64,000 nt of DNA from Paraburkholderia sp. (GTDB taxonomy: Bacteria > Pseudomonadota > Gammaproteobacteria > Burkholderiales > Burkholderiaceae), in assembly GCF_004298475.1 (NCBI RefSeq), contig NZ_SCRP01000016.1, positions 45,742 to 109,741 of the forward strand, given 5' to 3'. This document shows positions 1-64,000 of the stretch, piece after piece. Position 1 is the stretch's first letter. Each line of letters begins with the position of its first letter. A model generated the notes under the pieces. That model worked only from the letters and a program-made list of their open reading frames with translations, was not told the DNA's origin and made no database searches. Both the position numbers and the translations under genes were made by a program.

Positions 1-2099
<2,099 letters not shown>

Positions 2100-2220
2100 C
2101 GGCACGACGTAAAGACGAAGGGGCGCCCGCCGCGCAGCGCATGCGGTGCATGAAGCGCGCAAAGCGTATGAAGCGCGGGCGCCGATCCCCTCACCGAATT
2201 CATGGATAGACGAGAGCCAA

Positions 2221-3687
2221 ATGGGTAAGGTAACCGGTTTTCTCGAGTACGAGCGCCAGCATGAGGCGTACGAAGCACCGCTGACGCGGGTGAAGCACTA
2301 CAAGGAGTTCGTGGCCGCGCTGTCAGACGCGGATGCGAAGATCCAGGGCGCGCGTTGCATGGACTGCGGCATTCCGTTTTGCAACAACGGCTGCCCGGTC
2401 AACAACATCATCCCGGACTTCAACGACCTGGTGTACCGCCAGGACTGGAAGTCGGCGATCGAAGTGCTGCACTCGACCAACAACTTCCCCGAGTTCACGG
2501 GCCGCATCTGCCCGGCGCCGTGCGAAGCGGCGTGCACGCTCAACATCAACAAGGAGCCGGTCGGCATCAAGTCGATCGAGCACGCGATCATCGATAAAGC
2601 GTGGGCCGAAGGCTGGGTCACGACGCAGATCGCGAAGCACAAGACCGGCAAGAAGGTTGCCGTCGTCGGCTCGGGCCCCGCGGGCCTCGCCGCCGCGCAG
2701 CAACTCGCGCGCGCCGGGCACGACGTGACGGTGTTCGAAAAGAACGACCGCATCGGCGGCCTGCTGCGCTACGGCATCCCCGATTTCAAGCTGGAGAAGT
2801 GGCAGATCGACCGCCGCATGCGCCAGATGGAAGCCGAGGGCGTGACGTTCCGCACCAACGTCTTCGTCGGCAAGGGCGAGCTGCCCGCATACATCGGCAA
2901 CACGGCGCGCGAAACCATCACGCCGGACGAACTGAAGGAACAGTTCGACGCCGTGGTGATCGCAGGCGGCGCGGAAACGCCGCGCGATCTGCCGGTGCCG
3001 GGCCGTGAGCTGCAGGGCGTTCACTACGCGATGGATTTCCTGCCGCAGCAGAACAAGGTCAACGCGGGCGACAAGCTCCCCGGCCAGCTTTTGGCGAAGG
3101 GCAAGCACGTCGTCGTGATCGGCGGCGGCGACACGGGCTCCGACTGCGTCGGCACCTCGAACCGCCACGGCGCGAAGAGCGTGACGCAGTTCGAACTGCT
3201 GCCGCAACCGCCCGAGGCGGAAAACAAGCCGCTCGTGTGGCCGTACTGGCCGGTCAAGCTGCGCACCTCGTCGTCGCACGAGGAAGGCTGCCAGCGCGAC
3301 TGGTCGGTCGCGACGAAGCGCTTCGAGGGCAAGAACGGCAAGGTCGAGAAGCTGGTCGCCGCGCGCGTCGAGTGGAAGGACGGCAAGATGGTCGAAGTGC
3401 CGGATTCGGAGTTCGAAATGAAGGCCGACCTCGTGCTGCTCGCAATGGGCTTCACGCAGCCGGTGTCGCAGGTGCTCGCAGCGTTCGGCGTCGACAAGGA
3501 CCCGCGCGGCAACGTGCGCGCCTCGACTGAAGGCGAGAAGGCCTACTACACGTCCGTCGACAAGGTGTTCACCGCGGGCGACATGCGCCGTGGCCAGTCG
3601 CTCGTCGTCTGGGCGATTCGTGAAGGCCGTCAGTGCGCGCGTTCGGTCGACGCGTTCCTGATGGGCAGCTCGGAGTTGCCGCGTTAA
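2221..3687 (+). CDS. gltD: Glutamate synthase (NADPH) small subunit
   Basis: 488 residues, the normal GltD length. It oxidises NADPH and passes electrons through FAD and Fe-S clusters to GltB. The N-terminal cysteine clusters [13 protein letters not shown] and CPAPCEAAC are visible. They are followed by an FAD-binding GSGPAG motif ([16 protein letters not shown]) and a second Rossmann motif, [12 protein letters not shown], for NADPH. The start at [13 protein letters not shown] is the family-typical N terminus; the frame is open further upstream but that part is low-complexity. It is co-directional with gltB and ends before a hairpin terminator. Confidence 0.97.
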
Positions 3688-3734
3688 TTTGTCTGTTGGC
3701 GTGACGTCCGCGTGACGAATACGAGCCGTACCAC

Positions 3735-3771
3735 GAAGCCGGGCACTTGAGAAAGTGGCCCGGCTTCTTCG
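3735..3771 (+). terminator. Terminator after gltBD
   Basis: Inverted repeat GAAGCCGGGC (3735-3744) / GCCCGGCTTC (3758-3767), followed by TTCGTTT. The inner ACTT/AAGT bases extend the stem. It lies ~50 bp after the gltD stop, a fitting place for the operon end. Confidence 0.75.
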
Positions 3772-3895
3772 TTTACGCGCCCGATCCGGATGCCCGGCAA
3801 GCGCTGCGCACGGCATGCTTCGCCAGCCATTGCCCGCCGACGCGCTACCATGAAGCGAACTGCGCCCGAACTGCGCGACCGATCCCGCTCCGACC

Positions 3896-4450
3896 ATGTC
3901 AGAAGCCTCGAACAGCGATCCGTGGAAGCGCTGCTTCATCGCTCTCACGCCCGACGCGCCTTCGCGCGACGCACTCGCCGTGCTCGCGGTTCCGCCCAAT
4001 TCGCGGCGCGTGCCGTACGTGCAATTGCACCTGACGGTCGCGTTCATCGGGATGCTGGGAAAAGAGCAGGGCGAAACGCTGGCGCGCCGCCTGCAGGAGC
4101 ACGCCGTGTCGATTCCGCCCGCGCCGGTCGCGAAGATCGAGTGCTGGCCGAACTGTGTGCGTCCACATTTGATGGTCGCCGTGCTGGCGATGTCCGATGC
4201 GTTCGTCGCGCTCGACTGGCGCGTGCGCTCTTTGATGTTCGACGTGGGTTTGCCGCTCGACGCCCGCGCGTTCCGCCCGCACGTCACGATTGCGCGCTTT
4301 ACGCGCGACGCGACGTCGGCGACGCTCGCGTGCGATGCGCAGGCGCTGCCGCCGCTGCGCTTCACGTCTCTCGTGCTGTATTCGAGTACGCTCGCCCGCC
4401 AGGGCGCGCGCTACGAAGCGCTGGCGAGCGTGGCGCTCGCCAGCGCGTGA
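3896..4450 (+). CDS. thpR: RNA 2',3'-cyclic phosphodiesterase (2'-5' RNA ligase-like, 2H superfamily)
   Basis: 184 residues, a typical LigT/ThpR size. Both 2H phosphoesterase tetrapeptides are present: HLTV near residue 43 (context QLHLTVAFIG) and HVTI near residue 125 (FRPHVTIARFT). The family hydrolyses 2',3'-cyclic phosphate ends of RNA and can join 2'-5' linkages in vitro; the physiological substrate is unclear. The gene stands alone between the gltBD terminator and the convergent ABC transporter gene. The symbol thpR (formerly ligT) is assigned by family only. Confidence 0.88.
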   Translation: MSEASNSDPWKRCFIALTPDAPSRDALAVLAVPPNSRRVPYVQLHLTVAFIGMLGKEQGETLARRLQEHAVSIPPAPVAKIECWPNCVRPHLMVAVLAMSDAFVALDWRVRSLMFDVGLPLDARAFRPHVTIARFTRDATSATLACDAQALPPLRFTSLVLYSSTLARQGARYEALASVALASA

Positions 4451-4471
4451 ACCCGTCCATCGCGTTCACCC

Positions 4472-6223
4472 TTACGCGGCGATCCGCTCTTCGGGCATGC
4501 GCGCGATGTCGAGTGTCTCGTCGTGGAAGGAAGCCAGCGACTCGCGATGCGCGACGCTCACGATGGCCGCTTTCGGCAGGCGATCGTTGAAGAGCTTGTA
4601 GAGGCGGCTTTCGTTGTCGGGGTCGAGCGCGCTCGTCGCTTCGTCGAGGAACAGATAGTCGGGCTTGTGCAGCAGCACGCGCGCGCCCGCAAGCCGCTGC
4701 TGCTCGCCCGGCGAGAGCACGCGCGTCCAGTGCGCCGATTCGCCCAGCCGGTCCACGTAAGCTTCCAGACGACAGGCGCGCAATGCTTCGCGGCAGTCGT
4801 CGTCGCTATAGGTGTCGGGGGCGGAAGGATACGTGAGCGCCGCCTTGAGCGTGCCGATCGGCAGATAGCTCTGCTGCGGGATGAACATCATGCGCGCGTC
4901 GACGGGCGCGTCGATCGAGCCCTCGCCGAACGGCCAGAGGCCCGCGAGCGCGCGCATCAGCGTGCTCTTGCCCGCACCCGACGGGCCGCGCACGAGCCAG
5001 CGCGAGCCCGGCTTGATGGCGACGTCGCGCACTTCGGAGAGCGTCTCGCCGTTGGGCAGCGCGAGCTTCAGGTTGCCGGTGGAGAGCGCGTTGGCGTCGA
5101 CGAAATGCAGATTGATGCCGCCGTGCTCGGTAGCGGGCGAGACGGTTTCCTTCAGGCGCGGCGAGTGGACCACGCGCCCGAATTCACGCAGACGGTTGAC
5201 CGTAGCGCGCCATTCGACCAGCGTCGAATAACTGTTGATGAACCACGAGAACGAATCGCTGACGGTGCCGAATGCGCCGGCGATCTGCGTCACCACGCCG
5301 AACTCGATCGCACCGGCGAAATAACGGGGCGCAGCGACGACGAGCGGAAAGATGCCCGATACCTGGCCGTAGAAGGCCTGCACGAAAATGAGCCGCCGCG
5401 TGTACTTCATGACCAGCCACCAGTTATCGCGGATGTGCTGGAACAGGCCTTGCGCGTTCTTTCGCTCGATATCCATGCCGTGGTACAGCGCAATTTGCTC
5501 GGCGTTTTCACGCAGGCGAATGAGACCGAAGCGGAAATCGGCTTCGACGCGCTGTTGCTGGTAGTTGATCGACACGAGCGGGTGATTCACCTTGTGCACG
5601 ATAAACGAGCCGACGGCTGCGTAGATCGCGGCGATCCAGACCATGTAGCCCGGAATGCTGACCGGATGCCCGCCCAGCGTGAAAGAAACCGCGCCCGAAA
5701 CGGTCCACAGGATCGTGATGAACGAGAAAAGCGTGACGACCGTGGAAAAAAGATCCAGCGTGAGCGAAAGCGTGGTTGTCGCGAAGGATTGCAGATCGTC
5801 GCTGATCCGCTGGTCGGGGTTGTCGGTGAGGCGGTCTCGCTCGATGCGGTAAAAGGTGCCTTCGCCGAGCCAGTCGCCGAGAAAACGCGTGGTGAGCCAC
5901 TGACGCCACCGGAAGCTGAGCATCTGGGTCAGATAACGTTTGTAGACGGCAAGAATGATGTAAGCGAACGCGAGGCCGGTGAAGACGAGCAGCAGATGCC
6001 AGAACTGTTTGGCCTGTTTGGCTTGCAGCGCGTTGAAGAAATCGCGGTTCCAGAAGTTGAGCCGGACGTTGATCCACACGATGAGCAGATTCATCACGAT
6101 GATCGCGACGAGCAGGCCCCAGGCGATCAAGCGTTCCTCGGACACCCAATAGGGCTTGATCAGGCGCCAGGCCGAGATCCGCTCATCCTGATCCGGCGTG
6201 TCGCGGGGAGAAAGGTTGGTCAT
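4472..6223 (-). CDS. ABC transporter, fused permease and ATP-binding protein (SbmA/BacA/YddA-like)
   Basis: 583 residues. The N-terminal half has about six hydrophobic segments with the SbmA/BacA-like signature region (WRQWLTTRFLGDWL; NPDQRISDD). The C-terminal half is an ATPase with Walker A GPSGAGKS, signature LSPGEQQR and Walker B YLFLDEATSALD. Family members export or import peptides, vitamin B12 or fatty acyl substrates, so the cargo cannot be read from sequence. It is convergent with the cyclic phosphodiesterase gene (21-bp gap) and divergent from the thiamin locus. Confidence 0.9.
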   Translation of the reverse strand: MTNLSPRDTPDQDERISAWRLIKPYWVSEERLIAWGLLVAIIVMNLLIVWINVRLNFWNRDFFNALQAKQAKQFWHLLLVFTGLAFAYIILAVYKRYLTQMLSFRWRQWLTTRFLGDWLGEGTFYRIERDRLTDNPDQRISDDLQSFATTTLSLTLDLFSTVVTLFSFITILWTVSGAVSFTLGGHPVSIPGYMVWIAAIYAAVGSFIVHKVNHPLVSINYQQQRVEADFRFGLIRLRENAEQIALYHGMDIERKNAQGLFQHIRDNWWLVMKYTRRLIFVQAFYGQVSGIFPLVVAAPRYFAGAIEFGVVTQIAGAFGTVSDSFSWFINSYSTLVEWRATVNRLREFGRVVHSPRLKETVSPATEHGGINLHFVDANALSTGNLKLALPNGETLSEVRDVAIKPGSRWLVRGPSGAGKSTLMRALAGLWPFGEGSIDAPVDARMMFIPQQSYLPIGTLKAALTYPSAPDTYSDDDCREALRACRLEAYVDRLGESAHWTRVLSPGEQQRLAGARVLLHKPDYLFLDEATSALDPDNESRLYKLFNDRLPKAAIVSVAHRESLASFHDETLDIARMPEERIAA

Positions 6224-6512
6224 GTATGTCCCGATGGGTGGTCCGGCCAGCAGCCGGTATGGGCCAGGCGTGCAGCGAGGCGCGCGGTGCAGCGATTCTG
6301 TCGGGGCGCGCTTAAGCGGGGCTTAATCGGAGATCGATTGCGAAGCTCATTGTCCCACTGGCACCGAGCGCCTGACGTATCGCGCTGTCAGAAGGCATTG
6401 TGCCAGAGCGCGTGCGCAGATCACCGTGCGCGCTTGCACCAATCGCGCGCCGAAGGCCACGCCCGTCAGAGTTTGCTGGGCTCGCGGCTTTTATGGTCTA
6501 ATGGCCGCTGAC

Positions 6513-6600
6513 GAAACAGGGGTGCTTTGCTGGCATGTCGCAGCGAGGCTGAGAGAGACCCTTTGCACCCGATCCGGGTAATACCGGCGAGGGAAGTTTC
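6513..6600 (+). promoter_or_regulatory. TPP riboswitch (thi box)
   Basis: The core matches the thi-box consensus: ACAGGGGTGC at about 6514, GGCTGAGAGAGACCC at about 6547, then CCCGATCCGGGTAATACCGG and GCGAGGGAAG. CTGAGA and GGGTAATACCGGCG are the most conserved blocks of the TPP aptamer. It lies upstream of thiO-thiS-thiG-thiE on the same strand, so thiamin pyrophosphate should repress that operon. The distance to thiO (~260 bp) leaves room for an expression platform. Confidence 0.95.
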
Positions 6601-6681
6601 TGGAAGATCTAGCTGGAACCCCATCCAGCTCTCCGCCGGGCAAGCGCGGGACCAGCGTCCCATCTGTGCATCGCCTGTCCG

Positions 6682-6705
6682 GCCGGCCTTGCCAGCCGGT
6701 TTCGT
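6682..6705 (+). terminator. Possible riboswitch expression-platform hairpin
   Basis: GCCGGC (6682-6687) pairs with GCCGGT (6695-6700) across a 7-nt loop and is followed by TTCGTCCTT. It sits 82 bp after the TPP aptamer and before the first ribosome binding site. It is a weak intrinsic terminator at best; control at the ribosome binding site is equally possible. Confidence 0.3.
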
Positions 6706-6744
6706 CCTTGGGTACGTCTGTTGTTACCGTACGGAAAGGATGCG

Positions 6745-6861
6745 ATGACCGCTTATTTCTCGATTCAATCAACCCGTCCTGCGTGCTTCGGCGTGTGCTC
6801 CGGCGCGCCGTGCAGCCTTGCGTTCGCGCGTGTCGGATCGTCCATCAGGGCGCCGTCATGA
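6745..6861 (+). CDS. Possible 38-residue leader ORF coupled to thiO
   Basis: An ATG-started frame of 38 codons ends at TGA 6859-6861, overlapping the thiO ATG (6858-6860) in an ATGA junction. It has a good Shine-Dalgarno (GGAAAGGA, 6733-6740) at close spacing, while thiO itself has only a poor one. The peptide (MTAYFSIQSTRPACFG...) resembles nothing I know. It may serve to load ribosomes for thiO translation under riboswitch control, or it may be the true N-terminal context of a mis-read start. Confidence 0.4.
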   Translation: MTAYFSIQSTRPACFGVCSGAPCSLAFARVGSSIRAPS

Positions 6862-8000
6862 ACGGCGCTCGATCCCCCTCATCGATGCCCGATTTCGCCG
6901 TCCTCGGCGGCGGCCTGTGCGGGCGTCTCGTCGCGTGGCGCCTCGCGGGCGCGGGCCATCGCGTCGCGCTCTACGAGCGCGGCGGCGCCGACGGTTCCAA
7001 CTCGGCGGCCTGGGTCGCAGCCGCGATGCTCGCGCCGCTCGCGGAATCTGCCGTCGCCGAGCTGCTCGTCACCGAGCTGGGCGTCGCATCGCTCGAAACC
7101 TGGCCGCGCATTCTTGCGGAACTGCCCGAGCCGGTCTTCTTCCAGCGCAACGGCACGCTCATCGTCTGGCATCGCGCCGACCGCACCGAAGCTCCGCTTT
7201 TCGAGCGCCACATGCGTGCGAACGCGCCGCACTGGCTCGCCGACGAGCGCTTCATCGCGCTCGCGGGCGAGCAGCTCGACGCGGCGGAGCCCGCACTCGC
7301 CGGACGCTTCGGGCGCGGCTGGCTGCTGGCGGGCGACGGCCAGCTCGACAACCGCCAGGCGCTGCGCGCGCTGGCGGCGGGGCTTGCGCAGCGGGGCGTC
7401 GAAACGCACTGGAACACCGCAGTCGACGACGCCGATCCGCCGCGCGCACGCGTGACCATCGACACGCGCGGGCTGGGCGCGAAACCCGCGCTGCCCGCGT
7501 TACGCGGCATTCGCGGCGAGGTCGTGCGCGTTCACGCGCCCGGCATCGGGCTGACGCGGCCGGTGCGCCTGCTGCATCCGCGTTACCCGATCTATGTCGC
7601 GCCGAAGCAGAACGATGTCTACGTGATCGGCGCGACCGAGATCGAGGGCGAGGACCTGTCGCCGATGAGCGTGCGCTCCGCGCTCGAACTGCTGAGCGCT
7701 GCCTATACCGTGCATCCGGCGTTCGGCGAGGCGCGCATTCTCGAACTCAACACGCAGTGCCGGCCGACCTTGCCCGATCACCTTCCCGCGCTGGTCTGGG
7801 ACGGCGCGCGGACGTTGCGCGTGAACGGGCTCTACCGGCACGGCTTCATGATTGCGCCCGAAGTGGCCGACGAGGCGGTGCGGTGCGCGCAGGCGCTCAT
7901 CGAGGGCCGCATTGCCGATGCCGATGCGTTCGAGGCACTGCGCCGCGAATCGCGCTGGAGTGCGATGCTGCACGCGCACGGCGCGGGCGAGCCCGATTGA
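6858..8000 (+). CDS. thiO: FAD-dependent glycine oxidase-like protein for thiamin biosynthesis
   Basis: 380 residues, DAO/ThiO oxidoreductase family. An N-terminal dinucleotide-binding motif (FAVLGGGLCGRLVAWRLAG) is followed by a DAO fold ending with the family-typical YRHGFMIAPEVADEAV. ThiO oxidises glycine to iminoglycine (dehydroglycine), the C2-N source for the thiazole ring. It heads the riboswitch-controlled thiOSGE operon. The frame is open upstream but MNGARSPSS is the first start close to the fold. The last ten bases are tandemly duplicated just past the stop. Confidence 0.9.
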   Translation: MNGARSPSSMPDFAVLGGGLCGRLVAWRLAGAGHRVALYERGGADGSNSAAWVAAAMLAPLAESAVAELLVTELGVASLETWPRILAELPEPVFFQRNGTLIVWHRADRTEAPLFERHMRANAPHWLADERFIALAGEQLDAAEPALAGRFGRGWLLAGDGQLDNRQALRALAAGLAQRGVETHWNTAVDDADPPRARVTIDTRGLGAKPALPALRGIRGEVVRVHAPGIGLTRPVRLLHPRYPIYVAPKQNDVYVIGATEIEGEDLSPMSVRSALELLSAAYTVHPAFGEARILELNTQCRPTLPDHLPALVWDGARTLRVNGLYRHGFMIAPEVADEAVRCAQALIEGRIADADAFEALRRESRWSAMLHAHGAGEPD

Positions 8001-8066
8001 GCCCGATTGATCCCGCATCGTCGGAGTCGGAAATACATTCAGCAATACACATTGAACAGAATCGAC

Positions 8067-8264
8067 ATGGACATAGACGTCAACCAGCAGCGGCTCACGC
8101 TGCCCGAAGGCGCGACGGTAGCCGACGCGCTCGCCGCGTACGGTGCGCGCCCGCCCTTTGCCGTGGCGGTCAACTGCGACTTCGTCCCGCGCGCGCAGCA
8201 TGCCGTGCGCACGCTCCAGGCGGGCGACCGGCTCGACGTCGTGAGCCCGGTCGCGGGCGGCTGA
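8067..8264 (+). CDS. thiS: Sulfur carrier protein ThiS
   Basis: 65 residues ending in the required Gly-Gly (SPVAGG), which is adenylated and thiocarboxylated to deliver sulfur to ThiG. The beta-grasp pattern is visible: a V/I-rich first strand, LPEGATVADALAAYG and GDRLDVVSPV. The start at MDIDVNQQ gives the normal ThiS length. It lies between thiO and thiG in the thiazole operon. Confidence 0.95.
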   Translation: MDIDVNQQRLTLPEGATVADALAAYGARPPFAVAVNCDFVPRAQHAVRTLQAGDRLDVVSPVAGG

Positions 8265-8333
8265 CCGGGCGCCGAACATATCGAAGCACATCCCGATACA
8301 TCCAATAAATCAGACTCCAGGAATCCCATCTCC

Positions 8334-9149
8334 ATGACCACCACTCTTCCGACCGACAAAGCGCTCACGCTGTACGGCGAAACCTTTGCAAGCCGCGTGC
8401 TGCTCGGCACGTCGCGCTATCCGTCGCTGCAGTCGCTCTCCGATTCGATCGATGCTGCGCGCCCCGGCATGGTCACCATCGCGCTGCGCCGCCAGTTGGC
8501 CAACGGCGCGACCACCAACGGCTTCTTCGATCTGCTCAAGCGCCACGGCGTGCCGCTCCTGCCGAATACGGCGGGCTGCTATACCGTCGACGAGGCGGTG
8601 ACCACCGCGCACATGGCGCGCGAAATCTTCGAAACCGACTGGATCAAGCTCGAAGTGATCGGCGACGATTACACGCTGCAGCCCGATATGGTCGCCTCGA
8701 TCGAAGCGGCCTCGCGGCTCGTCCGTGACGGCTTCAAGGTGCTGCCGTATTGCACCGAAGACCTCGTGATGGGCCGCCGCCTGCTCGATGCGGGCTGCGA
8801 GGCGCTGATGCCGTGGGGCGCGCCGATCGGCACCGGCAAGGGCGTGATCAATCCGTACGGTCTGCGCGTGCTGCGCGAGCGCCTGCCGGATGTGCCGCTC
8901 ATCGTCGATGCGGGGCTCGGCGTGCCGTCGCATGCGGCGCAGGTGATGGAGTGGGGTTTCGACGGCGTGCTGCTCAACACGGCGGTGTCGCAGGCCACGC
9001 ATCCCGACGCGATGGCGCGCGCGTTCGCGCTCGGCGTCGAGGCGGGCCGCGCCGCGTATCTCGCCGGGCCGATGGCCGAGCGCGAGGCGGCGGTTGCGAG
9101 TACGCCGGTCGTCGGCATGCCGTTCTGGAACCAGGACGGAGGCAAGTGA
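8334..9149 (+). CDS. thiG: Thiazole synthase
   Basis: 271 residues, the usual length. ThiG forms the thiazole phosphate from deoxyxylulose phosphate, ThiS-thiocarboxylate and dehydroglycine on a TIM barrel. Recognisable blocks are SRVLLGTSRYPS, VTIALRR, the Schiff-base lysine in WIKLEVIGD, PWGAPIGTGKG and DAGLGVPSHAAQVMEWG. Its stop overlaps the thiE start (TGATG), so the two are translationally coupled. Confidence 0.97.
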   Translation: MTTTLPTDKALTLYGETFASRVLLGTSRYPSLQSLSDSIDAARPGMVTIALRRQLANGATTNGFFDLLKRHGVPLLPNTAGCYTVDEAVTTAHMAREIFETDWIKLEVIGDDYTLQPDMVASIEAASRLVRDGFKVLPYCTEDLVMGRRLLDAGCEALMPWGAPIGTGKGVINPYGLRVLRERLPDVPLIVDAGLGVPSHAAQVMEWGFDGVLLNTAVSQATHPDAMARAFALGVEAGRAAYLAGPMAEREAAVASTPVVGMPFWNQDGGK

Positions 9150-10261
9150 TGACCGAAACCTTGCGACTGCAGGCGCGCGAACTCTTCTGGCCGCCCGCCG
9201 ACGGCCTGACGGCCACGACCGAGCGCATCCGTTCGCGCCTCGGCGACTGGCCGCCCACCCACGCGCCGTGGCGCATCTGCCTGACGCCGCCCAACTCGCC
9301 GCCGGACGCGCCGAACGGCGGCGATCTGATCGTCGTGACCGACGCCGCGCCGCACCTGGCGAACATCGCGCGCTGGATGCTCGACGGCGCGGGCGTGATC
9401 GAAGCCGCACCTGGCCGTGCGACGCTGCATCTCGGCGGCGAGCGCTATCCGCTCGAAGGCGAACTCGCCGAAGACTGGATCCCCGCGCTGGCGGCGTTCC
9501 TCGACTGCGGTTTCGATCCGCACGATGCGCTCGTGCTGGCGCTCGCCTGGCGTGACGGCGACGAAGCGCGCGAAGATGCCTGGCCCGTCGACTTCTCGCG
9601 CTTTCCGCGCGTGCCGGGGTTGCCCGACGCGCCGGCGCAGCCTTTTGCGCCGTGCCCCGAAAGGCTCGGCATCTATCCGGTGCTGCCGACGGCCGACTGG
9701 GTCGAACGCGTGCTCGACTACGGCGCGAGGACCGTCCAATTGCGCAGCAAGCAGCCGAAGTCGCCGGAATTGATGCGTGAAATAGAACGCTGTGTCGCGG
9801 CAGGGCGCAAGCATGCCGATGCCCGCGTGTTCATCAACGACCACTGGCGCGAGGCGCTGGCGGCAGGCGCCTATGGCGTGCACCTCGGCCAGGAGGATCT
9901 GCGCGATGCGGATCTCGGCGCGCTGGCGGCGGCGGGCGTGCGCCTCGGCCTGTCGACGCACGGTTACTACGAAATGCTGATCGCGATGCATTTCCGCCCG
10001 AGCTACGTCGCGCTCGGCGCGGTATTCCCCACGACGACCAAGGTCATGCCGACCGCGCCGCAGGGCCTCGCGCGCCTTGTGCGCTACGTGAAGCTGCTGA
10101 ACGGCGTTGCGCCGCTGGTGGCGATCGGCGGCATCGACGGCGCGGTGCTGCCGCAGGTGCTCGCGACGGGGGTGGGCAGCGCGGCGGTTGTGCGTGCCGT
10201 CACCGAGGCGGCCGATCCGGCTGTGGCGGTCGCTGCGCTGCAAAACGCGTTTACGCAATAA
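9149..10261 (+). CDS. thiE: Thiamin phosphate synthase with N-terminal extension
   Basis: 370 residues, much longer than the ~210 of ordinary ThiE. The C-terminal ~190 residues are the ThiE TIM barrel: VQLRSKQPKSPELMREI, FINDHWREAL, GVHLGQEDL, LGLSTHGYYEM, ALGAVFPTTTK, VAIGGIDG. This part joins HMP-PP and thiazole phosphate. The N-terminal ~170 residues (REDAWPVDF...) are of unknown function. From memory, long ThiE proteins of this type occur in Burkholderiaceae. Overlaps thiG by one base. Confidence 0.93.
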   Translation: MTETLRLQARELFWPPADGLTATTERIRSRLGDWPPTHAPWRICLTPPNSPPDAPNGGDLIVVTDAAPHLANIARWMLDGAGVIEAAPGRATLHLGGERYPLEGELAEDWIPALAAFLDCGFDPHDALVLALAWRDGDEAREDAWPVDFSRFPRVPGLPDAPAQPFAPCPERLGIYPVLPTADWVERVLDYGARTVQLRSKQPKSPELMREIERCVAAGRKHADARVFINDHWREALAAGAYGVHLGQEDLRDADLGALAAAGVRLGLSTHGYYEMLIAMHFRPSYVALGAVFPTTTKVMPTAPQGLARLVRYVKLLNGVAPLVAIGGIDGAVLPQVLATGVGSAAVVRAVTEAADPAVAVAALQNAFTQ

Positions 10262-10392
10262 TGCCCCTTCGACCGGACGGCGGAGCCGCACTTATATGCG
10301 CCGCTGGTCAAGGGGGCCGGTGTGTGTTGTTTTGTGGTGACCGGCCGACGTTCGGGACGGGGCGCATCACGGCATTTTTTGAATGATGGCCC

Positions 10393-10398
10393 TATAAT
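10393..10398 (+). promoter_or_regulatory. Consensus -10 box before the mla operon
   Basis: TATAAT lies 21 bp before the mlaF start. No good -35 hexamer is found at the right distance (CGGCAT at 10370), so this is only a candidate promoter for mlaFEDACB. Confidence 0.4.
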
Positions 10399-10418
10399 CC
10401 CGCCTTCGTGTAAATGCA

Positions 10419-11252
10419 TTGTCAGCCTACGTGCCATCATCCTCTGAGACCCTGTTGGAGCTGCGCGACGTCGATTTCGGCTATGGCGACCGGCTCGTCC
10501 TGTCCGGCCTGAACATGCGCTTTGGGCGCGGCCAGGTGGTGGCGGTCATGGGTGGCTCGGGCGGCGGCAAGACCACGGTGCTGCGCCTGATCGGCGGCCT
10601 CGTGCGCGCACAGCGCGGCCAGGTGCTGTTCCATGGCGAGGATGTCGGCGCACAGTCGCGCGAAGGCCTTTACGTGCTGCGCCGCAAGATGGGCATGCTG
10701 TTCCAGTTCGGCGCGCTCTTCACCGACATGTCCGTGTTCGAAAACGTCGCCTTTGCGCTGCGCGAGCACACCGATCTCCCCGAAGAACTGATTCGCGACC
10801 TCGTGCTCATGAAGCTCAACGCGGTCGGGCTGCGCGGCGCACGCGACCTCGCGCCCTCGGAGATCTCGGGCGGCATGGCGCGGCGCGTCGCGCTCGCGCG
10901 CGCCATCGCGCTCGACCCGGAACTCATGATGTACGACGAGCCCTTCGCGGGGCTCGATCCGATTTCGCTCGGCATCACGGCCAATCTGATCCGCACGCTC
11001 AACGACGCGCTCGGCGCGACGTCCATCCTCGTCTCGCACGACGTGCCCGAGTCGTTCGCCATCGCCGATTACGTCTACTTCCTCGCCAACGGCAAGGTGC
11101 ATGCACAGGGCACACCCGCCGAACTGCGCGCCTCGACCGACCCGACCGTGCGCCAGTTCATCGACGGCGCACCCGACGGTCCGTTCCATTTTCACTACCC
11201 GGCGAACGTGCCGCTTCCGGCGGACTTCGGCATTCGCGGAGATCGCACATGA
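10419..11252 (+). CDS. mlaF: Phospholipid ABC transporter ATP-binding protein MlaF
   Basis: 277 residues. Walker A MGGSGGGKTT, signature EISGGMARRVALARA and Walker B MMYDEPFAGLDP identify an MlaF/Ttg2A-type ATPase. It energises lipid transfer between the inner membrane and the periplasmic carrier MlaC to keep the outer membrane asymmetric. The start is TTG (10419), the first start after the stop of the frame; GTG 10431 is an alternative. It overlaps mlaE by 4 bp (ATGA). Confidence 0.95.
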   Translation: MSAYVPSSSETLLELRDVDFGYGDRLVLSGLNMRFGRGQVVAVMGGSGGGKTTVLRLIGGLVRAQRGQVLFHGEDVGAQSREGLYVLRRKMGMLFQFGALFTDMSVFENVAFALREHTDLPEELIRDLVLMKLNAVGLRGARDLAPSEISGGMARRVALARAIALDPELMMYDEPFAGLDPISLGITANLIRTLNDALGATSILVSHDVPESFAIADYVYFLANGKVHAQGTPAELRASTDPTVRQFIDGAPDGPFHFHYPANVPLPADFGIRGDRT

Positions 11253-12025
11253 CCGGCGCAATCAGCCTGCTCGGGCGCACGGTGATCGAGACGATCACAC
11301 GCGCGGGGCATGCGGCACGATTCTTCGTGCGCCTCGTGCTGGAATTTTTCCCGCTTCTGCGCCGCCCGCGCCTTGTCACGAAGCAGATCCACTTCGTCGG
11401 TAATTATTCGCTGTTGATCATTGCCGTCTCGGGGCTCTTCGTCGGTTTCGTGCTCGGCCTGCAGGGCTACTACACGCTGAACCGCTACGGGTCCGAGCAG
11501 GCGCTCGGCCTGCTCGTCGCGCTGTCGCTCGTGCGCGAACTCGGGCCGGTCGTCACGGCGCTCCTGTTCGCGGGGCGCGCGGGCACGTCGCTCACCGCCG
11601 AAATCGGCCTCATGAAGGCCGGCGAGCAGCTCACCGCCATGGAGATGATGGCCGTCGATCCGGTGCGCGTCGTGATCGCCCCGCGCATGTGGGCCGGCGT
11701 GGTCGCCATGCCGATCCTCGCAGCGATCTTCAGCGCGGTCGGCATCCTCGGCGGCTATGTGGTTGGCGTGGTGCTGATCGGCGTCGATGCAGGCGCGTTC
11801 TGGTCGCAGATGCAAGGCGGCGTGGACGTCTGGGCCGATGTGGGCAATGGCGTGGTCAAGAGCATCGTGTTCGGCTTCGCCGTGACGTTCACCGCGCTCT
11901 ACCAGGGCTACGAGGCGAAGCCGACGCCCGAAGGCGTCTCGCGTGCGACCACGAAGACGGTCGTGTACGCGTCGCTCGCGGTGCTCGGCCTCGACTTCCT
12001 GCTCACTGCCCTGATGTTTAGCTAG
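11249..12025 (+). CDS. mlaE: Phospholipid ABC transporter permease MlaE
   Basis: 258 residues, MlaE/Ttg2B family. An amphipathic N terminus precedes about five membrane segments, with the family core VRELGPVVTALLFAGRAGTSLTAEIG and the conserved EQLTAMEMMAVDPVR. It forms the inner-membrane channel with MlaF and MlaD. Start codon overlaps the mlaF stop. Confidence 0.96.
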   Translation: MTGAISLLGRTVIETITRAGHAARFFVRLVLEFFPLLRRPRLVTKQIHFVGNYSLLIIAVSGLFVGFVLGLQGYYTLNRYGSEQALGLLVALSLVRELGPVVTALLFAGRAGTSLTAEIGLMKAGEQLTAMEMMAVDPVRVVIAPRMWAGVVAMPILAAIFSAVGILGGYVVGVVLIGVDAGAFWSQMQGGVDVWADVGNGVVKSIVFGFAVTFTALYQGYEAKPTPEGVSRATTKTVVYASLAVLGLDFLLTALMFS

Positions 12026-12070
12026 GCCGGGCCGCAGGTCCGCTCGCCGCCGCAATGGATTCTGATTGGG

Positions 12071-12622
12071 ATGACGATGAAAAAGAATGCTCTCGATTTC
12101 TGGGTCGGGCTGTTCGTGGTGCTGGGCTTCGTCGCGCTGCTGTTTCTCGCGCTGAAGGCCGGCAACATGAGCTCGCTGTCGTTCCAGTCGACTTACCCGG
12201 TAAAGCTCAAGTTCGACAACATCGGCAGCCTCAAGCCGCGCGCGCCGGTGCGCAGCGCGGGCGTGACGGTGGGCCGCGTCGCGTCGATCGGCTTCGACGC
12301 GAACACCTACCAGGCGCTGGTGACGATCAACATCGACCAGCAGTACCAGTTTCCGAAGGACACGTCCGCGAAGATCCTGACCGCCGGGTTGCTCGGCGAA
12401 CAGTACATCGGCCTCGAGCCGGGCGGCGATTCCGAAATGCTCAAGGCGGGCGACACCATCGCGATGACGCAGTCCGCGATCGTGCTCGAAAATCTCATCG
12501 GCCAGTTCCTGTACAGCAAGGCGGCCGATTCGGGGGCAAACAAGCCGGCGGGCGGCGCAGGTGCTGCACCGGCACCGGCTTCGGCTCCCGCGGCAGCAGG
12601 CTCGGACACGGCTGGCAAGTAA
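12071..12622 (+). CDS. mlaD: Phospholipid ABC transporter substrate-binding protein MlaD (MCE domain)
   Basis: 183 residues: one N-terminal membrane anchor (LDFWVGLFVVLGFVALLFLAL), then an MCE domain (VKLKFDNIGSLKPRAPVRSAG, LLGEQYIGLEPGG). A Gly/Ala/Pro-rich C-terminal tail follows. MlaD forms the hexameric periplasmic ring of the complex. The annotated ATG may be replaced by the next one (12077, MKKNAL). Third gene of the mla operon. Confidence 0.94.
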   Translation: MTMKKNALDFWVGLFVVLGFVALLFLALKAGNMSSLSFQSTYPVKLKFDNIGSLKPRAPVRSAGVTVGRVASIGFDANTYQALVTINIDQQYQFPKDTSAKILTAGLLGEQYIGLEPGGDSEMLKAGDTIAMTQSAIVLENLIGQFLYSKAADSGANKPAGGAGAAPAPASAPAAAGSDTAGK

Positions 12623-12632
12623 GGGGGTAAAA

Positions 12633-13568
12633 ATGACCACGATGCGCATGCGCGCCGCGGCAATAGGGGTTGCGGCAATGACGATGGCGGGTTGCGCGAC
12701 AGTGCAGACGCCGTCGAAGGACGATCCGTGGGAAGGCTTCAACCGCACGGTCTTCACATTCAACGACAAGGTCGACCAATACGCGCTCAAGCCGGCCGCG
12801 AAGGGCTACGTGAAGGTGACGCCGCAGCCGGTGCGCACCAGCGTCACGAGCTTCTTCTCGAATATCGGCGACGTCTACAACGCGGCGAACAACCTGCTGC
12901 AGCTGAAGATCGCCGACGGCGTCTCGGACATCATGCGGGTCGTGATCAACACGGTCTTCGGCGTCGGCGGCCTGTTCGACGTGGCGACGCTCGCGAAGCT
13001 GCCCAAGCACAACCAGGATCTGGGTCTCACGCTCGGCCACTATGGCGTGCCGGCCGGTCCGTACCTCGTGCTGCCGCTGCTCGGGCCGAGCACGGTGCGC
13101 GACGGCATCGGCTCAGCGGGCAACTATTTCATCAACCCGCTCAGCTACGTCGATCCCGCAGCGCTCAGCTGGGGGCTGTACGGTCTGAACGTCGTCAGCA
13201 CGCGGGCGAATCTGCTCGGCGCGAGCGAGCTGCTCGAAGGCGCCGCGATCGACAAGTATTCGTTCGTGCGCAATACCTACCTGCAGCGTCGCCAATATCT
13301 GCTGTCGGACGGCAAGGCGGGCGCATCGTCGTCGAATCTGCCGGACTACGGCGAAGCACCGCCGCCGAACTACGACCAGGGCGATCAGGGTGCGGCGGCT
13401 CCGGCTGGCGCCTCGGCGCCCGCGGTTCCCGCCGGCGGTCAGGCGCCGGGTGGAGCGCCGGGCGCCGCGGCTCCGGAAGGCGCCTCGGGCCCCGGCTCGA
13501 CGACGGTTCCGGCCGATCAGATGATTCCGCCCGCGCGCTTCGGCTACCCGGCATTGCGCTTGCGCTGA
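12633..13568 (+). CDS. mlaA: Outer-membrane lipoprotein MlaA (VacJ)
   Basis: 311 residues with a lipoprotein signal (TMAGC, Cys ~22), then the VacJ domain: DPWEGFNRTVFTFND, the N-Y-F-I-N-P block and GLYGLNVVSTRANLL. It withdraws mislocalised phospholipids from the outer leaflet and hands them to MlaC. The C-terminal ~70 residues are an Ala/Gly/Pro-rich extension, longer than in E. coli. It lies inside the mla operon between mlaD and mlaC, whereas E. coli has it elsewhere. Confidence 0.95.
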   Translation: MTTMRMRAAAIGVAAMTMAGCATVQTPSKDDPWEGFNRTVFTFNDKVDQYALKPAAKGYVKVTPQPVRTSVTSFFSNIGDVYNAANNLLQLKIADGVSDIMRVVINTVFGVGGLFDVATLAKLPKHNQDLGLTLGHYGVPAGPYLVLPLLGPSTVRDGIGSAGNYFINPLSYVDPAALSWGLYGLNVVSTRANLLGASELLEGAAIDKYSFVRNTYLQRRQYLLSDGKAGASSSNLPDYGEAPPPNYDQGDQGAAAPAGASAPAVPAGGQAPGGAPGAAAPEGASGPGSTTVPADQMIPPARFGYPALRLR

Positions 13569-13730
13569 TGTATTGCCATGTATTGGCACACCGGCTGTGC
13601 GGCGTTGTCTGACGTAACAGCCGGAAACGCTTGTCGCACAATCGTCGCAGTTTAAGGCTGGAGCGCGCTTGAACTCGCGTGATATCGTTGGCTCCACCGG
13701 GGGCTTCCTCCCCAACTTGCAGGATTCGAT

Positions 13731-14366
13731 ATGAAAAAATTCTTTCTGTTTGCGCTTTTTGCAGCATTTTTTGCGACGGCCGGCGCGGCGTCGGCATCGG
13801 CCCAGGCGGTGGACACCAGCAATCCGGACGCGATGGTCAAGACCATCACGCAGCAGGTGATGGACCAGATCCGCGGCGACAAGTCGATCCAGTCGGGCGA
13901 CATCACGAAGATCACGCAGCTTGTCGACCAGAAGATCCTGCCGTACATGGACTTCCGCCGCACGACGCAGCTCGCGATGGGCCGTAACTGGCGCACCGCG
14001 ACGCCCGAGCAGCAGGCTCAGGTCATCGACCAGTTCAAGATGCTGCTGATTCGCACGTACTCGGGCGCGCTCGCTCAGGTGCGCGACCAGCAGATCCAGT
14101 ACAAGCCGTTCCGCGCGAATCCGGACGATACCGATGTGGTCGTGCGTTCGACCGTGCTGAACAACGGCCAGACGATCGAGCTTGACTACCGCCTCTACAA
14201 GACGCCGCAGGGCTGGCGCGTGTACGACATCAACGTGCTCGGCGCATGGCTGATCCAGGCTTACCAGCAGCAGTTCCAGGAAAAGATCCAGCAGGGCGGC
14301 GTGGACGGACTGATCCAGTTCCTCACGCAGCGCAACCAGCAGCTCGCCGCAGGCAAGAACTCGTGA
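13731..14366 (+). CDS. mlaC: Periplasmic phospholipid carrier MlaC
   Basis: 211 residues with a clear signal peptide (MKKFFLFALFAAFFATAGAASASAQA). The Tol-Tol/MlaC fold follows: LPYMDFRRTTQLAMGRNWRTATPEQ, TYSGALAQ and the DYRLYKTPQGWRVYDINVLGAWL block. It shuttles lipids between MlaA and the MlaFEDB complex. The stop overlaps the GTG start of the STAS gene. Confidence 0.95.
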   Translation: MKKFFLFALFAAFFATAGAASASAQAVDTSNPDAMVKTITQQVMDQIRGDKSIQSGDITKITQLVDQKILPYMDFRRTTQLAMGRNWRTATPEQQAQVIDQFKMLLIRTYSGALAQVRDQQIQYKPFRANPDDTDVVVRSTVLNNGQTIELDYRLYKTPQGWRVYDINVLGAWLIQAYQQQFQEKIQQGGVDGLIQFLTQRNQQLAAGKNS

Positions 14367-14635
14367 GCGCAAGTTTCGACGCGGGCGTCAATCTGACTCA
14401 CGCGAGCGCCAACAGCGTGCTTTCGGCGGGCCTCGCGCGGATCGCGGCGGGCGCGACCGCCGTCGATTGCGCGCAACTCTCGCAGTTCGATTCGTCGGCG
14501 CTTGCCGTGCTGATCGCCTGGCAGCGCGCCGCGCGGGCGCGCGGCGCCGCGCTCGACGTCCTCAACCTCCCGCCCAAGCTCGCGAGCCTCGCGCAAGCTT
14601 ACGGCGTCGATCCGCTCCTGAACGAGCGGCACTGA
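14363..14635 (+). CDS. mlaB: STAS-domain protein MlaB
   Basis: 90 residues starting at GTG within GTGA, overlapping the mlaC stop. The STAS fold has the motif AVDCAQLSQFDSSALAVLIAWQRAARARG, including the conserved D-S-S/A-A-L region. MlaB binds MlaF and is needed for complex stability and activity. Last gene of the mla run, followed by a hairpin. Confidence 0.92.
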   Translation: MSASFDAGVNLTHASANSVLSAGLARIAAGATAVDCAQLSQFDSSALAVLIAWQRAARARGAALDVLNLPPKLASLAQAYGVDPLLNERH

Positions 14636-14651
14636 CGCACGCGTGACGCGC

Positions 14652-14690
14652 GCGGCGGACCGCCGGCCACGGCAACACAGGGTCCGCCGC
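14652..14690 (+). terminator. Hairpin after mlaB
   Basis: GCGGCGGACC (14652-14661) pairs with GGTCCGCCGC (14681-14690). The trailing bases CGCTTTGCCTTTC are only moderately T-rich. Likely end of the mla transcript. Confidence 0.55.
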
Positions 14691-14758
14691 CGCTTTGCCT
14701 TTCGGGCCAGCCGGGCTGTCCGACTTTCGCCCCGGCCTTTCACCCCCGCCTTTTGCCC

Positions 14759-14764
14759 TATAAT
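14759..14764 (+). promoter_or_regulatory. Consensus -10 box before the YadG-like ABC gene
   Basis: TATAAT after CCC, ~150 bp upstream of the ABC gene start at 14913. No clear -35 at 16-18 bp, so it is a candidate promoter only. Confidence 0.4.
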
Positions 14765-14912
14765 CAAACGTTTTTTGGGATTTGCCGCCGGGCGTTCGAC
14801 GCTGCGGACGGCAACGCGATCACAACACAGGCTGTCCCCGAATTCCGGATTTTCCCCGCAGCATTGATGTACTTTTCGGCCGCACCGGCATGAGACGGGC
14901 GGCGCTCAAGTC

Positions 14913-15839
14913 ATGCCAGCCATCGATTTTCGTAACGTCAAGAAGAGCTACAAGGCGCTTCAGGCGCTCAAAGGCGTCACTTTCACGGTCGAAGAAGGCG
15001 AGTTCTTCGGGCTGCTCGGCCCGAACGGCGCGGGCAAGACGACGCTCATCAGCATTCTTGCGGGACTCGCGCGCGCCGACGAAGGCTCGATCGACGTGCG
15101 CGGCCACGACGTGGTCCACGATTACCGCAACGCGCGCCGCAATCTCGGCGTCGTGCCGCAGGAACTCGTGTTCGATCCCTTCTTCACGGTTCGCGAGACG
15201 CTGCGCATCCAGTCCGGCTACTTCGGCTTGCGCAATAACGACGCGTGGATCGACGAGATCATGGCGAACCTCGATCTCACCGAAAAGGCGGACGTCAACA
15301 TGCGTGCGCTCTCGGGCGGCATGAAGCGCCGCGTGCTGGTTGCGCAGGCGCTCGTGCACCGTCCGCCCGTGATCGTGCTCGACGAGCCGACTGCCGGCGT
15401 GGACGTCGAGCTGCGCCAGACGCTCTGGAAATTCATCTCGCGCCTGAACCGCGAGGGCCACACGATCGTGCTGACCACGCACTACCTGGAAGAAGCGCAG
15501 GCACTGTGCGACCGCATTGCGATGCTGCGTCGCGGCGAGGTGGTCGCGCTCGAGCGCACCTGCACGCTGTTGCGGCGCTTCGCGGGCATGCAGCTGTTCG
15601 TGCGTTTTTCCGCGGGCGTGCTGCCTGCCGAGCTGCGCGCGCTCGAAGTCGATCCGTCGAACGTCAACGCGCGCGAGCATCTGCTGCGTCTTGCGGGCTA
15701 CGAAGACGTCGAGCGGATTCTCGCGCTGTGCCGCGAGAACGGCTGCACGCTCGATGAAATCGAAGTGCGCAAGGCCGATCTGGAGGATGTTTTCGTGCAG
15801 ATGATGAGCGCGCCGGAAGCCATCGAGGGGCTCGCATGA
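14913..15839 (+). CDS. ABC-2 type transporter ATP-binding protein (YadG-like)
   Basis: 308 residues. Walker A LLGPNGAGKTT, signature LSGGMKRRVLVAQALVH, Walker B VIVLDEPTAGVD and the H-loop TTHYLEEAQ. The C-terminal ~90 residues are the helical extension typical of ABC-2/CcmA-type ATPases. The permease gene follows with an ATGA overlap. The substrate is unknown; E. coli yadGH is also uncharacterised. Confidence 0.9.
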   Translation: MPAIDFRNVKKSYKALQALKGVTFTVEEGEFFGLLGPNGAGKTTLISILAGLARADEGSIDVRGHDVVHDYRNARRNLGVVPQELVFDPFFTVRETLRIQSGYFGLRNNDAWIDEIMANLDLTEKADVNMRALSGGMKRRVLVAQALVHRPPVIVLDEPTAGVDVELRQTLWKFISRLNREGHTIVLTTHYLEEAQALCDRIAMLRRGEVVALERTCTLLRRFAGMQLFVRFSAGVLPAELRALEVDPSNVNAREHLLRLAGYEDVERILALCRENGCTLDEIEVRKADLEDVFVQMMSAPEAIEGLA

Positions 15840-16600
15840 GCGGTTATAGCGGTTTCGGCACGCTCTTCTACAAGGAAGTGCTGCGTTTCTGGAAGGTCGC
15901 CTTCCAGACCGTGCTCGCGCCGGTCGTCACAGCGCTCCTCTATCTGACGATCTTCGGGCACGCGCTCTCCGGCCGTGTCGAGGTTTATCCCGGCGTCACG
16001 TACACGAGCTTCCTGATTCCCGGCCTCGTGATGATGAGCGTGCTGCAGAACGCGTTTGCGAACAGTTCGTCGTCCCTGATCCAGTCGAAGATCACCGGCA
16101 ACCTCGTGTTCGTTCTGCTGCCGCCGCTGGCCGCCCCGGAGATTTTCGCGGCTTACGTGCTGGCCTCGATCCTGCGCGGGCTCGCGGTCGGCGCGGGCGT
16201 ATTCATCGTGACGATCTGGTTCGTGCCGCTCGGCTTCGCGGCACCGCTCTTCATCATCGTGTTCGCGGTGCTCGGCTCGGCCATTCTCGGCACGCTCGGC
16301 CTGATCGCGGGCATCTGGGCCGAAAAATTCGATCAGCTCGCCTCGTTCCAGAATTTTTTGATCATGCCGCTCACGTTCCTTTCGGGCGTGTTCTACTCGA
16401 CGCATTCGCTGCCGCCCGTGTGGCGCGAAGTGTCGCGGCTCAACCCGTTTTTCTACATGATCGACGGCTTTCGCTACGGTTTCTTCGGCTTGTCCGATAT
16501 CAACCCGTTCGTGAGCCTTACGATTGTTTTCGTCTTTTTCGTGGCGCTGGCCGCGCTCGCGATGCGCATGCTCGCGACCGGCTACAAGCTGCGCCACTGA
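15836..16600 (+). CDS. ABC-2 type transporter permease (YadH-like)
   Basis: 254 residues with six predicted membrane helices and the ABC-2 membrane signature LIMPLTFLSGVFYSTHSLPPVW followed by NPFFYMIDGFRYGF. It overlaps its ATPase partner by 4 bp. It exports an unknown substrate, probably a lipid or glycan by family analogy. Confidence 0.9.
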   Translation: MSGYSGFGTLFYKEVLRFWKVAFQTVLAPVVTALLYLTIFGHALSGRVEVYPGVTYTSFLIPGLVMMSVLQNAFANSSSSLIQSKITGNLVFVLLPPLAAPEIFAAYVLASILRGLAVGAGVFIVTIWFVPLGFAAPLFIIVFAVLGSAILGTLGLIAGIWAEKFDQLASFQNFLIMPLTFLSGVFYSTHSLPPVWREVSRLNPFFYMIDGFRYGFFGLSDINPFVSLTIVFVFFVALAALAMRMLATGYKLRH

Positions 16601-16626
16601 ACCACTTCGCACAGGAGCCTCTTTCC

Positions 16627-16866
16627 ATGTCGCCGACTCCAGATCAGATCCAGCAATACATCGCCGCAGGCCTTCCGTGCGAGCACCTCGAAGTGAAGGG
16701 CGACGGCCAGCACTTCTACGCGACCATCGTCTCGGCCGCCTTCGAAGGCAAGCGCCCGATCCAGCGCCATCAGCTCGTCTACGCAGCGCTCGGCGAGCGC
16801 ATGCGCGCGGAAGTGCACGCGCTCAGCATGAAAACGCTCACGCCCGCCGAATGGCAGAACGGTTAA
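16627..16866 (+). CDS. BolA family protein (IbaG-like)
   Basis: 79 residues. The BolA fold is evident: CEHLEVKGDGQHFYATIVS, FEGKRPIQRHQLVYAALGERM and VHALSMKTLTPAEW. Small BolA proteins next to murA are IbaG-type and bind monothiol glutaredoxin with a 2Fe-2S cluster. The location between an ABC pair and murA matches the yrbA/ibaG-murA pairing in E. coli. Confidence 0.92.
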   Translation: MSPTPDQIQQYIAAGLPCEHLEVKGDGQHFYATIVSAAFEGKRPIQRHQLVYAALGERMRAEVHALSMKTLTPAEWQNG

Positions 16867-16986
16867 TCTGGAACATCAGTGCGAATCACCCAGGATACCC
16901 AGGATAAGGACGGCGCCGCCAGTGGCGCCGTTCACACGAAAGATGCGCCGCCGCGGGCTGGCCGCACCGATCAGGAAACCTCAGGC

Positions 16987-18249
16987 ATGGACAAACTCGT
17001 CATCGTCGGCGGGCAGAAGCTCGCGGGGGAAGTGGCCGTTTCGGGTGCGAAGAATGCCGCGCTGCCGATTCTCTGCGCGGGTCTCCTGAGCGCGGAGCCG
17101 GTCCATCTCGACAACGTCCCCGATCTGCAGGACGTGCGCACGACGCTCAGGCTGCTCGGCCAGATGGGCGTGCGCACCGAGCAGTCGGGCAATCGCGTGC
17201 AGCTCGATGCCGCGAACGTGACGAACCTCGTCGCGCCGTACGAGCTCGTGAAGACCATGCGTGCGTCGATCCTCGTGCTCGGGCCGCTCGTCGCGCGCTT
17301 CGGCGAGGCGAAAGTGTCGCTGCCGGGCGGCTGCGCAATCGGCGCGCGCCCGGTCGACCAGCACATCAAGGGCCTGCAGGCGATGGGCGCCGAGATCAAC
17401 ATCGAGCACGGCTTCATCGAGGTGCGCGCGAAGCGCCTGAAGGGCGCGCGCATCGTCACCGACATGATCACGGTCACCGGCACGGAGAACCTGCTGATGG
17501 CCGCGGTGCTCGCCGATGGCGAGACGGTGATCGAAAACGCCGCGCGCGAGCCCGAAGTGGGCGACCTCGCGCATCTGCTCGTCGCGATGGGCGCGAAGAT
17601 CGACGGCATCGGCACGGACCGTCTTGTGATCCAGGGCGTCGAGAAGCTGCACGGCGCGAAACACACGGTCATTCCCGACCGCATCGAGGCCGGCACGTTC
17701 CTGTGCGCCGTCGCGGCGGCGGGCGGCGACGTCACGCTGCGCCACGTGCGCGCACGCATCCTTGACGCCGTCACCGACAAGCTGCGCGAAGCGGGCGCGA
17801 CGATCGAAGAGGGCGACGACTGGATGCGCGTGCGCATGAACGCGCGCGCGCGCGCCGTGAACGTGCGCACTTCCGAATATCCGGCATTCCCGACCGACAT
17901 GCAGGCGCAGTTCATGGCGCTCAATGCGTTCGCGGACGGCACCTCGCAGGTCGTCGAAACGATCTTCGAGAACCGCTTCATGCACGTGCAGGAGCTGAAC
18001 CGGCTCGGCGCGCGCATCACGATCGACGGCAACACCGCGCTCGTGACGGGCGTCGAGAAGCTGTCGGGCGCGAAGGTCATGGCGACCGATCTGCGCGCGT
18101 CGGCGAGTCTCGTGATCGCGGGGCTGTGCGCCGAGGGCGAGACGCTGATCGACCGCATCTATCACCTCGATCGCGGCTACGACCGCATGGAGGCGAAGCT
18201 CAACGCAATCGGCGCGAACGTGAAGCGCATCAAGGGGAACGCAGCATGA
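16987..18249 (+). CDS. murA: UDP-N-acetylglucosamine 1-carboxyvinyltransferase
   Basis: 420 residues. MurA transfers enolpyruvate to UDP-GlcNAc, the first committed step of peptidoglycan synthesis. The catalytic cysteine lies in [14 protein letters not shown]; the N-terminal [20 protein letters not shown] and the [12 protein letters not shown] terminus are canonical. The start MDKLVIV is supported by AGGAAA ~8 nt upstream; the frame is open to 16879. The stop overlaps the hisG start (ATGA). Confidence 0.97.
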
Positions 18250-18932
18250 GCACGCCTACGACGCCGGCCGCAGCCGCGCCGCTCACGCTCGCGCTCTCGA
18301 AGGGCCGCATCTTCGAAGAGACGATGCCGCTCCTCGCCGCCGCGGGCGTACACGTGGCCGAAGATCCGGAGACCTCGCGCAAGCTGATTCTGCCGACCAC
18401 CGATCCGAACCTGCGCGTCATCATCGTGCGCGCGTCCGACGTGCCCACCTACGTGGAATACGGCGCCGCCGATTTCGGCGTGGCGGGCAAGGACGTGCTG
18501 CTCGAACACGGCGGCAGCGGCCTGTACCAGCCGGTCGACCTCGACATCGCCCGTTGCCGCATGTCGGTCGCGGTGGCGGCGGGCTTCGACTACGCGAGCG
18601 CCGTGCGCCAGGGTGCGCGTCTGCGCGTCGCGACGAAGTACACGGAAACCGCGCGGCAGCACTTCGCGGCGAAGGGCGTGCACGTCGACCTCATCAAGCT
18701 GTACGGCTCGATGGAACTGGCGCCGCTCGTCGGCCTCGCCGATGCGATCGTCGACCTCGTCAGCTCGGGCAGCACGCTGCGCGCGAACAATCTGGTCGAA
18801 GTCGAGGAGATCATGCCGATCTCGTCGCGCCTCGTCGTCAACCAGGCGGCGCTCAAGCTGAAGCGCACCGCGCTGCGCCCGATCATCGACGCGTTCGAGC
18901 GCGCGTCGCACCGCGGCGAACAGGCTGCATAA
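18246..18932 (+). CDS. hisG: ATP phosphoribosyltransferase, short form
   Basis: 228 residues: the short HisG form, lacking the C-terminal regulatory domain, which in known systems needs HisZ for activity and histidine feedback. Motifs: [35 protein letters not shown] and [18 protein letters not shown]. No hisZ lies in this window, so it must be encoded elsewhere. Coupled to murA by a 4-bp overlap. Confidence 0.96.
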
Positions 18933-19005
18933 GGCAAAAGCGCCGCCCGCGCGCGCATGCGTCACGCGCATAACCCGCGCACAACCGATACGGATGGATA
19001 TCAGC

Positions 19006-20325
19006 ATGGCAATCACGATTCGCAAACTCGATTCCAGCGCCGAAGGCTTCAAGAAGGCGCTGCACGCGGTGCTCGCGTTCGAGGCGAGCGAGGATGAAGC
19101 GATCGAGCGCGCGGTGGCGCAGATCCTCGCCGACGTGAAAGCGCGCGGCGATGCCGCCGTGCTCGAGTACACGAACCGCTTCGACCGTCTCGCTTCGGCG
19201 AGCGTCGCGGCGCTCGAGCTGCCGTTCAGCGAGCTCGAAGCGGCGCTGGAGAGCCTCGAGCCCAAGCAGCGCGCGGCGCTCGAAGCGGCGGCGGCGCGCG
19301 TGCGCGGCTACCACGAGAAGCAGCGCATCGAGTGCGGCTCGCATAGCTGGCAGTACACCGAATCCGATGGCACCGTGCTCGGCCAGAAAGTCACGCCGCT
19401 CGACCGCGTCGGGCTTTACGTGCCGGGCGGCAAGGCTGCGTATCCGTCGTCGGTGCTGATGAACGCGATTCCGGCGCGGGTTGCGGGCGTGCGCGAGATC
19501 GTCATGGTCGTGCCCACGCCGGACGGCGTGAAGAACCCGCTCGTGCTGGCTGCGGCGCTGCTCGGCGGCGTCGACCGCGTGTTCACGATCGGCGGCGCGC
19601 AGGCCGTGGCGGCGCTCGCCTACGGCACCGCCACGATCCCGGCCGTCGACAAGATCTGCGGCCCCGGCAACGCCTATGTCGCGTCGGCCAAGCGCCGCGT
19701 GTTCGGCACGGTCGGCATCGACATGATCGCGGGGCCGTCGGAAATTCTCGTGCTGTGCGACGGCACGACCGATCCGCGCTGGGTTGCGATGGATCTGTTC
19801 TCGCAGGCCGAGCACGACGAACTCGCGCAGTCGATCCTGCTGTGCCCGGACGAGGCGTTCATCAAGCGCGTGGAAGACGCAATCGACGAGCTGCTGCCCG
19901 CGATGCCGCGCGCCGACGTGATCGCCACGTCGCTCACGAACCGCGGCGCGCTCGTGAAGGTGCGCGACATGGCGGAAGCCTGTGCGATTGCGAACGAGAT
20001 CGCGCCGGAGCACCTCGAAATCTCGGCGCTGGAGCCGCAGAAGTGGGGGACCGAGATCCGCCATGCAGGCGCGATCTTCCTGGGCCGCTACACGAGCGAG
20101 AGTCTCGGCGACTACTGCGCGGGCCCGAATCACGTGCTGCCGACGTCGCGTACTGCACGTTTTTCGTCGCCGCTCGGCGTCTATGATTTCATCAAGCGTT
20201 CGAGTCTCATCGAGGTCAGCGCCGAAGGCGCCCAGACGCTCGGCGAGATCGCCGCGGAGCTGGCTTACGGCGAGGGCTTGCAGGCGCATGCGCGCAGCGC
20301 CGAATACCGCATGAAGCAGCTTTGA
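19006..20325 (+). CDS. hisD: Histidinol dehydrogenase
   Basis: ~439 residues. HisD oxidises histidinol to histidine in two NAD-dependent steps with Zn. The family signature [13 protein letters not shown] and the region [15 protein letters not shown] are present, with zinc/catalytic residues in QAEHDELAQ and EHLEI. The ATG at 18994 (MDISMAIT) is an alternative start. An 11-bp unit spanning the stop (CTTTGAACCCG) is repeated immediately downstream with one change. Confidence 0.96.
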
Positions 20326-20489
20326 ACCCGCTTTGAACTCGCTGGCAAGCGCCGTGCGCCTGCCAGTTCGCCGTGCGGGACCAGGACGGACAGCCGACGT
20401 ACCACAAGCGCGAGACCTGACGACAACCAGAGCGGCCTTGAAGCCGCTCGCAAGCGCTTGCCCCGTTCGCGAGGGCGGGCCTGCCCAAT

Positions 20490-21566
20490 ATGACAACGCC
20501 ACGAGACATCATCCGTCGCGACGTACTCGCGATGACGAGCTATCCGGTCCCCGACGCCACCGGCTTCGTGAAGCTCGACGCCATGGAAAACCCGTTTTCG
20601 CTGCCCGCCGCGCTGGCCGCCCAGCTCGGCGAGCATCTGGCGCAGGTCGCGCTGAACCGCTATCCGGCGCCGCGCCCCGAGACGCTCATCGCGAAGCTCA
20701 AGGCCGCGATGCATGTGCCCGCCGAGTGCGACGTGCTGCTCGGCAACGGCTCGGACGAAATCATCAGCATGATCACGATGGCGTGCGCGAAGCCCGGTGC
20801 GAAGATGCTCGCGCCGGTGCCGGGCTTCGTGATGTATGCGATTTCGGCGAAATTCGCCCAGGCGGAATTCGTCGGCGTGCCGCTCAAGGCCGACTTCACG
20901 CTCGATACCGAAGCGATGCTCGCCGCGATTGCCGAACACCGCCCTGCGGTGATCTGGCTCGCCTACCCGAACAACCCGACCGGCACGCTCTTCGACGACG
21001 CCGCCATCGAGCGCATCGTTGCGGCCGCACAGGATGCGCAGGGCCTCGTCGTGATCGACGAGGCGTATCAGCCGTTCGCGCAGAAAAGCTGGATGCCGCG
21101 CGCGGGCGAGTTCGACAACGTGGTCGTGATGCGCACGATGTCGAAGCTCGGACTTGCCGGGATCCGTCTCGGCTATCTCGCCGGGCGGGCGACGTGGCTC
21201 AACGAATTCGACAAGGTGCGTCCGCCGTACAACGTGAACGTGCTCACGCAGGCGACGGCGAGCTTCCTGCTCGACCACATCGACGTGCTCGATGCGCAGG
21301 CCGCGCAACTGCGTGCGGAGCGCGCGGTGCTGGCCGCCCAGGTGGCGAGTCTGCCGGGCGCCGAGGTGTTCGAGAGCGCCGGCAATTTCCTGCTCGTGCG
21401 CGTGCCCGACGCTGCCGCTGTGTTCGATACGCTGCTGGGCGTGCGGGTTTTGATCAAAAACGTGAGTAAAATGCACCCATTGCTGGCGAATTGCGTCCGT
21501 TTGACTGTCGGAACGCCCGACGAAAACGCGCAGCTTCTCGCCGCACTGAAGCTCGTGCTCAAGTGA
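20490..21566 (+). CDS. hisC: Histidinol-phosphate aminotransferase
   Basis: 358 residues, class I/II PLP aminotransferase. The PLP lysine lies in [19 protein letters not shown]; other conserved parts are [19 protein letters not shown] and [10 protein letters not shown]. It transaminates imidazole acetol phosphate to histidinol phosphate. It follows hisD after ~165 bp. Confidence 0.95.
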
Positions 21567-21595
21567 CGGGCTCCGTTCTCTAACTCTCCTGTTAC

Positions 21596-21631
21596 CGGCT
21601 GAATGACCGGCTGACTGAGCGGCTGAATGAA
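21596..21631 (+). repeat. Three 12-bp tandem repeats before hisB
   Basis: CGGCTGAATGAC, CGGCTGACTGAG and CGGCTGAATGAA lie head to tail and run into the ribosome-binding region of hisB (AAGGAAATTGCC). Every copy contains TGA triplets. Confidence 0.8.
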
Positions 21632-21641
21632 GGAAATTGCC

Positions 21642-22229
21642 ATGCGCGTCGCGCAAGTCGTTCGCAACACCAGCGAAACGCAGATCCGCGTCAAGATCAA
21701 TCTGGACGGCACCGGCGAGCAAAAGCTCGCAACCGGCGTGCCGTTTCTCGACCACATGCTCGACCAGATTGCACGACACGGTTTGATCGATCTCGAGATC
21801 GAGGCGCAGGGCGACACGCATATCGACGACCACCATACGGTGGAAGACGTCGGCATCACGCTCGGACAGGCGGTGGCGCAGGCCATCGGCGACAAGAAGG
21901 GCATCCGCCGCTATGGCCATGCCTACGTGCCGCTCGACGAGGCGCTGTCGCGCGTCGTCATCGACTTCTCGGGACGCCCGGGCCTCGAATTCCACGTGCC
22001 GTTCACGCGCGCACGCATCGGCACGTTCGATGTCGATCTGTCGATCGAGTTTTTCCGCGGCTTCGTCAATCATGCGGGCGTCACGCTTCACATCGACAAC
22101 CTGCGCGGCCTGAACGCTCACCACCAGATGGAAACCGTATTCAAGGCGTTCGGCCGCGCGCTGCGCATGGCGAGCGAACTGGACGAGCGCGCGGCGGGCA
22201 AAATCCCGTCGACGAAGGGCAGCCTCTAA
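21642..22229 (+). CDS. hisB: Imidazoleglycerol-phosphate dehydratase
   Basis: 195 residues, the monofunctional HisB size. Motifs: [15 protein letters not shown], the metal-binding [15 protein letters not shown], and [10 protein letters not shown] with [18 protein letters not shown]. It dehydrates IGP to imidazole acetol phosphate. The start [13 protein letters not shown] is family-typical; an upstream ATG at 21627 is less likely. AAGGAAA lies just upstream. Confidence 0.96.
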
Positions 22230-22531
22230 CGAGCGAAACACCCATCCGGGCGAACGGATTCGCGAAGCGGCACGCGTCGCGCGACTATGCGGCCGTCGGG
22301 CTGAATGAAGCCTTGGTGCGCGGCGCACGGGTCACATTGCGTGTGACGTCTCGTGAATGCGAACCGCGAGCGCTCGGGCGGGATCGGTTGGGACGGCACA
22401 CAGGCGCACGCGCGCGTTTCCGTCGCCACGTAATGCACGTAATGCACGTAATGTCACGTAGTGTCATGCAAAGTCACGAGAAGTCACGTAAAGCCAAAGC
22501 GAAGGGCAAGGCCCAGGCGGCCTGATTCGAG
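22230..22531. other. hisB-hisH gap without a recognisable gene
   Basis: 302 bp with only a short arginine/histidine-rich frame that looks non-coding. The second half holds the CACGTAATG repeats. From memory, several Burkholderia his loci carry a MarC-family membrane protein gene here; none is present. Confidence 0.5.
22427..22494 (+). repeat. Degenerate 9-10 bp tandem repeats before hisH
   Basis: About seven copies of CACGTAATG/CACGTAATGT drift into CACGTAGTGT, CATGCAAAGT, CACGAGAAGT and CACGTAAAGC. The array ends ~38 bp before hisH. Confidence 0.85.
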
Positions 22532-23173
22532 ATGAAAACTTCAATTGCGATTGTGGATTATGGGATGGGCAACCTGCGTTCGGTGGCCCAGGCGCTGAGG
22601 CAGGCTGCACCGGAAGCGGATGTGGCGATCGTCGAGCATCCCGAGGCGATTCGCGCAGCGGACCGCGTGGTGCTGCCCGGCCAGGGCGCGATGCCCGACT
22701 GCATGCGCAGCCTCGCCGAATCGGGCCTGCAGGAAGCCGTGATCGAGGCTTCGCGCACGAAGCCGCTGATGGGCGTGTGCGTCGGCGAGCAGATGTTGTT
22801 CGACTGGAGCGCCGAGGGCGACACGAAGGGCCTCGGCCTGCTGCCCGGCAAGGTCGTGCGCTTCGAGCTGCAAGACCAGCTTCAGGACGACGGCTCGCGC
22901 TTCAAGGTGCCGCAGATGGGCTGGAACATCGTCCACCAGGCGCGCGGCCATGCGCTCTGGGAAGGCGTGCCCGACGACAGCTACTTTTACTTCGTGCACA
23001 GTTATTACGTTGTGCCGGACAATGCGGCGCACACGGTAGGCGAAACGCCGTACGGCGCAGCGTTTACCTCGGCGGTGGCGCGGGATAACATCTTCGCCAC
23101 TCAATTCCACCCGGAAAAGAGCGCCGCGGCGGGCTTGCGCGTCTATCGCAATTTCGTTCACTGGAACCCGTGA
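22532..23173 (+). CDS. hisH: Imidazole glycerol phosphate synthase, glutamine amidotransferase subunit
   Basis: 213 residues, class I glutamine amidotransferase. Nucleophile Cys in [11 protein letters not shown], and the His-Glu pair in [13 protein letters not shown]. It feeds ammonia to HisF. The last 12 bases including the stop (TGGAACCCGTGA) are perfectly duplicated in tandem directly after the gene. Confidence 0.96.
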
Positions 23174-23327
23174 TGGAACCCGTGATTGCGCGGGCGAGCC
23201 TTGTCGCCCTTGCGTCTGCAAGCGTGCGGAAAGAGTTGTACTAAACTAGCGAAGCGGCGCCGGATCTGACCTTTTTTCCCGGCGTCGGCTGAATTCCACT
23301 TTATTTCCCAGATATCCCCCGATAGCT

Positions 23328-24080
23328 ATGCTGCTGATTCCGGCCATCGATCTCAAAGACGGTCACTGCGTGCGCCTTAAGCAAGGCGATATGGACCAGG
23401 CGACGGTTTTCTCCCAGAACCCGGCGGCCATGGCCCGACACTGGGTCGAGCGCGGCGCGCGCCGTCTGCACCTCGTCGATCTGAACGGTGCATTCGCGGG
23501 CAAGCCGAAGAACGAAGACGCGATCCGCGAGATCATCGCGGAAGTCGGCGACCAGATCCCCGTGCAGTTGGGCGGCGGCATCCGCGATCTCGACACGATC
23601 GAGCGCTATCTCGACGACGGCCTCTCGTACGTGATCATCGGCACCGCAGCCGTGAAGAACCCCGGCTTCCTTCAGGAAGCGTGCACGGCATTCGGGGGGC
23701 ATATCATCGTCGGCCTCGATGCCAGGGACGGCAAGGTCGCCACCGACGGCTGGAGCAAGCTCACGGGCCATGAAGTCGTGGATCTCGCGCGCAAGTTCGA
23801 GGACTACGGCGTCCAGTCGATCATCTACACCGACATCGGCCGCGACGGCATGCTTCAGGGCATCAACATCGACGCGACGGTGCGCCTTGCGCGCGCGGTG
23901 AAGATTCCGGTCATCGCGAGCGGCGGACTGTCGAATCTCGCCGACATCGACGCGCTGTGCGAGGTCGAAGGCGAGGGCGTCGAAGGCGTGATCTGCGGCC
24001 GCGCGATTTATTCGGGCGACCTTGATTTCGCGCAAGCACAGACGCGGGCGGACAGCCTGCGCGAATCCGACGACGCGTAA
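23328..24080 (+). CDS. hisA: ProFAR isomerase
   Basis: 250 residues, half-barrel duplicated TIM fold. The conserved N-terminal Asp lies in [16 protein letters not shown], the second in [14 protein letters not shown]; phosphate-binding glycines are in VQLGGGIRD and VIASGGLSN. It isomerises ProFAR to PRFAR. Its stop is followed by three more 10-bp near-copies of the stop-spanning unit. Confidence 0.96.
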
Positions 24081-24224
24081 GGACGCATAAGGACCCGTAA
24101 CGGACCCGTAACGCGCTGTCTGGCCGGCCGCAACCGGCTGCGCCCGCCACGACGCGTCAGGTTGCAGACCCATCGCCGGCAGGCACATCCACTGATTCAA
24201 TCGACGGGCAACATCGGCAAGATC

Positions 24225-24998
24225 ATGGCTCTACCCAAACGCATCATCCCCTGTCTCGACGTGACTGCCGGGCGGGTCGTCAAGGGCGTCAATTTCGTCG
24301 AGCTGCGCGACGCGGGCGATCCCGTAGAAATCGCGCGCCGCTACGACGAGCAGGGCGCGGACGAACTGACCTTCCTCGACATCACCGCCACCTCGGACCA
24401 GCGCGACCTGATCCTGCCGATCATCGAAGCGGTTGCGTCGCAGGTCTTCATTCCGCTGACGGTCGGCGGCGGCGTGCGCGCCGTGGAGGACGTGCGCCGG
24501 CTGCTGAACGCGGGCGCGGACAAGATCAGCATGAACTCGTCGGCGGTGGCGAATCCGCAGCTCGTGCGCGACGCCTCCGGCAAATACGGCTCTCAGTGCA
24601 TCGTCGTCGCCATCGACGCGAAGCGCGTGTCTGCCGCCGGTGAGCCTGCGCGCTGGGAAGTGTTCACGCACGGCGGGCGCAAGGCGACGGGCATCGACGC
24701 CGTCGAATGGGCGCGCAAGATGGCCGAATCCGGCGCGGGCGAGATCCTGCTCACGAGCATGGACCGCGACGGCACGAAGAGCGGGTTCGACCTCGAACTG
24801 ACGCGCGCGGTCTCCGACGCAGTGCCAATTCCGGTGATCGCCTCGGGCGGCGTGGGCGGCCTGCAGGATCTGGCCGACGGCGTCGTAAAAGGCCATGCCG
24901 ACGCCGTGCTGGCCGCGAGCATCTTCCACTACGGCGAACATACGGTCGGCGAGGCGAAGCGCTTCATGGCCGCGCAGGGCATCTCGGTGAGGTTGTAA
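24225..24998 (+). CDS. hisF: Imidazole glycerol phosphate synthase, cyclase subunit
   Basis: 257 residues. The start [21 protein letters not shown] is canonical; catalytic Asp residues lie in PCLDV and [15 protein letters not shown]. Phosphate-binding glycines are in [10 protein letters not shown] and IASGGVGGL. It partners HisH to make IGP and AICAR. Followed by hisI two bases after the stop. Confidence 0.97.
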
Positions 24999-25000
24999 TC

Positions 25001-25417
25001 GTGACGACGAACGCTACGCCGGGCGCTGCCTGGCTCGACAAGATCAACTGGGACGCCAACGGTCTCGTGCCCGTGATTGCGCAGGAAGCCTCGACGGGCG
25101 ACGTGCTGATGTTCGCGTGGATGAACCGCGAGGCGCTCGCGAAAACGGTCGAAACGGGCCGCGCCGTGTACTTTTCGCGCTCGCGCCAGCGCCTGTGGTT
25201 CAAGGGCGAGGAGTCGGGCCACGTGCAGCAGGTCCGCGACATCCGTCTCGATTGCGACGAGGACGTCGTGCTGCTCAAGGTCGAGCAGGTCTCGGGTATC
25301 GCGTGCCATACCGGCCGCCACTCGTGCTTTTTCCAGCAATTCGACGGCACCGTCGACGACGGCCGCTGGGTCGCCGTCGATCCCGTGCTGAAAGACCCCG
25401 AACACATCTACAAATGA
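25001..25417 (+). CDS. hisI: Phosphoribosyl-AMP cyclohydrolase
   Basis: 138 residues, GTG start directly after the hisF stop. Motifs: [32 protein letters not shown], the metal-binding [11 protein letters not shown] and [10 protein letters not shown]. This is the stand-alone PRA-CH enzyme, with PRA-PH encoded separately by the next gene. The stop overlaps hisE (ATGA). Confidence 0.96.
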
Positions 25418-25782
25418 CGCAACTCACGACCAACGACACGCTGCTGCGCCTCGCGGCGGTGATCGACAGCCGCAAGGGCGGCGATCCGGACGCATCCTAC
25501 GTCGCGCGCCTCTTCCACAAGGGCGACGATGCGGTGCTCAAGAAGATCGGCGAAGAGGCCACCGAAGTCGTGCTGGCGGCCAAGGACGTGCGCCAGGGCG
25601 GCGCGCCGACGGCGCTTGTCGGCGAAGTGGCCGACCTGTGGTTCCACTGCCTCGTCGCGCTCTCGCATTTCGACCTGAGCCCGGCCGACGTGCTGGCGGA
25701 ACTGGAACGCCGCGAAGGCCTGTCGGGCCTTGAGGAAAAGGCGCTGCGCAAGAGCCGCGCGCGCGAGCAAAACGGCGACTGA
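25414..25782 (+). CDS. hisE: Phosphoribosyl-ATP pyrophosphatase
   Basis: 122 residues, MazG-like fold. The magnesium-binding helices are seen in [16 protein letters not shown] and [13 protein letters not shown]. It hydrolyses PR-ATP to PR-AMP, the second step of the pathway. Starts inside the hisI stop codon overlap. Confidence 0.96.
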
Positions 25783-25882
25783 TGAGCGGCCGATCGGTCG
25801 TTAACTGATGACTGAAGTGCCGGCAGCGCGGCCGGCACGAGTGCTGAAGCATTCACTCCGGAACGACAGGGAGACGAACAGC

Positions 25883-26275
25883 ATGTCCATGCCCGGCGAT
25901 TTTCCGCCCCAGACCGTTCGCGATCCGCTCGATGCGGAGCGTCTGCGCAGCCTGCGTACCTTCACGCATGTTCTCTACGCGCTCTACGCCATCTACTGGC
26001 TCACGGGCGGTATTTCGGTGCTTATCGCGATCATCCTGAACTACCTCAAGCGCGACGAGGTGCTTGGCACGCCGTACGAGCAGCACTTCACCTGGCAGAT
26101 CCGCACCTTCTGGCTGGGGCTCGCGGGGCATTTGATCGGTATTGCGCTCTTCATCGCACTGATCGGCATTCCGATTCTGTGGGCTGTCGCGATCTGGACC
26201 TTGTACCGTATCATCAAAGGCTGGCTGTATCTCTACGACAACAAGCCGCTCGCCAACCCGCGCGGGTGGGTCTGA
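25883..26275 (+). CDS. Small membrane protein, DUF4870/Tic20-like
   Basis: 130 residues with three hydrophobic segments: LYAIYWLTGGISVLIAIILNYL, FWLGLAGHLIGIALFIALIGIPILWAVAIWTLY, and a terminal TRIxKG-type loop (YRIIKGWLYL). The pattern fits the DUF4870-type membrane proteins. AGGGAG lies 8 nt before the ATG at 25883. It lies in the his-tat run between hisE and the HIT gene; function unknown. Confidence 0.8.
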   Translation: MSMPGDFPPQTVRDPLDAERLRSLRTFTHVLYALYAIYWLTGGISVLIAIILNYLKRDEVLGTPYEQHFTWQIRTFWLGLAGHLIGIALFIALIGIPILWAVAIWTLYRIIKGWLYLYDNKPLANPRGWV

Positions 26276-26344
26276 AGGTCCGCCGGGCCGGCTTTCCGGG
26301 TAGTCCATCCACATCCATTGCGCGCCATGCTCACCAGGAGCACC

Positions 26345-26713
26345 ATGACTCACGACCGCAGCACCTGTCTTTTCTGCAAGATCGCCGATGGCGAAATTCC
26401 GAGCTCGCGCGTTTATGAAGATGACGAATTCGTCGCCTTCCGCGACATTCGCCCTGCGGCGCAAACACATGTGCTTGTCATCCCACGACGGCATATTGCC
26501 ACTCTCGCGGATTGCTTTGAAAGTGACGCCCCTCTGCTTGGTAGAATGATGGTATTGGTCGCGCGCCTCGCAAGAGAGCTGGGCGTGTCGTACACGGGCG
26601 GCGAAACAGGATTTCGCACGGTCGTGAATACGGGGCCGGGCGGCGGTCAGGAGATGTATCACCTGCACGCTCATCTGCTCGCCGGGCCGCGGCCCTGGCA
26701 ACGCATGGGTTGA
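26345..26713 (+). CDS. HIT family protein
   Basis: 122 residues. CLFCKIADGEIPSSRVYEDDEFVAFRDI is the HINT-type N terminus and MYHLHAHLLAG is the H-x-H-x-H catalytic triad. HINT proteins hydrolyse purine nucleotide phosphoramidates. An AGGAG box precedes the ATG. It lies between hisE and tatA, a common beta-proteobacterial arrangement. Confidence 0.92.
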   Translation: MTHDRSTCLFCKIADGEIPSSRVYEDDEFVAFRDIRPAAQTHVLVIPRRHIATLADCFESDAPLLGRMMVLVARLARELGVSYTGGETGFRTVVNTGPGGGQEMYHLHAHLLAGPRPWQRMG

Positions 26714-26875
26714 GCGCCGCGCGGAGGTCGCCTGGCTGAGGTTGCGGTATCCAGGCACTATTTTGAATCGCGTCGCTCCGGATTTTCGGTGGGCGCAAAA
26801 GAGGCGCGCTCCTGGCGCGCCAGCGTTAATCGCCGCACAAGCTGGGTGACGACGGGGTAAAGGAGAATTGGAATC

Positions 26876-27118
26876 ATGGGTTCATTGAGCATTTGGCACT
26901 GGCTGATCGTTTTGCTGATCGTGGCGCTCGTCTTCGGGACGAAGAAACTGCGCAATATCGGCAGCGATCTTGGCGGTGCGGTGAAGGGTTTCAAGGACGG
27001 CATGCGCGAGGGCGATGCCCCCGCAGCCGACCAGCAAAAGCGTGAACTGCCGTCCGATGGCAGCACGGTCGACGTCGAAGCCCGGGACAAAACCCCGCGT
27101 TCGAACGACTACCGCTAA
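26876..27118 (+). CDS. tatA: Sec-independent protein translocase subunit TatA
   Basis: 80 residues: one N-terminal membrane helix ([36 protein letters not shown]) with the Tat[11 protein letters not shown] hinge, then an amphipathic helix and a charged tail. It forms the translocation pore of the Tat system. First of tatABC. Confidence 0.96.
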
Positions 27119-27161
27119 CGCGGCGGCTTGCCCTACCACTGGCTGACGGAAATCTGCATTC

Positions 27162-27740
27162 ATGCTCGATCTGGGTCTAACCAAGATGGCGCTGATCAGC
27201 GTAGTTGCGCTGGTCGTGCTCGGACCGGAGCGGCTGCCGCGCGTGGCACGCACTGCCGGGGCGCTGTTCGGCCGCGCGCAGCGCTACATCAACGACGTCA
27301 AGGCGGAAGTTTCGCGCGAGATCGAACTGGACGAACTGCGCCGTGTGAAGACGGAGTTCGAGCAGGCGGCGCAGAACGTCGAGAAGACGGTTCAGGACAA
27401 TCTGCGCAAGCAGGAGACCGAACTGAACGAGGCGTTTGGCGGAGGCACTTCGGTGTCGCCAGGCGCCGTGATCGGCGCGCAGACAACTGCGACCAGTTCC
27501 GCAAGCACGTCGGGCACTGCGAGCACTGCAAGCACCGCAAGCGCTGGTACGTCGTCGTTCTGGCGCAGCAGCAACGCAGGTGCGCGGCCGGCCAAACGCA
27601 AGAACTGGCGCGTGAAGCAGGCTGCGGCTCCGAAGTGGTACAAGCGCGAGACGCAGCGGCGCACGCGCGTGCAGTCAGGCGCGGCACGCGTCGCACAACA
27701 TACACCGGCCAGCCTGCGGCGGCCGGTGCGCTTCTTCTAA
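27162..27740 (+). CDS. tatB: Sec-independent protein translocase subunit TatB
   Basis: 192 residues. The N-terminal helix carries the TatB signature VVALVVLGPERLPRVART, with an acidic residue before the hinge, followed by a long amphipathic helix. The C-terminal ~90 residues are a low-complexity Ser/Thr/Ala stretch and an Arg/Lys-rich tail. TatB recognises twin-arginine signals with TatC. Confidence 0.94.
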   Translation: MLDLGLTKMALISVVALVVLGPERLPRVARTAGALFGRAQRYINDVKAEVSREIELDELRRVKTEFEQAAQNVEKTVQDNLRKQETELNEAFGGGTSVSPGAVIGAQTTATSSASTSGTASTASTASAGTSSFWRSSNAGARPAKRKNWRVKQAAAPKWYKRETQRRTRVQSGAARVAQHTPASLRRPVRFF

Positions 27741-27780
27741 TGCCCACAACGGGCATGGACTCATCCAACCGAGGGCCGGT

Positions 27781-28569
27781 GTGAGCGACCCCCAGCAAAA
27801 CCAGGATGAAGGCGCTCAAGAGTCCTTCATCTCGCATCTCGTCGAATTGCGCGATCGCATCGTCCGCGCGGGCATTTCGGTCATCGTCGTGTTTATCGGG
27901 CTCGTCTACTGGGCGCCCGATATCTTCCGTCTGCTCGCGCGTCCGCTGATGCAGAACCTGCCGCGCGACGGAAAGATGATCGTCACCGACGTCACCGGCT
28001 CGTTCTTCGTGCCGATGAAGGTCACGATGCTCGTCGCGTTCGTGATCGCGCTGCCATTCGTGCTCTACCAGATCTGGGCGTTCATCGCCCCTGGTCTCTA
28101 TCAGCACGAAAAGAAACTGGTGGTGCCGCTCGTCGCGAGCAGCTACGTCCTGTTTCTGTGCGGCATGGCGTTCGCCTACTTCGTCGTGTTTCCGACCATC
28201 TTCCGTGTCATGGCGCACTACAACGCGCCGCTCGGCGCGGAGATGACCACCGACATCGACAACTACCTGAGCTTCGTGCTCACCATGTTCCTCGCGTTCG
28301 GCGTGACCTTCGAAGTGCCGATTGTGGTCGTGCTGCTCGTGCGCATGAAACTGCTCACGGTGAAGAAGCTCAGGGAGATTCGGCCCTATGTGATCGTCGG
28401 CGCGTTCATCGTCGCAGCCGTCGTCACGCCGCCGGACGTGTTCTCGCAGCTCATTCTCGCGTTGCCGCTGATCGTGCTCTACGAGGCGGGGATCATCGCC
28501 GCACGGGTCTTCATCGGCACGGGCGAGAAGACACCCGATTCCGACAATAGCGAGACGGCGAGCAGCTAG
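27781..28569 (+). CDS. tatC: Sec-independent protein translocase subunit TatC
   Basis: 262 residues, six membrane helices. The N-terminal FISHLVELRDRIVRA and the block FVLYQIWAFIAPGLYQHEKK are diagnostic. Start codon GTG. The likely client PetA, whose N terminus has a Rieske-type Tat-like signal, is encoded ~2.4 kb downstream. Confidence 0.96.
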   Translation: MSDPQQNQDEGAQESFISHLVELRDRIVRAGISVIVVFIGLVYWAPDIFRLLARPLMQNLPRDGKMIVTDVTGSFFVPMKVTMLVAFVIALPFVLYQIWAFIAPGLYQHEKKLVVPLVASSYVLFLCGMAFAYFVVFPTIFRVMAHYNAPLGAEMTTDIDNYLSFVLTMFLAFGVTFEVPIVVVLLVRMKLLTVKKLREIRPYVIVGAFIVAAVVTPPDVFSQLILALPLIVLYEAGIIAARVFIGTGEKTPDSDNSETASS

Positions 28570-28650
28570 CCGGGCGCGCGGGCACAAGCGTCCGCGCATC
28601 GGCCACCGAACCGCCGGGTGTACGCATCACGCCCTGCGCACGCATCAAAA

Positions 28651-28689
28651 AGAAAGGCCGCGAACGGTGAGTTCGCGGCCTTTCTTGTT
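28651..28689. terminator. Strong bidirectional terminator between tatC and the HtrA-type protease
   Basis: AGAAAGGCCGCGAAC (28651-28665) and GTTCGCGGCCTTTCT (28671-28685) form a perfect 15-bp stem with a 5-nt loop, flanked by AAAA and TTGTTT. It serves both convergent transcripts. Confidence 0.92.
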
Positions 28690-28741
28690 TGTGCTGCGGG
28701 TTGTGCCGGTAGTGCGGGCGATGACCACCTCGCCAGCCCGA

Positions 28742-29956
28742 TCAGCCGCCGCTGTCGCCTTCGCCGTCTTCCTGATCGGCCTGCTTCGGCGGCGGCGGGC
28801 GCTTGCCGATCATCACGTCCAGATCCATGTCGTGGTTCTTGCGTGCGAGATGGACCTTGGCGTCGGTACCGGGTTTGATCTGGGCGATCACGTTCAGCAG
28901 GCGCGTCGTATCGGTGATTTCCTGGCCGTTCACGGAGAGCAGGATATCGCCCGGCTTGATGCCGGCCTTGTCGGCGGGGCCGCCTTGCAGCACGCCCGCG
29001 ACGATTGCGCCCGATTTCTGGTGCAGCCCGAACGATTCGGCGATCTCGGGCGTCACATCCTGCGGCTCGACGCCGATCCAGCCGCGCGTGACCGATCCTG
29101 TCGTGATGATGCTCTGGAGCACGCTGCGCGCGGTGGAGACAGGAATGGCGAAACCGATGCCGAGCGAGCCGCCCGAGCGCGAGTAGATGGCCGTGTTGAT
29201 GCCGAGCAGGTTGCCGTTCACGTCGACGAGCGCGCCGCCCGAGTTGCCGGGGTTGATCGGCGCGTCGGTCTGGATGAAGTTTTCGAACGTGTTGATGCCG
29301 AGGTGATTGCGCCCGAGCGCGCTGATGATGCCCATCGTCACCGTCTGGCCGACGCCGAACGGGTTGCCGATGGCGAGCACGACGTCGCCCACGCGCGCCC
29401 GGTCCATGCGGCCGAGCGTGATGGTGGGCAGGTTCGGCAGGTTGATCTTGAGGACCGCGATATCGGTTTCGGGGTCGATGCCGATCACCTTCGCAGTCGT
29501 GGTGCGGCCATCGGATAGTGCGATTTCGATCTGATCCGCACCTTCGATCACGTGCTGGTTCGTTAGAATGTAACCGTCCGGGCTGACAATGACGCCCGAA
29601 CCGAGGTTCGCGGCGGGCGGCTGCTGCGGCTTGCGGTTGTGGTTGCGATCACCGAAAAAGTAGCGAAACAGCGGATCGTTCTGGCGCGCGTCGGGCGGGA
29701 GCGACCCGTCCTTGCTCGAGAACACATTGACGACCGCGGGCATCGCCTTTTGGGCGCCGTCCGCATAGGAGCCCTGCGCCGGGCCGCTGCCGATCCCGGG
29801 CGCCACCTCTCGCAGTGCGACCATCGGCTCGGCAAGCTGCTTGCCGAATTGCCCCTGATGCTGCAGCCACTGCGGCTTGAGCGTTGCGATGATGAACATC
29901 AGCGCAAGCAGGACCGTCACCGCCTGGGCGAAGAACAGCCAAAAGCGTCTAAGCAT
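28742..29956 (-). CDS. Membrane-anchored HtrA/DegS-type serine protease
   Basis: 404 residues. An N-terminal membrane anchor (residues ~5-25, no cleavage site seen) precedes a trypsin-like domain with triad His135 (TNQHVIEG), Asp165 (ETDIAVL) and Ser239 (NPGNSGGALVD). One PDZ domain follows (WIGVEPQDV ... GDILLSVNGQEI), then a Pro/acidic tail. Single PDZ plus anchor argues for DegS-type envelope stress signalling, although DegQ-like naming is also common. It is divergent from the Nif3 gene with only 19 bp between the starts. Confidence 0.92.
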   Translation of the reverse strand: MLRRFWLFFAQAVTVLLALMFIIATLKPQWLQHQGQFGKQLAEPMVALREVAPGIGSGPAQGSYADGAQKAMPAVVNVFSSKDGSLPPDARQNDPLFRYFFGDRNHNRKPQQPPAANLGSGVIVSPDGYILTNQHVIEGADQIEIALSDGRTTTAKVIGIDPETDIAVLKINLPNLPTITLGRMDRARVGDVVLAIGNPFGVGQTVTMGIISALGRNHLGINTFENFIQTDAPINPGNSGGALVDVNGNLLGINTAIYSRSGGSLGIGFAIPVSTARSVLQSIITTGSVTRGWIGVEPQDVTPEIAESFGLHQKSGAIVAGVLQGGPADKAGIKPGDILLSVNGQEITDTTRLLNVIAQIKPGTDAKVHLARKNHDMDLDVMIGKRPPPPKQADQEDGEGDSGG

Positions 29957-29975
29957 CTGATGATTAGAGGATTAT

Positions 29976-30722
29976 ATGGATCGGATCGAACTAGAATTGT
30001 ATCTGAACAATCTTCTCGAAGCCGCGCGCTTCAAGGACTATTGTCCCAACGGCCTGCAGGTTGAAGGGCGACGCCGCGTGGAGAAGATTGCGACGGGCGT
30101 GAGCGCGTCGCTCGCGTTTCTCGAAGCCGCGCTCGAATGGGGCGCCGACGCCGTGCTGGTCCACCACGGCTACTTCTGGAAAAACGATACGCCGCAAATT
30201 ACGGGCCGCAAGTACCGGCGCCTGAGAACGCTGCTCGCCAACGACCTCAATCTGTTCGCCTACCACCTTCCGCTCGACTGCCATCCTGAATTCGGCAACA
30301 ACGCGCAGCTCGGCGCGAAGCTCGGCTGGATCGGCGAGCAGCGCTTCGGCGACCAGGATCTCGGCTGGATGGCCACCCTGCCGATGCCCATCACGCTTGC
30401 GCACTTCTCAGCGCAGGTCGAGCATACGCTTGGCCGCGCGCCGCTCGTGCTCGGCGATCCGGACTGGCAACTGCGCCGCGTGGCCTGGTGCACGGGCGCG
30501 GCGCAAAGCCTGTTCGACGCAGCGATCGACGCGGGCGCCGACGTCTTCCTGACCGGTGAGATTTCCGAGCCGACCACCCATACGGCGGCCGAAAGCGGCG
30601 TGGCGTTTCTTGCGGCGGGTCACCACGCGACCGAGCGCTTCGGCGTGCAGGCGCTTGGCACGCACCTTTCGGAAGTGTTCAATGTCGAGCACCTGTTTAT
30701 CGATATCCACAATCCGGTTTGA
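29976..30722 (+). CDS. Nif3-like dinuclear metal-centre protein (YbgI family)
   Basis: 248 residues. Family markers: [31 protein letters not shown], the metal-binding [11 protein letters not shown], and the C-terminal [14 protein letters not shown]. YbgI/Nif3 proteins form toroidal hexamers; a GTP cyclohydrolase-like or phosphatase activity has been suggested but the role is unsettled. It is divergent from the DegS-type gene. Confidence 0.93.
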
Positions 30723-30969
30723 GCGGCTCAGGCACATCGACGGTTGCCTGACCCGGGTTCGATAACCCGCGATTTATTCAAAAGACACTTACAACATAAA
30801 AACGGAGACGCCTTTTTTTGCACGGGAAAAGCCATGCATATCAATGGCTTGAATCGCTTTTTCGAAGCGGCCCCTTGTAAATGCCAACTCCATTCGAGCA
30901 AACTAGCGTTCGGCTGCAGCGCGGGTAGGCGGGCCGTGGCGGAAGAATCCAACTCAGAAGTGGGGCGAT

Positions 30970-31593
30970 GTGATGCGAGACAACGAAAATGACCGCGTCG
31001 ATGGCAGCCGCCGTACCTGGCTGATTGCGACGTCCGTAACAGGCGGCGTCGGAGGCGTAGCGGCAGCCGTACCGTTTGTGGTTTCGTTTGCGCCGTCCGA
31101 AAGGGCTCGCGCCGCCGGTGCGCCGGTTGAAGCCGATATCAGCAATCTCGAACCGGGCAGCATGATGACGGTGGCCTGGCGGGGCAAACCGGTCTGGATC
31201 CTGAACCGCACCGACCGCATGATGGCCGATGTCCTGAAGGCCGTTCCCCAACTGGCCGATCCCAATTCCACGCACCCGTTCTCGATGCCGCTGCCGGATT
31301 ACTGCCGCAACGAATATCGGTCGCGTGCCGAGCACAAGAACATTCTCGTCGCGGTGGCCGTGTGCACGCATCTGGGCTGCACGCCGACGCCGCGGTTTCA
31401 GGAGGGCCCGCAACCCAACCTGCCCGACGACTGGCCGGGCGGCTTCCTGTGCCCGTGTCACGGCTCGACCTACGATCTCGCCGGGCGCGTGTTCAGGAAC
31501 AAGCCCGCGCCGCAGAATCTCGACATCCCCAGGTTCATGTTCACGTCCCCGACGCAGATTTCGATCGGCCGCGACGAACAAGGAGAAGCGTGA
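30970..31593 (+). CDS. petA: Ubiquinol-cytochrome c reductase iron-sulfur (Rieske) subunit
   Basis: 207 residues. An N-terminal SRRTWL region followed by one hydrophobic anchor suggests Tat export. The 2Fe-2S ligands lie in CTHLGCTP and CPCHGSTYDLAGRVF. First gene of petABC for the bc1 complex. The stop overlaps the petB start (TGATG). Confidence 0.96.
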   Translation: MMRDNENDRVDGSRRTWLIATSVTGGVGGVAAAVPFVVSFAPSERARAAGAPVEADISNLEPGSMMTVAWRGKPVWILNRTDRMMADVLKAVPQLADPNSTHPFSMPLPDYCRNEYRSRAEHKNILVAVAVCTHLGCTPTPRFQEGPQPNLPDDWPGGFLCPCHGSTYDLAGRVFRNKPAPQNLDIPRFMFTSPTQISIGRDEQGEA

Positions 31594-32978
31594 TGGCGAC
31601 GGGAACCGCGAACAAGGTAGAAACGACGGGCCTGCTTGGCTGGATCGACAGGCGCTTTCCGCTCACCGCGCTCTGGCGCGAGCATCTGTCCGAATACTAC
31701 GCGCCGAAGAATTTCAACTTCTGGTACTTCTTCGGCTCGCTCGCGCTGCTGGTGCTGGTGAACCAGATCGTCACGGGCATCTTTCTCACGATGAACTACA
31801 AGCCCGATGCGACGCTCGCGTTCGCCTCGGTCGAGTACATCATGCGCGAAGTGCCGTGGGGCTGGCTGATCCGCTACATGCACTCGACGGGCGCGTCGAT
31901 GTTCTTCATCGTCGTCTATCTGCACATGTTCCGCGGGCTGCTGTACGGCTCGTATCGCAAGCCGCGCGAACTCGTGTGGATCTTCGGCTGCGCGATCTTC
32001 CTGTGCCTGATGGCCGAAGCGTTCTTCGGCTACCTGCTTCCCTGGGGACAGATGTCGTTCTGGGGCGCGCAGGTGATCGTGAACCTGTTCTCGGCGATTC
32101 CGTTCATCGGGCCTGACCTGTCGCTGTGGATCCGCGGCGACTACGTGGTCTCCGACGTTACGCTGAACCGCTTCTTCGCCTTCCACGTGATCGCCATCCC
32201 GCTCGTGCTGCTCGCGCTCGTGATCGCGCACGTCATCGCGCTGCACGAAGTGGGGTCGAACAACCCGGACGGTATCGAAATTAAGGAGAAAAAGGACGCC
32301 GACGGCATTCCGCTCGATGGCATTCCTTTTCATCCCTACTATTCGGTGCACGATTTCCTGGGCGTCTGCATCTTCCTGATGGTTTTTGCGGCGATCGTGT
32401 TCTTCATGCCGGAGATGGGCGGCTACTTCCTCGAAGCGAACAACTTCATCCCCGCGAATCCGCTGCAGACGCCGCCTGAAATTGCGCCGGTCTGGTACTT
32501 CACGGCGTTCTACGCGATGCTGCGCGCCACGACCGACCCGTTCAAGATCGTGCTGATGGTCGTGATCGCGCTGCTCGGCGTGCTCGCACTCGTGCGTGCA
32601 CGCGGCAAGTGGAAACTGGGCTTGCCGGTGCTGGCCATCCTCGTGATCCTTGCGATGTACTTCACGGAGTCGAAGTTCTGGGGCGTCGTGGTGATGGGTT
32701 CGGCCGTGATTTCACTGTTCTTCCTGCCGTGGCTCGACCAGAGCCCGGTGAAGTCGATTCGCTATCGGCCGTTCTTCCACAAGGTCTTCTACGCGATTTT
32801 CGTGGTGGTGTTCCTGACGCTCGGGTTCCTCGGCACGCGGCCGCCGTCGCCGGCTGCGACGCTGATCGCCCAGATCTGCGCGCTGATCTACTTCGCGTTT
32901 TTCCTTGGCATGCCGTTCTGGACGCGGCTTGGCACGTTCAAGCAGCCGCCCGAGCGCGTGCGGTTCAAGTCCCATTAA
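31593..32978 (+). CDS. petB: Cytochrome b subunit of the bc1 complex
   Basis: 461 residues, the full-length cytochrome b. The b-type haem histidines lie in YMHSTGASMFFIVVYLHMFRG and the FFAFHVIAIPLVLLALVIAHVIALHE block. The Qo-site motif is PPEIAPVWYF, the bacterial form of PEWY, with tryptophan and tyrosine kept. About eight membrane helices. Coupled to petA by a one-base overlap. Confidence 0.96.
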   Translation: MATGTANKVETTGLLGWIDRRFPLTALWREHLSEYYAPKNFNFWYFFGSLALLVLVNQIVTGIFLTMNYKPDATLAFASVEYIMREVPWGWLIRYMHSTGASMFFIVVYLHMFRGLLYGSYRKPRELVWIFGCAIFLCLMAEAFFGYLLPWGQMSFWGAQVIVNLFSAIPFIGPDLSLWIRGDYVVSDVTLNRFFAFHVIAIPLVLLALVIAHVIALHEVGSNNPDGIEIKEKKDADGIPLDGIPFHPYYSVHDFLGVCIFLMVFAAIVFFMPEMGGYFLEANNFIPANPLQTPPEIAPVWYFTAFYAMLRATTDPFKIVLMVVIALLGVLALVRARGKWKLGLPVLAILVILAMYFTESKFWGVVVMGSAVISLFFLPWLDQSPVKSIRYRPFFHKVFYAIFVVVFLTLGFLGTRPPSPAATLIAQICALIYFAFFLGMPFWTRLGTFKQPPERVRFKSH

Positions 32979-32996
32979 CCCGGGAGCGAGGAAATC

Positions 32997-33773
32997 ATGA
33001 CGACGAAATCCCTCTTGGCGGCGCTCACGCGCGGATTCGGCATGGCCGCGCTGGCGCTCGGCTGCGCGCTGGCGGTTGCGCCGGCGCACGCCCAGGAAAA
33101 CATTCCGCTCGACCGTGCTCCCGATAACGGCGAAAATCTTGCTTCACTGCAACATGGCGCGCGATTGTTTGTAAACTACTGCCTCAGCTGCCACAGTGCG
33201 AATCTGATGCGCTACAGCCGGTTGCAGGATCTCGGCATTACGCAGAAGCAGATCGAGGACAATCTGCTATTCACGACCGACAAGGTCGGCAACACGATGT
33301 CGGTCGCCATGCGGCCGGACGACGCGAAAACGTGGTTCGGCGTGACGCCGCCGGACCTTTCCGTGATTGCGCGCTCGCGCAGCCGCGACTGGTTGTACAC
33401 GTACCTGCGCAGCTTTTACCGCGACGACACGCGCCCGACCGGCTGGAACAACCTGGTATTCGACAACGTGAGCATGCCGCACGTGCTGTGGCAATTGCAG
33501 GGAATCCGCACGGCGAAGTTCGAGGATACGGTGGACGAACGAACCGGGGAAAAGGTCCATCGTTTTGCGGGGTACCAACAGGTTGTGCCGGGGCAGCTAT
33601 CGCGGGTGGATTATGATGCTGCCGTGGCCGATCTGGTGGCATATCTCGGCTGGATGTCAGAACCGACGCAGAAAACCCGCAGGCAGCTTGGCGTGTGGGT
33701 CTTGCTGTTTCTCGGCGTCCTGAGCTTTTTTGCGTGGCGACTGAACGCTGCATACTGGAAAGATATCAAATAG
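32997..33773 (+). CDS. petC: Cytochrome c1
   Basis: 258 residues with a signal peptide ending APAHAQ. Haem c motif CLSCHS at about residues 62-67. The methionine ligand region is near MPHVLWQLQG, and a C-terminal membrane anchor (VWVLLFLGVLSFFAWRL) completes the cytochrome c1 plan. Third subunit of the bc1 complex. Confidence 0.96.
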   Translation: MTTKSLLAALTRGFGMAALALGCALAVAPAHAQENIPLDRAPDNGENLASLQHGARLFVNYCLSCHSANLMRYSRLQDLGITQKQIEDNLLFTTDKVGNTMSVAMRPDDAKTWFGVTPPDLSVIARSRSRDWLYTYLRSFYRDDTRPTGWNNLVFDNVSMPHVLWQLQGIRTAKFEDTVDERTGEKVHRFAGYQQVVPGQLSRVDYDAAVADLVAYLGWMSEPTQKTRRQLGVWVLLFLGVLSFFAWRLNAAYWKDIK

Positions 33774-33880
33774 GCACGTCCGTACCGACGTGGGGCCGGC
33801 GCCGCGAGCGAACCGTCTGGAAGCCGTCTGACGATTCGTTCGCACGCTGGCCTTTTGGGTTTATTGAGGAAAAGTAAATC

Positions 33881-34492
33881 ATGATGGTTCTGTACTCTGG
33901 CACTACCTGCCCGTTCTCCCAGCGCTGCCGGCTGGTGTTGTTCGAAAAGGGCATGGACTTCGAAATCCGCGACGTCGACCTGTTTAACAAGCCGGAAGAC
34001 ATCGCCGTGATGAATCCGTATGGCCAGGTGCCGATTCTGGTCGAGCGTGACCTGATCCTGTACGAATCGAACATCATCAACGAATACATCGACGAGCGCT
34101 TTCCGCATCCGCAACTGATGCCGGCCGACCCGGTGCAGCGTGCGCGTGCGCGGCTGTTCCTGCTCAATTTCGAGAAAGAGTTGTTCGTGCACGTGAGCAC
34201 GCTCGAAAACGAGAAGGGCAAGGCCGCCGAGAAGAATCACGAGAAGGCGCGCCTCGCGATCCGCGACCGCCTCACGCAGCTTGCGCCGATCTTCCTGAAG
34301 AACAAGTACATGCTGGGCGAAGAGTTCTCGATGCTCGACGTCGCAATCGCACCGCTCCTGTGGCGCCTGGATCACTACGGCATCGAACTGTCGAAGAATG
34401 CTGCGCCGCTGATGAAGTACGCCGAGCGCATTTTCAGCCGTCCGGCCTACATCGAGGCGCTGACGCCCTCGGAAAAGGTGATGCGTCGCTAA
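33881..34492 (+). CDS. sspA: Stringent starvation protein A
   Basis: 203 residues, glutathione S-transferase fold. MVLYSGTTCPFSQRCRLVLFEKGMDFE at the N terminus and PYGQVPILVERDLILYESNIINEYIDERFPHP are SspA-typical. It binds RNA polymerase and supports stationary phase and acid tolerance in enterobacteria. Followed by sspB, as in E. coli. Confidence 0.93.
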   Translation: MMVLYSGTTCPFSQRCRLVLFEKGMDFEIRDVDLFNKPEDIAVMNPYGQVPILVERDLILYESNIINEYIDERFPHPQLMPADPVQRARARLFLLNFEKELFVHVSTLENEKGKAAEKNHEKARLAIRDRLTQLAPIFLKNKYMLGEEFSMLDVAIAPLLWRLDHYGIELSKNAAPLMKYAERIFSRPAYIEALTPSEKVMRR

Positions 34493-34575
34493 ACGCCTGC
34501 GGGCAAGGCAACCAGGGGCGGCATGCGGTGTGCGGCGGATTGGACGCCGCATGCGGTTCCCGACAAGGATCGTTG

Positions 34576-35061
34576 ATGCAAGAGATTTCCACGAAGCCGT
34601 ACCTGCTTCGCGCGTTGTACGAGTGGTGCACCGACAACGGTTTTACGCCGCATATCGCGGTGCGGGTCGACAACCAGACGCGCGTGCCGCGCCAGTTCGT
34701 GCGCGACGGCGAGATCGTCCTGAACATCAGCTTCGAGGCCACGAGCCAGCTGCAGATGGGCAACGAGCTGATCGAGTTTAACGCGCGCTTTTCGGGCAAG
34801 TCGCACAAGATCGAGGTGCCGGTGGCGAACGTGCTCGCGATCTACGCGCGTGAAAACGGGCAGGGTATGGCGTTTCCGGTCGAAATGGCGCCGGGCGACG
34901 CCGATGAAGTGCTGCCTTCGGCGCAGGACGAGTACGAAGCGTCTGCCGATGCGCCAGCGGCGCATGATGAACCTGTCAGCGAACCGGCTGTGTCCGCTCC
35001 GGAGAAGGGCGCAGACGAGGGCGCGAAGGGCGGCAAGGGGCACCTCAAGGTCGTGAAATGA
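34576..35061 (+). CDS. sspB: ClpXP adaptor protein SspB
   Basis: 161 residues. The substrate-binding domain shows STKPYLLRALYEWCTDNGFTPHI, FEATSQLQMGNELIEFNARFSGK and VANVLAIYARENGQGM. The acidic low-complexity linker ends in GKGHLKVVK, the ClpX-docking tail. AAGGA is placed 6 nt before the ATG. It delivers ssrA-tagged proteins to ClpXP. Confidence 0.94.
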   Translation: MQEISTKPYLLRALYEWCTDNGFTPHIAVRVDNQTRVPRQFVRDGEIVLNISFEATSQLQMGNELIEFNARFSGKSHKIEVPVANVLAIYARENGQGMAFPVEMAPGDADEVLPSAQDEYEASADAPAAHDEPVSEPAVSAPEKGADEGAKGGKGHLKVVK

Positions 35062-35063
35062 AG

Positions 35064-35069
35064 TAAAAT
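35064..35069 (+). promoter_or_regulatory. Candidate -10 box of the tRNA-Thr gene
   Basis: TAAAAT is located 11 bp before the first base of the tRNA, the spacing expected for a stable-RNA promoter. No -35 was confirmed; it would fall inside the sspB 3' end. Confidence 0.4.
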
Positions 35070-35079
35070 CGCGGGCTAC

Positions 35080-35155
<76 letters not shown>

Positions 35156-35188
35156 CATATTTATCCGCCGTTGTATGGTGGTGACCAG

Positions 35189-35227
35189 AAAACCCCGTGA
35201 GATCGTTGATTTTGCGGGGTTTTTTGT
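35189..35227 (+). terminator. Element-borne terminator downstream of tRNA-Thr
   Basis: AAAACCCCG (35189-35197) and CGGGGTTTT (35215-35223) form a 9-bp stem with a 17-nt loop, followed by a T run. It replaces the native tRNA terminator, which the insertion has moved to 51970. Confidence 0.7.
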
Positions 35228-35254
35228 TTTTCGGTGTCCGTGGTCGTGCACTGA

Positions 35255-35310
35255 TTGCTGGTATCGATGATGGTATATTGGTTGGTATCGACGTTCAAAA
35301 TGTTGGTATC
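35255..35310 (+). repeat. TTGGTAT arm-site repeats, left end of the island
   Basis: TGGTAT occurs at 35259, 35271, 35283 and 35304, mostly with 12-bp phasing, between the tRNA and the integrase start. The same words appear at the right end (51852-51874). This fits arm-type binding sites for the integrase. Confidence 0.7.
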
Positions 35311-35316
35311 AGGAAT

Positions 35317-36543
35317 ATGCCCCTTACAGATACGGCAGTTCGGAATCTCAAGCCTGCAGCCGCACCATACAAACGGTCTGATGGCGGCGGTATGTATTTA
35401 CACGTCACGCCGAACGGCGGCAAATACTGGCGGCTAGCCTATCGCCTGTTCGGCAAGCAGAAGATTTTCGCCCTCGGCGTCTATCCTCAGGTCTCTCTGG
35501 CCGAGGCGCGGCAGATGCGAGACGAGGCGAAAAAGCTCATCAAGCAGGGAATTGATCCAGTTGTCGAGCGAAAGCAGACTTCACGTCGCAAATACGACGA
35601 GCAGGCAACCACATTCGAACTCATTGCCCGCGACTGGCATAGGACGAAGCAATCGAGTTGGACGGAGTCTCATGCGAAAAAGATCATGAATTCGCTTGAG
35701 GCAGATATTTTCCCGAAGCTTGGCGACCGCCCGATTGCCGCGATCAGCGCCCCCGACCTGCTGGCGGCATTGCGAGTCATCGAGAGTCGTGGAGCACTAG
35801 AAATCGCTGGGCGCGTATTGCAGCGCTGCAACGCGGTCTTTCGATACGCGGTCGCGACGGGGCGGATCACCGCCAATCCGGCGGCCGAGTTGCGGGGCGC
35901 TTTGAAGACGCCTGAGCGAAAGCACCATGCTGCGTTGTCACACGCCGAACTTCCTGCGTTCATGTCTCACGTGGATGGGTACGATGGCGACTTTCAGACC
36001 CGCATCGGGCTTCAGTTACTGGCCCACACGTTTGTCCGGACTGGCGAGTTGCGTGCAGCTAGGTGGGCTGAATTCAACCTCGAATTGGGCGAATGGCGCA
36101 TCCCTGCCGAACGCATGAAGATGCGCGATGAGCACATTGTTCCGCTGTCGAGGCAGTCGGTTGCCCTGCTTCGTCAGTTGGAGTGCATCAATGGCGATTC
36201 GGAACTCGTGTTTCCGTCTGGCAATGGACGTCGCGACAAGTGCATCAGCGAGAACACCTTGCTCTATGCACTGTACCGGATGGGTTATCACTCCCGAGCC
36301 ACAGGGCACGGTTTTCGCGCGACAGCGTCGACGATCCTGAACGAAATGGGGTTCCATCCTGATTGGATCGAGCGGCAACTCGCCCACGCGGAACGGAACA
36401 AAGTCCGCGCGGCGTATAACCGTGCCCAATATCTTTCCGAGCGTAAGCAGATGATGCAGGTATGGTCGGATTATCTGGACGCCGTTTCGCGCGGGGAGAA
36501 TGTCGTGCTGAGTGAATTTCGGCAGAAACGGAGTGAAAATTAG
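35317..36543 (+). CDS. P4-type tyrosine integrase
   Basis: 408 residues. The N-terminal MPLTDTAVRNLKPAAAPYK and LGVYPQVSLAEARQMRDEAK are typical of P4-family integrases. Catalytic residues: Arg in TFVRTGELRAARW, HxxR in GHGFRATAST, His in QLAHAERN, and Tyr in AAYNRAQYLSERK. The frame is open to 35197, but MPLTDT is the conserved start and is preceded by CAGGAATAT. It catalyses integration at the adjacent tRNA-Thr. Confidence 0.95.
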   Translation: MPLTDTAVRNLKPAAAPYKRSDGGGMYLHVTPNGGKYWRLAYRLFGKQKIFALGVYPQVSLAEARQMRDEAKKLIKQGIDPVVERKQTSRRKYDEQATTFELIARDWHRTKQSSWTESHAKKIMNSLEADIFPKLGDRPIAAISAPDLLAALRVIESRGALEIAGRVLQRCNAVFRYAVATGRITANPAAELRGALKTPERKHHAALSHAELPAFMSHVDGYDGDFQTRIGLQLLAHTFVRTGELRAARWAEFNLELGEWRIPAERMKMRDEHIVPLSRQSVALLRQLECINGDSELVFPSGNGRRDKCISENTLLYALYRMGYHSRATGHGFRATASTILNEMGFHPDWIERQLAHAERNKVRAAYNRAQYLSERKQMMQVWSDYLDAVSRGENVVLSEFRQKRSEN

Positions 36544-36627
36544 CGGAAATCGGCGTCTTTTCGCTTGTCTGTCAAAGTTATTTGGCCGTTGATGCCTTGA
36601 TTTGACCCTGGTAGCATGTCAATACGA

Positions 36628-36657
36628 CCGAAAAACCGTCGTTTGACCGGTTTTCGG
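36628..36657 (+). terminator. Hairpin downstream of the integrase gene
   Basis: CCGAAAAACCG and CCGGTTTTCGG can pair with a one-base bulge, ~85 bp after the integrase stop. A second weak hairpin (AAATCCG/CGGATTT) lies at 36690-36715. Terminator function is only suggested. Confidence 0.35.
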
Positions 36658-36810
36658 CTCGCCGCTCGCGCCGCAGCGCATGCCTGAGCAAATCCGCCGG
36701 AATTTGGTCGGATTTCTCCTCGAATTTTCCCTTCTGATCTACCCAAAATGTCCGATGCCGCCAAGGCAGGCGTTGCTGCGCGCTTCTCTTTTGCATTTTC
36801 AGGAGCGTAT

Positions 36811-37314
36811 ATGTCAGGCATTCCCGCCACCGTGACCAGCACCCCGGAGAGTTTTACACCCGCATTTACGCGGGTGCAGCAGGAGGGCGAGGCAGACTGC
36901 GCCTTCGCTTGCATCGCCATGATCGTCGGCAAGACACTCGACGAGGTGAGAACGGCGGCCATAGAGGCGTTCAGGTTCCCGGCACATCCGCCGCGCTGGA
37001 TTACCGAGGATTTGATCTGCAGCCTGCTGGCGCACTACCAGTACGTCGCCACGGTTTACAAGGAGTTTACTTCCTTCAGCGAATTGCCACCGCTGGCGAT
37101 TCTTCTCACTGACTACTTGCCAGAACTCGAAATGGGTCGCCACGTGATCTACCACCGTGGACGCGCGTCTCATGATCCGAACGTGAACGTGCACTACATA
37201 ATCGACCCGGCGTACTGGATCAGGCCACAGGACCACGTTCGGGCCGCTCTACCGCCAACGGCCTATTTCATCGGCATCCACGCGATGCAGCAGAAAGCGA
37301 AAACCAGCAAGTAA
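36811..37314 (+). CDS. Putative C39-like cysteine peptidase
   Basis: 167 residues. The motif QEGEADCAFACIAMIVG resembles the Q-x5-DC-x2-AC catalytic block of C39 peptidases, with a candidate histidine in GRHVIYHRG and an Asp/Asn-type partner in YIIDPAYW. No transporter domain or signal peptide is present. The ATG at 36811 is favoured by AGGAG 5 nt upstream; an earlier ATG (36748) lacks one. It converges on the XRE regulator gene (11-bp gap). The target is unknown. Confidence 0.65.
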   Translation: MSGIPATVTSTPESFTPAFTRVQQEGEADCAFACIAMIVGKTLDEVRTAAIEAFRFPAHPPRWITEDLICSLLAHYQYVATVYKEFTSFSELPPLAILLTDYLPELEMGRHVIYHRGRASHDPNVNVHYIIDPAYWIRPQDHVRAALPPTAYFIGIHAMQQKAKTSK

Positions 37315-37325
37315 GCACCGGGCCA

Positions 37326-37562
37326 TTACCGGGCACCCTCCGCGACAAGCTCCGCCATCGTGACGCCAAGCGCCTTGGCGATGCGCTCGATATTACCGAT
37401 TGAGATATTGCGCTCACCACGCTCCACCGAACTGATGTAGTTCGGATGCAGGTCGGCCGCTTCGGCCAGTTTTTCCTGTGTCAGTCCCTTCGCGTGGCGG
37501 ATGCGTCGCACATTACTTCCGAACAGCTGCTGGACATCACACTTTTGCGTTGGGTGAGTCAT
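37326..37562 (-). CDS. XRE-family HTH transcriptional regulator
   Basis: 78 residues, essentially one lambda-repressor-like HTH: FGSNVRRIRHAKGLTQEKLAEAADLHPNYISSVERGERNISIGNIERIAKALG. Size and form are like C-type controller proteins of restriction systems or small phage repressors. It is divergent from the secreted-protein gene, with a large inverted repeat between them that is the obvious operator candidate. Confidence 0.92.
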   Translation of the reverse strand: MTHPTQKCDVQQLFGSNVRRIRHAKGLTQEKLAEAADLHPNYISSVERGERNISIGNIERIAKALGVTMAELVAEGAR

Positions 37563-37598
37563 GCCCGGAGTGTCCCGGGGCTGTGACCCTTAATCCAC

Positions 37599-37650
37599 AC
37601 ACTTTGAGTTTGGTTTGGGCTATATTCGCGAATAACCAAACTCAAAGTGT
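37599..37650. promoter_or_regulatory. 17-bp perfect inverted repeat, likely operator of the XRE regulator
   Basis: Arms at 37599-37615 and 37634-37650 (half-site core CACTTTGAGTTTGG) are perfect reverse complements. The 18-bp spacer contains TATATT and its own palindrome ATTCGCGAAT (37625-37634). It lies in the divergent intergenic region, 24 bp before the plus-strand start and 37 bp before the regulator start. Confidence 0.85.
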
Positions 37651-37673
37651 TAACAAACCTTGCGGGGGCATCA

Positions 37674-38534
37674 ATGAGAGGAGTTTTTCTTGCGGCAGTC
37701 CTGGCCGCGTCGGCATCGCTTGCCAGTGCGCAAAATTTTTCCGATCAGGACATCAATCTCATGGCTGCCGGGCAGAAAGCATTCAAGACGTACCGGCAGG
37801 GCGGCATAACCGGGGTCTATACGGCCGTCACCCAGTGCTACGGGCATTTGCGTCCCGGTCAGAAAGCGCTTGAGCGCAGCGTCGAGTTTTGCGTCGCGCT
37901 CGATATCGGCGGGGTGGTCATCGATTCCGAGGTGGCAAGCGCCGAGCATTTCCCGCGCGACCCGCGCTTTATGGAGGTCGCAGCGGCAAACCGCATCAAT
38001 GCGGTTCTGCGGCGTTACGGCATGAGTGCCAGCAACGATGACACCACCGCGTACTTTGCCGCGCGCGTCGGCCGCATACAGAAATACACCAACGACGCAG
38101 CTCAACTCGATTCCCATGCGGTCGGCCAATCGCAGATCGCCCACTATAAAAAGCAGGTCGTGCAGGCAGCGACCAGGGAATGCGATGGCGATACCGGCGA
38201 TGGGGTCGCCACGACGGCGTATTCGGGGAATCTCGCTGGCGTGGGGCCGGTGACCGTCATATCGGCGGGGTCGAACGGCTGTGCGGGTGGGCAGGCTCCG
38301 CGCAACTGGCTCTGGGTATTTTTCGCCGACGGCAGCAGCAGCCAGACGAACCAGCCACCCAATCAACTGGACTCGCTTGCGTTCAGTGACGACCAGATCG
38401 TCGTTAAAAGCCTTGAAGTCGGGCAGGAAGATTCGCCGAACTTCCCGAGCCATTTAACCCAGCTCACCTACAAGGTGAATGGCCGAAAACTGATGCTGGC
38501 GGGCAGCCGATTCCTGGCAATCCGGAAAGAGTAA
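37674..38534 (+). CDS. Secreted hypothetical protein
   Basis: 286 residues with a signal peptide (MRGVFLAAVLAASASLASAQ). The N-terminal domain contains two cysteines, in VTQCYGHLRPGQKALERSVEFC. The C-terminal half is strand-rich, with a Gly/Asn/Ser/Thr stretch and two further cysteines. I recognise no family. GGGGG lies 6-10 nt before the ATG. It is the first gene downstream of the XRE operator. Confidence 0.7.
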   Translation: MRGVFLAAVLAASASLASAQNFSDQDINLMAAGQKAFKTYRQGGITGVYTAVTQCYGHLRPGQKALERSVEFCVALDIGGVVIDSEVASAEHFPRDPRFMEVAAANRINAVLRRYGMSASNDDTTAYFAARVGRIQKYTNDAAQLDSHAVGQSQIAHYKKQVVQAATRECDGDTGDGVATTAYSGNLAGVGPVTVISAGSNGCAGGQAPRNWLWVFFADGSSSQTNQPPNQLDSLAFSDDQIVVKSLEVGQEDSPNFPSHLTQLTYKVNGRKLMLAGSRFLAIRKE

Positions 38535-38552
38535 CTGGAAATTCAAATTACC

Positions 38553-38876
38553 ATGAATCAATTCAAATTCGTTACCGCCGCAATCGTAGGTATCGGCATA
38601 ATCCTTCTGTCTGGGTGCTCAGACGATAAGCCTCATTTTTCTGTGGTGACGAATCCACGGCCGCCAAGTATCAATATCACGGTAACGAGTGACAGGGAAA
38701 CGATTAATGAGGTCATCGTCAATCGAGGTAATTGTGAAATTACGCCCTACGTTGGAGTGAAAGAACCCCTGAAATTCGGGCAAAGGGCCATTATCCTGAC
38801 AGGCATGTGTAACGTGATGGAAGTCGAGGTCAAGGCTGACAGCGGGGACTATACCTACACTTTCAGCCAAAACTGA
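38553..38876 (+). CDS. Putative lipoprotein
   Basis: 107 residues with a lipobox at LLSGC (Cys ~22). The mature part is a small beta-rich domain with two cysteines (GNCEI, GMCNV), which could form a disulfide. It follows the secreted protein by 18 bp and is probably co-transcribed. No family recognised; Phe/Asn-rich and less GC-rich than core genes. Confidence 0.65.
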   Translation: MNQFKFVTAAIVGIGIILLSGCSDDKPHFSVVTNPRPPSINITVTSDRETINEVIVNRGNCEITPYVGVKEPLKFGQRAIILTGMCNVMEVEVKADSGDYTYTFSQN

Positions 38877-38976
38877 ACCAACGAATCCAGCCATAACGCG
38901 TGATGGAAGCCCTGATACGGCGGGTGTTTCCACGTGGATGGCTGACGACCTGCCTACACCAACAGAGACAAGAACA

Positions 38977-39768
38977 ATGAAACGTATTGGATATGCATTG
39001 GGGACCTTGCTCATCGCTATCCCGCTCGTCTCCCTGGCTGAACCGCTTGGCCAGGGCGAACTCGTCAAACTCGACACGCGACCCGGTGTGACGCAAGGCA
39101 TCTTCATCACGACACCGCGGCAGACGCCGCCGAAGGCCGTCATGGTGCTGTATTCGGGGGGAGAGGGCCGCCTGCACCTGGAGGCCGACGGTCCGAGCAA
39201 GTCCCGCGACAACTTCGTGATCCGCACGGCGAGCTACTGGATCGACCACGGCTACGCAGTGGTGCAGGTCGATGTGCCGTCCGATCATTGGCGCGATGGC
39301 CTGAGTGCATATACGCGCCGAACTCCCGATATCCTTGCCGACCAGAAGGTCGTGTCTGCCGAAATTCGCAAGCGCTTCCCCGGCGTGAAGGTCGTGCTTT
39401 ATGGGACGAGTAACGGCACCGCCACCGAGGGCAATATCCTCATGGGCGCGCCGGAATTGGCAGACCTGTACGTGCTGACTTCGCCGGTATCGATTGCCCG
39501 GAAGTACATCGGCATCGCTGATCTGGACGTTCCGCAAGCGTACCGTGACAGGACCATGCTGATGTCCAACGAGAATGACGGGTGCCCCGCAGCCCGGTAT
39601 TCGGGCGCGCAGCGCCTCGTGAGCAAGAACGGCCTGACGCTCATAACCGAGTCTTCAACCGAAGACGGCGGTGAAGAGTGCGGCCCGGAATCGCCGCATG
39701 GATACCTCGGCATCGAGGCCAAGGCCCTGGCCGATTCCGACGCCTGGATCGCATCGAAGCTGAACTGA
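38977..39768 (+). CDS. Secreted alpha/beta hydrolase-like protein
   Basis: 263 residues. A signal peptide (LIAIPLVSLAEP) is followed by an alpha/beta hydrolase pattern: VMVLYSGGEGRLHL, the nucleophile elbow YGTSNGTA (G-x-S-x-G), and a final histidine in ESPHGYLGIE. Substrate unknown. The ATG at 38977 gives a clean signal peptide. Third gene of a secreted/envelope set with the two preceding genes, closed by a terminator. Confidence 0.7.
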   Translation: MKRIGYALGTLLIAIPLVSLAEPLGQGELVKLDTRPGVTQGIFITTPRQTPPKAVMVLYSGGEGRLHLEADGPSKSRDNFVIRTASYWIDHGYAVVQVDVPSDHWRDGLSAYTRRTPDILADQKVVSAEIRKRFPGVKVVLYGTSNGTATEGNILMGAPELADLYVLTSPVSIARKYIGIADLDVPQAYRDRTMLMSNENDGCPAARYSGAQRLVSKNGLTLITESSTEDGGEECGPESPHGYLGIEAKALADSDAWIASKLN

Positions 39769-39866
39769 TCGCGTGCAACACGACAACCTGAATATGGGCG
39801 TGCAATCACGCAATTAAACAACCGGGCCTGATCGCCCAAATCATTCCCGTTACCGTAGCACCAAGC

Positions 39867-39899
39867 CGAAGCCGGAGCGTCATGCTCCGGCTTCGTGCG
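39867..39899 (+). terminator. Terminator after the hydrolase gene
   Basis: CGAAGCCGGAGC (39867-39878) and GCTCCGGCTTCG (39884-39895) form a perfect 12-bp stem with a GTCAT loop. The downstream sequence (TGCGTTTACGG) is weakly T-rich. Confidence 0.65.
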
Positions 39900-39955
39900 T
39901 TTACGGCTCATGAATTCGTGGCGGCGGGTGTTTTCCCATCAATGGAGACCTTTTT

Positions 39956-40291
39956 ATGTCCAGCAACAACTCAGCATCGAGCACGCCAGATGATCGCACT
40001 GACGTGCCGCCGCCGCCGTCCTGGCCGTTCTTCCCGTTGGGGCGAGTCGTTGCGACACGCGGCGTCGCCCTTCATCTCGAACGCCACGGCATCGACGCCG
40101 TGTCTTACCTTCGGATGCATGCCTGGGGGGATTGGGGGGCGATTCCGCCCGAAGACGCGGAGGCAAACCGGCAGGCCGTCGCGCACGGCGGGCGCATCCT
40201 GTCGAGCTATTCGATTGCCAATGAGCGCGTGTGGATCATCACGGAGGCTGATCGATCCGTCACGACGCTCCTCCTACCCGAGGAATACTGA
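39956..40291 (+). CDS. Island-type conserved hypothetical protein
   Basis: 111 residues. The stretch LGRVVATRGVALHLERHGIDAVSYLRMHAWGDWGAIPPEDAEANRQAV ... GGRILSSYSIANERVWIITEADRS recalls small proteins often found in integrative elements of proteobacteria, sometimes mislabelled as restriction subunits. This is from memory. Three bases separate it from the next gene. Confidence 0.7.
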   Translation: MSSNNSASSTPDDRTDVPPPPSWPFFPLGRVVATRGVALHLERHGIDAVSYLRMHAWGDWGAIPPEDAEANRQAVAHGGRILSSYSIANERVWIITEADRSVTTLLLPEEY

Positions 40292-40293
40292 TT

Positions 40294-40716
40294 ATGAGCA
40301 GCATTCACCCTGCCGCGCCCGAAATGGCCTTAACGAACCGGCTGCGCCGCCCGCTGCGCGACATGCTGGCGCTTCTGCCTCAGTTGCCTACGACGGAGAC
40401 TGGTGTGCCCGACTATGCCGAAGCGGATGCGGACCTGCTGGTGAGCTTGGCCGAGTCGGCTGAACTCGTGCTCCAGATCATTCACGACGGCGTGTCATCC
40501 ATCGGGTTGCTGAATGCGCTCACGGCGCAACGGATCGCGGACGGCGAACTACGCGCCGAACACATCGTAGCCGTTGGCCGGTTACAGGTTGAACTCGGTG
40601 AGGCACTTGCATACGCCTACGCGCTTGCCGTGGCCTGCCGTCGCCATACGGCTGATTACATCGCCCGTGGTACTGGCAGTACCGGCCAGCGTCAGCCCGG
40701 AGGGCGCTGCACATGA
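40294..40716 (+). CDS. Hypothetical protein
   Basis: 140 residues, mostly alpha-helical by composition, with no signal or membrane segment. It is coupled to both neighbours (2-bp gap upstream, ATGA overlap downstream), so it belongs to a small operon at 39956-41255. Family not recognised. Confidence 0.6.
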   Translation: MSSIHPAAPEMALTNRLRRPLRDMLALLPQLPTTETGVPDYAEADADLLVSLAESAELVLQIIHDGVSSIGLLNALTAQRIADGELRAEHIVAVGRLQVELGEALAYAYALAVACRRHTADYIARGTGSTGQRQPGGRCT

Positions 40717-41255
40717 GGCTCGTGACCCATTCGCAACAGGCGTGGTTTTTCACGCGGTTGATGAAGCGAAGGCTCCGCAGCAAGCGGCCTGCCCGCGAGA
40801 GGGAGCCGACACGCGGCCTGCACGAGCGCGCCGGGGGCAAGGCGTCCGCCATGCGCAGCGAGCACCAGCAGCACAGCCTGCGGCGACGGGCGTTTCTGGC
40901 ATGGGCCAACCGGCACGCGATGATACCCGGGGCAACCGTCGCGCTACGCCAAACGCGAATTGACATGGTTTTGCGCGTTGACCGGCCACCCGTAGCGTTT
41001 TTTGTCTCGGCGACCTGCATTCGCGTATCGACGTTCCGTGCGGGCCGCTTCTGCGAATTGCGAGTCTTCGAATCCGATCCGCGCAAGGTCGCAGGCGGCT
41101 ACGTCGATGATGGCCTGTTGCCAGAGCACGTCGTTGTGTACCACGACCTGTACCGGCTGTGGTGGTACGAGGTCTTCGCACCCTTCCAGCGATGGTTCGA
41201 GGACGAGTTTGCGAAGGCGATCGCTTCAACATCATCGGACGAATCGCTCCCCTGA
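40713..41255 (+). CDS. Hypothetical protein
   Basis: 180 residues. A strongly basic N-terminal ~55 residues (RLMKRRLRSKRPARERE) precedes a domain with alternating strands and helices (MVLRVDRPPVAFFVSATCIRV; YHDLYRLWWYEVFAPFQRWFEDEF). Possibly nucleic-acid binding through the basic tail; this is inference. Overlaps the preceding gene by 4 bp. Confidence 0.55.
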   Translation: MRLVTHSQQAWFFTRLMKRRLRSKRPAREREPTRGLHERAGGKASAMRSEHQQHSLRRRAFLAWANRHAMIPGATVALRQTRIDMVLRVDRPPVAFFVSATCIRVSTFRAGRFCELRVFESDPRKVAGGYVDDGLLPEHVVVYHDLYRLWWYEVFAPFQRWFEDEFAKAIASTSSDESLP

Positions 41256-41284
41256 TTCGCCCACGTACACGGGAACACGTAGAA

Positions 41285-41368
41285 ATGACTGAAAGTGAAG
41301 ACATGGCGCTCGGACGCGCCGCGCAGTGGATGCTTGAGCGGTTTGATGCACCGCTCGGCCCGCAATGA
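41285..41368 (+). CDS. Possible 27-residue ORF before the resolvase
   Basis: MTESEDMALGRAAQWMLERF... lies between two tightly spaced genes on the same strand. There is no clear ribosome binding site. It may be a real small gene or the 3' remnant of a larger one. Confidence 0.25.
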   Translation: MTESEDMALGRAAQWMLERFDAPLGPQ

Positions 41369-41381
41369 CAGAGGGAGTGCC

Positions 41382-41957
41382 ATGAGCATCATTTCGTATC
41401 TGCGCGTATCGACGGCCGGGCAAACCGTGGAAAATCAGAGGCAGGCCATAGCCGCCGCGGGCCTGAAAACCGGGAGGGAATTTATCGATGCTGCGACGAG
41501 TGGGACGACCGCCGCCGACAGCCGGGAGGGCTGGGCCGCGTGTGCGCAATATCTTCGCGAGGGCGACACCCTCGTTGTGTATGCACTCGACCGGCTGGGC
41601 CGTAGCACCGTTGACGTACTCTCGACCATTAATGCGTTGCACGAGCGTGGGGTGCGACTCATCCTGATCCAGCAGCAATTCGACACTGGTACGCCAGCGG
41701 GCAAGCTGGCACTGACGATGTTCGCGGCGTTTGCCGAGTTCGAGAACGGCATACGCAAGGCGCGCCAGCGCGAGGGGATTGCCCGCGCCCGCGCGGAGGG
41801 AGGAAAGTATCGGGGCCGTAGACCCAAACTCACGGCAGGGCAGCAGGCTGAGCTAAGACAGCGTTTTGAGGCGGGCGAGAACCGCAGCGCGCTCGCGCGG
41901 GACTTTGGCATTGATCGCGTTACGGTCCACAGGTATTGCGCTGGCGTTGGCGATTGA
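41382..41957 (+). CDS. Serine recombinase (resolvase/invertase family)
   Basis: 191 residues. Catalytic Ser10 lies in YLRVSTAGQTVENQ; the conserved region VYALDRLGRSTVDVLSTI and LTMFAAFAEFENG are typical. A C-terminal HTH (RSALARDFGIDRVTVHRY) completes the small-resolvase plan. AGAGGGAG precedes the start. Tn3/Hin-type by length. No transposase or obvious invertible segment is seen, so its target is unknown. Confidence 0.93.
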   Translation: MSIISYLRVSTAGQTVENQRQAIAAAGLKTGREFIDAATSGTTAADSREGWAACAQYLREGDTLVVYALDRLGRSTVDVLSTINALHERGVRLILIQQQFDTGTPAGKLALTMFAAFAEFENGIRKARQREGIARARAEGGKYRGRRPKLTAGQQAELRQRFEAGENRSALARDFGIDRVTVHRYCAGVGD

Positions 41958-42275
41958 GACGTGTTTGTCTCCGTTCGGGCCCGAAGGGGACGCTGACTCC
42001 GCCGCGAGCCGCAAGACTGCTGCCGGATATTGACCTGCCATCCGAATTTTCAACGTATCAGGAAAAAAGGGCGCTACGTCACCGCGGCGCCCTCTAATCA
42101 GGCTCATCGCCGACCAGTTGCAGTCCTTCGACTCCGCCTTTTATGGGCGCCCTCGGGCCCGAAGTGATCCTCGTCGCCACCTCCCGCCGGTCCGTCGAGC
42201 ATCAACGCTTACAATATGGCGACCAACATCAGCCACTAATCTCGGCGGCACGAAGAAGATACGGGGAATCGACAG
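41958..42275. other. Gap after the resolvase containing a repeated 10-12 bp palindrome
   Basis: TTCGGGCCCGAA (41974-41985) and TCGGGCCCGA (42153-42162) occur ~180 bp apart in the only non-coding stretch beside the resolvase gene. They could be crossover or accessory sites for the enzyme. No gene was found here. Confidence 0.35.
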
Positions 42276-43772
42276 ATGGCCACAAAACGAACGCTAAGTG
42301 TCACGCAGCTCGATCTAGACGTCACCAATCCGCGAGCTAAGCCGGAAGATAATCAGACTGACGCTCTGCGCGGACTGCTCGCAGTGGAGCGGGATGGTGA
42401 GAAAGTCTACGAGCTCGCCAAGGACATCTGCGAGACAGAGATGCTCGATCCAGGCGATCGGCTGTACGTGGTCCCATCAGAGTCAAAAAATCGCTTCACA
42501 GTGCTCGATGGTAATCGCCGCCTGGCCGCGCTACGCTTGCTCTCCCAGCCGGGACTTATTGAGCGTGACGACGTGGGGATTACACCTACATTAAAAAATC
42601 GCTTCAAACGACTACAAACTGACTACGCAAATCGTTGGCCTACCGAGGTCGACGTCGTTGTCTTCGACAACCGTGATGCGGCGGACCATTTCATTCGGTT
42701 GCGACACACTGGGGAGAACGCAGGGGCAGGCCGCAGCGCTTGGTCGGCCTTGCAAATTGCCCGTTTCGACAATACCGGACTTTGGCAGTGTCTCGATCGC
42801 CTCCGCGCTGCCAAAGAACTCAGCTTGGCGGTTTTGAGCGAACTCGACCGTAGTGAATTTAATATCACGAGCTTCGATCGTGTGGTGACCTCCGAAGAGT
42901 TCCAGCGACGGTTCGGATGCTCGATAGGGAAGAATACCTTCGATGCCGGTGCTGGTGCCCCTCGAGCGCTAAAGGCTCTCGCGCGGGTCGCCAATGATGT
43001 GACTACTGGCCGCGTGCATTCTCGGGGGGAATTCGCAGAAGCGAAGTCCATGGGGCCTTACATCGATGAGGTTGAGAAAGGTGTAAATGACCATTTTGCT
43101 CAAACGGCGGCACCCGCGGCTGGAAATCCTGCAAAGCCGCCGCCCTCACAGCCGAGTGCCGGCTCAGGTGGTTCGCACACAACGTTCATACCGCCTGCGC
43201 CTCCCGCGGCTGGCACCGGAAGTTCCGGCGGAATGGGAAGCTCTGCGGGAACGGCAAGCGCGGGAGGCTCGGGAGCAACCCTTCCGCCCGTACGGAAGAA
43301 ACGCGTGTCGAAATTCCTCCTGGCAAAACATGAGCTCACAACGGTGACCAATCCCAAATGCAGGGAAATCGTTTCTGAGCTGAAACAAACAGTGCCGGTG
43401 CAATATGCACCTTACGGATGTGCCCTGCTCATGCGCTGCCTCCAAGAGCTGACGGCAGAGATTTACGTATCGACTGTGATTAACCAGAAGCCAACGAACC
43501 GCAGCGCGAACATTGACGCAGCCGCAAAGCACCTCCTAGGAAATTCGCATCCGACAGATCCAGGCGATAAGCGAGACATCGCCGAGAACTTCAACCAATT
43601 CCGGCAGACCTATGAGGAATTGTCGTCGACTGCGCACAGCAAGCTGACTGATCTCAGCGCTGACCACCTTCGCGCAACATGGAATAATCTAGGCGGCGGA
43701 ATGGAACTTTTGTGGAAAAGAATCCATGCTGCTGAAGTCGCTCGCGCGCAGAAAGCAACGGCGGTCGCCTAA
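42276..43772 (+). CDS. ParB/sulfiredoxin-fold protein with an unknown C-terminal domain
   Basis: 498 residues. The N-terminal ~110 residues hold a ParB-like core: VTQLDLDVTNPRAK, then LYVVPSESKNRFTVLDGNRRLAALRLL. The DGNRR motif is the ParB nucleotide-binding signature. Residues ~110-280 include a helical HTH-like region. A Pro/Gly/Ser/Ala-rich linker (~285-345) joins a C-terminal helical domain. It is 17 bp upstream of an adenine methyltransferase gene, so it is not a chromosome-partitioning ParB. Role inferred: DNA-binding partner of the methyltransferase, possibly defence. Confidence 0.75.
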   Translation: MATKRTLSVTQLDLDVTNPRAKPEDNQTDALRGLLAVERDGEKVYELAKDICETEMLDPGDRLYVVPSESKNRFTVLDGNRRLAALRLLSQPGLIERDDVGITPTLKNRFKRLQTDYANRWPTEVDVVVFDNRDAADHFIRLRHTGENAGAGRSAWSALQIARFDNTGLWQCLDRLRAAKELSLAVLSELDRSEFNITSFDRVVTSEEFQRRFGCSIGKNTFDAGAGAPRALKALARVANDVTTGRVHSRGEFAEAKSMGPYIDEVEKGVNDHFAQTAAPAAGNPAKPPPSQPSAGSGGSHTTFIPPAPPAAGTGSSGGMGSSAGTASAGGSGATLPPVRKKRVSKFLLAKHELTTVTNPKCREIVSELKQTVPVQYAPYGCALLMRCLQELTAEIYVSTVINQKPTNRSANIDAAAKHLLGNSHPTDPGDKRDIAENFNQFRQTYEELSSTAHSKLTDLSADHLRATWNNLGGGMELLWKRIHAAEVARAQKATAVA

Positions 43773-43789
43773 GTAATACATAAGCATCA

Positions 43790-44680
43790 ATGGCCAATTG
43801 CACCCCTCTTCGGTACCCAGGCGGCAAGGCACGCTTGCGCCCCTACCTCGAACGATTGATCGAGCAAAACCACCTGTACGATGCTCACTACGTCGAGCCG
43901 TTCTGCGGTGGAGCTGGCTTGGCGCTCGAATTACTCATGAACTACACGGTCAGTACGATCCATATAAACGACCTTGATCGGGCCGTTTACGCGTTCTGGT
44001 ATAGCGCAACGAGACGCACAGACGCGTTGTGCACACGAATCGGCGACACGCCCTGCTCGATCGACACGTGGCACGAGCAACGTGCTGTCTGGGTGAACCG
44101 TGCAAAATCGAATTTGCTCGACCTTGCTTTTGCAACTTTTTTTCTTAATCGAACCAACAGATCAGGAATACTTGATGCGGGTGTCATTGGCGGGAAAAAC
44201 CAGACGGGACGATGGAAACTGGATGCCCGCTACAACCGTGACCGGTTGATCGAGCGAATCGAAGCAATAGGGCGGTTTCGTTCGCGGATACACGTCTATA
44301 ACCAAGAGGCCGTTGAATTCTTGAAAGCCCTGCAACCGGACCTGCCGCGCAAGTCGTTGATCTATCTCGACCCACCCTATGTGGAAAAGGGCCCGGGCCT
44401 GTACCTGAACCACTATGGCGAAGAAGATCATCGCTCGCTGGCTAAATGGGTGGCGACCAAGCTGCGCCGTCCCTGGATGGTCTCGTATGACGCGCATCCA
44501 CTTATCCGCGAATGCTATGGCGGCCACACCGAAGGCGAAATGAATTTTCATTACAGCGCGCACGGGAACGCACGCCGTGGCACCGAACTCGTATATTTTT
44601 CGGAGGGACTTGTTCCCCCCGACATGAGCCATCGGTCATCACGCTACCATCAACCATGGGAAGCCTACGAGGCGGCATAA
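43790..44680 (+). CDS. DNA adenine methyltransferase, D12 class (Dam-like)
   Basis: 296 residues. LRYPGGKARL is the Dam N terminus and EPFCGGAGLALEL is the AdoMet-binding motif I. FFLNRTNRSGI follows, and LIYLDPPY (DPPY at residues 194-197) is catalytic motif IV. It methylates N6 of adenine; the recognition site cannot be read. It directly follows the ParB-like gene and faces the minus-strand PIN-like/HNH pair, a layout suggestive of restriction-modification. Confidence 0.92.
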   Translation: MANCTPLRYPGGKARLRPYLERLIEQNHLYDAHYVEPFCGGAGLALELLMNYTVSTIHINDLDRAVYAFWYSATRRTDALCTRIGDTPCSIDTWHEQRAVWVNRAKSNLLDLAFATFFLNRTNRSGILDAGVIGGKNQTGRWKLDARYNRDRLIERIEAIGRFRSRIHVYNQEAVEFLKALQPDLPRKSLIYLDPPYVEKGPGLYLNHYGEEDHRSLAKWVATKLRRPWMVSYDAHPLIRECYGGHTEGEMNFHYSAHGNARRGTELVYFSEGLVPPDMSHRSSRYHQPWEAYEAA

Positions 44681-44908
44681 GAACGGCGCACGGTTGCATG
44701 AGAGTGCAACAAAATGCACGCTTCCCGCATGTCGCCCACCGCCTGCGGGCCCCGAATCGTCTTGCGGACACCCGCACACGGTGCCGCCGACTGCAAGACG
44801 ACTCGGCAACCACTGGGCGCAAAAAGCCCAACATCGGGCGGGTTACTCTGGTGGTAGAGCCTTGCGCGAGCGTGATGGCTTTGACCTAGTGTTCGTCGAC
44901 GAATATCA

Positions 44909-45748
44909 CTACTTCACGGCAGCATCTTCAAGCCGCTGCAGCAGTGCAATCGACTCCGTAGCGGCAAGCTCGGGAAAAAGCCGGAGGCCGTACCGCATCT
45001 GCATCGCCAGCCCGCCGGCGCTCGTGAATCGCGGACGCACGATGTCCACGTGTTTCAGCACGTCCCGCAAACCTTCGTCAAGTGTGTGGAACCGGACCTT
45101 GATGGGTCTTGAAATCTGTCGAGCTGCTGCCTTGACCATGCCAACGCGGGATATTGCGTGGACATCCGAGAGAACGTTGTAGGCGTTCGGCTCCGTGGGC
45201 TTGATCACCTTGCGCGCAGCGTCGTTCCCGTAAAGGCAGGCAAGGAAGAGCATCACGATCGCGTCGTTGGCGGCCAGGCTGGTTTCTAGCGCGAGCGAAA
45301 CGAGTTCGTTTTCGACGCCACGACGCTTGCGCGCGGCGATCTTCTGAACAACGAGCGGCGCTGCCTTTACGAGGAATTCCGCCCGTTCATCCCACTGGCT
45401 TTCTCGCGAGCCGGTAAAGATCTGGGCCACCAAGTTACTGAGCACCCGGAGATAGACCGAATCTGTGCGTGCCCGCAAAAAGAACTCTGCGATCGCATCT
45501 GTTTCCTCAATAAGGCAGTCAACCTTTTCCCCGATGCTATCTGCGTTACCGCGCGCCCCTTCCATGATGGACAGCAGTGCGCTGATGCTGTGCTGCGGGA
45601 CATCGAGCGCCCGCAACGTTACAAGGTCGGCCTGCTTCTTGGCGTTTGGTGGCTCTCTGCCGGCGACGGCGTCCTTGATGAGCGAGACAGCGTTGCGGTC
45701 GAGCAGAAAGAGGGTCTCAGTTTCCATAGGCGGCGGATCGTCAGGCAT
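44909..45748 (-). CDS. Hypothetical protein with PIN-like features
   Basis: 279 residues. The N terminus ETLFLLDRNAVSLIKDAVAG puts a conserved-looking Asp after a hydrophobic strand, as in PIN nucleases. A Glu in LLSIMEGARG and an Asp in LAANDAIVMLFLACL follow. I infer a PIN-like fold with low certainty. The start at 45748 overlaps the stop of the upstream HNH gene (ATGCCTGA), so the two are translated together. The track-length upstream extension is unneeded. Confidence 0.6.
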   Translation of the reverse strand: MPDDPPPMETETLFLLDRNAVSLIKDAVAGREPPNAKKQADLVTLRALDVPQHSISALLSIMEGARGNADSIGEKVDCLIEETDAIAEFFLRARTDSVYLRVLSNLVAQIFTGSRESQWDERAEFLVKAAPLVVQKIAARKRRGVENELVSLALETSLAANDAIVMLFLACLYGNDAARKVIKPTEPNAYNVLSDVHAISRVGMVKAAARQISRPIKVRFHTLDEGLRDVLKHVDIVRPRFTSAGGLAMQMRYGLRLFPELAATESIALLQRLEDAAVK

Positions 45749-46499
45749 CCAGCGCGTCTTCGCGCGCAAGGAACAGGTCGTGGTGGCGCTTCAACCGATC
45801 CGGGGACGGCTGATCGTCCGGATCGGCAGGAAGCGCAACGAGGCGGCGGCCGCGGTACTGCGCGTACTCCGTCCGTTCCAGTGACCGCGAAACGGCCACT
45901 CGCCCGCCCGCATCGACGGCTATCAGGTGCAGATCGAACAGCGTGTGAATATCGGCGCGCAGCGCGAGCCCGTTGGAGGTCGTGTAGTTCGTTTCGAGTG
46001 CATGCGGGACAATGTGAGCCGCCTCGAGCAGCGGTTCGACCGTTGAGCCGCTGACGGCGCAGGTGCTGTCGTAGGCGCTGAGAAGACGGTCGCGGAATTC
46101 GGGCTGGCCACGGCGGGTCTTGATGGCGACGAGTTGCCGGTTCTCACCGTCCTTGCTGTCGTCGGCGGTGCCGTCCGCCGCCGCGTCGTCACTGGCCGCT
46201 AACGCGGCAGCTTCGTCTGCAGGCTCGGCGTCCGCTTGAGGTCCGTCAGGTGGTACGGACGCGAATCGGCGAAAGTCCACGTACTGTTGCTCGAGGTTGT
46301 GGCCGACCGTCCGCCATCCTGCGCGTTGCCACGCCACGGCGTGGACGTGCGAGTCCGTGTTGCTCCAGAACGGCGGGTGCTCGTAAGCGGAGGGGGGCAG
46401 CCCCTTCGGAAGCATAGTGTTGATCTCTTCAAAGGTGAGCCGGACGGTATCGCCGGTCAGGCTGCGCAGATGCGCTTCAAGGGCGTCGTATTTCGCCAT
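45741..46499 (-). CDS. HNH endonuclease with N-terminal DUF7662-like domain
   Basis: 252 residues from MAKYDALEAHL, the start typical of this N-terminal domain; an upstream ATG at 46556 adds 19 residues. The domain LTFEEINTMLPKGLPPSAYEHPPFW ... HAVAWQRAGWRTV matches what I remember as DUF7662. An acidic Ala-rich linker follows, then an HNH_2-type nuclease: STCAVSG, LLEAAHIVPH, TTSNGLALRADIHTLFDLHLI. Probably a DNA nuclease. Coupled to the PIN-like gene and convergent with the methyltransferase. Confidence 0.85.
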   Translation of the reverse strand: MAKYDALEAHLRSLTGDTVRLTFEEINTMLPKGLPPSAYEHPPFWSNTDSHVHAVAWQRAGWRTVGHNLEQQYVDFRRFASVPPDGPQADAEPADEAAALAASDDAAADGTADDSKDGENRQLVAIKTRRGQPEFRDRLLSAYDSTCAVSGSTVEPLLEAAHIVPHALETNYTTSNGLALRADIHTLFDLHLIAVDAGGRVAVSRSLERTEYAQYRGRRLVALPADPDDQPSPDRLKRHHDLFLAREDALDA

Positions 46500-46852
46500 G
46501 TCGTGATGGGTAGCAGCGCTGGTCCGCTGGAGGATGGGCTTCGGAATGGACAGCATAAGGGTAAGGGTGAATGAGATCTGATGGGAATAACAGCATCACC
46601 CGCAGCGTGGCGCGCGAAAACTCTTCCACACCCTTGAACAACCCCCACCCCCGTCCTAACGCGCGTGCAGGGGCCGCCGTTACCGCCGGCCGAACCGTAT
46701 TGAACGGCCATGCGCGAACCTAACTGCGTCCTTGTGTGGTGTACCGCACAAAGTAGAAAGCGCATGCAAATACCCGTCGCCTATGCTTCGCGACGGCTCC
46801 AAGGGCGGAGCCACCATGTCCCTAAGGCTTCCATGCGAACTAGGAGAACAAA
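46500..46852. other. Intergenic region between the HNH and cupin genes
   Basis: Divergent promoter region of the HNH gene (minus) and the cupin gene (plus). AGGAGAAC precedes the cupin ATG. No other gene or repeat seen. Confidence 0.5.
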
Positions 46853-47185
46853 ATGGAGATAAAGAACTACAAAGACCTGACATATACGCCGCTCTATGAT
46901 GGCGTGAGCGCGTCAGAAACGTTTGCGTTCAACGGATTTGAAGCGAAGGTAATTCGCTACGAGCCCGGTGCGAGGGCGCCACGGCACAACCACAGCGGTG
47001 ACAACCTGAAAGTGGTTCTGCAGGGCGAATTGCGCTTCAATGGCCAGACGACGGGGCACGTCGGAGCGATGTATCCATGCAGCGCACAGGAAGGGTATTG
47101 GCTGGAGGCGTTGCCGGAGACTTATGTCCTGCTGGTGCAGGAACCGGGCACGAAGACGGTCCTCATTGACGAGCCGACCGAGTGA
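46853..47185 (+). CDS. Small cupin-domain protein
   Basis: 110 residues, a single cupin barrel. The metal-site motif is PGARAPRHNHSGDNLKVVLQGELRF, with two histidines before a variable acid position, followed by the second motif around PETYVLLVQEPG. AGGAGAAC is 5 nt before the ATG. Function unknown; single-domain cupins are enzymes or binding proteins. It ends 100 bp before a 30-bp perfect palindrome. Confidence 0.85.
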   Translation: MEIKNYKDLTYTPLYDGVSASETFAFNGFEAKVIRYEPGARAPRHNHSGDNLKVVLQGELRFNGQTTGHVGAMYPCSAQEGYWLEALPETYVLLVQEPGTKTVLIDEPTE

Positions 47186-47905
47186 TCCCCTGCTTCCAGT
47201 GGCGGCAGCCATGGGAGCGGCCACCAACGACAGAGACGTGAGGCATCACCAGCCCGGCTTCGCCCGGGTTTGTTTGCAAACGCCTCAATGCCGCTAACTC
47301 GAGTTAGCGGCATTGCATTTTATGCAGTGCGGTCAGACAGATCTGCAGCAAGGTCATAAATCGCAGTTCCGCGCTGGTGGTGAAGCCGAAATCGCTCTCG
47401 GGGCCACAGCGATCGGCCGATGACCAAAGGGGGAACGGTCGTTCGGATGTCCGTCTTTGCTCGGTTGAGAATGGCCGGACCTGGCCCGACTGCCGCCGAC
47501 TGATTCGAGCAACGCTCGACCACTGCCGTTGCATTTGGCTTTACCGATACGCCACACCCGAAACTGCGTGTCGCACTGTATCGAAAACTGTTGAATAACG
47601 GCGGTTGCTGTTGCAATACCACTTCGAGACCGTATCGCAATGATGCTGGCCGAGCGTTAATCGAATCGGTAGGCGGCCGTCGGCCGTTGAGGGGTCTTTC
47701 ATGCAAAGGGGCGCTAGGACCCTCAGACGGCAGCTCCACTCGGCAACCCAAATCCAACAACAACTATCGAACGTCAGCAATCCACCCATCCGAACGGTTA
47801 CGGTTGGACGAGTGGTATTGGACAGTTTATGCATGCGCTGTCATGATCTGCGGCACTAAAGCAACCTGCCGGCGTCCATAGTCGGATTGAGACAGAACGA
47901 GAAAA
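47186..47905. other. 720-bp non-coding stretch with repeat-like segments
   Basis: After the palindrome there is no convincing gene on either strand. Phrases such as GGTCGTTCGGATGTCCGTC and AATGGCCGGACCTGGCCCGACTGC resemble repeat-like intergenic sequence I associate with beta-proteobacterial genomes. Broken reading frames suggest eroded material. Confidence 0.45.
47286..47315. repeat. 30-bp perfect palindrome
   Basis: CAATGCCGCTAACTC joined directly to its reverse complement GAGTTAGCGGCATTG, with no spacer. It may act as a terminator for the cupin gene, or be an operator or resolution-type site. Confidence 0.9.
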
Positions 47906-48502
47906 ATGAAAGTCCTAGAAGACATCACACCCTTCAAACTTATTACGCTCTTAGTGACGGTGGCCGGGGCGGTAAGTGCAGCCAGCGTTGCTGCAACTTG
48001 GCAGTTTTGTCAAAAAACGCAGTCTGACGAGCTGCAAGGCTATAAGGCGGCGCAGGAACTACACCTTAAGGATGCTATTTCGTCCCTTTCGAGCTACGCC
48101 GAGGCCGCAAAGCTAACGTCTGACGAGCGAGCAAGACTAACCGCCTTAGATAGGCAGCTCCCGGCTCTGATGAAGGCGAACACAGATATGAAAACGAGGC
48201 TCGATGAAGTGACGCGTGACCGCGACAGCCTCAAAGTTACTGTGAGTTCGATGCTCCAAAAAAATACGGAAATCGAGGTGCCTGTTGGCGAGGCGCACTG
48301 GATTGTTCCGAACTTGGTCACGATCGGTGTAACTTCCGTCGATAGAAGCTATATTGAGGCGACCTTCAACGGGGCACCGCATCTGCTTGACGTGGGCGGC
48401 CAACTACCCTTCGATCTGGCTGGCAAACGGTACACCGTTACGCTGACCAAAATCGAACCGAGTGGAGCGACGTTCGTCGTAACTCTACCGGTCGCGGGCT
48501 GA
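47906..48502 (+). CDS. Membrane-anchored coiled-coil hypothetical protein
   Basis: 198 residues. One N-terminal membrane segment (LITLLVTVAGAVSAASVAATW) is followed by a charged helical region (~30-110) likely to be a coiled coil, then a beta-rich C-terminal domain (VGVTSVDRSYIEATFNGAPHLLDVGG). No recognised family. It is AT-richer than core genes. Confidence 0.6.
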   Translation: MKVLEDITPFKLITLLVTVAGAVSAASVAATWQFCQKTQSDELQGYKAAQELHLKDAISSLSSYAEAAKLTSDERARLTALDRQLPALMKANTDMKTRLDEVTRDRDSLKVTVSSMLQKNTEIEVPVGEAHWIVPNLVTIGVTSVDRSYIEATFNGAPHLLDVGGQLPFDLAGKRYTVTLTKIEPSGATFVVTLPVAG

Positions 48503-48584
48503 GGCATTTAGATCGGCGAACACAAGTCATCCACGAAGCGTGAACATATAACGGCGGCAGCCAAGGACGACCTTTCGATTTGTT

Positions 48585-49493
48585 ATGGGGTTGAGTCACG
48601 CACGGCGATGCGGTTACTCTATGCACGCAGACGACAACCGACTTCTCGCGTGCAACATGCTGATCAAACTCCCGGAGCACGACGTTTCAAGAAGACTGGC
48701 TATTGCAGGGTGGATGCTATTTCCCCGGCCAGAAGATGACGATTTGAGACGCCTGTACCGTTCCGCGATTCAGCACGTTCGCGTTATGCATATCCTGAAA
48801 GACGCGGGCCAGTCAATTGACCCAGCAGAACAGAAATATAAATGGGTCAAATCCGGGGGCGAAATGATTGCGATTGAACAAAATACCCCGGACCTATCGG
48901 CTAAAGAAGCCGGGCCTGCCTTGATCGGATCGCCGGATAAAATCGTTGAATTCTTCGAGGATTACGAAAATTTCTTGCGACGCGCAGATATCGATCTCTT
49001 ATTCAGGAAAGGAGTTGTTTCGGGGTTAATTCTGCTTGTCTGTTGCTCTTTTCAGAATAAATTTGTGAGGCGATATGGTGATGGAAAGGCTGGGGCTCAA
49101 AAAGCCGTGGCCGAAATGACAAAAATCGGGTTGACTTTGGTCAGGGAGTATTTCGGGGATTTCGATGGCGTAGCCCATTTGTGGGCGTCTTGGTTGCTGC
49201 GGAAATTTAAGGATGCCGATTTGCGTGTGGACCGAGAAATGCTCAGGGGATTGGGGAGTAGGATTTCAATCGATTTTATGGGGAATGTCACTGTTAGTGA
49301 AATTCTGGATGGCGCCAAATCGGCCCTTGTTTTCGGGCGAGGCAAGCTTAATACCGGAGTTGCTATCCTGGAGGGAGTGGATTCCATTGAATTCGATTGG
49401 CCCGAAATTTCTTTCGGTCTGGCGGATGAGTTGCCTTCTGCGCTCGTTGACGTGTTCGAGCAATTCAGGCCAGAAAGCAAGCTGAGGCGGTAG
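48585..49493 (+). CDS. Hypothetical protein
   Basis: 302 residues, no signal peptide; one hydrophobic stretch (GVVSGLILLVCCSFQNKF). I recognise no domain. Base composition and codon use (many AAA, GAT, ATT) differ clearly from the chromosomal genes, a sign of transfer. The true start may be ATG 48621 (MHADDNRLL). Confidence 0.55.
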   Translation: MGLSHARRCGYSMHADDNRLLACNMLIKLPEHDVSRRLAIAGWMLFPRPEDDDLRRLYRSAIQHVRVMHILKDAGQSIDPAEQKYKWVKSGGEMIAIEQNTPDLSAKEAGPALIGSPDKIVEFFEDYENFLRRADIDLLFRKGVVSGLILLVCCSFQNKFVRRYGDGKAGAQKAVAEMTKIGLTLVREYFGDFDGVAHLWASWLLRKFKDADLRVDREMLRGLGSRISIDFMGNVTVSEILDGAKSALVFGRGKLNTGVAILEGVDSIEFDWPEISFGLADELPSALVDVFEQFRPESKLRR

Positions 49494-49606
49494 GGGGTTT
49501 TGGTGTGTCAGCGTGCCTGATACAGGTTACATGCGTGTCTCCGAAGAATAAGCTGCGTCTTGTGCAATCCGCACAGCCAACTGAAGAAGCAAGGAGATGC
49601 CGCAGT

Positions 49607-49807
49607 ATGAGCAGAAACTGGTTTGCCCTGATCAAAAAATCGGAAGTGAAATCCTTGACCGGTATGAGTCCGGCTTATATGTACGCTCTTGTCAAAAAAG
49701 GACTATTCCCGTCCCCGATTAAAAACGGCCGTTCAAGTTTCTGGGTTTATGGTGAGGTCATTGAGTGGATCGAGCTTCGTCGTAAAGAGCGAGGTGAGGC
49801 ACATTAA
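49607..49807 (+). CDS. AlpA-family DNA-binding regulator
   Basis: 66 residues. A winged MerR-like HTH, IKKSEVKSLTGMSPAYMYALVKKGLFPSPIKNGRSSFWVYGEVIEWIELRRKER, matches AlpA/excisionase-type regulators of P4-like elements. AAGGAG is 11 nt before the ATG. In such islands AlpA controls integrase or excision genes. It precedes the presumptive replication module. Confidence 0.85.
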   Translation: MSRNWFALIKKSEVKSLTGMSPAYMYALVKKGLFPSPIKNGRSSFWVYGEVIEWIELRRKERGEAH

Positions 49808-49862
49808 TATCGTTCCTATTGAAATGATCGTGCTGACTATCCGCGGCGTCGGGTTGGCAGGG

Positions 49863-49897
49863 CTGAAAAATGCACGCAGAAATGGTGCATTTTTCAG
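49863..49897 (+). terminator. 13-bp perfect hairpin downstream of the AlpA-like gene
   Basis: CTGAAAAATGCAC (49863-49875) and GTGCATTTTTCAG (49885-49897) with a 9-nt loop. The right arm itself carries a T run. It may terminate the AlpA transcript or act as an attenuator. Confidence 0.55.
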
Positions 49898-49921
49898 TTC
49901 TGGTCGGACTGAACAGTGTGC

Positions 49922-50062
49922 GTGAAAGCCGTGTATTTTTCGGTCAGCACCATGCCGAAAAACGCGCGTCAAGGCCGCGAAGTTTTCGTCGCGGGTATGT
50001 GCGGGAAGCTCGTGACGCTGCGCCACGCGCCAGACCTTCGCATCCAGCCGTTGGTCGCGTAG
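49922..50062 (+). CDS. Possible 46-residue ORF
   Basis: GTG-started frame (KAVYFSVSTMPKNARQGREVFVAGMCGKL...) between the AlpA-like and replication genes, a position where P4-like elements carry small inhibitor genes. Another frame (49870-50178) overlaps it, and neither has a clear ribosome binding site. Confidence 0.25.
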   Translation: MKAVYFSVSTMPKNARQGREVFVAGMCGKLVTLRHAPDLRIQPLVA

Positions 50063-50174
50063 GCGCCCTGCAAAAAAGGCTCAGAGGTAGCTCTTTGAGC
50101 GGCTTTCAGCGGTCGAGCGGAACCGAAAAATGCAGCAATAGTAACTATTACACTAATCAGCCTACAGCTCACCA

Positions 50175-50297
50175 GTAGCCAACCCTCACGTACAGCTAGC
50201 CAAGCAGTATCAAGCTTCAGTGTGAGGGTACATAAGTATCGGCTACATAGCGCTGGACAGTTCCAGTGTGTGGACCAGTAGTCGTAGGGGTAGCTAC
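50175..50297 (+). other. Hairpin cluster, candidate replication origin or control RNA
   Basis: Nested inverted repeats GTAGCC (50175-50180)/GGCTAC (50241-50246) and ACCCTCAC (50182-50189)/GTGAGGGT (50222-50229) are followed by CTGGA/TCCAG (50253-50266) and the palindrome GTAGCTAC (50290-50297). They lie immediately upstream of the replication-protein gene. Confidence 0.4.
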
Positions 50298-50346
50298 TTG
50301 CCGCGGATAATCAGCGTGCAGTCACCTTATAACCAAGGAAACTTGC

Positions 50347-51678
50347 ATGTGTGATTCAATGCAAATATTTGTTGGCCTCGCACCGGATATGCCCGACGAC
50401 GAGTACGAGGCGTGCCGCTTTCCATGGGAGCCTGAAGGATCTAATGGTGTCCGTGGAGAGTTCTATGAGTTTGAGATGAAAAGTCCGATCACTGGCGCCG
50501 GATTTAAAATCAAGGCAGTTGGCGTAGGTGGTATCCGGCATGGCCGTATTGGCGGATACTGGCTCAGCGCCAATATCCCCGCTTGTGTGGTCGGGCATAA
50601 CCGGGAGCTAGTTAATGGCGTGTATTGGGCTGCAAAAATATGCTTTGCGCTTCTCCGGAACTTTCTTGCTAGCCGTGGCTGCACTGTCAAAGGCTTGTCG
50701 TATATTGAGTGGGGAAACGTTTTTATTGGCCCATTCACGCTGACCTATTTGGAAGAGTGCGAAAGTAGGGATGCCGCGCTTGAGTTGCTGAACGATATTA
50801 GACAGCACGTTGAGGCAGTTCTTAATCATGGCCCGCACTCGCGGCCAGGAATGAAGGCTGCTTACGTAAAGCCGGATGGTGCGGAATGGCCCGAGGATGT
50901 TTTCACGCTGTATATTCGGGATCGAGAATTCGGGATTGCCCTTTATGTGAAACAGCCCGGTGTGGCGAAGGCATTTTCGAGGGAGATTGATGAGCCGGAA
51001 CTAGAATCCGAGGTGGCCGAACGGTCAGGGCGTACTGTGCGAATAGAGGTCACGCCGCACAAAGCGTGGCTGGCAGAAAATGACCTCGACAAGCCGGAGA
51101 ATTGGCGTAATAACCCTGATGCCTATAAGAAGGTGTTCGGTTTAATGAGGGTGAAAATTCAATTAGGTCGGTCGTGGAGGGTCAAGCGAATGCAGAAAAC
51201 GTCTGTCAGAAATTTATCGTTGTCACAGGATGATAAAACCTGTCTCCTTCTGCATCTTTCAGGGAAGGACCCTGGCGATTATCCGGTGCTGAATGTGTAT
51301 CCAGATGCGAACGCGAGAAGCAAGCGCTTTTCTGCGATTCGCAAGCGGGTCTTTGACGAAACCGGCATCGACCTGCGTATTCCGTGGAGGGTGCAGCAAG
51401 CAGGGGTGCGCCCGGGGCTGGCTAGTGTGTTCGAGTATCCGGGTGAGTTCGAGCCGCACGAGCACCTCCGGACCGTCGTCTACTCGAAGACGACTGCCCC
51501 TGCGGCCTACGAGCGCTTGGAGGAACTGACCGCTGAACTGCTGCGCGCGGGGGCTCACTCCGGTGCCGATGAGGCGCAGGGTGCCAGCGGCGAATCCGCC
51601 GACGTTGTAGATGACTGGTCGGACCCGGTGCCAAAGCAGGGCGCATTCGATGGCTGGCAAGATGAGTACGCTGACTGA
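50347..51678 (+). CDS. Phage/plasmid replication protein, gene II/X-like
   Basis: 443 residues. The central VVGHNRELVNGVYWAAKICFALLRNFLASRG and TLTYLEECESRDAALELL blocks, a hydrophilic core (YIRDREFGIALYVKQ) and the domain RTVRIEVTPHKAWLAENDLDKPENWRN fit the gene II/X replication proteins of filamentous phages and related plasmids, as I remember them. Such proteins nick the origin for rolling-circle replication. The C-terminal ~50 residues are acidic and low-complexity. Assignment is moderate; it could be another island replication protein. Confidence 0.6.
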   Translation: MCDSMQIFVGLAPDMPDDEYEACRFPWEPEGSNGVRGEFYEFEMKSPITGAGFKIKAVGVGGIRHGRIGGYWLSANIPACVVGHNRELVNGVYWAAKICFALLRNFLASRGCTVKGLSYIEWGNVFIGPFTLTYLEECESRDAALELLNDIRQHVEAVLNHGPHSRPGMKAAYVKPDGAEWPEDVFTLYIRDREFGIALYVKQPGVAKAFSREIDEPELESEVAERSGRTVRIEVTPHKAWLAENDLDKPENWRNNPDAYKKVFGLMRVKIQLGRSWRVKRMQKTSVRNLSLSQDDKTCLLLHLSGKDPGDYPVLNVYPDANARSKRFSAIRKRVFDETGIDLRIPWRVQQAGVRPGLASVFEYPGEFEPHEHLRTVVYSKTTAPAAYERLEELTAELLRAGAHSGADEAQGASGESADVVDDWSDPVPKQGAFDGWQDEYAD

Positions 51679-51686
51679 ACGACGAT

Positions 51687-51725
51687 GGACATGACGCGAG
51701 CGAATGTGATGATTGCGTCATGTCC
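51687..51725 (+). terminator. Hairpin after the replication gene
   Basis: GGACATGACGC (51687-51697) and GCGTCATGTCC (51715-51725) form an 11-bp perfect stem, 9 bp after the stop codon. There is no T run, so it could instead be a protein-binding or replication site. Confidence 0.5.
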
Positions 51726-51851
51726 CCTTGATCTCGGCCTGCCGGTACGGGGTCCACGGCCGAATTTCGCCGTCTATGCCCAGCGTTGGAGTTCTGTCGC
51801 GATGCTTGCAGGAACTCGGGATTCCGTTGCTGGACAGGGGAATGCACGAAT

Positions 51852-51874
51852 TTTGTTGGTATATTTGTTGGTAT
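51852..51874 (+). repeat. TTTGTTGGTAT arm-site repeats, right end of the island
   Basis: Two direct copies of TTTGTTGGTAT at 51852 and 51864, again with 12-bp phasing, mirror the repeats beside the integrase gene. They lie ~50 bp from the attR candidate. Confidence 0.7.
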
Positions 51875-51924
51875 TTTTGGGATCGAAATTGCCGAAAGCC
51901 GCGCCAAGTGACGGGTTTGGTTCA

Positions 51925-51949
51925 GGGTTCGATTGCTGCAGCCGCACCA
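51925..51949 (+). other. attR: degraded copy of the tRNA-Thr 3' end
   Basis: GGGTTCGA-TTG-CTGCAGCCG-CACCA aligns with the tRNA 3' end GGGTTCGA-GTC-CTGCAGCCGG-CACCA, with one deletion and a changed loop. A strong terminator follows 20 bp later, as expected of the original DNA downstream of a tRNA gene. Confidence 0.65.
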
Positions 51950-51969
51950 AATTCAAAGCGCGTACACGC

Positions 51970-51999
51970 AAAAAAGGGTCCCCTCGGGGACCCTTTTTT
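51970..51999. terminator. Strong terminator beyond the island
   Basis: AAAAAAGGGTCCCC and GGGGACCCTTTTTT form a perfect 14-bp stem with a 2-nt apex. Probably the native tRNA-Thr terminator, separated from its gene by the island; it also serves the convergent minus-strand gene. Confidence 0.9.
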
Positions 52000-52092
52000 G
52001 TTCTGCAAGCAAGTCTCACGGCGCGTTACATGAGCGGCAGTTCGACTACCGCCCCGCGAAATCGCGCGCTGCCTGGCTGCGTTCCTGCCGGC

Positions 52093-52398
52093 TTAGCCGC
52101 CGCAACCGCCGCCGCAGCAGCTCGTACGCGCCGGGGCTGCCGTTTCGGCTCCGGGGATGGAGATCAGCATGTCGATGACAACGCCTTCTGCGGCGCGCTG
52201 GACGTAATTGACCTGCACCTGATTGCCATAGCGCTGCTGGATCTGTTGCAGCAGCGGCAGCGGATCGTGGTCGTTGACGAAGCGCATCGTTTCGCCGTGA
52301 TCGAGCGATTCGAGGGCAGCGAAAATGGATGCGTGGCGCAGGCGCTTCGAGAGACCGCGTGCGTCGAACTGATAAACGTGAGTGCCAGTTTCGGTCAT
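52093..52398 (-). CDS. DUF2249-type protein
   Basis: 101 residues. VYQFDARGLSKRLRHASIFAALESLDHGETMRFVNDHDPLPLLQQIQQRYGNQV has the TusA/SirA-like fold characteristic of DUF2249, with the NDHDP-LLQQ block. The tail SCCGGGCGG carries three cysteines and may bind metal. AAGGAAG precedes the ATG at 52398. Role unknown; redox or sulfur handling is often proposed for the family. Confidence 0.8.
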   Translation of the reverse strand: MTETGTHVYQFDARGLSKRLRHASIFAALESLDHGETMRFVNDHDPLPLLQQIQQRYGNQVQVNYVQRAAEGVVIDMLISIPGAETAAPARTSCCGGGCGG

Positions 52399-53063
52399 GT
52401 GAACTTCCTTTAAAGCCAGATTAGGGGGATCGTGCACACCGGCATGTAACGCCGCACACAGATTGCCTGAAGCTGCGAATTTTACGCCTCGCCGCTGTGG
52501 CGCAGGTAAAGACCCCGCGGCTCTGCGTTGTTTTCACGTATTTGCGTTAAGTATTTGAATGTTAATGAATTATATGTGTCTGCACAGGTGCATGCATGCG
52601 TGTGATAGTGGATGATTTATTAATCTGCGTCAAAATGTCTGCGGTTCAAATGCCGGATTCAAGTCCGGTAATCCGCACGCGCGATATGGGCATTTCAGAT
52701 TGCCTCCGTTCATCGGCGCACTCAGGATCGCGAACAATTTCCGCACGATTGCAGCAGCTTCACCACGCACCACGCGCCACAGCAAACTCACCTGGCCGAA
52801 CTTCCCGCTAGCAGAAAATCCCCGGCAATGTTGCGGCGCGATGTCACTACATGGTTTTAGCCACAATCGCAACGAAAATTCTTGTAAACCTTGATGTCGA
52901 TCCAGGAGCATGTGAATACTTCATGCGATGCGCATAGATGGCTGCCGGGCGGGATTCGGGGCGTCGAGCGCACCCTGCACATCCGTCGCGGCACGTCTAA
53001 ACAGGGCGGGCAGGTCAACCGGGCAAGCATGCTTCGGTGTCAGAAATTTTCTCACACTACGAA
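52399..53063. other. Intergenic region without a recognisable gene
   Basis: 665 bp containing only short, low-quality frames. It includes an AT-rich patch at 52550-52630, the probable promoter area of the DUF2249-type gene or of the chemoreceptor gene. No clear hairpin or box identified. Confidence 0.45.
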
Positions 53064-54632
53064 ATGCGCACCAATCTACCGATCACGCAGCAAGAATTTC
53101 ATTTCCCTCCCGATGCGACGCTCCTGTCCACGACGGACACAAGCAGCCACATCACCTACGCAAACGAGGCATTCATCGAGGTCAGCGGCTACGATACCGA
53201 CGAAATCCTGGGGCAACCGCACAACCTCGTACGTCACCCGGATATGCCTTCGCAGGCGTTTGCGGATATGTGGGAGACGCTAAAAGCAGGCCTTTCGTGG
53301 ACTGCGCTGATCAAAAACCGGCGCAAGGATGGCGACCATTACTGGGTGCGTGCGAATGCAACGCCGGTCATCCACGACGGACAAACCGTCGGTTACATGT
53401 CGGTTCGCACCAGTCCGGGTCGTGAAGAAGTCGAGGCAGCCGAATCCCTCTACCGCGACTTTCGCGAGAACAAGGTCGGTCTGCGTCGTTTTCGGAAAGG
53501 GCTTGTCGTGCGAACCGGGATTCTCGGCTGGATGTCGCTGCTGCAAACCCTGTCCGTGCGTTGGCGAATCGGTGCCAGTACGCTCGCGTCGCTTGCGCTC
53601 GTCGTGCTCGCGGCCTGGCTGGCCGGGTTGCAAGGACCGATGCTCGGTGCGTTCTGCGGCGCGGCGGCAGTCATTTCGCTGCTTGCCACGCTCTGGCTCG
53701 ATGCACAGATCAGCCGGCCGCTCCAGGCGGTGCTGAATCAGGCGCAAGCCGTGGCCGCAGGCCAGCCTGGCGAAAACCGGCACCTGAACCGCGTCGACGA
53801 GATCGGCATGATCCTGCGGGCGATCAATCAGTCAGGGCTCAACTTGCGATCGCTGGTGGACGATGTGAGCGGGCAACTCGGCGGGCTCCGGCGGGCCAGC
53901 AGTGACATCGCTGCGGGTAACCAGCACCTGAATGACCGCAGCCTTCAGTCGGCTGCCAGCCTCGAAGAGACGGCCGCCTCGATGGAGCAGATGACGGTCA
54001 CCGTGAAAAACAACGCCGATACGGCTATCCAGGCAAGCCGGCTTGCCGCATCGGCGAGTCAGGCGGCTTCGGATGGCAACGCCGTCGCGCGCGACGTGAT
54101 CGCAACGATGAGCGAGATCACCGAAGCGAGCAGGAAGATCAGAGAGATCATCACCCTGATAGAAGGCATCTCGTTCCAGACCAACATCCTCTCGCTCAAT
54201 GCCGCCGTCGAAGCCGCGCGCGCGGGCGAGCACGGACGCGGGTTCGCCGTGGTCGCCGGTGAAGTGCGCACGCTCGCGCAACGGAGTTCGTCCGCGGCCA
54301 GAGAGATCACGGCGCTCATTAACGACAGCGTGGCCAAGACGGCTTCGGGCGGCGAACTCGTCGGCAAGGCCGGCGACGCGATGCGCAATATTCTGGGGCA
54401 GGTAACGCGCGTCGCCGACCTGATCGGCGAAATCAGCTCGGCGACCAACGAACAATTCTCCGGAATCAGCCAGGTGAACGTCGCGGTCACGCAGCTTGAT
54501 CAGATGACCCAGCAGAACGCCAATCTGGTGCAGCAGTCGGCCGACGCTGCCGACGATCTGCAGATTCGTACGGGCCGTCTCGTTGAAGCGGTGAAGATAT
54601 TTCAGGCCGGGGCCGCGGGTGGCGGCCGGTGA
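53064..54632 (+). CDS. Aer-like aerotaxis receptor / methyl-accepting chemotaxis protein
   Basis: 522 residues. The N-terminal PAS domain has the Aer signature ([40 protein letters not shown]). It is followed by two membrane segments (~170-215), a HAMP linker, and a signalling domain whose hairpin tip reads [42 protein letters not shown]. It probably senses redox state through FAD and signals to CheA. An upstream GTG (53037) is an alternative; MRTNLPITQ is the family-typical start. Confidence 0.92.
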
Positions 54633-55038
54633 GGTAAGTGGTTTTCGTGTTCCGCAGCCACGTCGCATTTCATGTGGATAGGGCCGCGACATAGAGGGTT
54701 GCAGCGTTTCGGTTGCAACCCTTTTTGCTTTTCACGCGCCTGTCCGCTATGTCTGCTTCGGGCGCTTACGGAATCGATTGCTTGCGCGCGCAATTGATTC
54801 GTATGGCTGATTGATTGTCTCGCGGTGCCTGGCCTCAAGACTGTTACCGCGCGCGTTCGTGCGCTTTCGTGTGCTTCGCCATGCCCGCTCCGTCGATACG
54901 AGTCCTACGACTTTCGGACGAGTCGACGCCAGCGCGCAGGTGGACGATGATCATGGCAAGCGGGGGCGGCGAAACATGCCTTCCTGCTCTGCTATATGAT
55001 GGCGCCGCTCTTGCCGTATCGCTTGCTACCTATTGCCT
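54633..55038. other. Intergenic region after the chemoreceptor gene
   Basis: Holds the chemoreceptor terminator and the presumed promoter of the downstream methyltransferase gene. No gene seen. Confidence 0.5.
54695..54726 (+). terminator. Terminator after the chemoreceptor gene
   Basis: AGGGTTGCA (54695-54703) and TGCAACCCT (54714-54722) form a 9-bp perfect stem followed by TTTTG. Confidence 0.85.
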
Positions 55039-56172
55039 ATGACCGACTTTCCCACTCTCACCTGGCCCGACACGGACGGCCCTCGCAGTGTCCGCTGGCG
55101 TTCGGAGGCGGGCGTTGCACCGCCGAAGCGTGTTGTCCTCGCAGACGACCGCACGAGCGCCGACGCCGCCTACCGGCTCGCCTGCGAAGGTACGGCGTTG
55201 CTGTGGCGAGGCGACTACCAGAACGCGCGCCAGTTGTTGCAGGCGCTCGCCCGCCGCGCCGATCGCAAGCCGCGCAAGGCGCCGGACTCGCTGCTCGACG
55301 CGTTCAATCTGCACCGCCAGGCGCAGTCGCAACGCGCACGCTCGCTGGGCATGGTGCTGATTCCGCTGGAAGGCGACTACACGATTTCCCTGCGCCGCGC
55401 GCCCGACGTGAAGCTCGCCTGCGAGGAGGCCTGGGGACCCGCGACGGGCGAGGCGTCCGCAGTGTCGCTGCGCGAACTGCTCGGACTGATCGGTGCGCAC
55501 GAGTGGCGAAAGAAAGGTGTCGAAATCCCGGCGCTCGATCATGCGCGCATTCACCCGTACTACGGCGTGTTTTCGCCGGTACGCGGCGAGTATGTCGATC
55601 TGGTTGCGCGCGTGGCGCTGCCGTCGCTCGACAAGGCGTTCGATATCGGCACCGGCACGGGCGTGCTCGCGGCGGTGCTGGCGGCGCGCGGCGTGAGACA
55701 GATCGTTGCGACCGATCAGGACCCGCGCGCGCTCGCCTGCGCTCGCGAGAATCTCACGCGGCTCGGTTACGGCGGGCAGGTCGAGGTGGTGGAAGCGGAT
55801 CTGTTTCCGGCCGGGCGCGCGCCGCTTGTCGTTTGCAATCCGCCGTGGGTGCCTGCGCGGCCTGCGTCGCCGATCGAATATGCCGTGTTCGATCCGGAGA
55901 GCCGCATGTTGCGCGGCTTCCTGGCCGGATTGAAGGATCACCTGGAGCCCGGCGGCGAAGGCTGGCTGATCCTCTCCGACTTCGCCGAGCATCTTGGCCT
56001 GCGCACGCGCGAGGCGCTCATGGAGATGATCGTCAATGCGGGGCTGGAAGTGGTTGGCCGCGAGGATATCCGCGCGCGTCATCCGAAGGCAACGGACCGC
56101 ACCGATCCGCTATACGAAGCGCGCGCGAAGGAAGTGACGTCGCTGTGGCGTTTGAAGGTTCGCGGCGCGTGA
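55039..56172 (+). CDS. Class I SAM-dependent methyltransferase (HemK/RlmG-like)
   Basis: 377 residues. AdoMet motif AFDIGTGTGVLAAVLAARGV and the catalytic NPPW (VVCNPPWVPARP) are typical of N6-adenine or glutamine methyltransferases such as PrmC and RlmG. The N-terminal ~180 residues are a separate domain probably for substrate recognition. Target unknown. The ATG at 55039 is preferred over the TTG at 55033. Confidence 0.85.
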   Translation: MTDFPTLTWPDTDGPRSVRWRSEAGVAPPKRVVLADDRTSADAAYRLACEGTALLWRGDYQNARQLLQALARRADRKPRKAPDSLLDAFNLHRQAQSQRARSLGMVLIPLEGDYTISLRRAPDVKLACEEAWGPATGEASAVSLRELLGLIGAHEWRKKGVEIPALDHARIHPYYGVFSPVRGEYVDLVARVALPSLDKAFDIGTGTGVLAAVLAARGVRQIVATDQDPRALACARENLTRLGYGGQVEVVEADLFPAGRAPLVVCNPPWVPARPASPIEYAVFDPESRMLRGFLAGLKDHLEPGGEGWLILSDFAEHLGLRTREALMEMIVNAGLEVVGREDIRARHPKATDRTDPLYEARAKEVTSLWRLKVRGA

Positions 56173-56349
56173 GGCGAGGTGAGGTGAGGCGACGCTATTC
56201 GCGCGCACGGCCAGGTGCCGCTGTTCGCGCGCACGGCCAGGCGCCGCGGACAAAGTGGCCTGGCCGGTGCACTGGTGAACTGGTGCAATGGTGCGTCAGC
56301 GTGAGGCTGCGGCATCGGCACAGTCCAGCGCGCGATGCTCGCAAGCGCA

Positions 56350-56670
56350 TCAGCCCGGATAGGCCTCGTCGACCGTCAGGCCCGCGAGCTTGAAAATCAC
56401 GCGCAACGTTTGTGGCTTGATTTCGCGGCGTGCTGCAAGCGACGACATCACGAACTCGAGAACCTTTGCATACTTCAGCAGGATCAGGCAGGTCTCGAGA
56501 TCGGCGGTGCCGTCACGCATGACTTCGGCGATCTGCAGCATCTGTACCGAGATGTCGCGCGCCATCTCGAGCTCAAGTTGCTGCTTTTCCGTCCACTGAG
56601 GAAGCGTGACCAGCTTCGTGAGCAGTTCCTGAAATTTCTGTTCGGCGTTTCCGTCGGGTATCGTATTCAT
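56350..56670 (-). CDS. Hypothetical protein
   Basis: 106 residues, all-helical by appearance (QKFQELLTKLVTLPQWTEKQQLELEMARDISVQMLQIAEVMRDG ... LILLKYAKVLEFVMSSLAARREIKPQTLRVIFKLAG). No family recognised. The start MNTIPDGNAEQ gives a compact protein; an upstream in-frame extension (to 56778) has poor composition. Confidence 0.55.
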   Translation of the reverse strand: MNTIPDGNAEQKFQELLTKLVTLPQWTEKQQLELEMARDISVQMLQIAEVMRDGTADLETCLILLKYAKVLEFVMSSLAARREIKPQTLRVIFKLAGLTVDEAYPG

Positions 56671-57048
56671 TGCGTGCCCCATGCAAGGACGTACAGCGCC
56701 GGGCGCATGTTGCGTACCGGTGAACTGCGACGTGCCTGTCCTGTCGACGCCGGTCATTGCCGGAGTGATCTCCCGCACGCGCTGTCCGGCCCGTTGCCGC
56801 TCAGTGGCCGTCCAGTCGCGCTCACCGCCGGTGCTACTACCGGTCCTTTGTTGACATGGAGGATCGATGTCCGCCGTGCCGTGTAATCAACCCCTTCCTG
56901 CCGCCCGAACGCGGATTCGCATTTCGGGCGTCGCGGGCCAATTGACAGCCTGGTCACGCTTTTTACGTAAAATGGCAGGCCAACCCTACTCCTTCCGTCA
57001 TCTGTCGCACGTTTCGCGGTAAATGACTCACTACCTGTGCCTGACCCG
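56671..57048. other. Divergent intergenic region
   Basis: 378 bp between the minus-strand hypothetical gene and the plus-strand methyltransferase gene. It contains a candidate promoter at 56942-56973 and no further gene. Confidence 0.5.
56942..56973 (+). promoter_or_regulatory. Candidate promoter with a 12-bp palindrome
   Basis: TTGACA (56942-56947) is followed 16 bp later by TACGTA (56964) or 20 bp later by TAAAAT (56968). The -10 area lies within the perfect palindrome TTTTACGTAAAA (56961-56972). About 75 bp before the methyltransferase start. Confidence 0.45.
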
Positions 57049-57915
57049 ATGTCCAGCAAGACGTACGAAATCCGCCCGAACCAGTCGATCGAACTCCTCA
57101 AGGAGCTTCACATCCTGACGCGCGACGGCAAGATGAACCAGGATAGCCGCCGCAAGCTCAAGCAGGTCTATCACCTGTTCCAGTTCATCGAGCCCCTTCT
57201 CAAAGACCTGAAGCAGGACGGGCATGACGTCACGCTCGTCGACCACGGCGCGGGCAAGTCCTATCTGGGTTTTATTCTCTATGACCTGTTTTTCAAGGAA
57301 CTGCTCGACGGGTCACACATCTTCGGCATCGAGACGCGCGACGAACTCGTACAGCGCTCGCGCGATCTGGCGCAGCGGCTCGGCTTCGGGGGCATGTCGT
57401 TTCTGAATCTCTCTGTCGCGGATTCGATTGCGTCGACAGCGCTGCCGTCCACTGTCGATATCGTGACCGCGCTGCACGCGTGCGACACGGCCACCGACGA
57501 CGCGCTGCGCTTCGCGCTGAAAAAACACGCGCGCTACATCGTCGTCGTGCCCTGCTGTCAGGCCGAGGTGGCGGGCGTGCTGCGGCGGAACAAGGGGAAG
57601 TCGCTCGGCGAGGCGCTAACCGAGATCTGGCGTCATCCGTTGCATACGCGCGAGTTCGGCAGTCAGATCACGAACGTGCTGCGCTGCCTGCAACTGGAGG
57701 CGCACGGCTATCAGGTGAGCGTGACGGAGCTGGTGGGCTGGGAACACTCGATGAAGAACGAGCTGATCATCGCCCAGTACAAGAATTTGCCGCGGCGGCG
57801 GCCCGCCGAACGGCTTACGGAAATCCTTAATACCTTCGGCCTGGCCGACCTGAAGGAGCGCTTCTTCATCGACGAAGGCGCGGCAGCCGCGAGCGTTGCC
57901 GAAACCGGCGCCTGA
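57049..57915 (+). CDS. SAM-dependent methyltransferase
   Basis: 288 residues. The AdoMet-binding region is TLVDHGAGKSYLGFILYDLF, and VTALHACDTATDDALRFAL followed by PCCQAE suggests the METTL25/Trm13-like class that uses a PCC-type motif. Substrate unknown, possibly RNA. The start MSSKTYEIRP is preferred; a GTG at 57037 is in frame. Confidence 0.8.
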   Translation: MSSKTYEIRPNQSIELLKELHILTRDGKMNQDSRRKLKQVYHLFQFIEPLLKDLKQDGHDVTLVDHGAGKSYLGFILYDLFFKELLDGSHIFGIETRDELVQRSRDLAQRLGFGGMSFLNLSVADSIASTALPSTVDIVTALHACDTATDDALRFALKKHARYIVVVPCCQAEVAGVLRRNKGKSLGEALTEIWRHPLHTREFGSQITNVLRCLQLEAHGYQVSVTELVGWEHSMKNELIIAQYKNLPRRRPAERLTEILNTFGLADLKERFFIDEGAAAASVAETGA

Positions 57916-57921
57916 TTCTTT

Positions 57922-58509
57922 CTACTCCTCGCCGTCACGGCGCATCCAGTCGCGCCAGCCTTGAAGCCCGAGGCGGCGCAGTGTTTCCATGTTGCGCTCG
58001 TAGATGTCGGCGGCATCGGGGAACGCCTCCACCGCGCGCTCGATGCTGGCTTCGCGAAGCAGATGCAGGATCGGGTAGGGCGCGCGGTTCGTATAGTTCT
58101 CGATGTCCTCGGGCGCGGTGCCCGCGAACTGATACTGCGGATGAAAACTTGCGATCTGCAGCGTGCCTTCGAGGCGTAACTGTTCGAGCAGGCGATCCGC
58201 GAGCCAGGTCGCGTCGTTGAAGTCGGCGAAATCGGCGAGCGCGTGGGGCAGGATCAGCAGCGTCGTGTCGAGTTGCGCGGGATCGGCTGCATCGAGCGTC
58301 TTCAACTCCGCTTCGAGATCGGTGAGGACGCCCTCCAGATCGGTCGCCTCGCTGATCGCGTAGCGGATCTGCTGCTTCACATGCACGCTCTTCGCAAACG
58401 GGCACAGGTTCAGGCCGATCACCGCGCGCGTGAGCCAGTGGCGGGTTGCGGTGAGGATTTCCGCGTGTGCGGCGTTGGCGTCGGAGGGCTGGGCGGCGAT
58501 AGCGTTCAT
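57922..58509 (-). CDS. DUF1415 family protein
   Basis: 195 residues. The family core is AVIGLNLCPFAKSVHVKQQIRY, with later TLLILPHALADFADFND, FHPQYQFAGTAPEDIENYTNRAPYPILHLLRE and YERNMETLRRLG. Function unknown; the Cys-Pro-Phe motif suggests redox chemistry. It ends 6 bp from the upstream methyltransferase stop (convergent) and has the 13-bp tandem repeats just upstream. Confidence 0.9.
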   Translation of the reverse strand: MNAIAAQPSDANAAHAEILTATRHWLTRAVIGLNLCPFAKSVHVKQQIRYAISEATDLEGVLTDLEAELKTLDAADPAQLDTTLLILPHALADFADFNDATWLADRLLEQLRLEGTLQIASFHPQYQFAGTAPEDIENYTNRAPYPILHLLREASIERAVEAFPDAADIYERNMETLRRLGLQGWRDWMRRDGEE

Positions 58510-58536
58510 GGCGTGATTCTACCGGGCCCGCGGGGT

Positions 58537-58646
58537 GGGTCTGTGACTCGGGCCTGTGACTCGGGCCTGTGACTCGGGCCTGCGAGGTGGGTCTGTGACT
58601 CGGGCCTGTGAAGCGGGCTTGCACGGCAGGCCTGCACGGTGGGCCT
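58537..58646. repeat. 13-bp tandem repeat (about 8 copies)
   Basis: Unit GGGCCTGTGACTC, with near copies (GGGTCTGTGACTC, GGGCCTGCGAGGT, GGGCCTGTGAAGC) decaying toward the TetR gene end. It lies in the promoter side of the DUF1415 gene. Confidence 0.9.
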
Positions 58647-58679
58647 CGCGTGACGCGATGCCCAAGCGATGCCCGGCTT

Positions 58680-59339
58680 CTACGTTTCGTCTGGCCGCGC
58701 CGCCACACCCGGCGCCGGGCACATCGCTTCAATCAGCAGCTTTGCGGTGTGCGGCGCAGCGAGGATCGGGCCGCAACCGGGGCCGTAAGTCTGGCTCGCC
58801 GCATAAACCCCTTCGATCAGGAGCGCCAGCGCGTTGGCGAGCGCGGCGGGATTCGTCGCCTGCGCCTCGGTGGCCAGCGTGGTGAGCCGCGCGATCAGCT
58901 TCGATTTGTTGTCGGCGACCGCGAGCCGCGCCGGATGCGACGGCTCCGGAAATTCCGCCGCGACGTTGACGAACGGGCAGCCGCGGTAGTGGGGCACAGA
59001 AGCACGCCGCGACAGGTCTTCGAAATAGTGGACCAGCTGCTTGACCGGCTCGCCGGGATATCTGGCGAGGTTCGATTCGAAGCGCTCGAAGAATCGATCG
59101 TCGCAACGCTTCAGATAAGCAACCACCAGATCGTCTTTCGACGAGAACTGCCGGTACAGGCTCATCTTGTTGAGCCCCGCGCGCTCCACGACGGCTTCGA
59201 CGCCCACGGCACGGACGCCTTCCCAGTAGAACAGCTCGCCCGCTGCATCGAGCAGATGCTCATGCGCGCGCGCGCCCGCCGTCTGCGTACGCGGTTTGCC
59301 CGTGCGGCGGGCGGTGGCGGTCGGTTCGAGTTCGGTCAT
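58680..59339 (-). CDS. TetR-family transcriptional regulator
   Basis: 219 residues. HTH: HEHLLDAAGELFYWEGVRAVGVEAVVERAGLNKMSLYRQFSSKDDLVVAYL. The C-terminal ligand domain has a CPFVN motif near the middle and belongs to the YcdC/TetR_C_16-like class by appearance. It is divergent from the MFS transporter, with two palindromic operators between them. Confidence 0.93.
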   Translation of the reverse strand: MTELEPTATARRTGKPRTQTAGARAHEHLLDAAGELFYWEGVRAVGVEAVVERAGLNKMSLYRQFSSKDDLVVAYLKRCDDRFFERFESNLARYPGEPVKQLVHYFEDLSRRASVPHYRGCPFVNVAAEFPEPSHPARLAVADNKSKLIARLTTLATEAQATNPAALANALALLIEGVYAASQTYGPGCGPILAAPHTAKLLIEAMCPAPGVAARPDET

Positions 59340-59364
59340 GACATGCTCGATAAAAGGGATCTGC

Positions 59365-59426
59365 TTGACATGTTACCGAGCGGTAACTAGTATCGCAACA
59401 CGCCCTTGTGACCGGTCGGTAACAAG
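59365..59426. promoter_or_regulatory. Overlapping divergent promoters with two TetR operators
   Basis: Plus promoter: TTGACA (59365-59370), 17 bp, TAGTAT (59388-59393). Minus promoter (reverse strand): TTGCGA, 17 bp, TAACAT, read from 59398 to 59370. The operator GTTACCG-AG-CGGTAAC (59372-59387) lies inside both spacers. A second copy, CTTGTGACCG-GT-CGGTAACAAG (59405-59426, one mismatch), covers the plus-strand start-site area. Confidence 0.85.
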
Positions 59427-59520
59427 CCGGCGGTGCAGCGTACAGGCGAAGCAAGGCAGAAGAAATAAGGCGGACGAAATCGGGCAGGATGCGGCTCCGC
59501 GAGGAGCGACAGGAGCGCGA

Positions 59521-60804
59521 ATGAACTGGGCAGCGAGGTGGGTCGGCGGGCGTTTTCACTACGGATGGCTCGTCGTGGCGGTGGTGTTTCTGGTGTTGCT
59601 GGCGGCCGCCGGCACGCGCGCGACGCCGAGCGTGATGATGGTGCCGCTCGAACACCAGTTCGGCTGGAGCCGCGCGACGATCTCGCTCGCGATTTCGGTG
59701 AACATCGCGCTCTACGGGTTGATGGGGCCGTTCGCAGCCGCGGCGATGCAGCGCTTCGGCATGCGTCCGACGCTGCTCGCCGCGCTCGCCACGATGGGCG
59801 GCGGCGTGGCGTTGTCGTCGATGATGACGCACCCGTGGCAGATGGTGCTGATCTGGGGCGTGATGGTGGGCGGTGCGACGGGCGTCGCGGCACTGGCGCT
59901 GTCGGCAACCGTGGTGACGCGCTGGTTCACGACGCACCGTGGCCTCGCAATGGGCATCCTCACCGCAAGTTCGGCCACGGGGCAGCTTGTGTTCCTGCCG
60001 TTCCTCGCGGCGATTGCGCAGAAATACGGCTGGCAGCCGGTCGTGCTGGTGGTTGCCGTGGCTGCGGCAGTGGTGATTCCGCTCGTCGCGCTGCTGTTGC
60101 CCGAGCGGCCCGCCGACCTGAATCTGCGCCCCTACGGCGAAGGGCACGACATGCCGGTCGCGCCGCCGCAGCCACAGGAGAATCCGCTGAAGATCGCGCT
60201 GGGCGCGCTGACGTCGGCGAGCCGCACGCGCGACTTCTGGCTGCTGTTTTTCAGTTTCTTCATTTGCGGCGCGAGCACGAACGGTTACGTTGGCACGCAC
60301 CTCATCGCCATGTGCGGCGACTACGGCATGACCGAGGTGCAGGGCGCGTCGCTGCTCGCGACGATGGGCATCTTCGATCTCTTCGGCACGACGCTTTCGG
60401 GCTGGCTTTCGGACCGCTTCAACAGCCGCTGGCTGCTCTGCTGGTACTACGGCTTGCGCGGGCTTTCGCTGATCTATCTGCCGCATGCGTTCGGAATCGA
60501 ATTTTTCGGTCTGCCGATTTTCGCGGTGTTCTACGGACTCGACTGGATCGCGACCGTGCCGCCGACGGTGCGTCTCGCCACCGATGTCTACGGCAAGGAA
60601 CGCGCGCCGGTGATCTTCGGCTGGGTGGTGGCCGGGCATCAGCTTGGCGCGGCGTTCGCGGCCTACGGTGCGGGGCTGCTGCGCTCGAGCCTCGGCACAT
60701 ACACGGTTGCGTCGATGATCTCCGGCGGGCTGTGCCTCGTCGCTTCGTTCCTCGTTTTGCGGATCAACCGCGGCGAGCGCGCCGTTGCTGTGCAAACCGC
60801 ATAA
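59521..60804 (+). CDS. Major facilitator superfamily transporter
   Basis: 427 residues, twelve membrane segments. The FHYGWLVVAVVFLVLL start and the conserved RFGMRPTLL (loop 2-3) are typical of MFS drug or oxalate-formate-like antiporters. Substrate unknown; a TetR-regulated MFS pump suggests efflux. The start ATG 59521 directly follows the second operator region. Confidence 0.9.
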   Translation: MNWAARWVGGRFHYGWLVVAVVFLVLLAAAGTRATPSVMMVPLEHQFGWSRATISLAISVNIALYGLMGPFAAAAMQRFGMRPTLLAALATMGGGVALSSMMTHPWQMVLIWGVMVGGATGVAALALSATVVTRWFTTHRGLAMGILTASSATGQLVFLPFLAAIAQKYGWQPVVLVVAVAAAVVIPLVALLLPERPADLNLRPYGEGHDMPVAPPQPQENPLKIALGALTSASRTRDFWLLFFSFFICGASTNGYVGTHLIAMCGDYGMTEVQGASLLATMGIFDLFGTTLSGWLSDRFNSRWLLCWYYGLRGLSLIYLPHAFGIEFFGLPIFAVFYGLDWIATVPPTVRLATDVYGKERAPVIFGWVVAGHQLGAAFAAYGAGLLRSSLGTYTVASMISGGLCLVASFLVLRINRGERAVAVQTA

Positions 60805-60910
60805 GCGCGGGCGTTCGAACTGCTGATCTACGTCGAGCGGGTTTCACGCTGCGCGGTTATCCTTATGGGCTCCGGGCGAGCCGCCCTCACACACCGAGGA
60901 CAGACCAGGC

Positions 60911-61513
60911 ATGACGAAGCAAAAAACCGCACAGACAGCCGTGCCCATCCACGAACTGATCGCAGGGCGCTGGAGCCCGCGCGCGTATTCGAGCGCACCC
61001 GTGAGCCGCGAGGCGCTGCATGCGGTCATCGAGGCAGCGCGCTGGGCGCCGTCGGGCTACAACCTGCAACCGTGGCGCTTCATCGTGTTCGACCGCACGG
61101 CTGACGAAGTGGCTTTCAAGCGCGCGTTCGCGACGCTCGTGCCGTTCAACCAGAACTGGAATGCGCCCGCGCCGGTGCTGATCGCCGTGACGGCGCTCAC
61201 GCTCAACGCAAAGGGCGAGGTGAACCGCACGGCGCAATACGACGCGGGCGCAGCGGCGATGTCGCTCGTACTGCAGGCGCACGCGCTCGGCCTCGCGGCG
61301 CACCAGATGAGCGGCTTCGACGTCAACGCGTTCCGCAAGGAGTTCGCGCTGCCGAACGATGTGGAACCGCTTGCCATCATCTCGATCGGCCATTACGGCG
61401 ACGTCGACAAGCTGGATCCGGTGCTGCGCGATCGTGAAAAGGCGGAGCGCACGCGCTCGGCGGTGGGCGACGTGGCCTACGCGAACGCGTGGAAGCAGCC
61501 CTTCAAGGCGTGA
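60911..61513 (+). CDS. Nitroreductase family protein
   Basis: 200 residues, FMN-dependent nitroreductase fold: RWSPRAYSSAPVSREAL, AARWAPSGYNLQPWRFIVF and GLAAHQMSGFDVNAF. Probably a general NAD(P)H reductase. It follows the MFS gene but has its own spacing (106 bp), so operon membership is uncertain. Confidence 0.9.
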   Translation: MTKQKTAQTAVPIHELIAGRWSPRAYSSAPVSREALHAVIEAARWAPSGYNLQPWRFIVFDRTADEVAFKRAFATLVPFNQNWNAPAPVLIAVTALTLNAKGEVNRTAQYDAGAAAMSLVLQAHALGLAAHQMSGFDVNAFRKEFALPNDVEPLAIISIGHYGDVDKLDPVLRDREKAERTRSAVGDVAYANAWKQPFKA

Positions 61514-61562
61514 CCGGCATCCGGCACGACGCGCGGCAGGGCTTTGCGCCGCCCATAAAATC

Positions 61563-61631
61563 GCGATAAACCCCTCGATAAATCCCTGATAAATCCTCGA
61601 TAAACCCCCAATAAATCCTTAATAAATCCCC
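61563..61631 (+). repeat. 11-12 bp tandem repeats after the nitroreductase gene
   Basis: About six copies of CGATAAATCCCT and variants (CGATAAACCCCT, TGATAAATCCT, AATAAATCCTT). They end next to the long inverted repeat at 61635. Confidence 0.85.
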
Positions 61632-61634
61632 ATG

Positions 61635-61679
61635 AGCACCCATTAAATGCGCGGCCTGGCCGCGCGTTTAATGGGTGCT
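61635..61679. repeat. 22-bp-arm near-perfect inverted repeat
   Basis: AGCACCCATTAAATGCGCGGCC (61635-61656) and its reverse complement (61658-61679) differ by one G-T pair, with a single unpaired base. In RNA this would be a very stable hairpin without a T run. Confidence 0.85.
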
Positions 61680-61780
61680 GGCGCGTGATGTGCTGCGATT
61701 GCCGCGCGCCGGACTTCTGTGATACAAAGCCCGTCCTCCCCGTCCATACTTGCGCGCGCTCTGCGTGGCGCCCATCTGCC

Positions 61781-63043
61781 ATGACCACGTTCTGCGCGAT
61801 CGACTTCGGAACCTCCAATTCGGCCGTGGCGCTGCCTGTGTCCCCGGCTGGCGGCGCAATGCGGCTCGCGCCCGTGGAAGGCGAGCACACCACATTGCCG
61901 ACGACGGTGTTCTTCAACGCCGACGAACACACCCGCGAGTTCGGCCGCGCGGCGCTGGCGTCGTACATCGACGGTTTCGACGGGCGCCTCATGCGCTCGA
62001 TGAAGAGCATTCTCGGCTCGCCGCTTGCGACCAGCACGACCGATCTCGGCGACGGCAGCGCAATCCGCTACACCGAAATCATCGCGATCTTCATTGAGCA
62101 CCTGAAGCGCAGCGCCGAAGCCTGCGCAGGCGCGCCGATTACGCGTGCGGTGCTCGGCCGCCCGGTGTTCTTCGTCGACGACGACGCGCGCGCCGACCGC
62201 CTCGCCGAGGAACAGCTCGAAGCCGCCGCGCGTGCCGTGGGGTTTCGCGACATCCAGTTCCAGTACGAGCCCATTGCAGCCGCATTCGACTACGAATCGC
62301 GCCTCACGCAAGAGGGGCTCGTGCTCGTGGCCGATATCGGCGGCGGCACGTCGGACTTTTCGCTTGTGCGTGTCGGACCGCAGCGCATGCAGCGGCTCGA
62401 ACGCAAGGACGACGTGCTCGCGCACCACGGCGTTCACGTCGCGGGGACCGACTTCGACCGCCGTGTGGAACTCTCGACGATCCTGCCCGAACTCGGCTAC
62501 CAGACGCTCGATCCGGAAGGCCGCGAAATCCCCAACCGGGTCTACTTCGATCTCGCGACCTGGCATCTGATCAACACGATCTACACGCCGAAGCGCACGG
62601 CCGAACTGAAACTGATGCGCCACCTGTACGGCGACGTGCGGCACCACGACCGGTTGATGCGCGTGATCGAGCAGCGTCTTGGACATGCGCTGGCGGCGCG
62701 GGGCGAAGAGGCGAAGATCGGCGTTTCGGCTGGCGGGGAGACGATGATCGATCTGGACGCGGTGGAGGCCGATCTGCGTCTGGCCTTCTGCGACGCGCAA
62801 CTGATCGAAGCGGGCCGTGAGGAAACGCGCCGCATCGTGCAGGCCGCTCGCGATACGGTGCAGGCTGCGGGCGTTGCGCCCGCCGAGGTCGGCGCACTGT
62901 ATTTCACGGGCGGCTCGACCGGTTTGCTGTTCTTGACCGAGGCGCTGTCGGAGGCGTTTTCGCAGGCGCAACCGGTGTTCGGCGACAGGCTGGCGAGCGT
63001 GGCGACGGGCCTCGGCATTCACGCCCAGCGTCTGTTCGGCTGA
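61781..63043 (+). CDS. Hsp70-family chaperone (YegD-like)
   Basis: 420 residues. FCAIDFGTSNSAVAL is the Hsp70 phosphate-1 motif, VADIGGGTSDFSLV the phosphate-2 motif, and FTGGSTGL the adenosine motif. It lacks the substrate-binding C-terminal half of DnaK, as YegD proteins do. Client unknown. The frame is open upstream but MTTFCAIDFG is the proper start. Confidence 0.92.
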   Translation: MTTFCAIDFGTSNSAVALPVSPAGGAMRLAPVEGEHTTLPTTVFFNADEHTREFGRAALASYIDGFDGRLMRSMKSILGSPLATSTTDLGDGSAIRYTEIIAIFIEHLKRSAEACAGAPITRAVLGRPVFFVDDDARADRLAEEQLEAAARAVGFRDIQFQYEPIAAAFDYESRLTQEGLVLVADIGGGTSDFSLVRVGPQRMQRLERKDDVLAHHGVHVAGTDFDRRVELSTILPELGYQTLDPEGREIPNRVYFDLATWHLINTIYTPKRTAELKLMRHLYGDVRHHDRLMRVIEQRLGHALAARGEEAKIGVSAGGETMIDLDAVEADLRLAFCDAQLIEAGREETRRIVQAARDTVQAAGVAPAEVGALYFTGGSTGLLFLTEALSEAFSQAQPVFGDRLASVATGLGIHAQRLFG

Positions 63044-63117
63044 AGCGGGAGCGTCTGCGGGCCAGTCTGACGCGGCCTGGCGAGCGGAAGGAAAACGGCA
63101 GAAAAACGGCAGAAATG

Positions 63118-63153
63118 AAAAAACCCCACCTTCAGGGAGAAGCGTGGGGTTTC
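63118..63153 (-). terminator. Terminator of the cold-shock gene
   Basis: AAACCCCAC (63121-63129) and GTGGGGTTT (63144-63152). On the minus strand it ends in a run of T, fitting the cold-shock gene; on the plus strand it may also stop the Hsp70 transcript. Confidence 0.85.
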
Positions 63154-63207
63154 TCGGTCAGCTAGCCTGACAGGACCGCGTTCCAGCGATCCTGGTGAGC
63201 CATGAGC

Positions 63208-63411
63208 TTAGACCGGCTTGATGTTCGCAGCTTGCTTGCCCTTCGGGCCGGTGCGAACTTCGAATTGAACCTTCTGGTTTTCTTGCAGGGTCTTGAAGCC
63301 GTCGACCTTGATTTCCGAGAAGTGCGCGAACAGATCTTCGCCGCCGCCGTCCGGAGTGATGAAGCCAAAGCCCTTTGCGTCATTGAACCACTTGACGGTA
63401 CCGGTTTCCAT
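63208..63411 (-). CDS. Cold-shock protein (CspA family)
   Basis: 67 residues, one cold-shock domain: [31 protein letters not shown] holds RNP1 (KGFGFI) and RNP2 (DLFAHF). RNA-binding chaperone. Its upstream side (63412-63670) is unusually long and AT-rich, suggesting a long regulatory 5' leader. Confidence 0.96.
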
Positions 63412-63858
63412 ATTACTTTCCTAAAAATGAATTGAGGCCGAAGCCCGAGAGGTGCACGAAAATCAAGGAAGGGGTATGGGACCAACCGGAGTACCGTTGA
63501 TGGGCGAACTACGAAAGACCACTTCACACTCGCCACTTGAAATCCTGCTCGGACTTTATACGGCGAATTCGCGTGAAGGTCAACTGGGGAGCGGGATACG
63601 AAAACGTTTTTTTTTAACGTTAGGGTCGTATCAAATTCTTACGAATCTTGCTTACGTAATGATTATTTCGTACTTGACAAGATAATTTTGGCGGCACTGA
63701 ACGGTGCAACCGGTTAAACTACGCGCCGCGTAGAGGTTGCACTTACGGGTGCAATCGTGAAGGTACGCACGAGGTTGCGACTGCTGTGAAAACCCGCCTG
63801 CCTTATATACCGACGGGGTTATCGGCGTCGAACCGTTCTTGGAGATAGAGGAGAACGT
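63412..63858. other. Shared upstream region of the cold-shock and permease genes
   Basis: 447 bp without a recognised gene. The cold-shock side has T/A runs including AACGTT-T9-AACGTT at 63603-63620. The permease side has three GGTTGCA-type sites. Confidence 0.5.
63703..63756 (+). promoter_or_regulatory. Three GGTTGCA(C)-type sites upstream of the permease gene
   Basis: GGTGCAACC (63703-63711), GGTTGCAC (63735-63742) and GGGTGCAATC (63747-63756) are variants of one motif in both orientations, typical of an operator cluster. Confidence 0.45.
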
Positions 63859-64000
63859 GTGAAAAGTTCTATTCAACGGAATATCGGCCCGTTTGCGCTG
63901 ATGTTTACCGGTCTTGGGTCGATTATCGGCTCGGGCTGGCTGTTCGGCGCCTGGAAGGCGGCGAAGATTGCGGGTCCTGCGGCGATTTGCGCGTGGATCA
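63859..64000 (+). CDS. APC-family amino acid permease, N-terminal part (3' end outside window)
   Basis: 47 residues visible. IGPFALMFTGLGSIIGSGWLFGAWKAAKIAGPAAICAWI matches the first helix and the GSIIGSG substrate-binding motif of amino acid/polyamine permeases. The GTG start is preceded by AGGAG 5 nt upstream. Confidence 0.85.
   Translation, partial: MKSSIQRNIGPFALMFTGLGSIIGSGWLFGAWKAAKIAGPAAICAWI

What the first reader, a model, noticed from the sequence alone, without database searches (positions are those of the whole stretch)
42276..46499. Candidate undescribed defence cluster: ParB-like + Dam-like methyltransferase facing PIN-like + HNH nuclease
Two coupled gene pairs converge inside an integrative island. 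The first is a ParB-fold protein (DGNRR motif) with an unknown C-terminal domain, directly upstream of a D12 adenine methyltransferase. The second is an HNH endonuclease with a DUF7662-like N-terminal domain overlapping a PIN-like gene. A methyltransferase with nucleases in an island is the usual look of restriction or defence, but I know of no named system with this composition. It may be one four-gene system or two neighbouring two-gene systems; the convergent layout cannot decide.
Basis: partly seen in the sequence, partly recalled or inferred. Interest (0 to 1): 0.8.

Follow-up and report, generated by a model that had tools for sequence, protein, structure and literature searches.

The report
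PD-lambda-5 defence pair beside uncharacterised nucleases
Half of this supposed new four-gene defence system is a copy of an anti-phage system already found in E. coli prophages, and the other half, an uncharacterised pair of nuclease-like genes, looks like a separate cassette that happens to sit beside it on a mobile island.

Summary
The four genes exist and are intact. The ParB-like and D12 methyltransferase genes are not undescribed: they match PADLOC's PD-Lambda-5_A (837 bits) and PD-Lambda-5_B (381 bits), an experimentally found anti-phage system (PMC9519451). This pair travels without the nuclease pair: a ParB-like relative lies beside the methyltransferase in 14 of the 17 strongest other loci of a 369-genome sample, and an HNH or PIN-like relative in 0 of 17. 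The HNH (DUF7662 + HNH_2) and PIN-like genes also occur together with no PD-lambda-5 relative nearby, on a Paraburkholderia plasmid and in two Burkholderia genomes, and each occurs without the other nearby. So the window holds two neighbouring modules. All four genes sit in a 16.8-kb element at tRNA-Thr with an imperfect att copy at 51925-51944; a close relative lacks it, its synteny resuming at 52038. Verdict: the first half is a new member of a known kind, the second an open, modest candidate.

The parts
42276..43772 (+). PD-lambda-5 component A: ParB/Srx-like N-terminal half with DGNRR motif, low-complexity linker, conserved C-terminal region
   Evidence: PADLOC PDLC04012 837 bits over residues 1-495; PHROG 9592, 161 bits, unknown function; G79-N80-R81-R82, R387, E391, H454, W469 conserved among 19 aligned sequences, the window's included
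43790..44680 (+). PD-lambda-5 component B: D12-class adenine-N6 DNA methyltransferase with DPPY motif
   Evidence: PADLOC PDLC04018 381 bits; Pfam PF02086 66.9 bits
44909..45727 (-). PIN-like protein (272 aa from the ATG; 286 aa if the TTG at 45769 is used)
   Evidence: nine-sequence alignment with invariant D24, E70, D202, T229-x-D231 (numbering of the 286-aa form); no match over a cut-off in Pfam or NCBIfam, none in PADLOC or PHROGs
45741..46499 (-). DUF7662 + HNH_2 endonuclease, first gene of the HNH/PIN-like pair
   Evidence: Pfam PF24698 and PF13391 over cut-off; only PDB relative at E 0.1 an HNH endonuclease, 6yex, residues 104-207, E 7.8e-8
35130..51944 (.). integrative element at tRNA-Thr(TGT) that carries both modules
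   Evidence: 20-base repeat 35130-35149 / 51925-51944, 18 of 20 identical, reached in 0 of 2000 mononucleotide shuffles of 1 kb (blastn-short E 0.062 in 11 kb); synteny with a close relative breaks after 35229 and resumes at 52038
35197..36543 (+). tyrosine integrase of the element
   Evidence: Pfam Phage_integrase, Phage_int_M, Arm-DNA-bind_3
41295..41957 (+). serine resolvase next to the PD-lambda-5 pair
   Evidence: Pfam Resolvase 138 bits

Best explanation
Two separate cargo modules lie side by side in one tRNA-Thr integrative element. Module 1 (42276-44680) is a PD-lambda-5 system. Its methyltransferase most likely puts N6-methyladenine on the host's own sites. Its ParB-like protein most likely senses DNA lacking that mark, or an attack on the mark, through the ParB/Srx-like half, and acts against the phage or the cell through that half or its C-terminal region. 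Shown: the family match and the conserved pairing. Inferred: every step of the mechanism (I would give this scheme 0.4). Module 2 (44909-46499) is an HNH DNA nuclease with a DUF7662 domain of unknown role, probably a target reader, co-oriented with a PIN-like protein that is probably an RNase-type effector. Its roles are inferred from motifs and neighbours (0.35). Module 2 is not a part of module 1.
For:: A matches 26 PADLOC families at E up to 1, the 25 shown all PD-Lambda-5_A, the best at 837 bits; B matches PD-Lambda-5_B at 381 bits. [quoted passage not shown]: of the 17 strongest other B loci, 14 hold an A relative beside B (one weak, E 3e-8) and 0 of 17 hold a C or D relative in the 3.3-13 kb fetched; relatives at 67-68% (A) and 81-83% (B) in Burkholderia multivorans and two viral contigs have no C or D in the stretch held; the HNH/PIN-like pair stands without A and B in the stretches held of plasmid pOLGA2 and two Burkholderia genomes; one search lists no A on pOLGA2 at all.
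Against: No activity was tested. In 3 of the 17 loci no A was found. The window copy lies in an integrative element, not in a recognisable prophage. The original E. coli PD-lambda-5 proteins were not compared directly; the filing rests on PADLOC's models. The ParB fold is weakly supported by sequence (E 0.024). Flanks were short, so partners elsewhere in those genomes were not excluded, except A on pOLGA2. Neighbouring modules may still cooperate; sequence cannot exclude it.
Confidence: 0.87

Rival explanations
1. One four-gene defence system: the methyltransferase marks self, the ParB-like protein regulates, the HNH and PIN-like proteins cut DNA and RNA.
For: Convergent adjacency in one element with 228 bases between stop codons; all parts are of kinds known from defence.
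Against: 0 of 17 other strong PD-lambda-5_B loci hold a C or D relative. Besides the window, three records (two of them near copies of each other) hold the HNH/PIN-like pair, and none of the three holds A or B in the stretch fetched.
Confidence: 0.04
2. The HNH gene is the restriction enzyme of the methyltransferase, i.e. a type II restriction-modification system with a control protein.
For: HNH nuclease and methyltransferase are near neighbours; a PADLOC type II methyltransferase model also matches B at 306 bits.
Against: Same separability: in the seven loci no B relative lies near a D relative, and B stands with A and not with D.
Confidence: 0.04
3. The PIN-like protein is a stand-alone toxin or effector, and the HNH gene a chance or transient upstream neighbour in one lineage.
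For: Of 8 close PIN-like loci, 4 have no D relative in the stretch held; several more distant relatives lie beside SIR2, caspase and Lamassu-like MBL, type I RM, MazEF, or (one of the close ones) AAA_13 genes instead. The tree asks for two changes of the D label and leaves one origin neither shown nor excluded.
Against: The pair is kept in order with short gaps (13 or 25 bases) in loci whose proteins differ by about 34-41%.
Confidence: 0.4

Closest known systems
PD-lambda-5 (Vassallo et al. 2022, PMC9519451)
   Same: Both components by PADLOC model, adjacent, same strand, A upstream of B
   Different: Carried by a tRNA-Thr integrative element here, not by a P2-like prophage; carriage on genomic islands is itself already in print for Pseudomonas (PMC12629846, passages). 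Activity of this copy untested
HNH endonucleases of the phosphorothioation-dependent type (NF045808) and PDB 6yex
   Same: C-terminal HNH region similar (49.6 bits; E 7.8e-8)
   Different: Below the NF045808 cut-off of 180 bits; the N terminus is DUF7662 and not a known modified-base reader
PIN-domain toxins (VapC, PF01850)
   Same: Order and kind of four acidic residues, D...E...D...TxD (the PIN order is recalled)
   Different: 272 aa against about 130; about 130 residues between second and third motif; no profile match; no antitoxin-like partner recognised by eye

Membership tests
PD-lambda-5 | component A matches PD-Lambda-5_A models | tested here: met
   837 bits, residues 1-495 of 498
PD-lambda-5 | component B matches PD-Lambda-5_B model and has a D12 methyltransferase domain | tested here: met
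   381 bits; PF02086 66.9 bits
PD-lambda-5 | A and B adjacent as a conserved pair | tested here: met
   17-base gap in the window; A relative beside B in 14 of 17 other loci, though in L111 the genes converge and in L112 a weak A relative lies after B
PD-lambda-5 | protection against phage | not testable with these tools
   needs plaque assays
PD-lambda-5 | carried by a P2-like prophage (usual, not required) | tested here: not met
   tRNA-Thr element in which I saw no phage structural gene by eye or among the island genes scanned; relatives L013 and L036 lie beside genes that I read by eye as P2-like portal and terminase
PIN-domain nuclease | four conserved acidic residues in the PIN order | tested here: met
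   invariant in 9 of 9 aligned sequences; the PIN order is recalled
PIN-domain nuclease | profile match to a PIN family | tested here: not met
   no PIN family among the six Pfam families that the 9 members match at E up to 1; hhalign against 23 VapC-like rows, probability 2.4% over 17 columns (alignment A1) and 0.6% (A6)
PIN-domain nuclease | PIN fold | not tested
modification-dependent (type IV-like) HNH restriction enzyme | HNH catalytic domain | tested here: met
   PF13391 49.8 bits, cut-off 21
modification-dependent (type IV-like) HNH restriction enzyme | known modified-base reader domain | tested here: not met
   only DUF7662 and HNH_2 found; NF045808 49.6 bits against a cut-off of 180

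The most novel reading that the evidence does not exclude
The DUF7662-HNH plus PIN-like pair is an undescribed two-gene anti-phage module in Burkholderiaceae: DUF7662 reads a feature of invading DNA, HNH cuts it, and the PIN-like protein, an effector family that no searched library names and that also sits alone or beside other defence genes in several proteobacteria, cleaves RNA to stop the infected cell.
Probability: 0.3. Interest if true: 0.55.

Novelty: new member of a known kind. Interest (0 to 1): 0.3.

Why it matters
It removes a false lead (an undescribed four-gene system) and adds a Burkholderiaceae copy of PD-lambda-5 in a tRNA-Thr integrative element; island carriage as such is already reported for Pseudomonas (PMC12629846). 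It leaves one testable remainder: a large PIN-like protein family that no searched library names and that turns up among defence genes, sometimes behind a DUF7662-HNH nuclease.

Tried and rejected
Four-gene system: rejected on co-occurrence. HNH as the restriction enzyme of the methyltransferase: disfavoured for the same reason. PIN membership by profile: failed. The PIN set gave 23 rows from 22 of the 30 loci L127-L156; one row (L145 minus) is probably a wrong frame, so that test is rough. No PDB match for the PIN-like family at E up to 1. No phage record with the PIN-like protein at E 1e-3 (none of 50,697 records) and no viral-contig relative in a pattern scan. Promoter- and terminator-like sites around the cluster were no more than in shuffles.

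Literature: in the open PMC library no paper has the term DUF7662 (0), none has 'HNH endonuclease' + 'PIN-like' + 'defense island' (0), none has 'ParB-like' + 'nuclease' + 'Mrr' + 'methyltransferase' + 'prophage' (0). Three have 'HNH' + 'PIN domain' + 'anti-phage' + 'two-gene' and three 'methyltransferase' + 'ParB-like' + 'anti-phage' + 'prophage'; of these six I saw the listing only. PD-lambda-5 is named in 11 papers. I read section 7 and passages of PMC9519451 and passages of PMC10799925, PMC12629846 and PMC10482375; of the other seven only the listing. I saw no mechanistic study of PD-lambda-5 among those passages and listings; most subscription papers and all bioRxiv preprints are not held.

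Full report
Observation. ParB-like A runs 42276-43772 (+), methyltransferase B 43790-44680 (+), PIN-like C 44909-45727 (-), HNH D 45741-46499 (-). The claimed overlap of C and D needs a TTG start for C; the ATG at 45727 fits the three D-bearing relatives, which have 25-base gaps between the two genes.

Identity of the first pair. Against PADLOC's library A matches 26 families at E up to 1; the 25 shown are all PD-Lambda-5_A, the best at 837 bits over nearly its whole length. B matches PD-Lambda-5_B at 381 bits. Pfam gives B a D12 methyltransferase domain at 66.9 bits. PD-lambda-5 was found by functional selection in E. coli. PMC9519451 (section 7 and passages read; [quoted passage not shown] PMC10482375 (passage read) notes that PD-lambda-5 tends to be prophage-encoded and was found in a P2-like prophage; PMC12629846 (passages) finds it enriched in one hotspot of Pseudomonas genomic islands. 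So the pair is known, on islands too.

The first pair travels alone. In a sample of 369 genomes of the class, 84 have a match to the PD-Lambda-5_B model at E 0.001; 18 genomes, the window's own included, have one over 300 bits, and many of the weaker ones are probably other methyltransferases. I fetched the 17 besides the window's own. A profile of A (five sequences) found an A relative beside B in 14 of 17; in L112 it is weak (E 3e-8) and lies after B, in L111 the two genes converge, and in L104 it is cut by the contig end. Profiles of C and D found nothing in any of 17. Stretches were 3.3 to 13 kb. Closer relatives, at 67-68% for A and 81-83% for B, stand in Burkholderia multivorans (L013) and in two viral contigs (L036, L037) with no C or D in the stretch held; in L013 and L036 the neighbours include genes that I read by eye as P2-like portal and terminase. 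In the viral contig L040 B also faces A. Among 59 genomes drawn as relatives, the window's own included, A occurs in the window's own only.

The second pair travels alone too. Among 398 genomes of the family, C matches in 8: the window's own, four near full length at 50-58% identity, and three by short or weak matches. A scan of genome contigs gave six loci. Putting these together with the plasmid hit and dropping duplicates of the same place (L016-L019, L023-L026), there are eight close C loci. D lies directly upstream in four (window, L005, L030, L031) and has no relative in the stretch held of four (L032, L033, L034, L035). L005 and L030 are near copies (C 97.6%, D 100%), so the count of distinct places is three of seven. 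None of the three other D-bearing records has A or B in the stretch held (6.6 to 13.7 kb), and a search of all plasmids with A lists no match on pOLGA2. The tree of C does not settle whether the pairing arose once: it asks for two changes of the label, and 3% of 200 bootstrap trees have one.

D without C. D matches in 39 of 398 family genomes at E 1e-10, mostly by the HNH part only. I fetched seven of these places; none has a C relative: L071 has a D relative over almost the whole length, L072 a remnant, L073-L077 longer proteins that match D's N-terminal and HNH parts with other sequence between. In the plasmid relative L014, of the same longer form, Pfam confirms DUF7662 and HNH_2.

What C and D may be. 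D has DUF7662 and HNH_2 over cut-off; its HNH part resembles a family of phosphorothioation-dependent restriction enzymes (49.6 bits, cut-off 180) and PDB 6yex, so it is HNH-like but not a member of NF045808. C has nine invariant columns among nine sequences, the others 18-59% identical to the window's: L23, D24, E70, K190, N198, D202, T229, D231, L234. The order D, E, D, TxD is that of PIN nucleases (recalled), but no PIN family is among the Pfam hits, no PDB chain is hit at E up to 1, and a profile comparison with 23 VapC-like rows aligned only the LLDxN stretch, at 2.4% probability. So PIN-like is a lead. Relatives of C lie near SIR2 genes (L006, L008), a caspase and an MBL gene (L007, where the MBL gene matches PADLOC LmuA at 238 bits; L012 by annotation), type I RM (L011), MazEF (L009) and an AAA_13 gene matching PADLOC PDC-S06 (L025). 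L026 has an HTH gene and an NTP_transf_8 gene that PADLOC does not list; one neighbour in L024 gave no hit; L035 was read by eye only and showed nothing obvious; L003 and L004 are too short to tell. This is guilt by association only, without a control for how often such genes lie near any accessory gene.

Mechanism. For A+B: methylation by B of host sites is inferred from its domain; the use of a host without mrr in the published work fits a methylating enzyme, which is my inference. A has G79, N80, R81 and R82 conserved in 19 of 19 aligned sequences (the window's and 18 relatives; L104, L015 and L037 were left out) and a C-terminal region with R387 (18 of 19), E391 (15), H454 (18) and W469 (16). 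The latter recalls HEPN-like helical domains, but the canonical R-x4-6-H (recalled) is not conserved, so I do not file it there. The ParB reading gets E 0.024 for PDB 6ryk and 0.14 for a Noc protein. Which part of A acts, and on what, is unknown.

The island. The close relative G010 aligns at 96% up to 35229 and again at 93% from 52038, with 6.1 kb of unmatched DNA between; G009 and G013 also have unmatched DNA (6.3 and 3.0 kb) after the same tRNA-Thr and match again only near 54.9-55.0 kb. A copy of the tRNA's 3' end, 18 of 20 bases, lies at 51925-51944 (blastn-short E 0.062 in 11 kb, reached in 0 of 2000 mononucleotide shuffles of 1 kb around the expected end). The element is thus about 16.8 kb and the site looks like an insertion hotspot.

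Verdict. A+B is a new member of a known kind. C+D is a separate, unnamed nuclease-like pair whose defence role is plausible and untested. The four-gene reading is not supported.

Noticed in passing
window 35080-52038: tRNA-Thr(TGT) looks like an insertion hotspot: three relatives of the genus carry other DNA (3.0-6.3 kb) at the same place.
   Followed up: yes
L007 2277-6906 and L012 1897-6525: In two Rhizobium plasmids a relative of the PIN-like gene (partial in L012) follows a caspase, an unknown and an MBL gene on one strand; in L007 the MBL gene matches PADLOC LmuA.
   Followed up: partly
window 48585-49493 and 50347-51678: Two genes in the low-G+C part of the island (about 51-55%) with no match in Pfam, PHROGs or PADLOC.
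   Followed up: partly
L040 5001-7401 and L111 4549-6847: PD-lambda-5 relatives in which the methyltransferase gene is convergent with the ParB-like gene, so the pair need not be one operon.
   Followed up: no
L071 3675-6685: A DUF7662-HNH-like gene without C, near another protein with a short PIN-like N-terminal motif (read by eye) that tblastn with C does not match.
   Followed up: no
window 46853-47185: Small cupin-like gene (below Pfam cut-offs) upstream of and divergent from the HNH gene.
   Followed up: no
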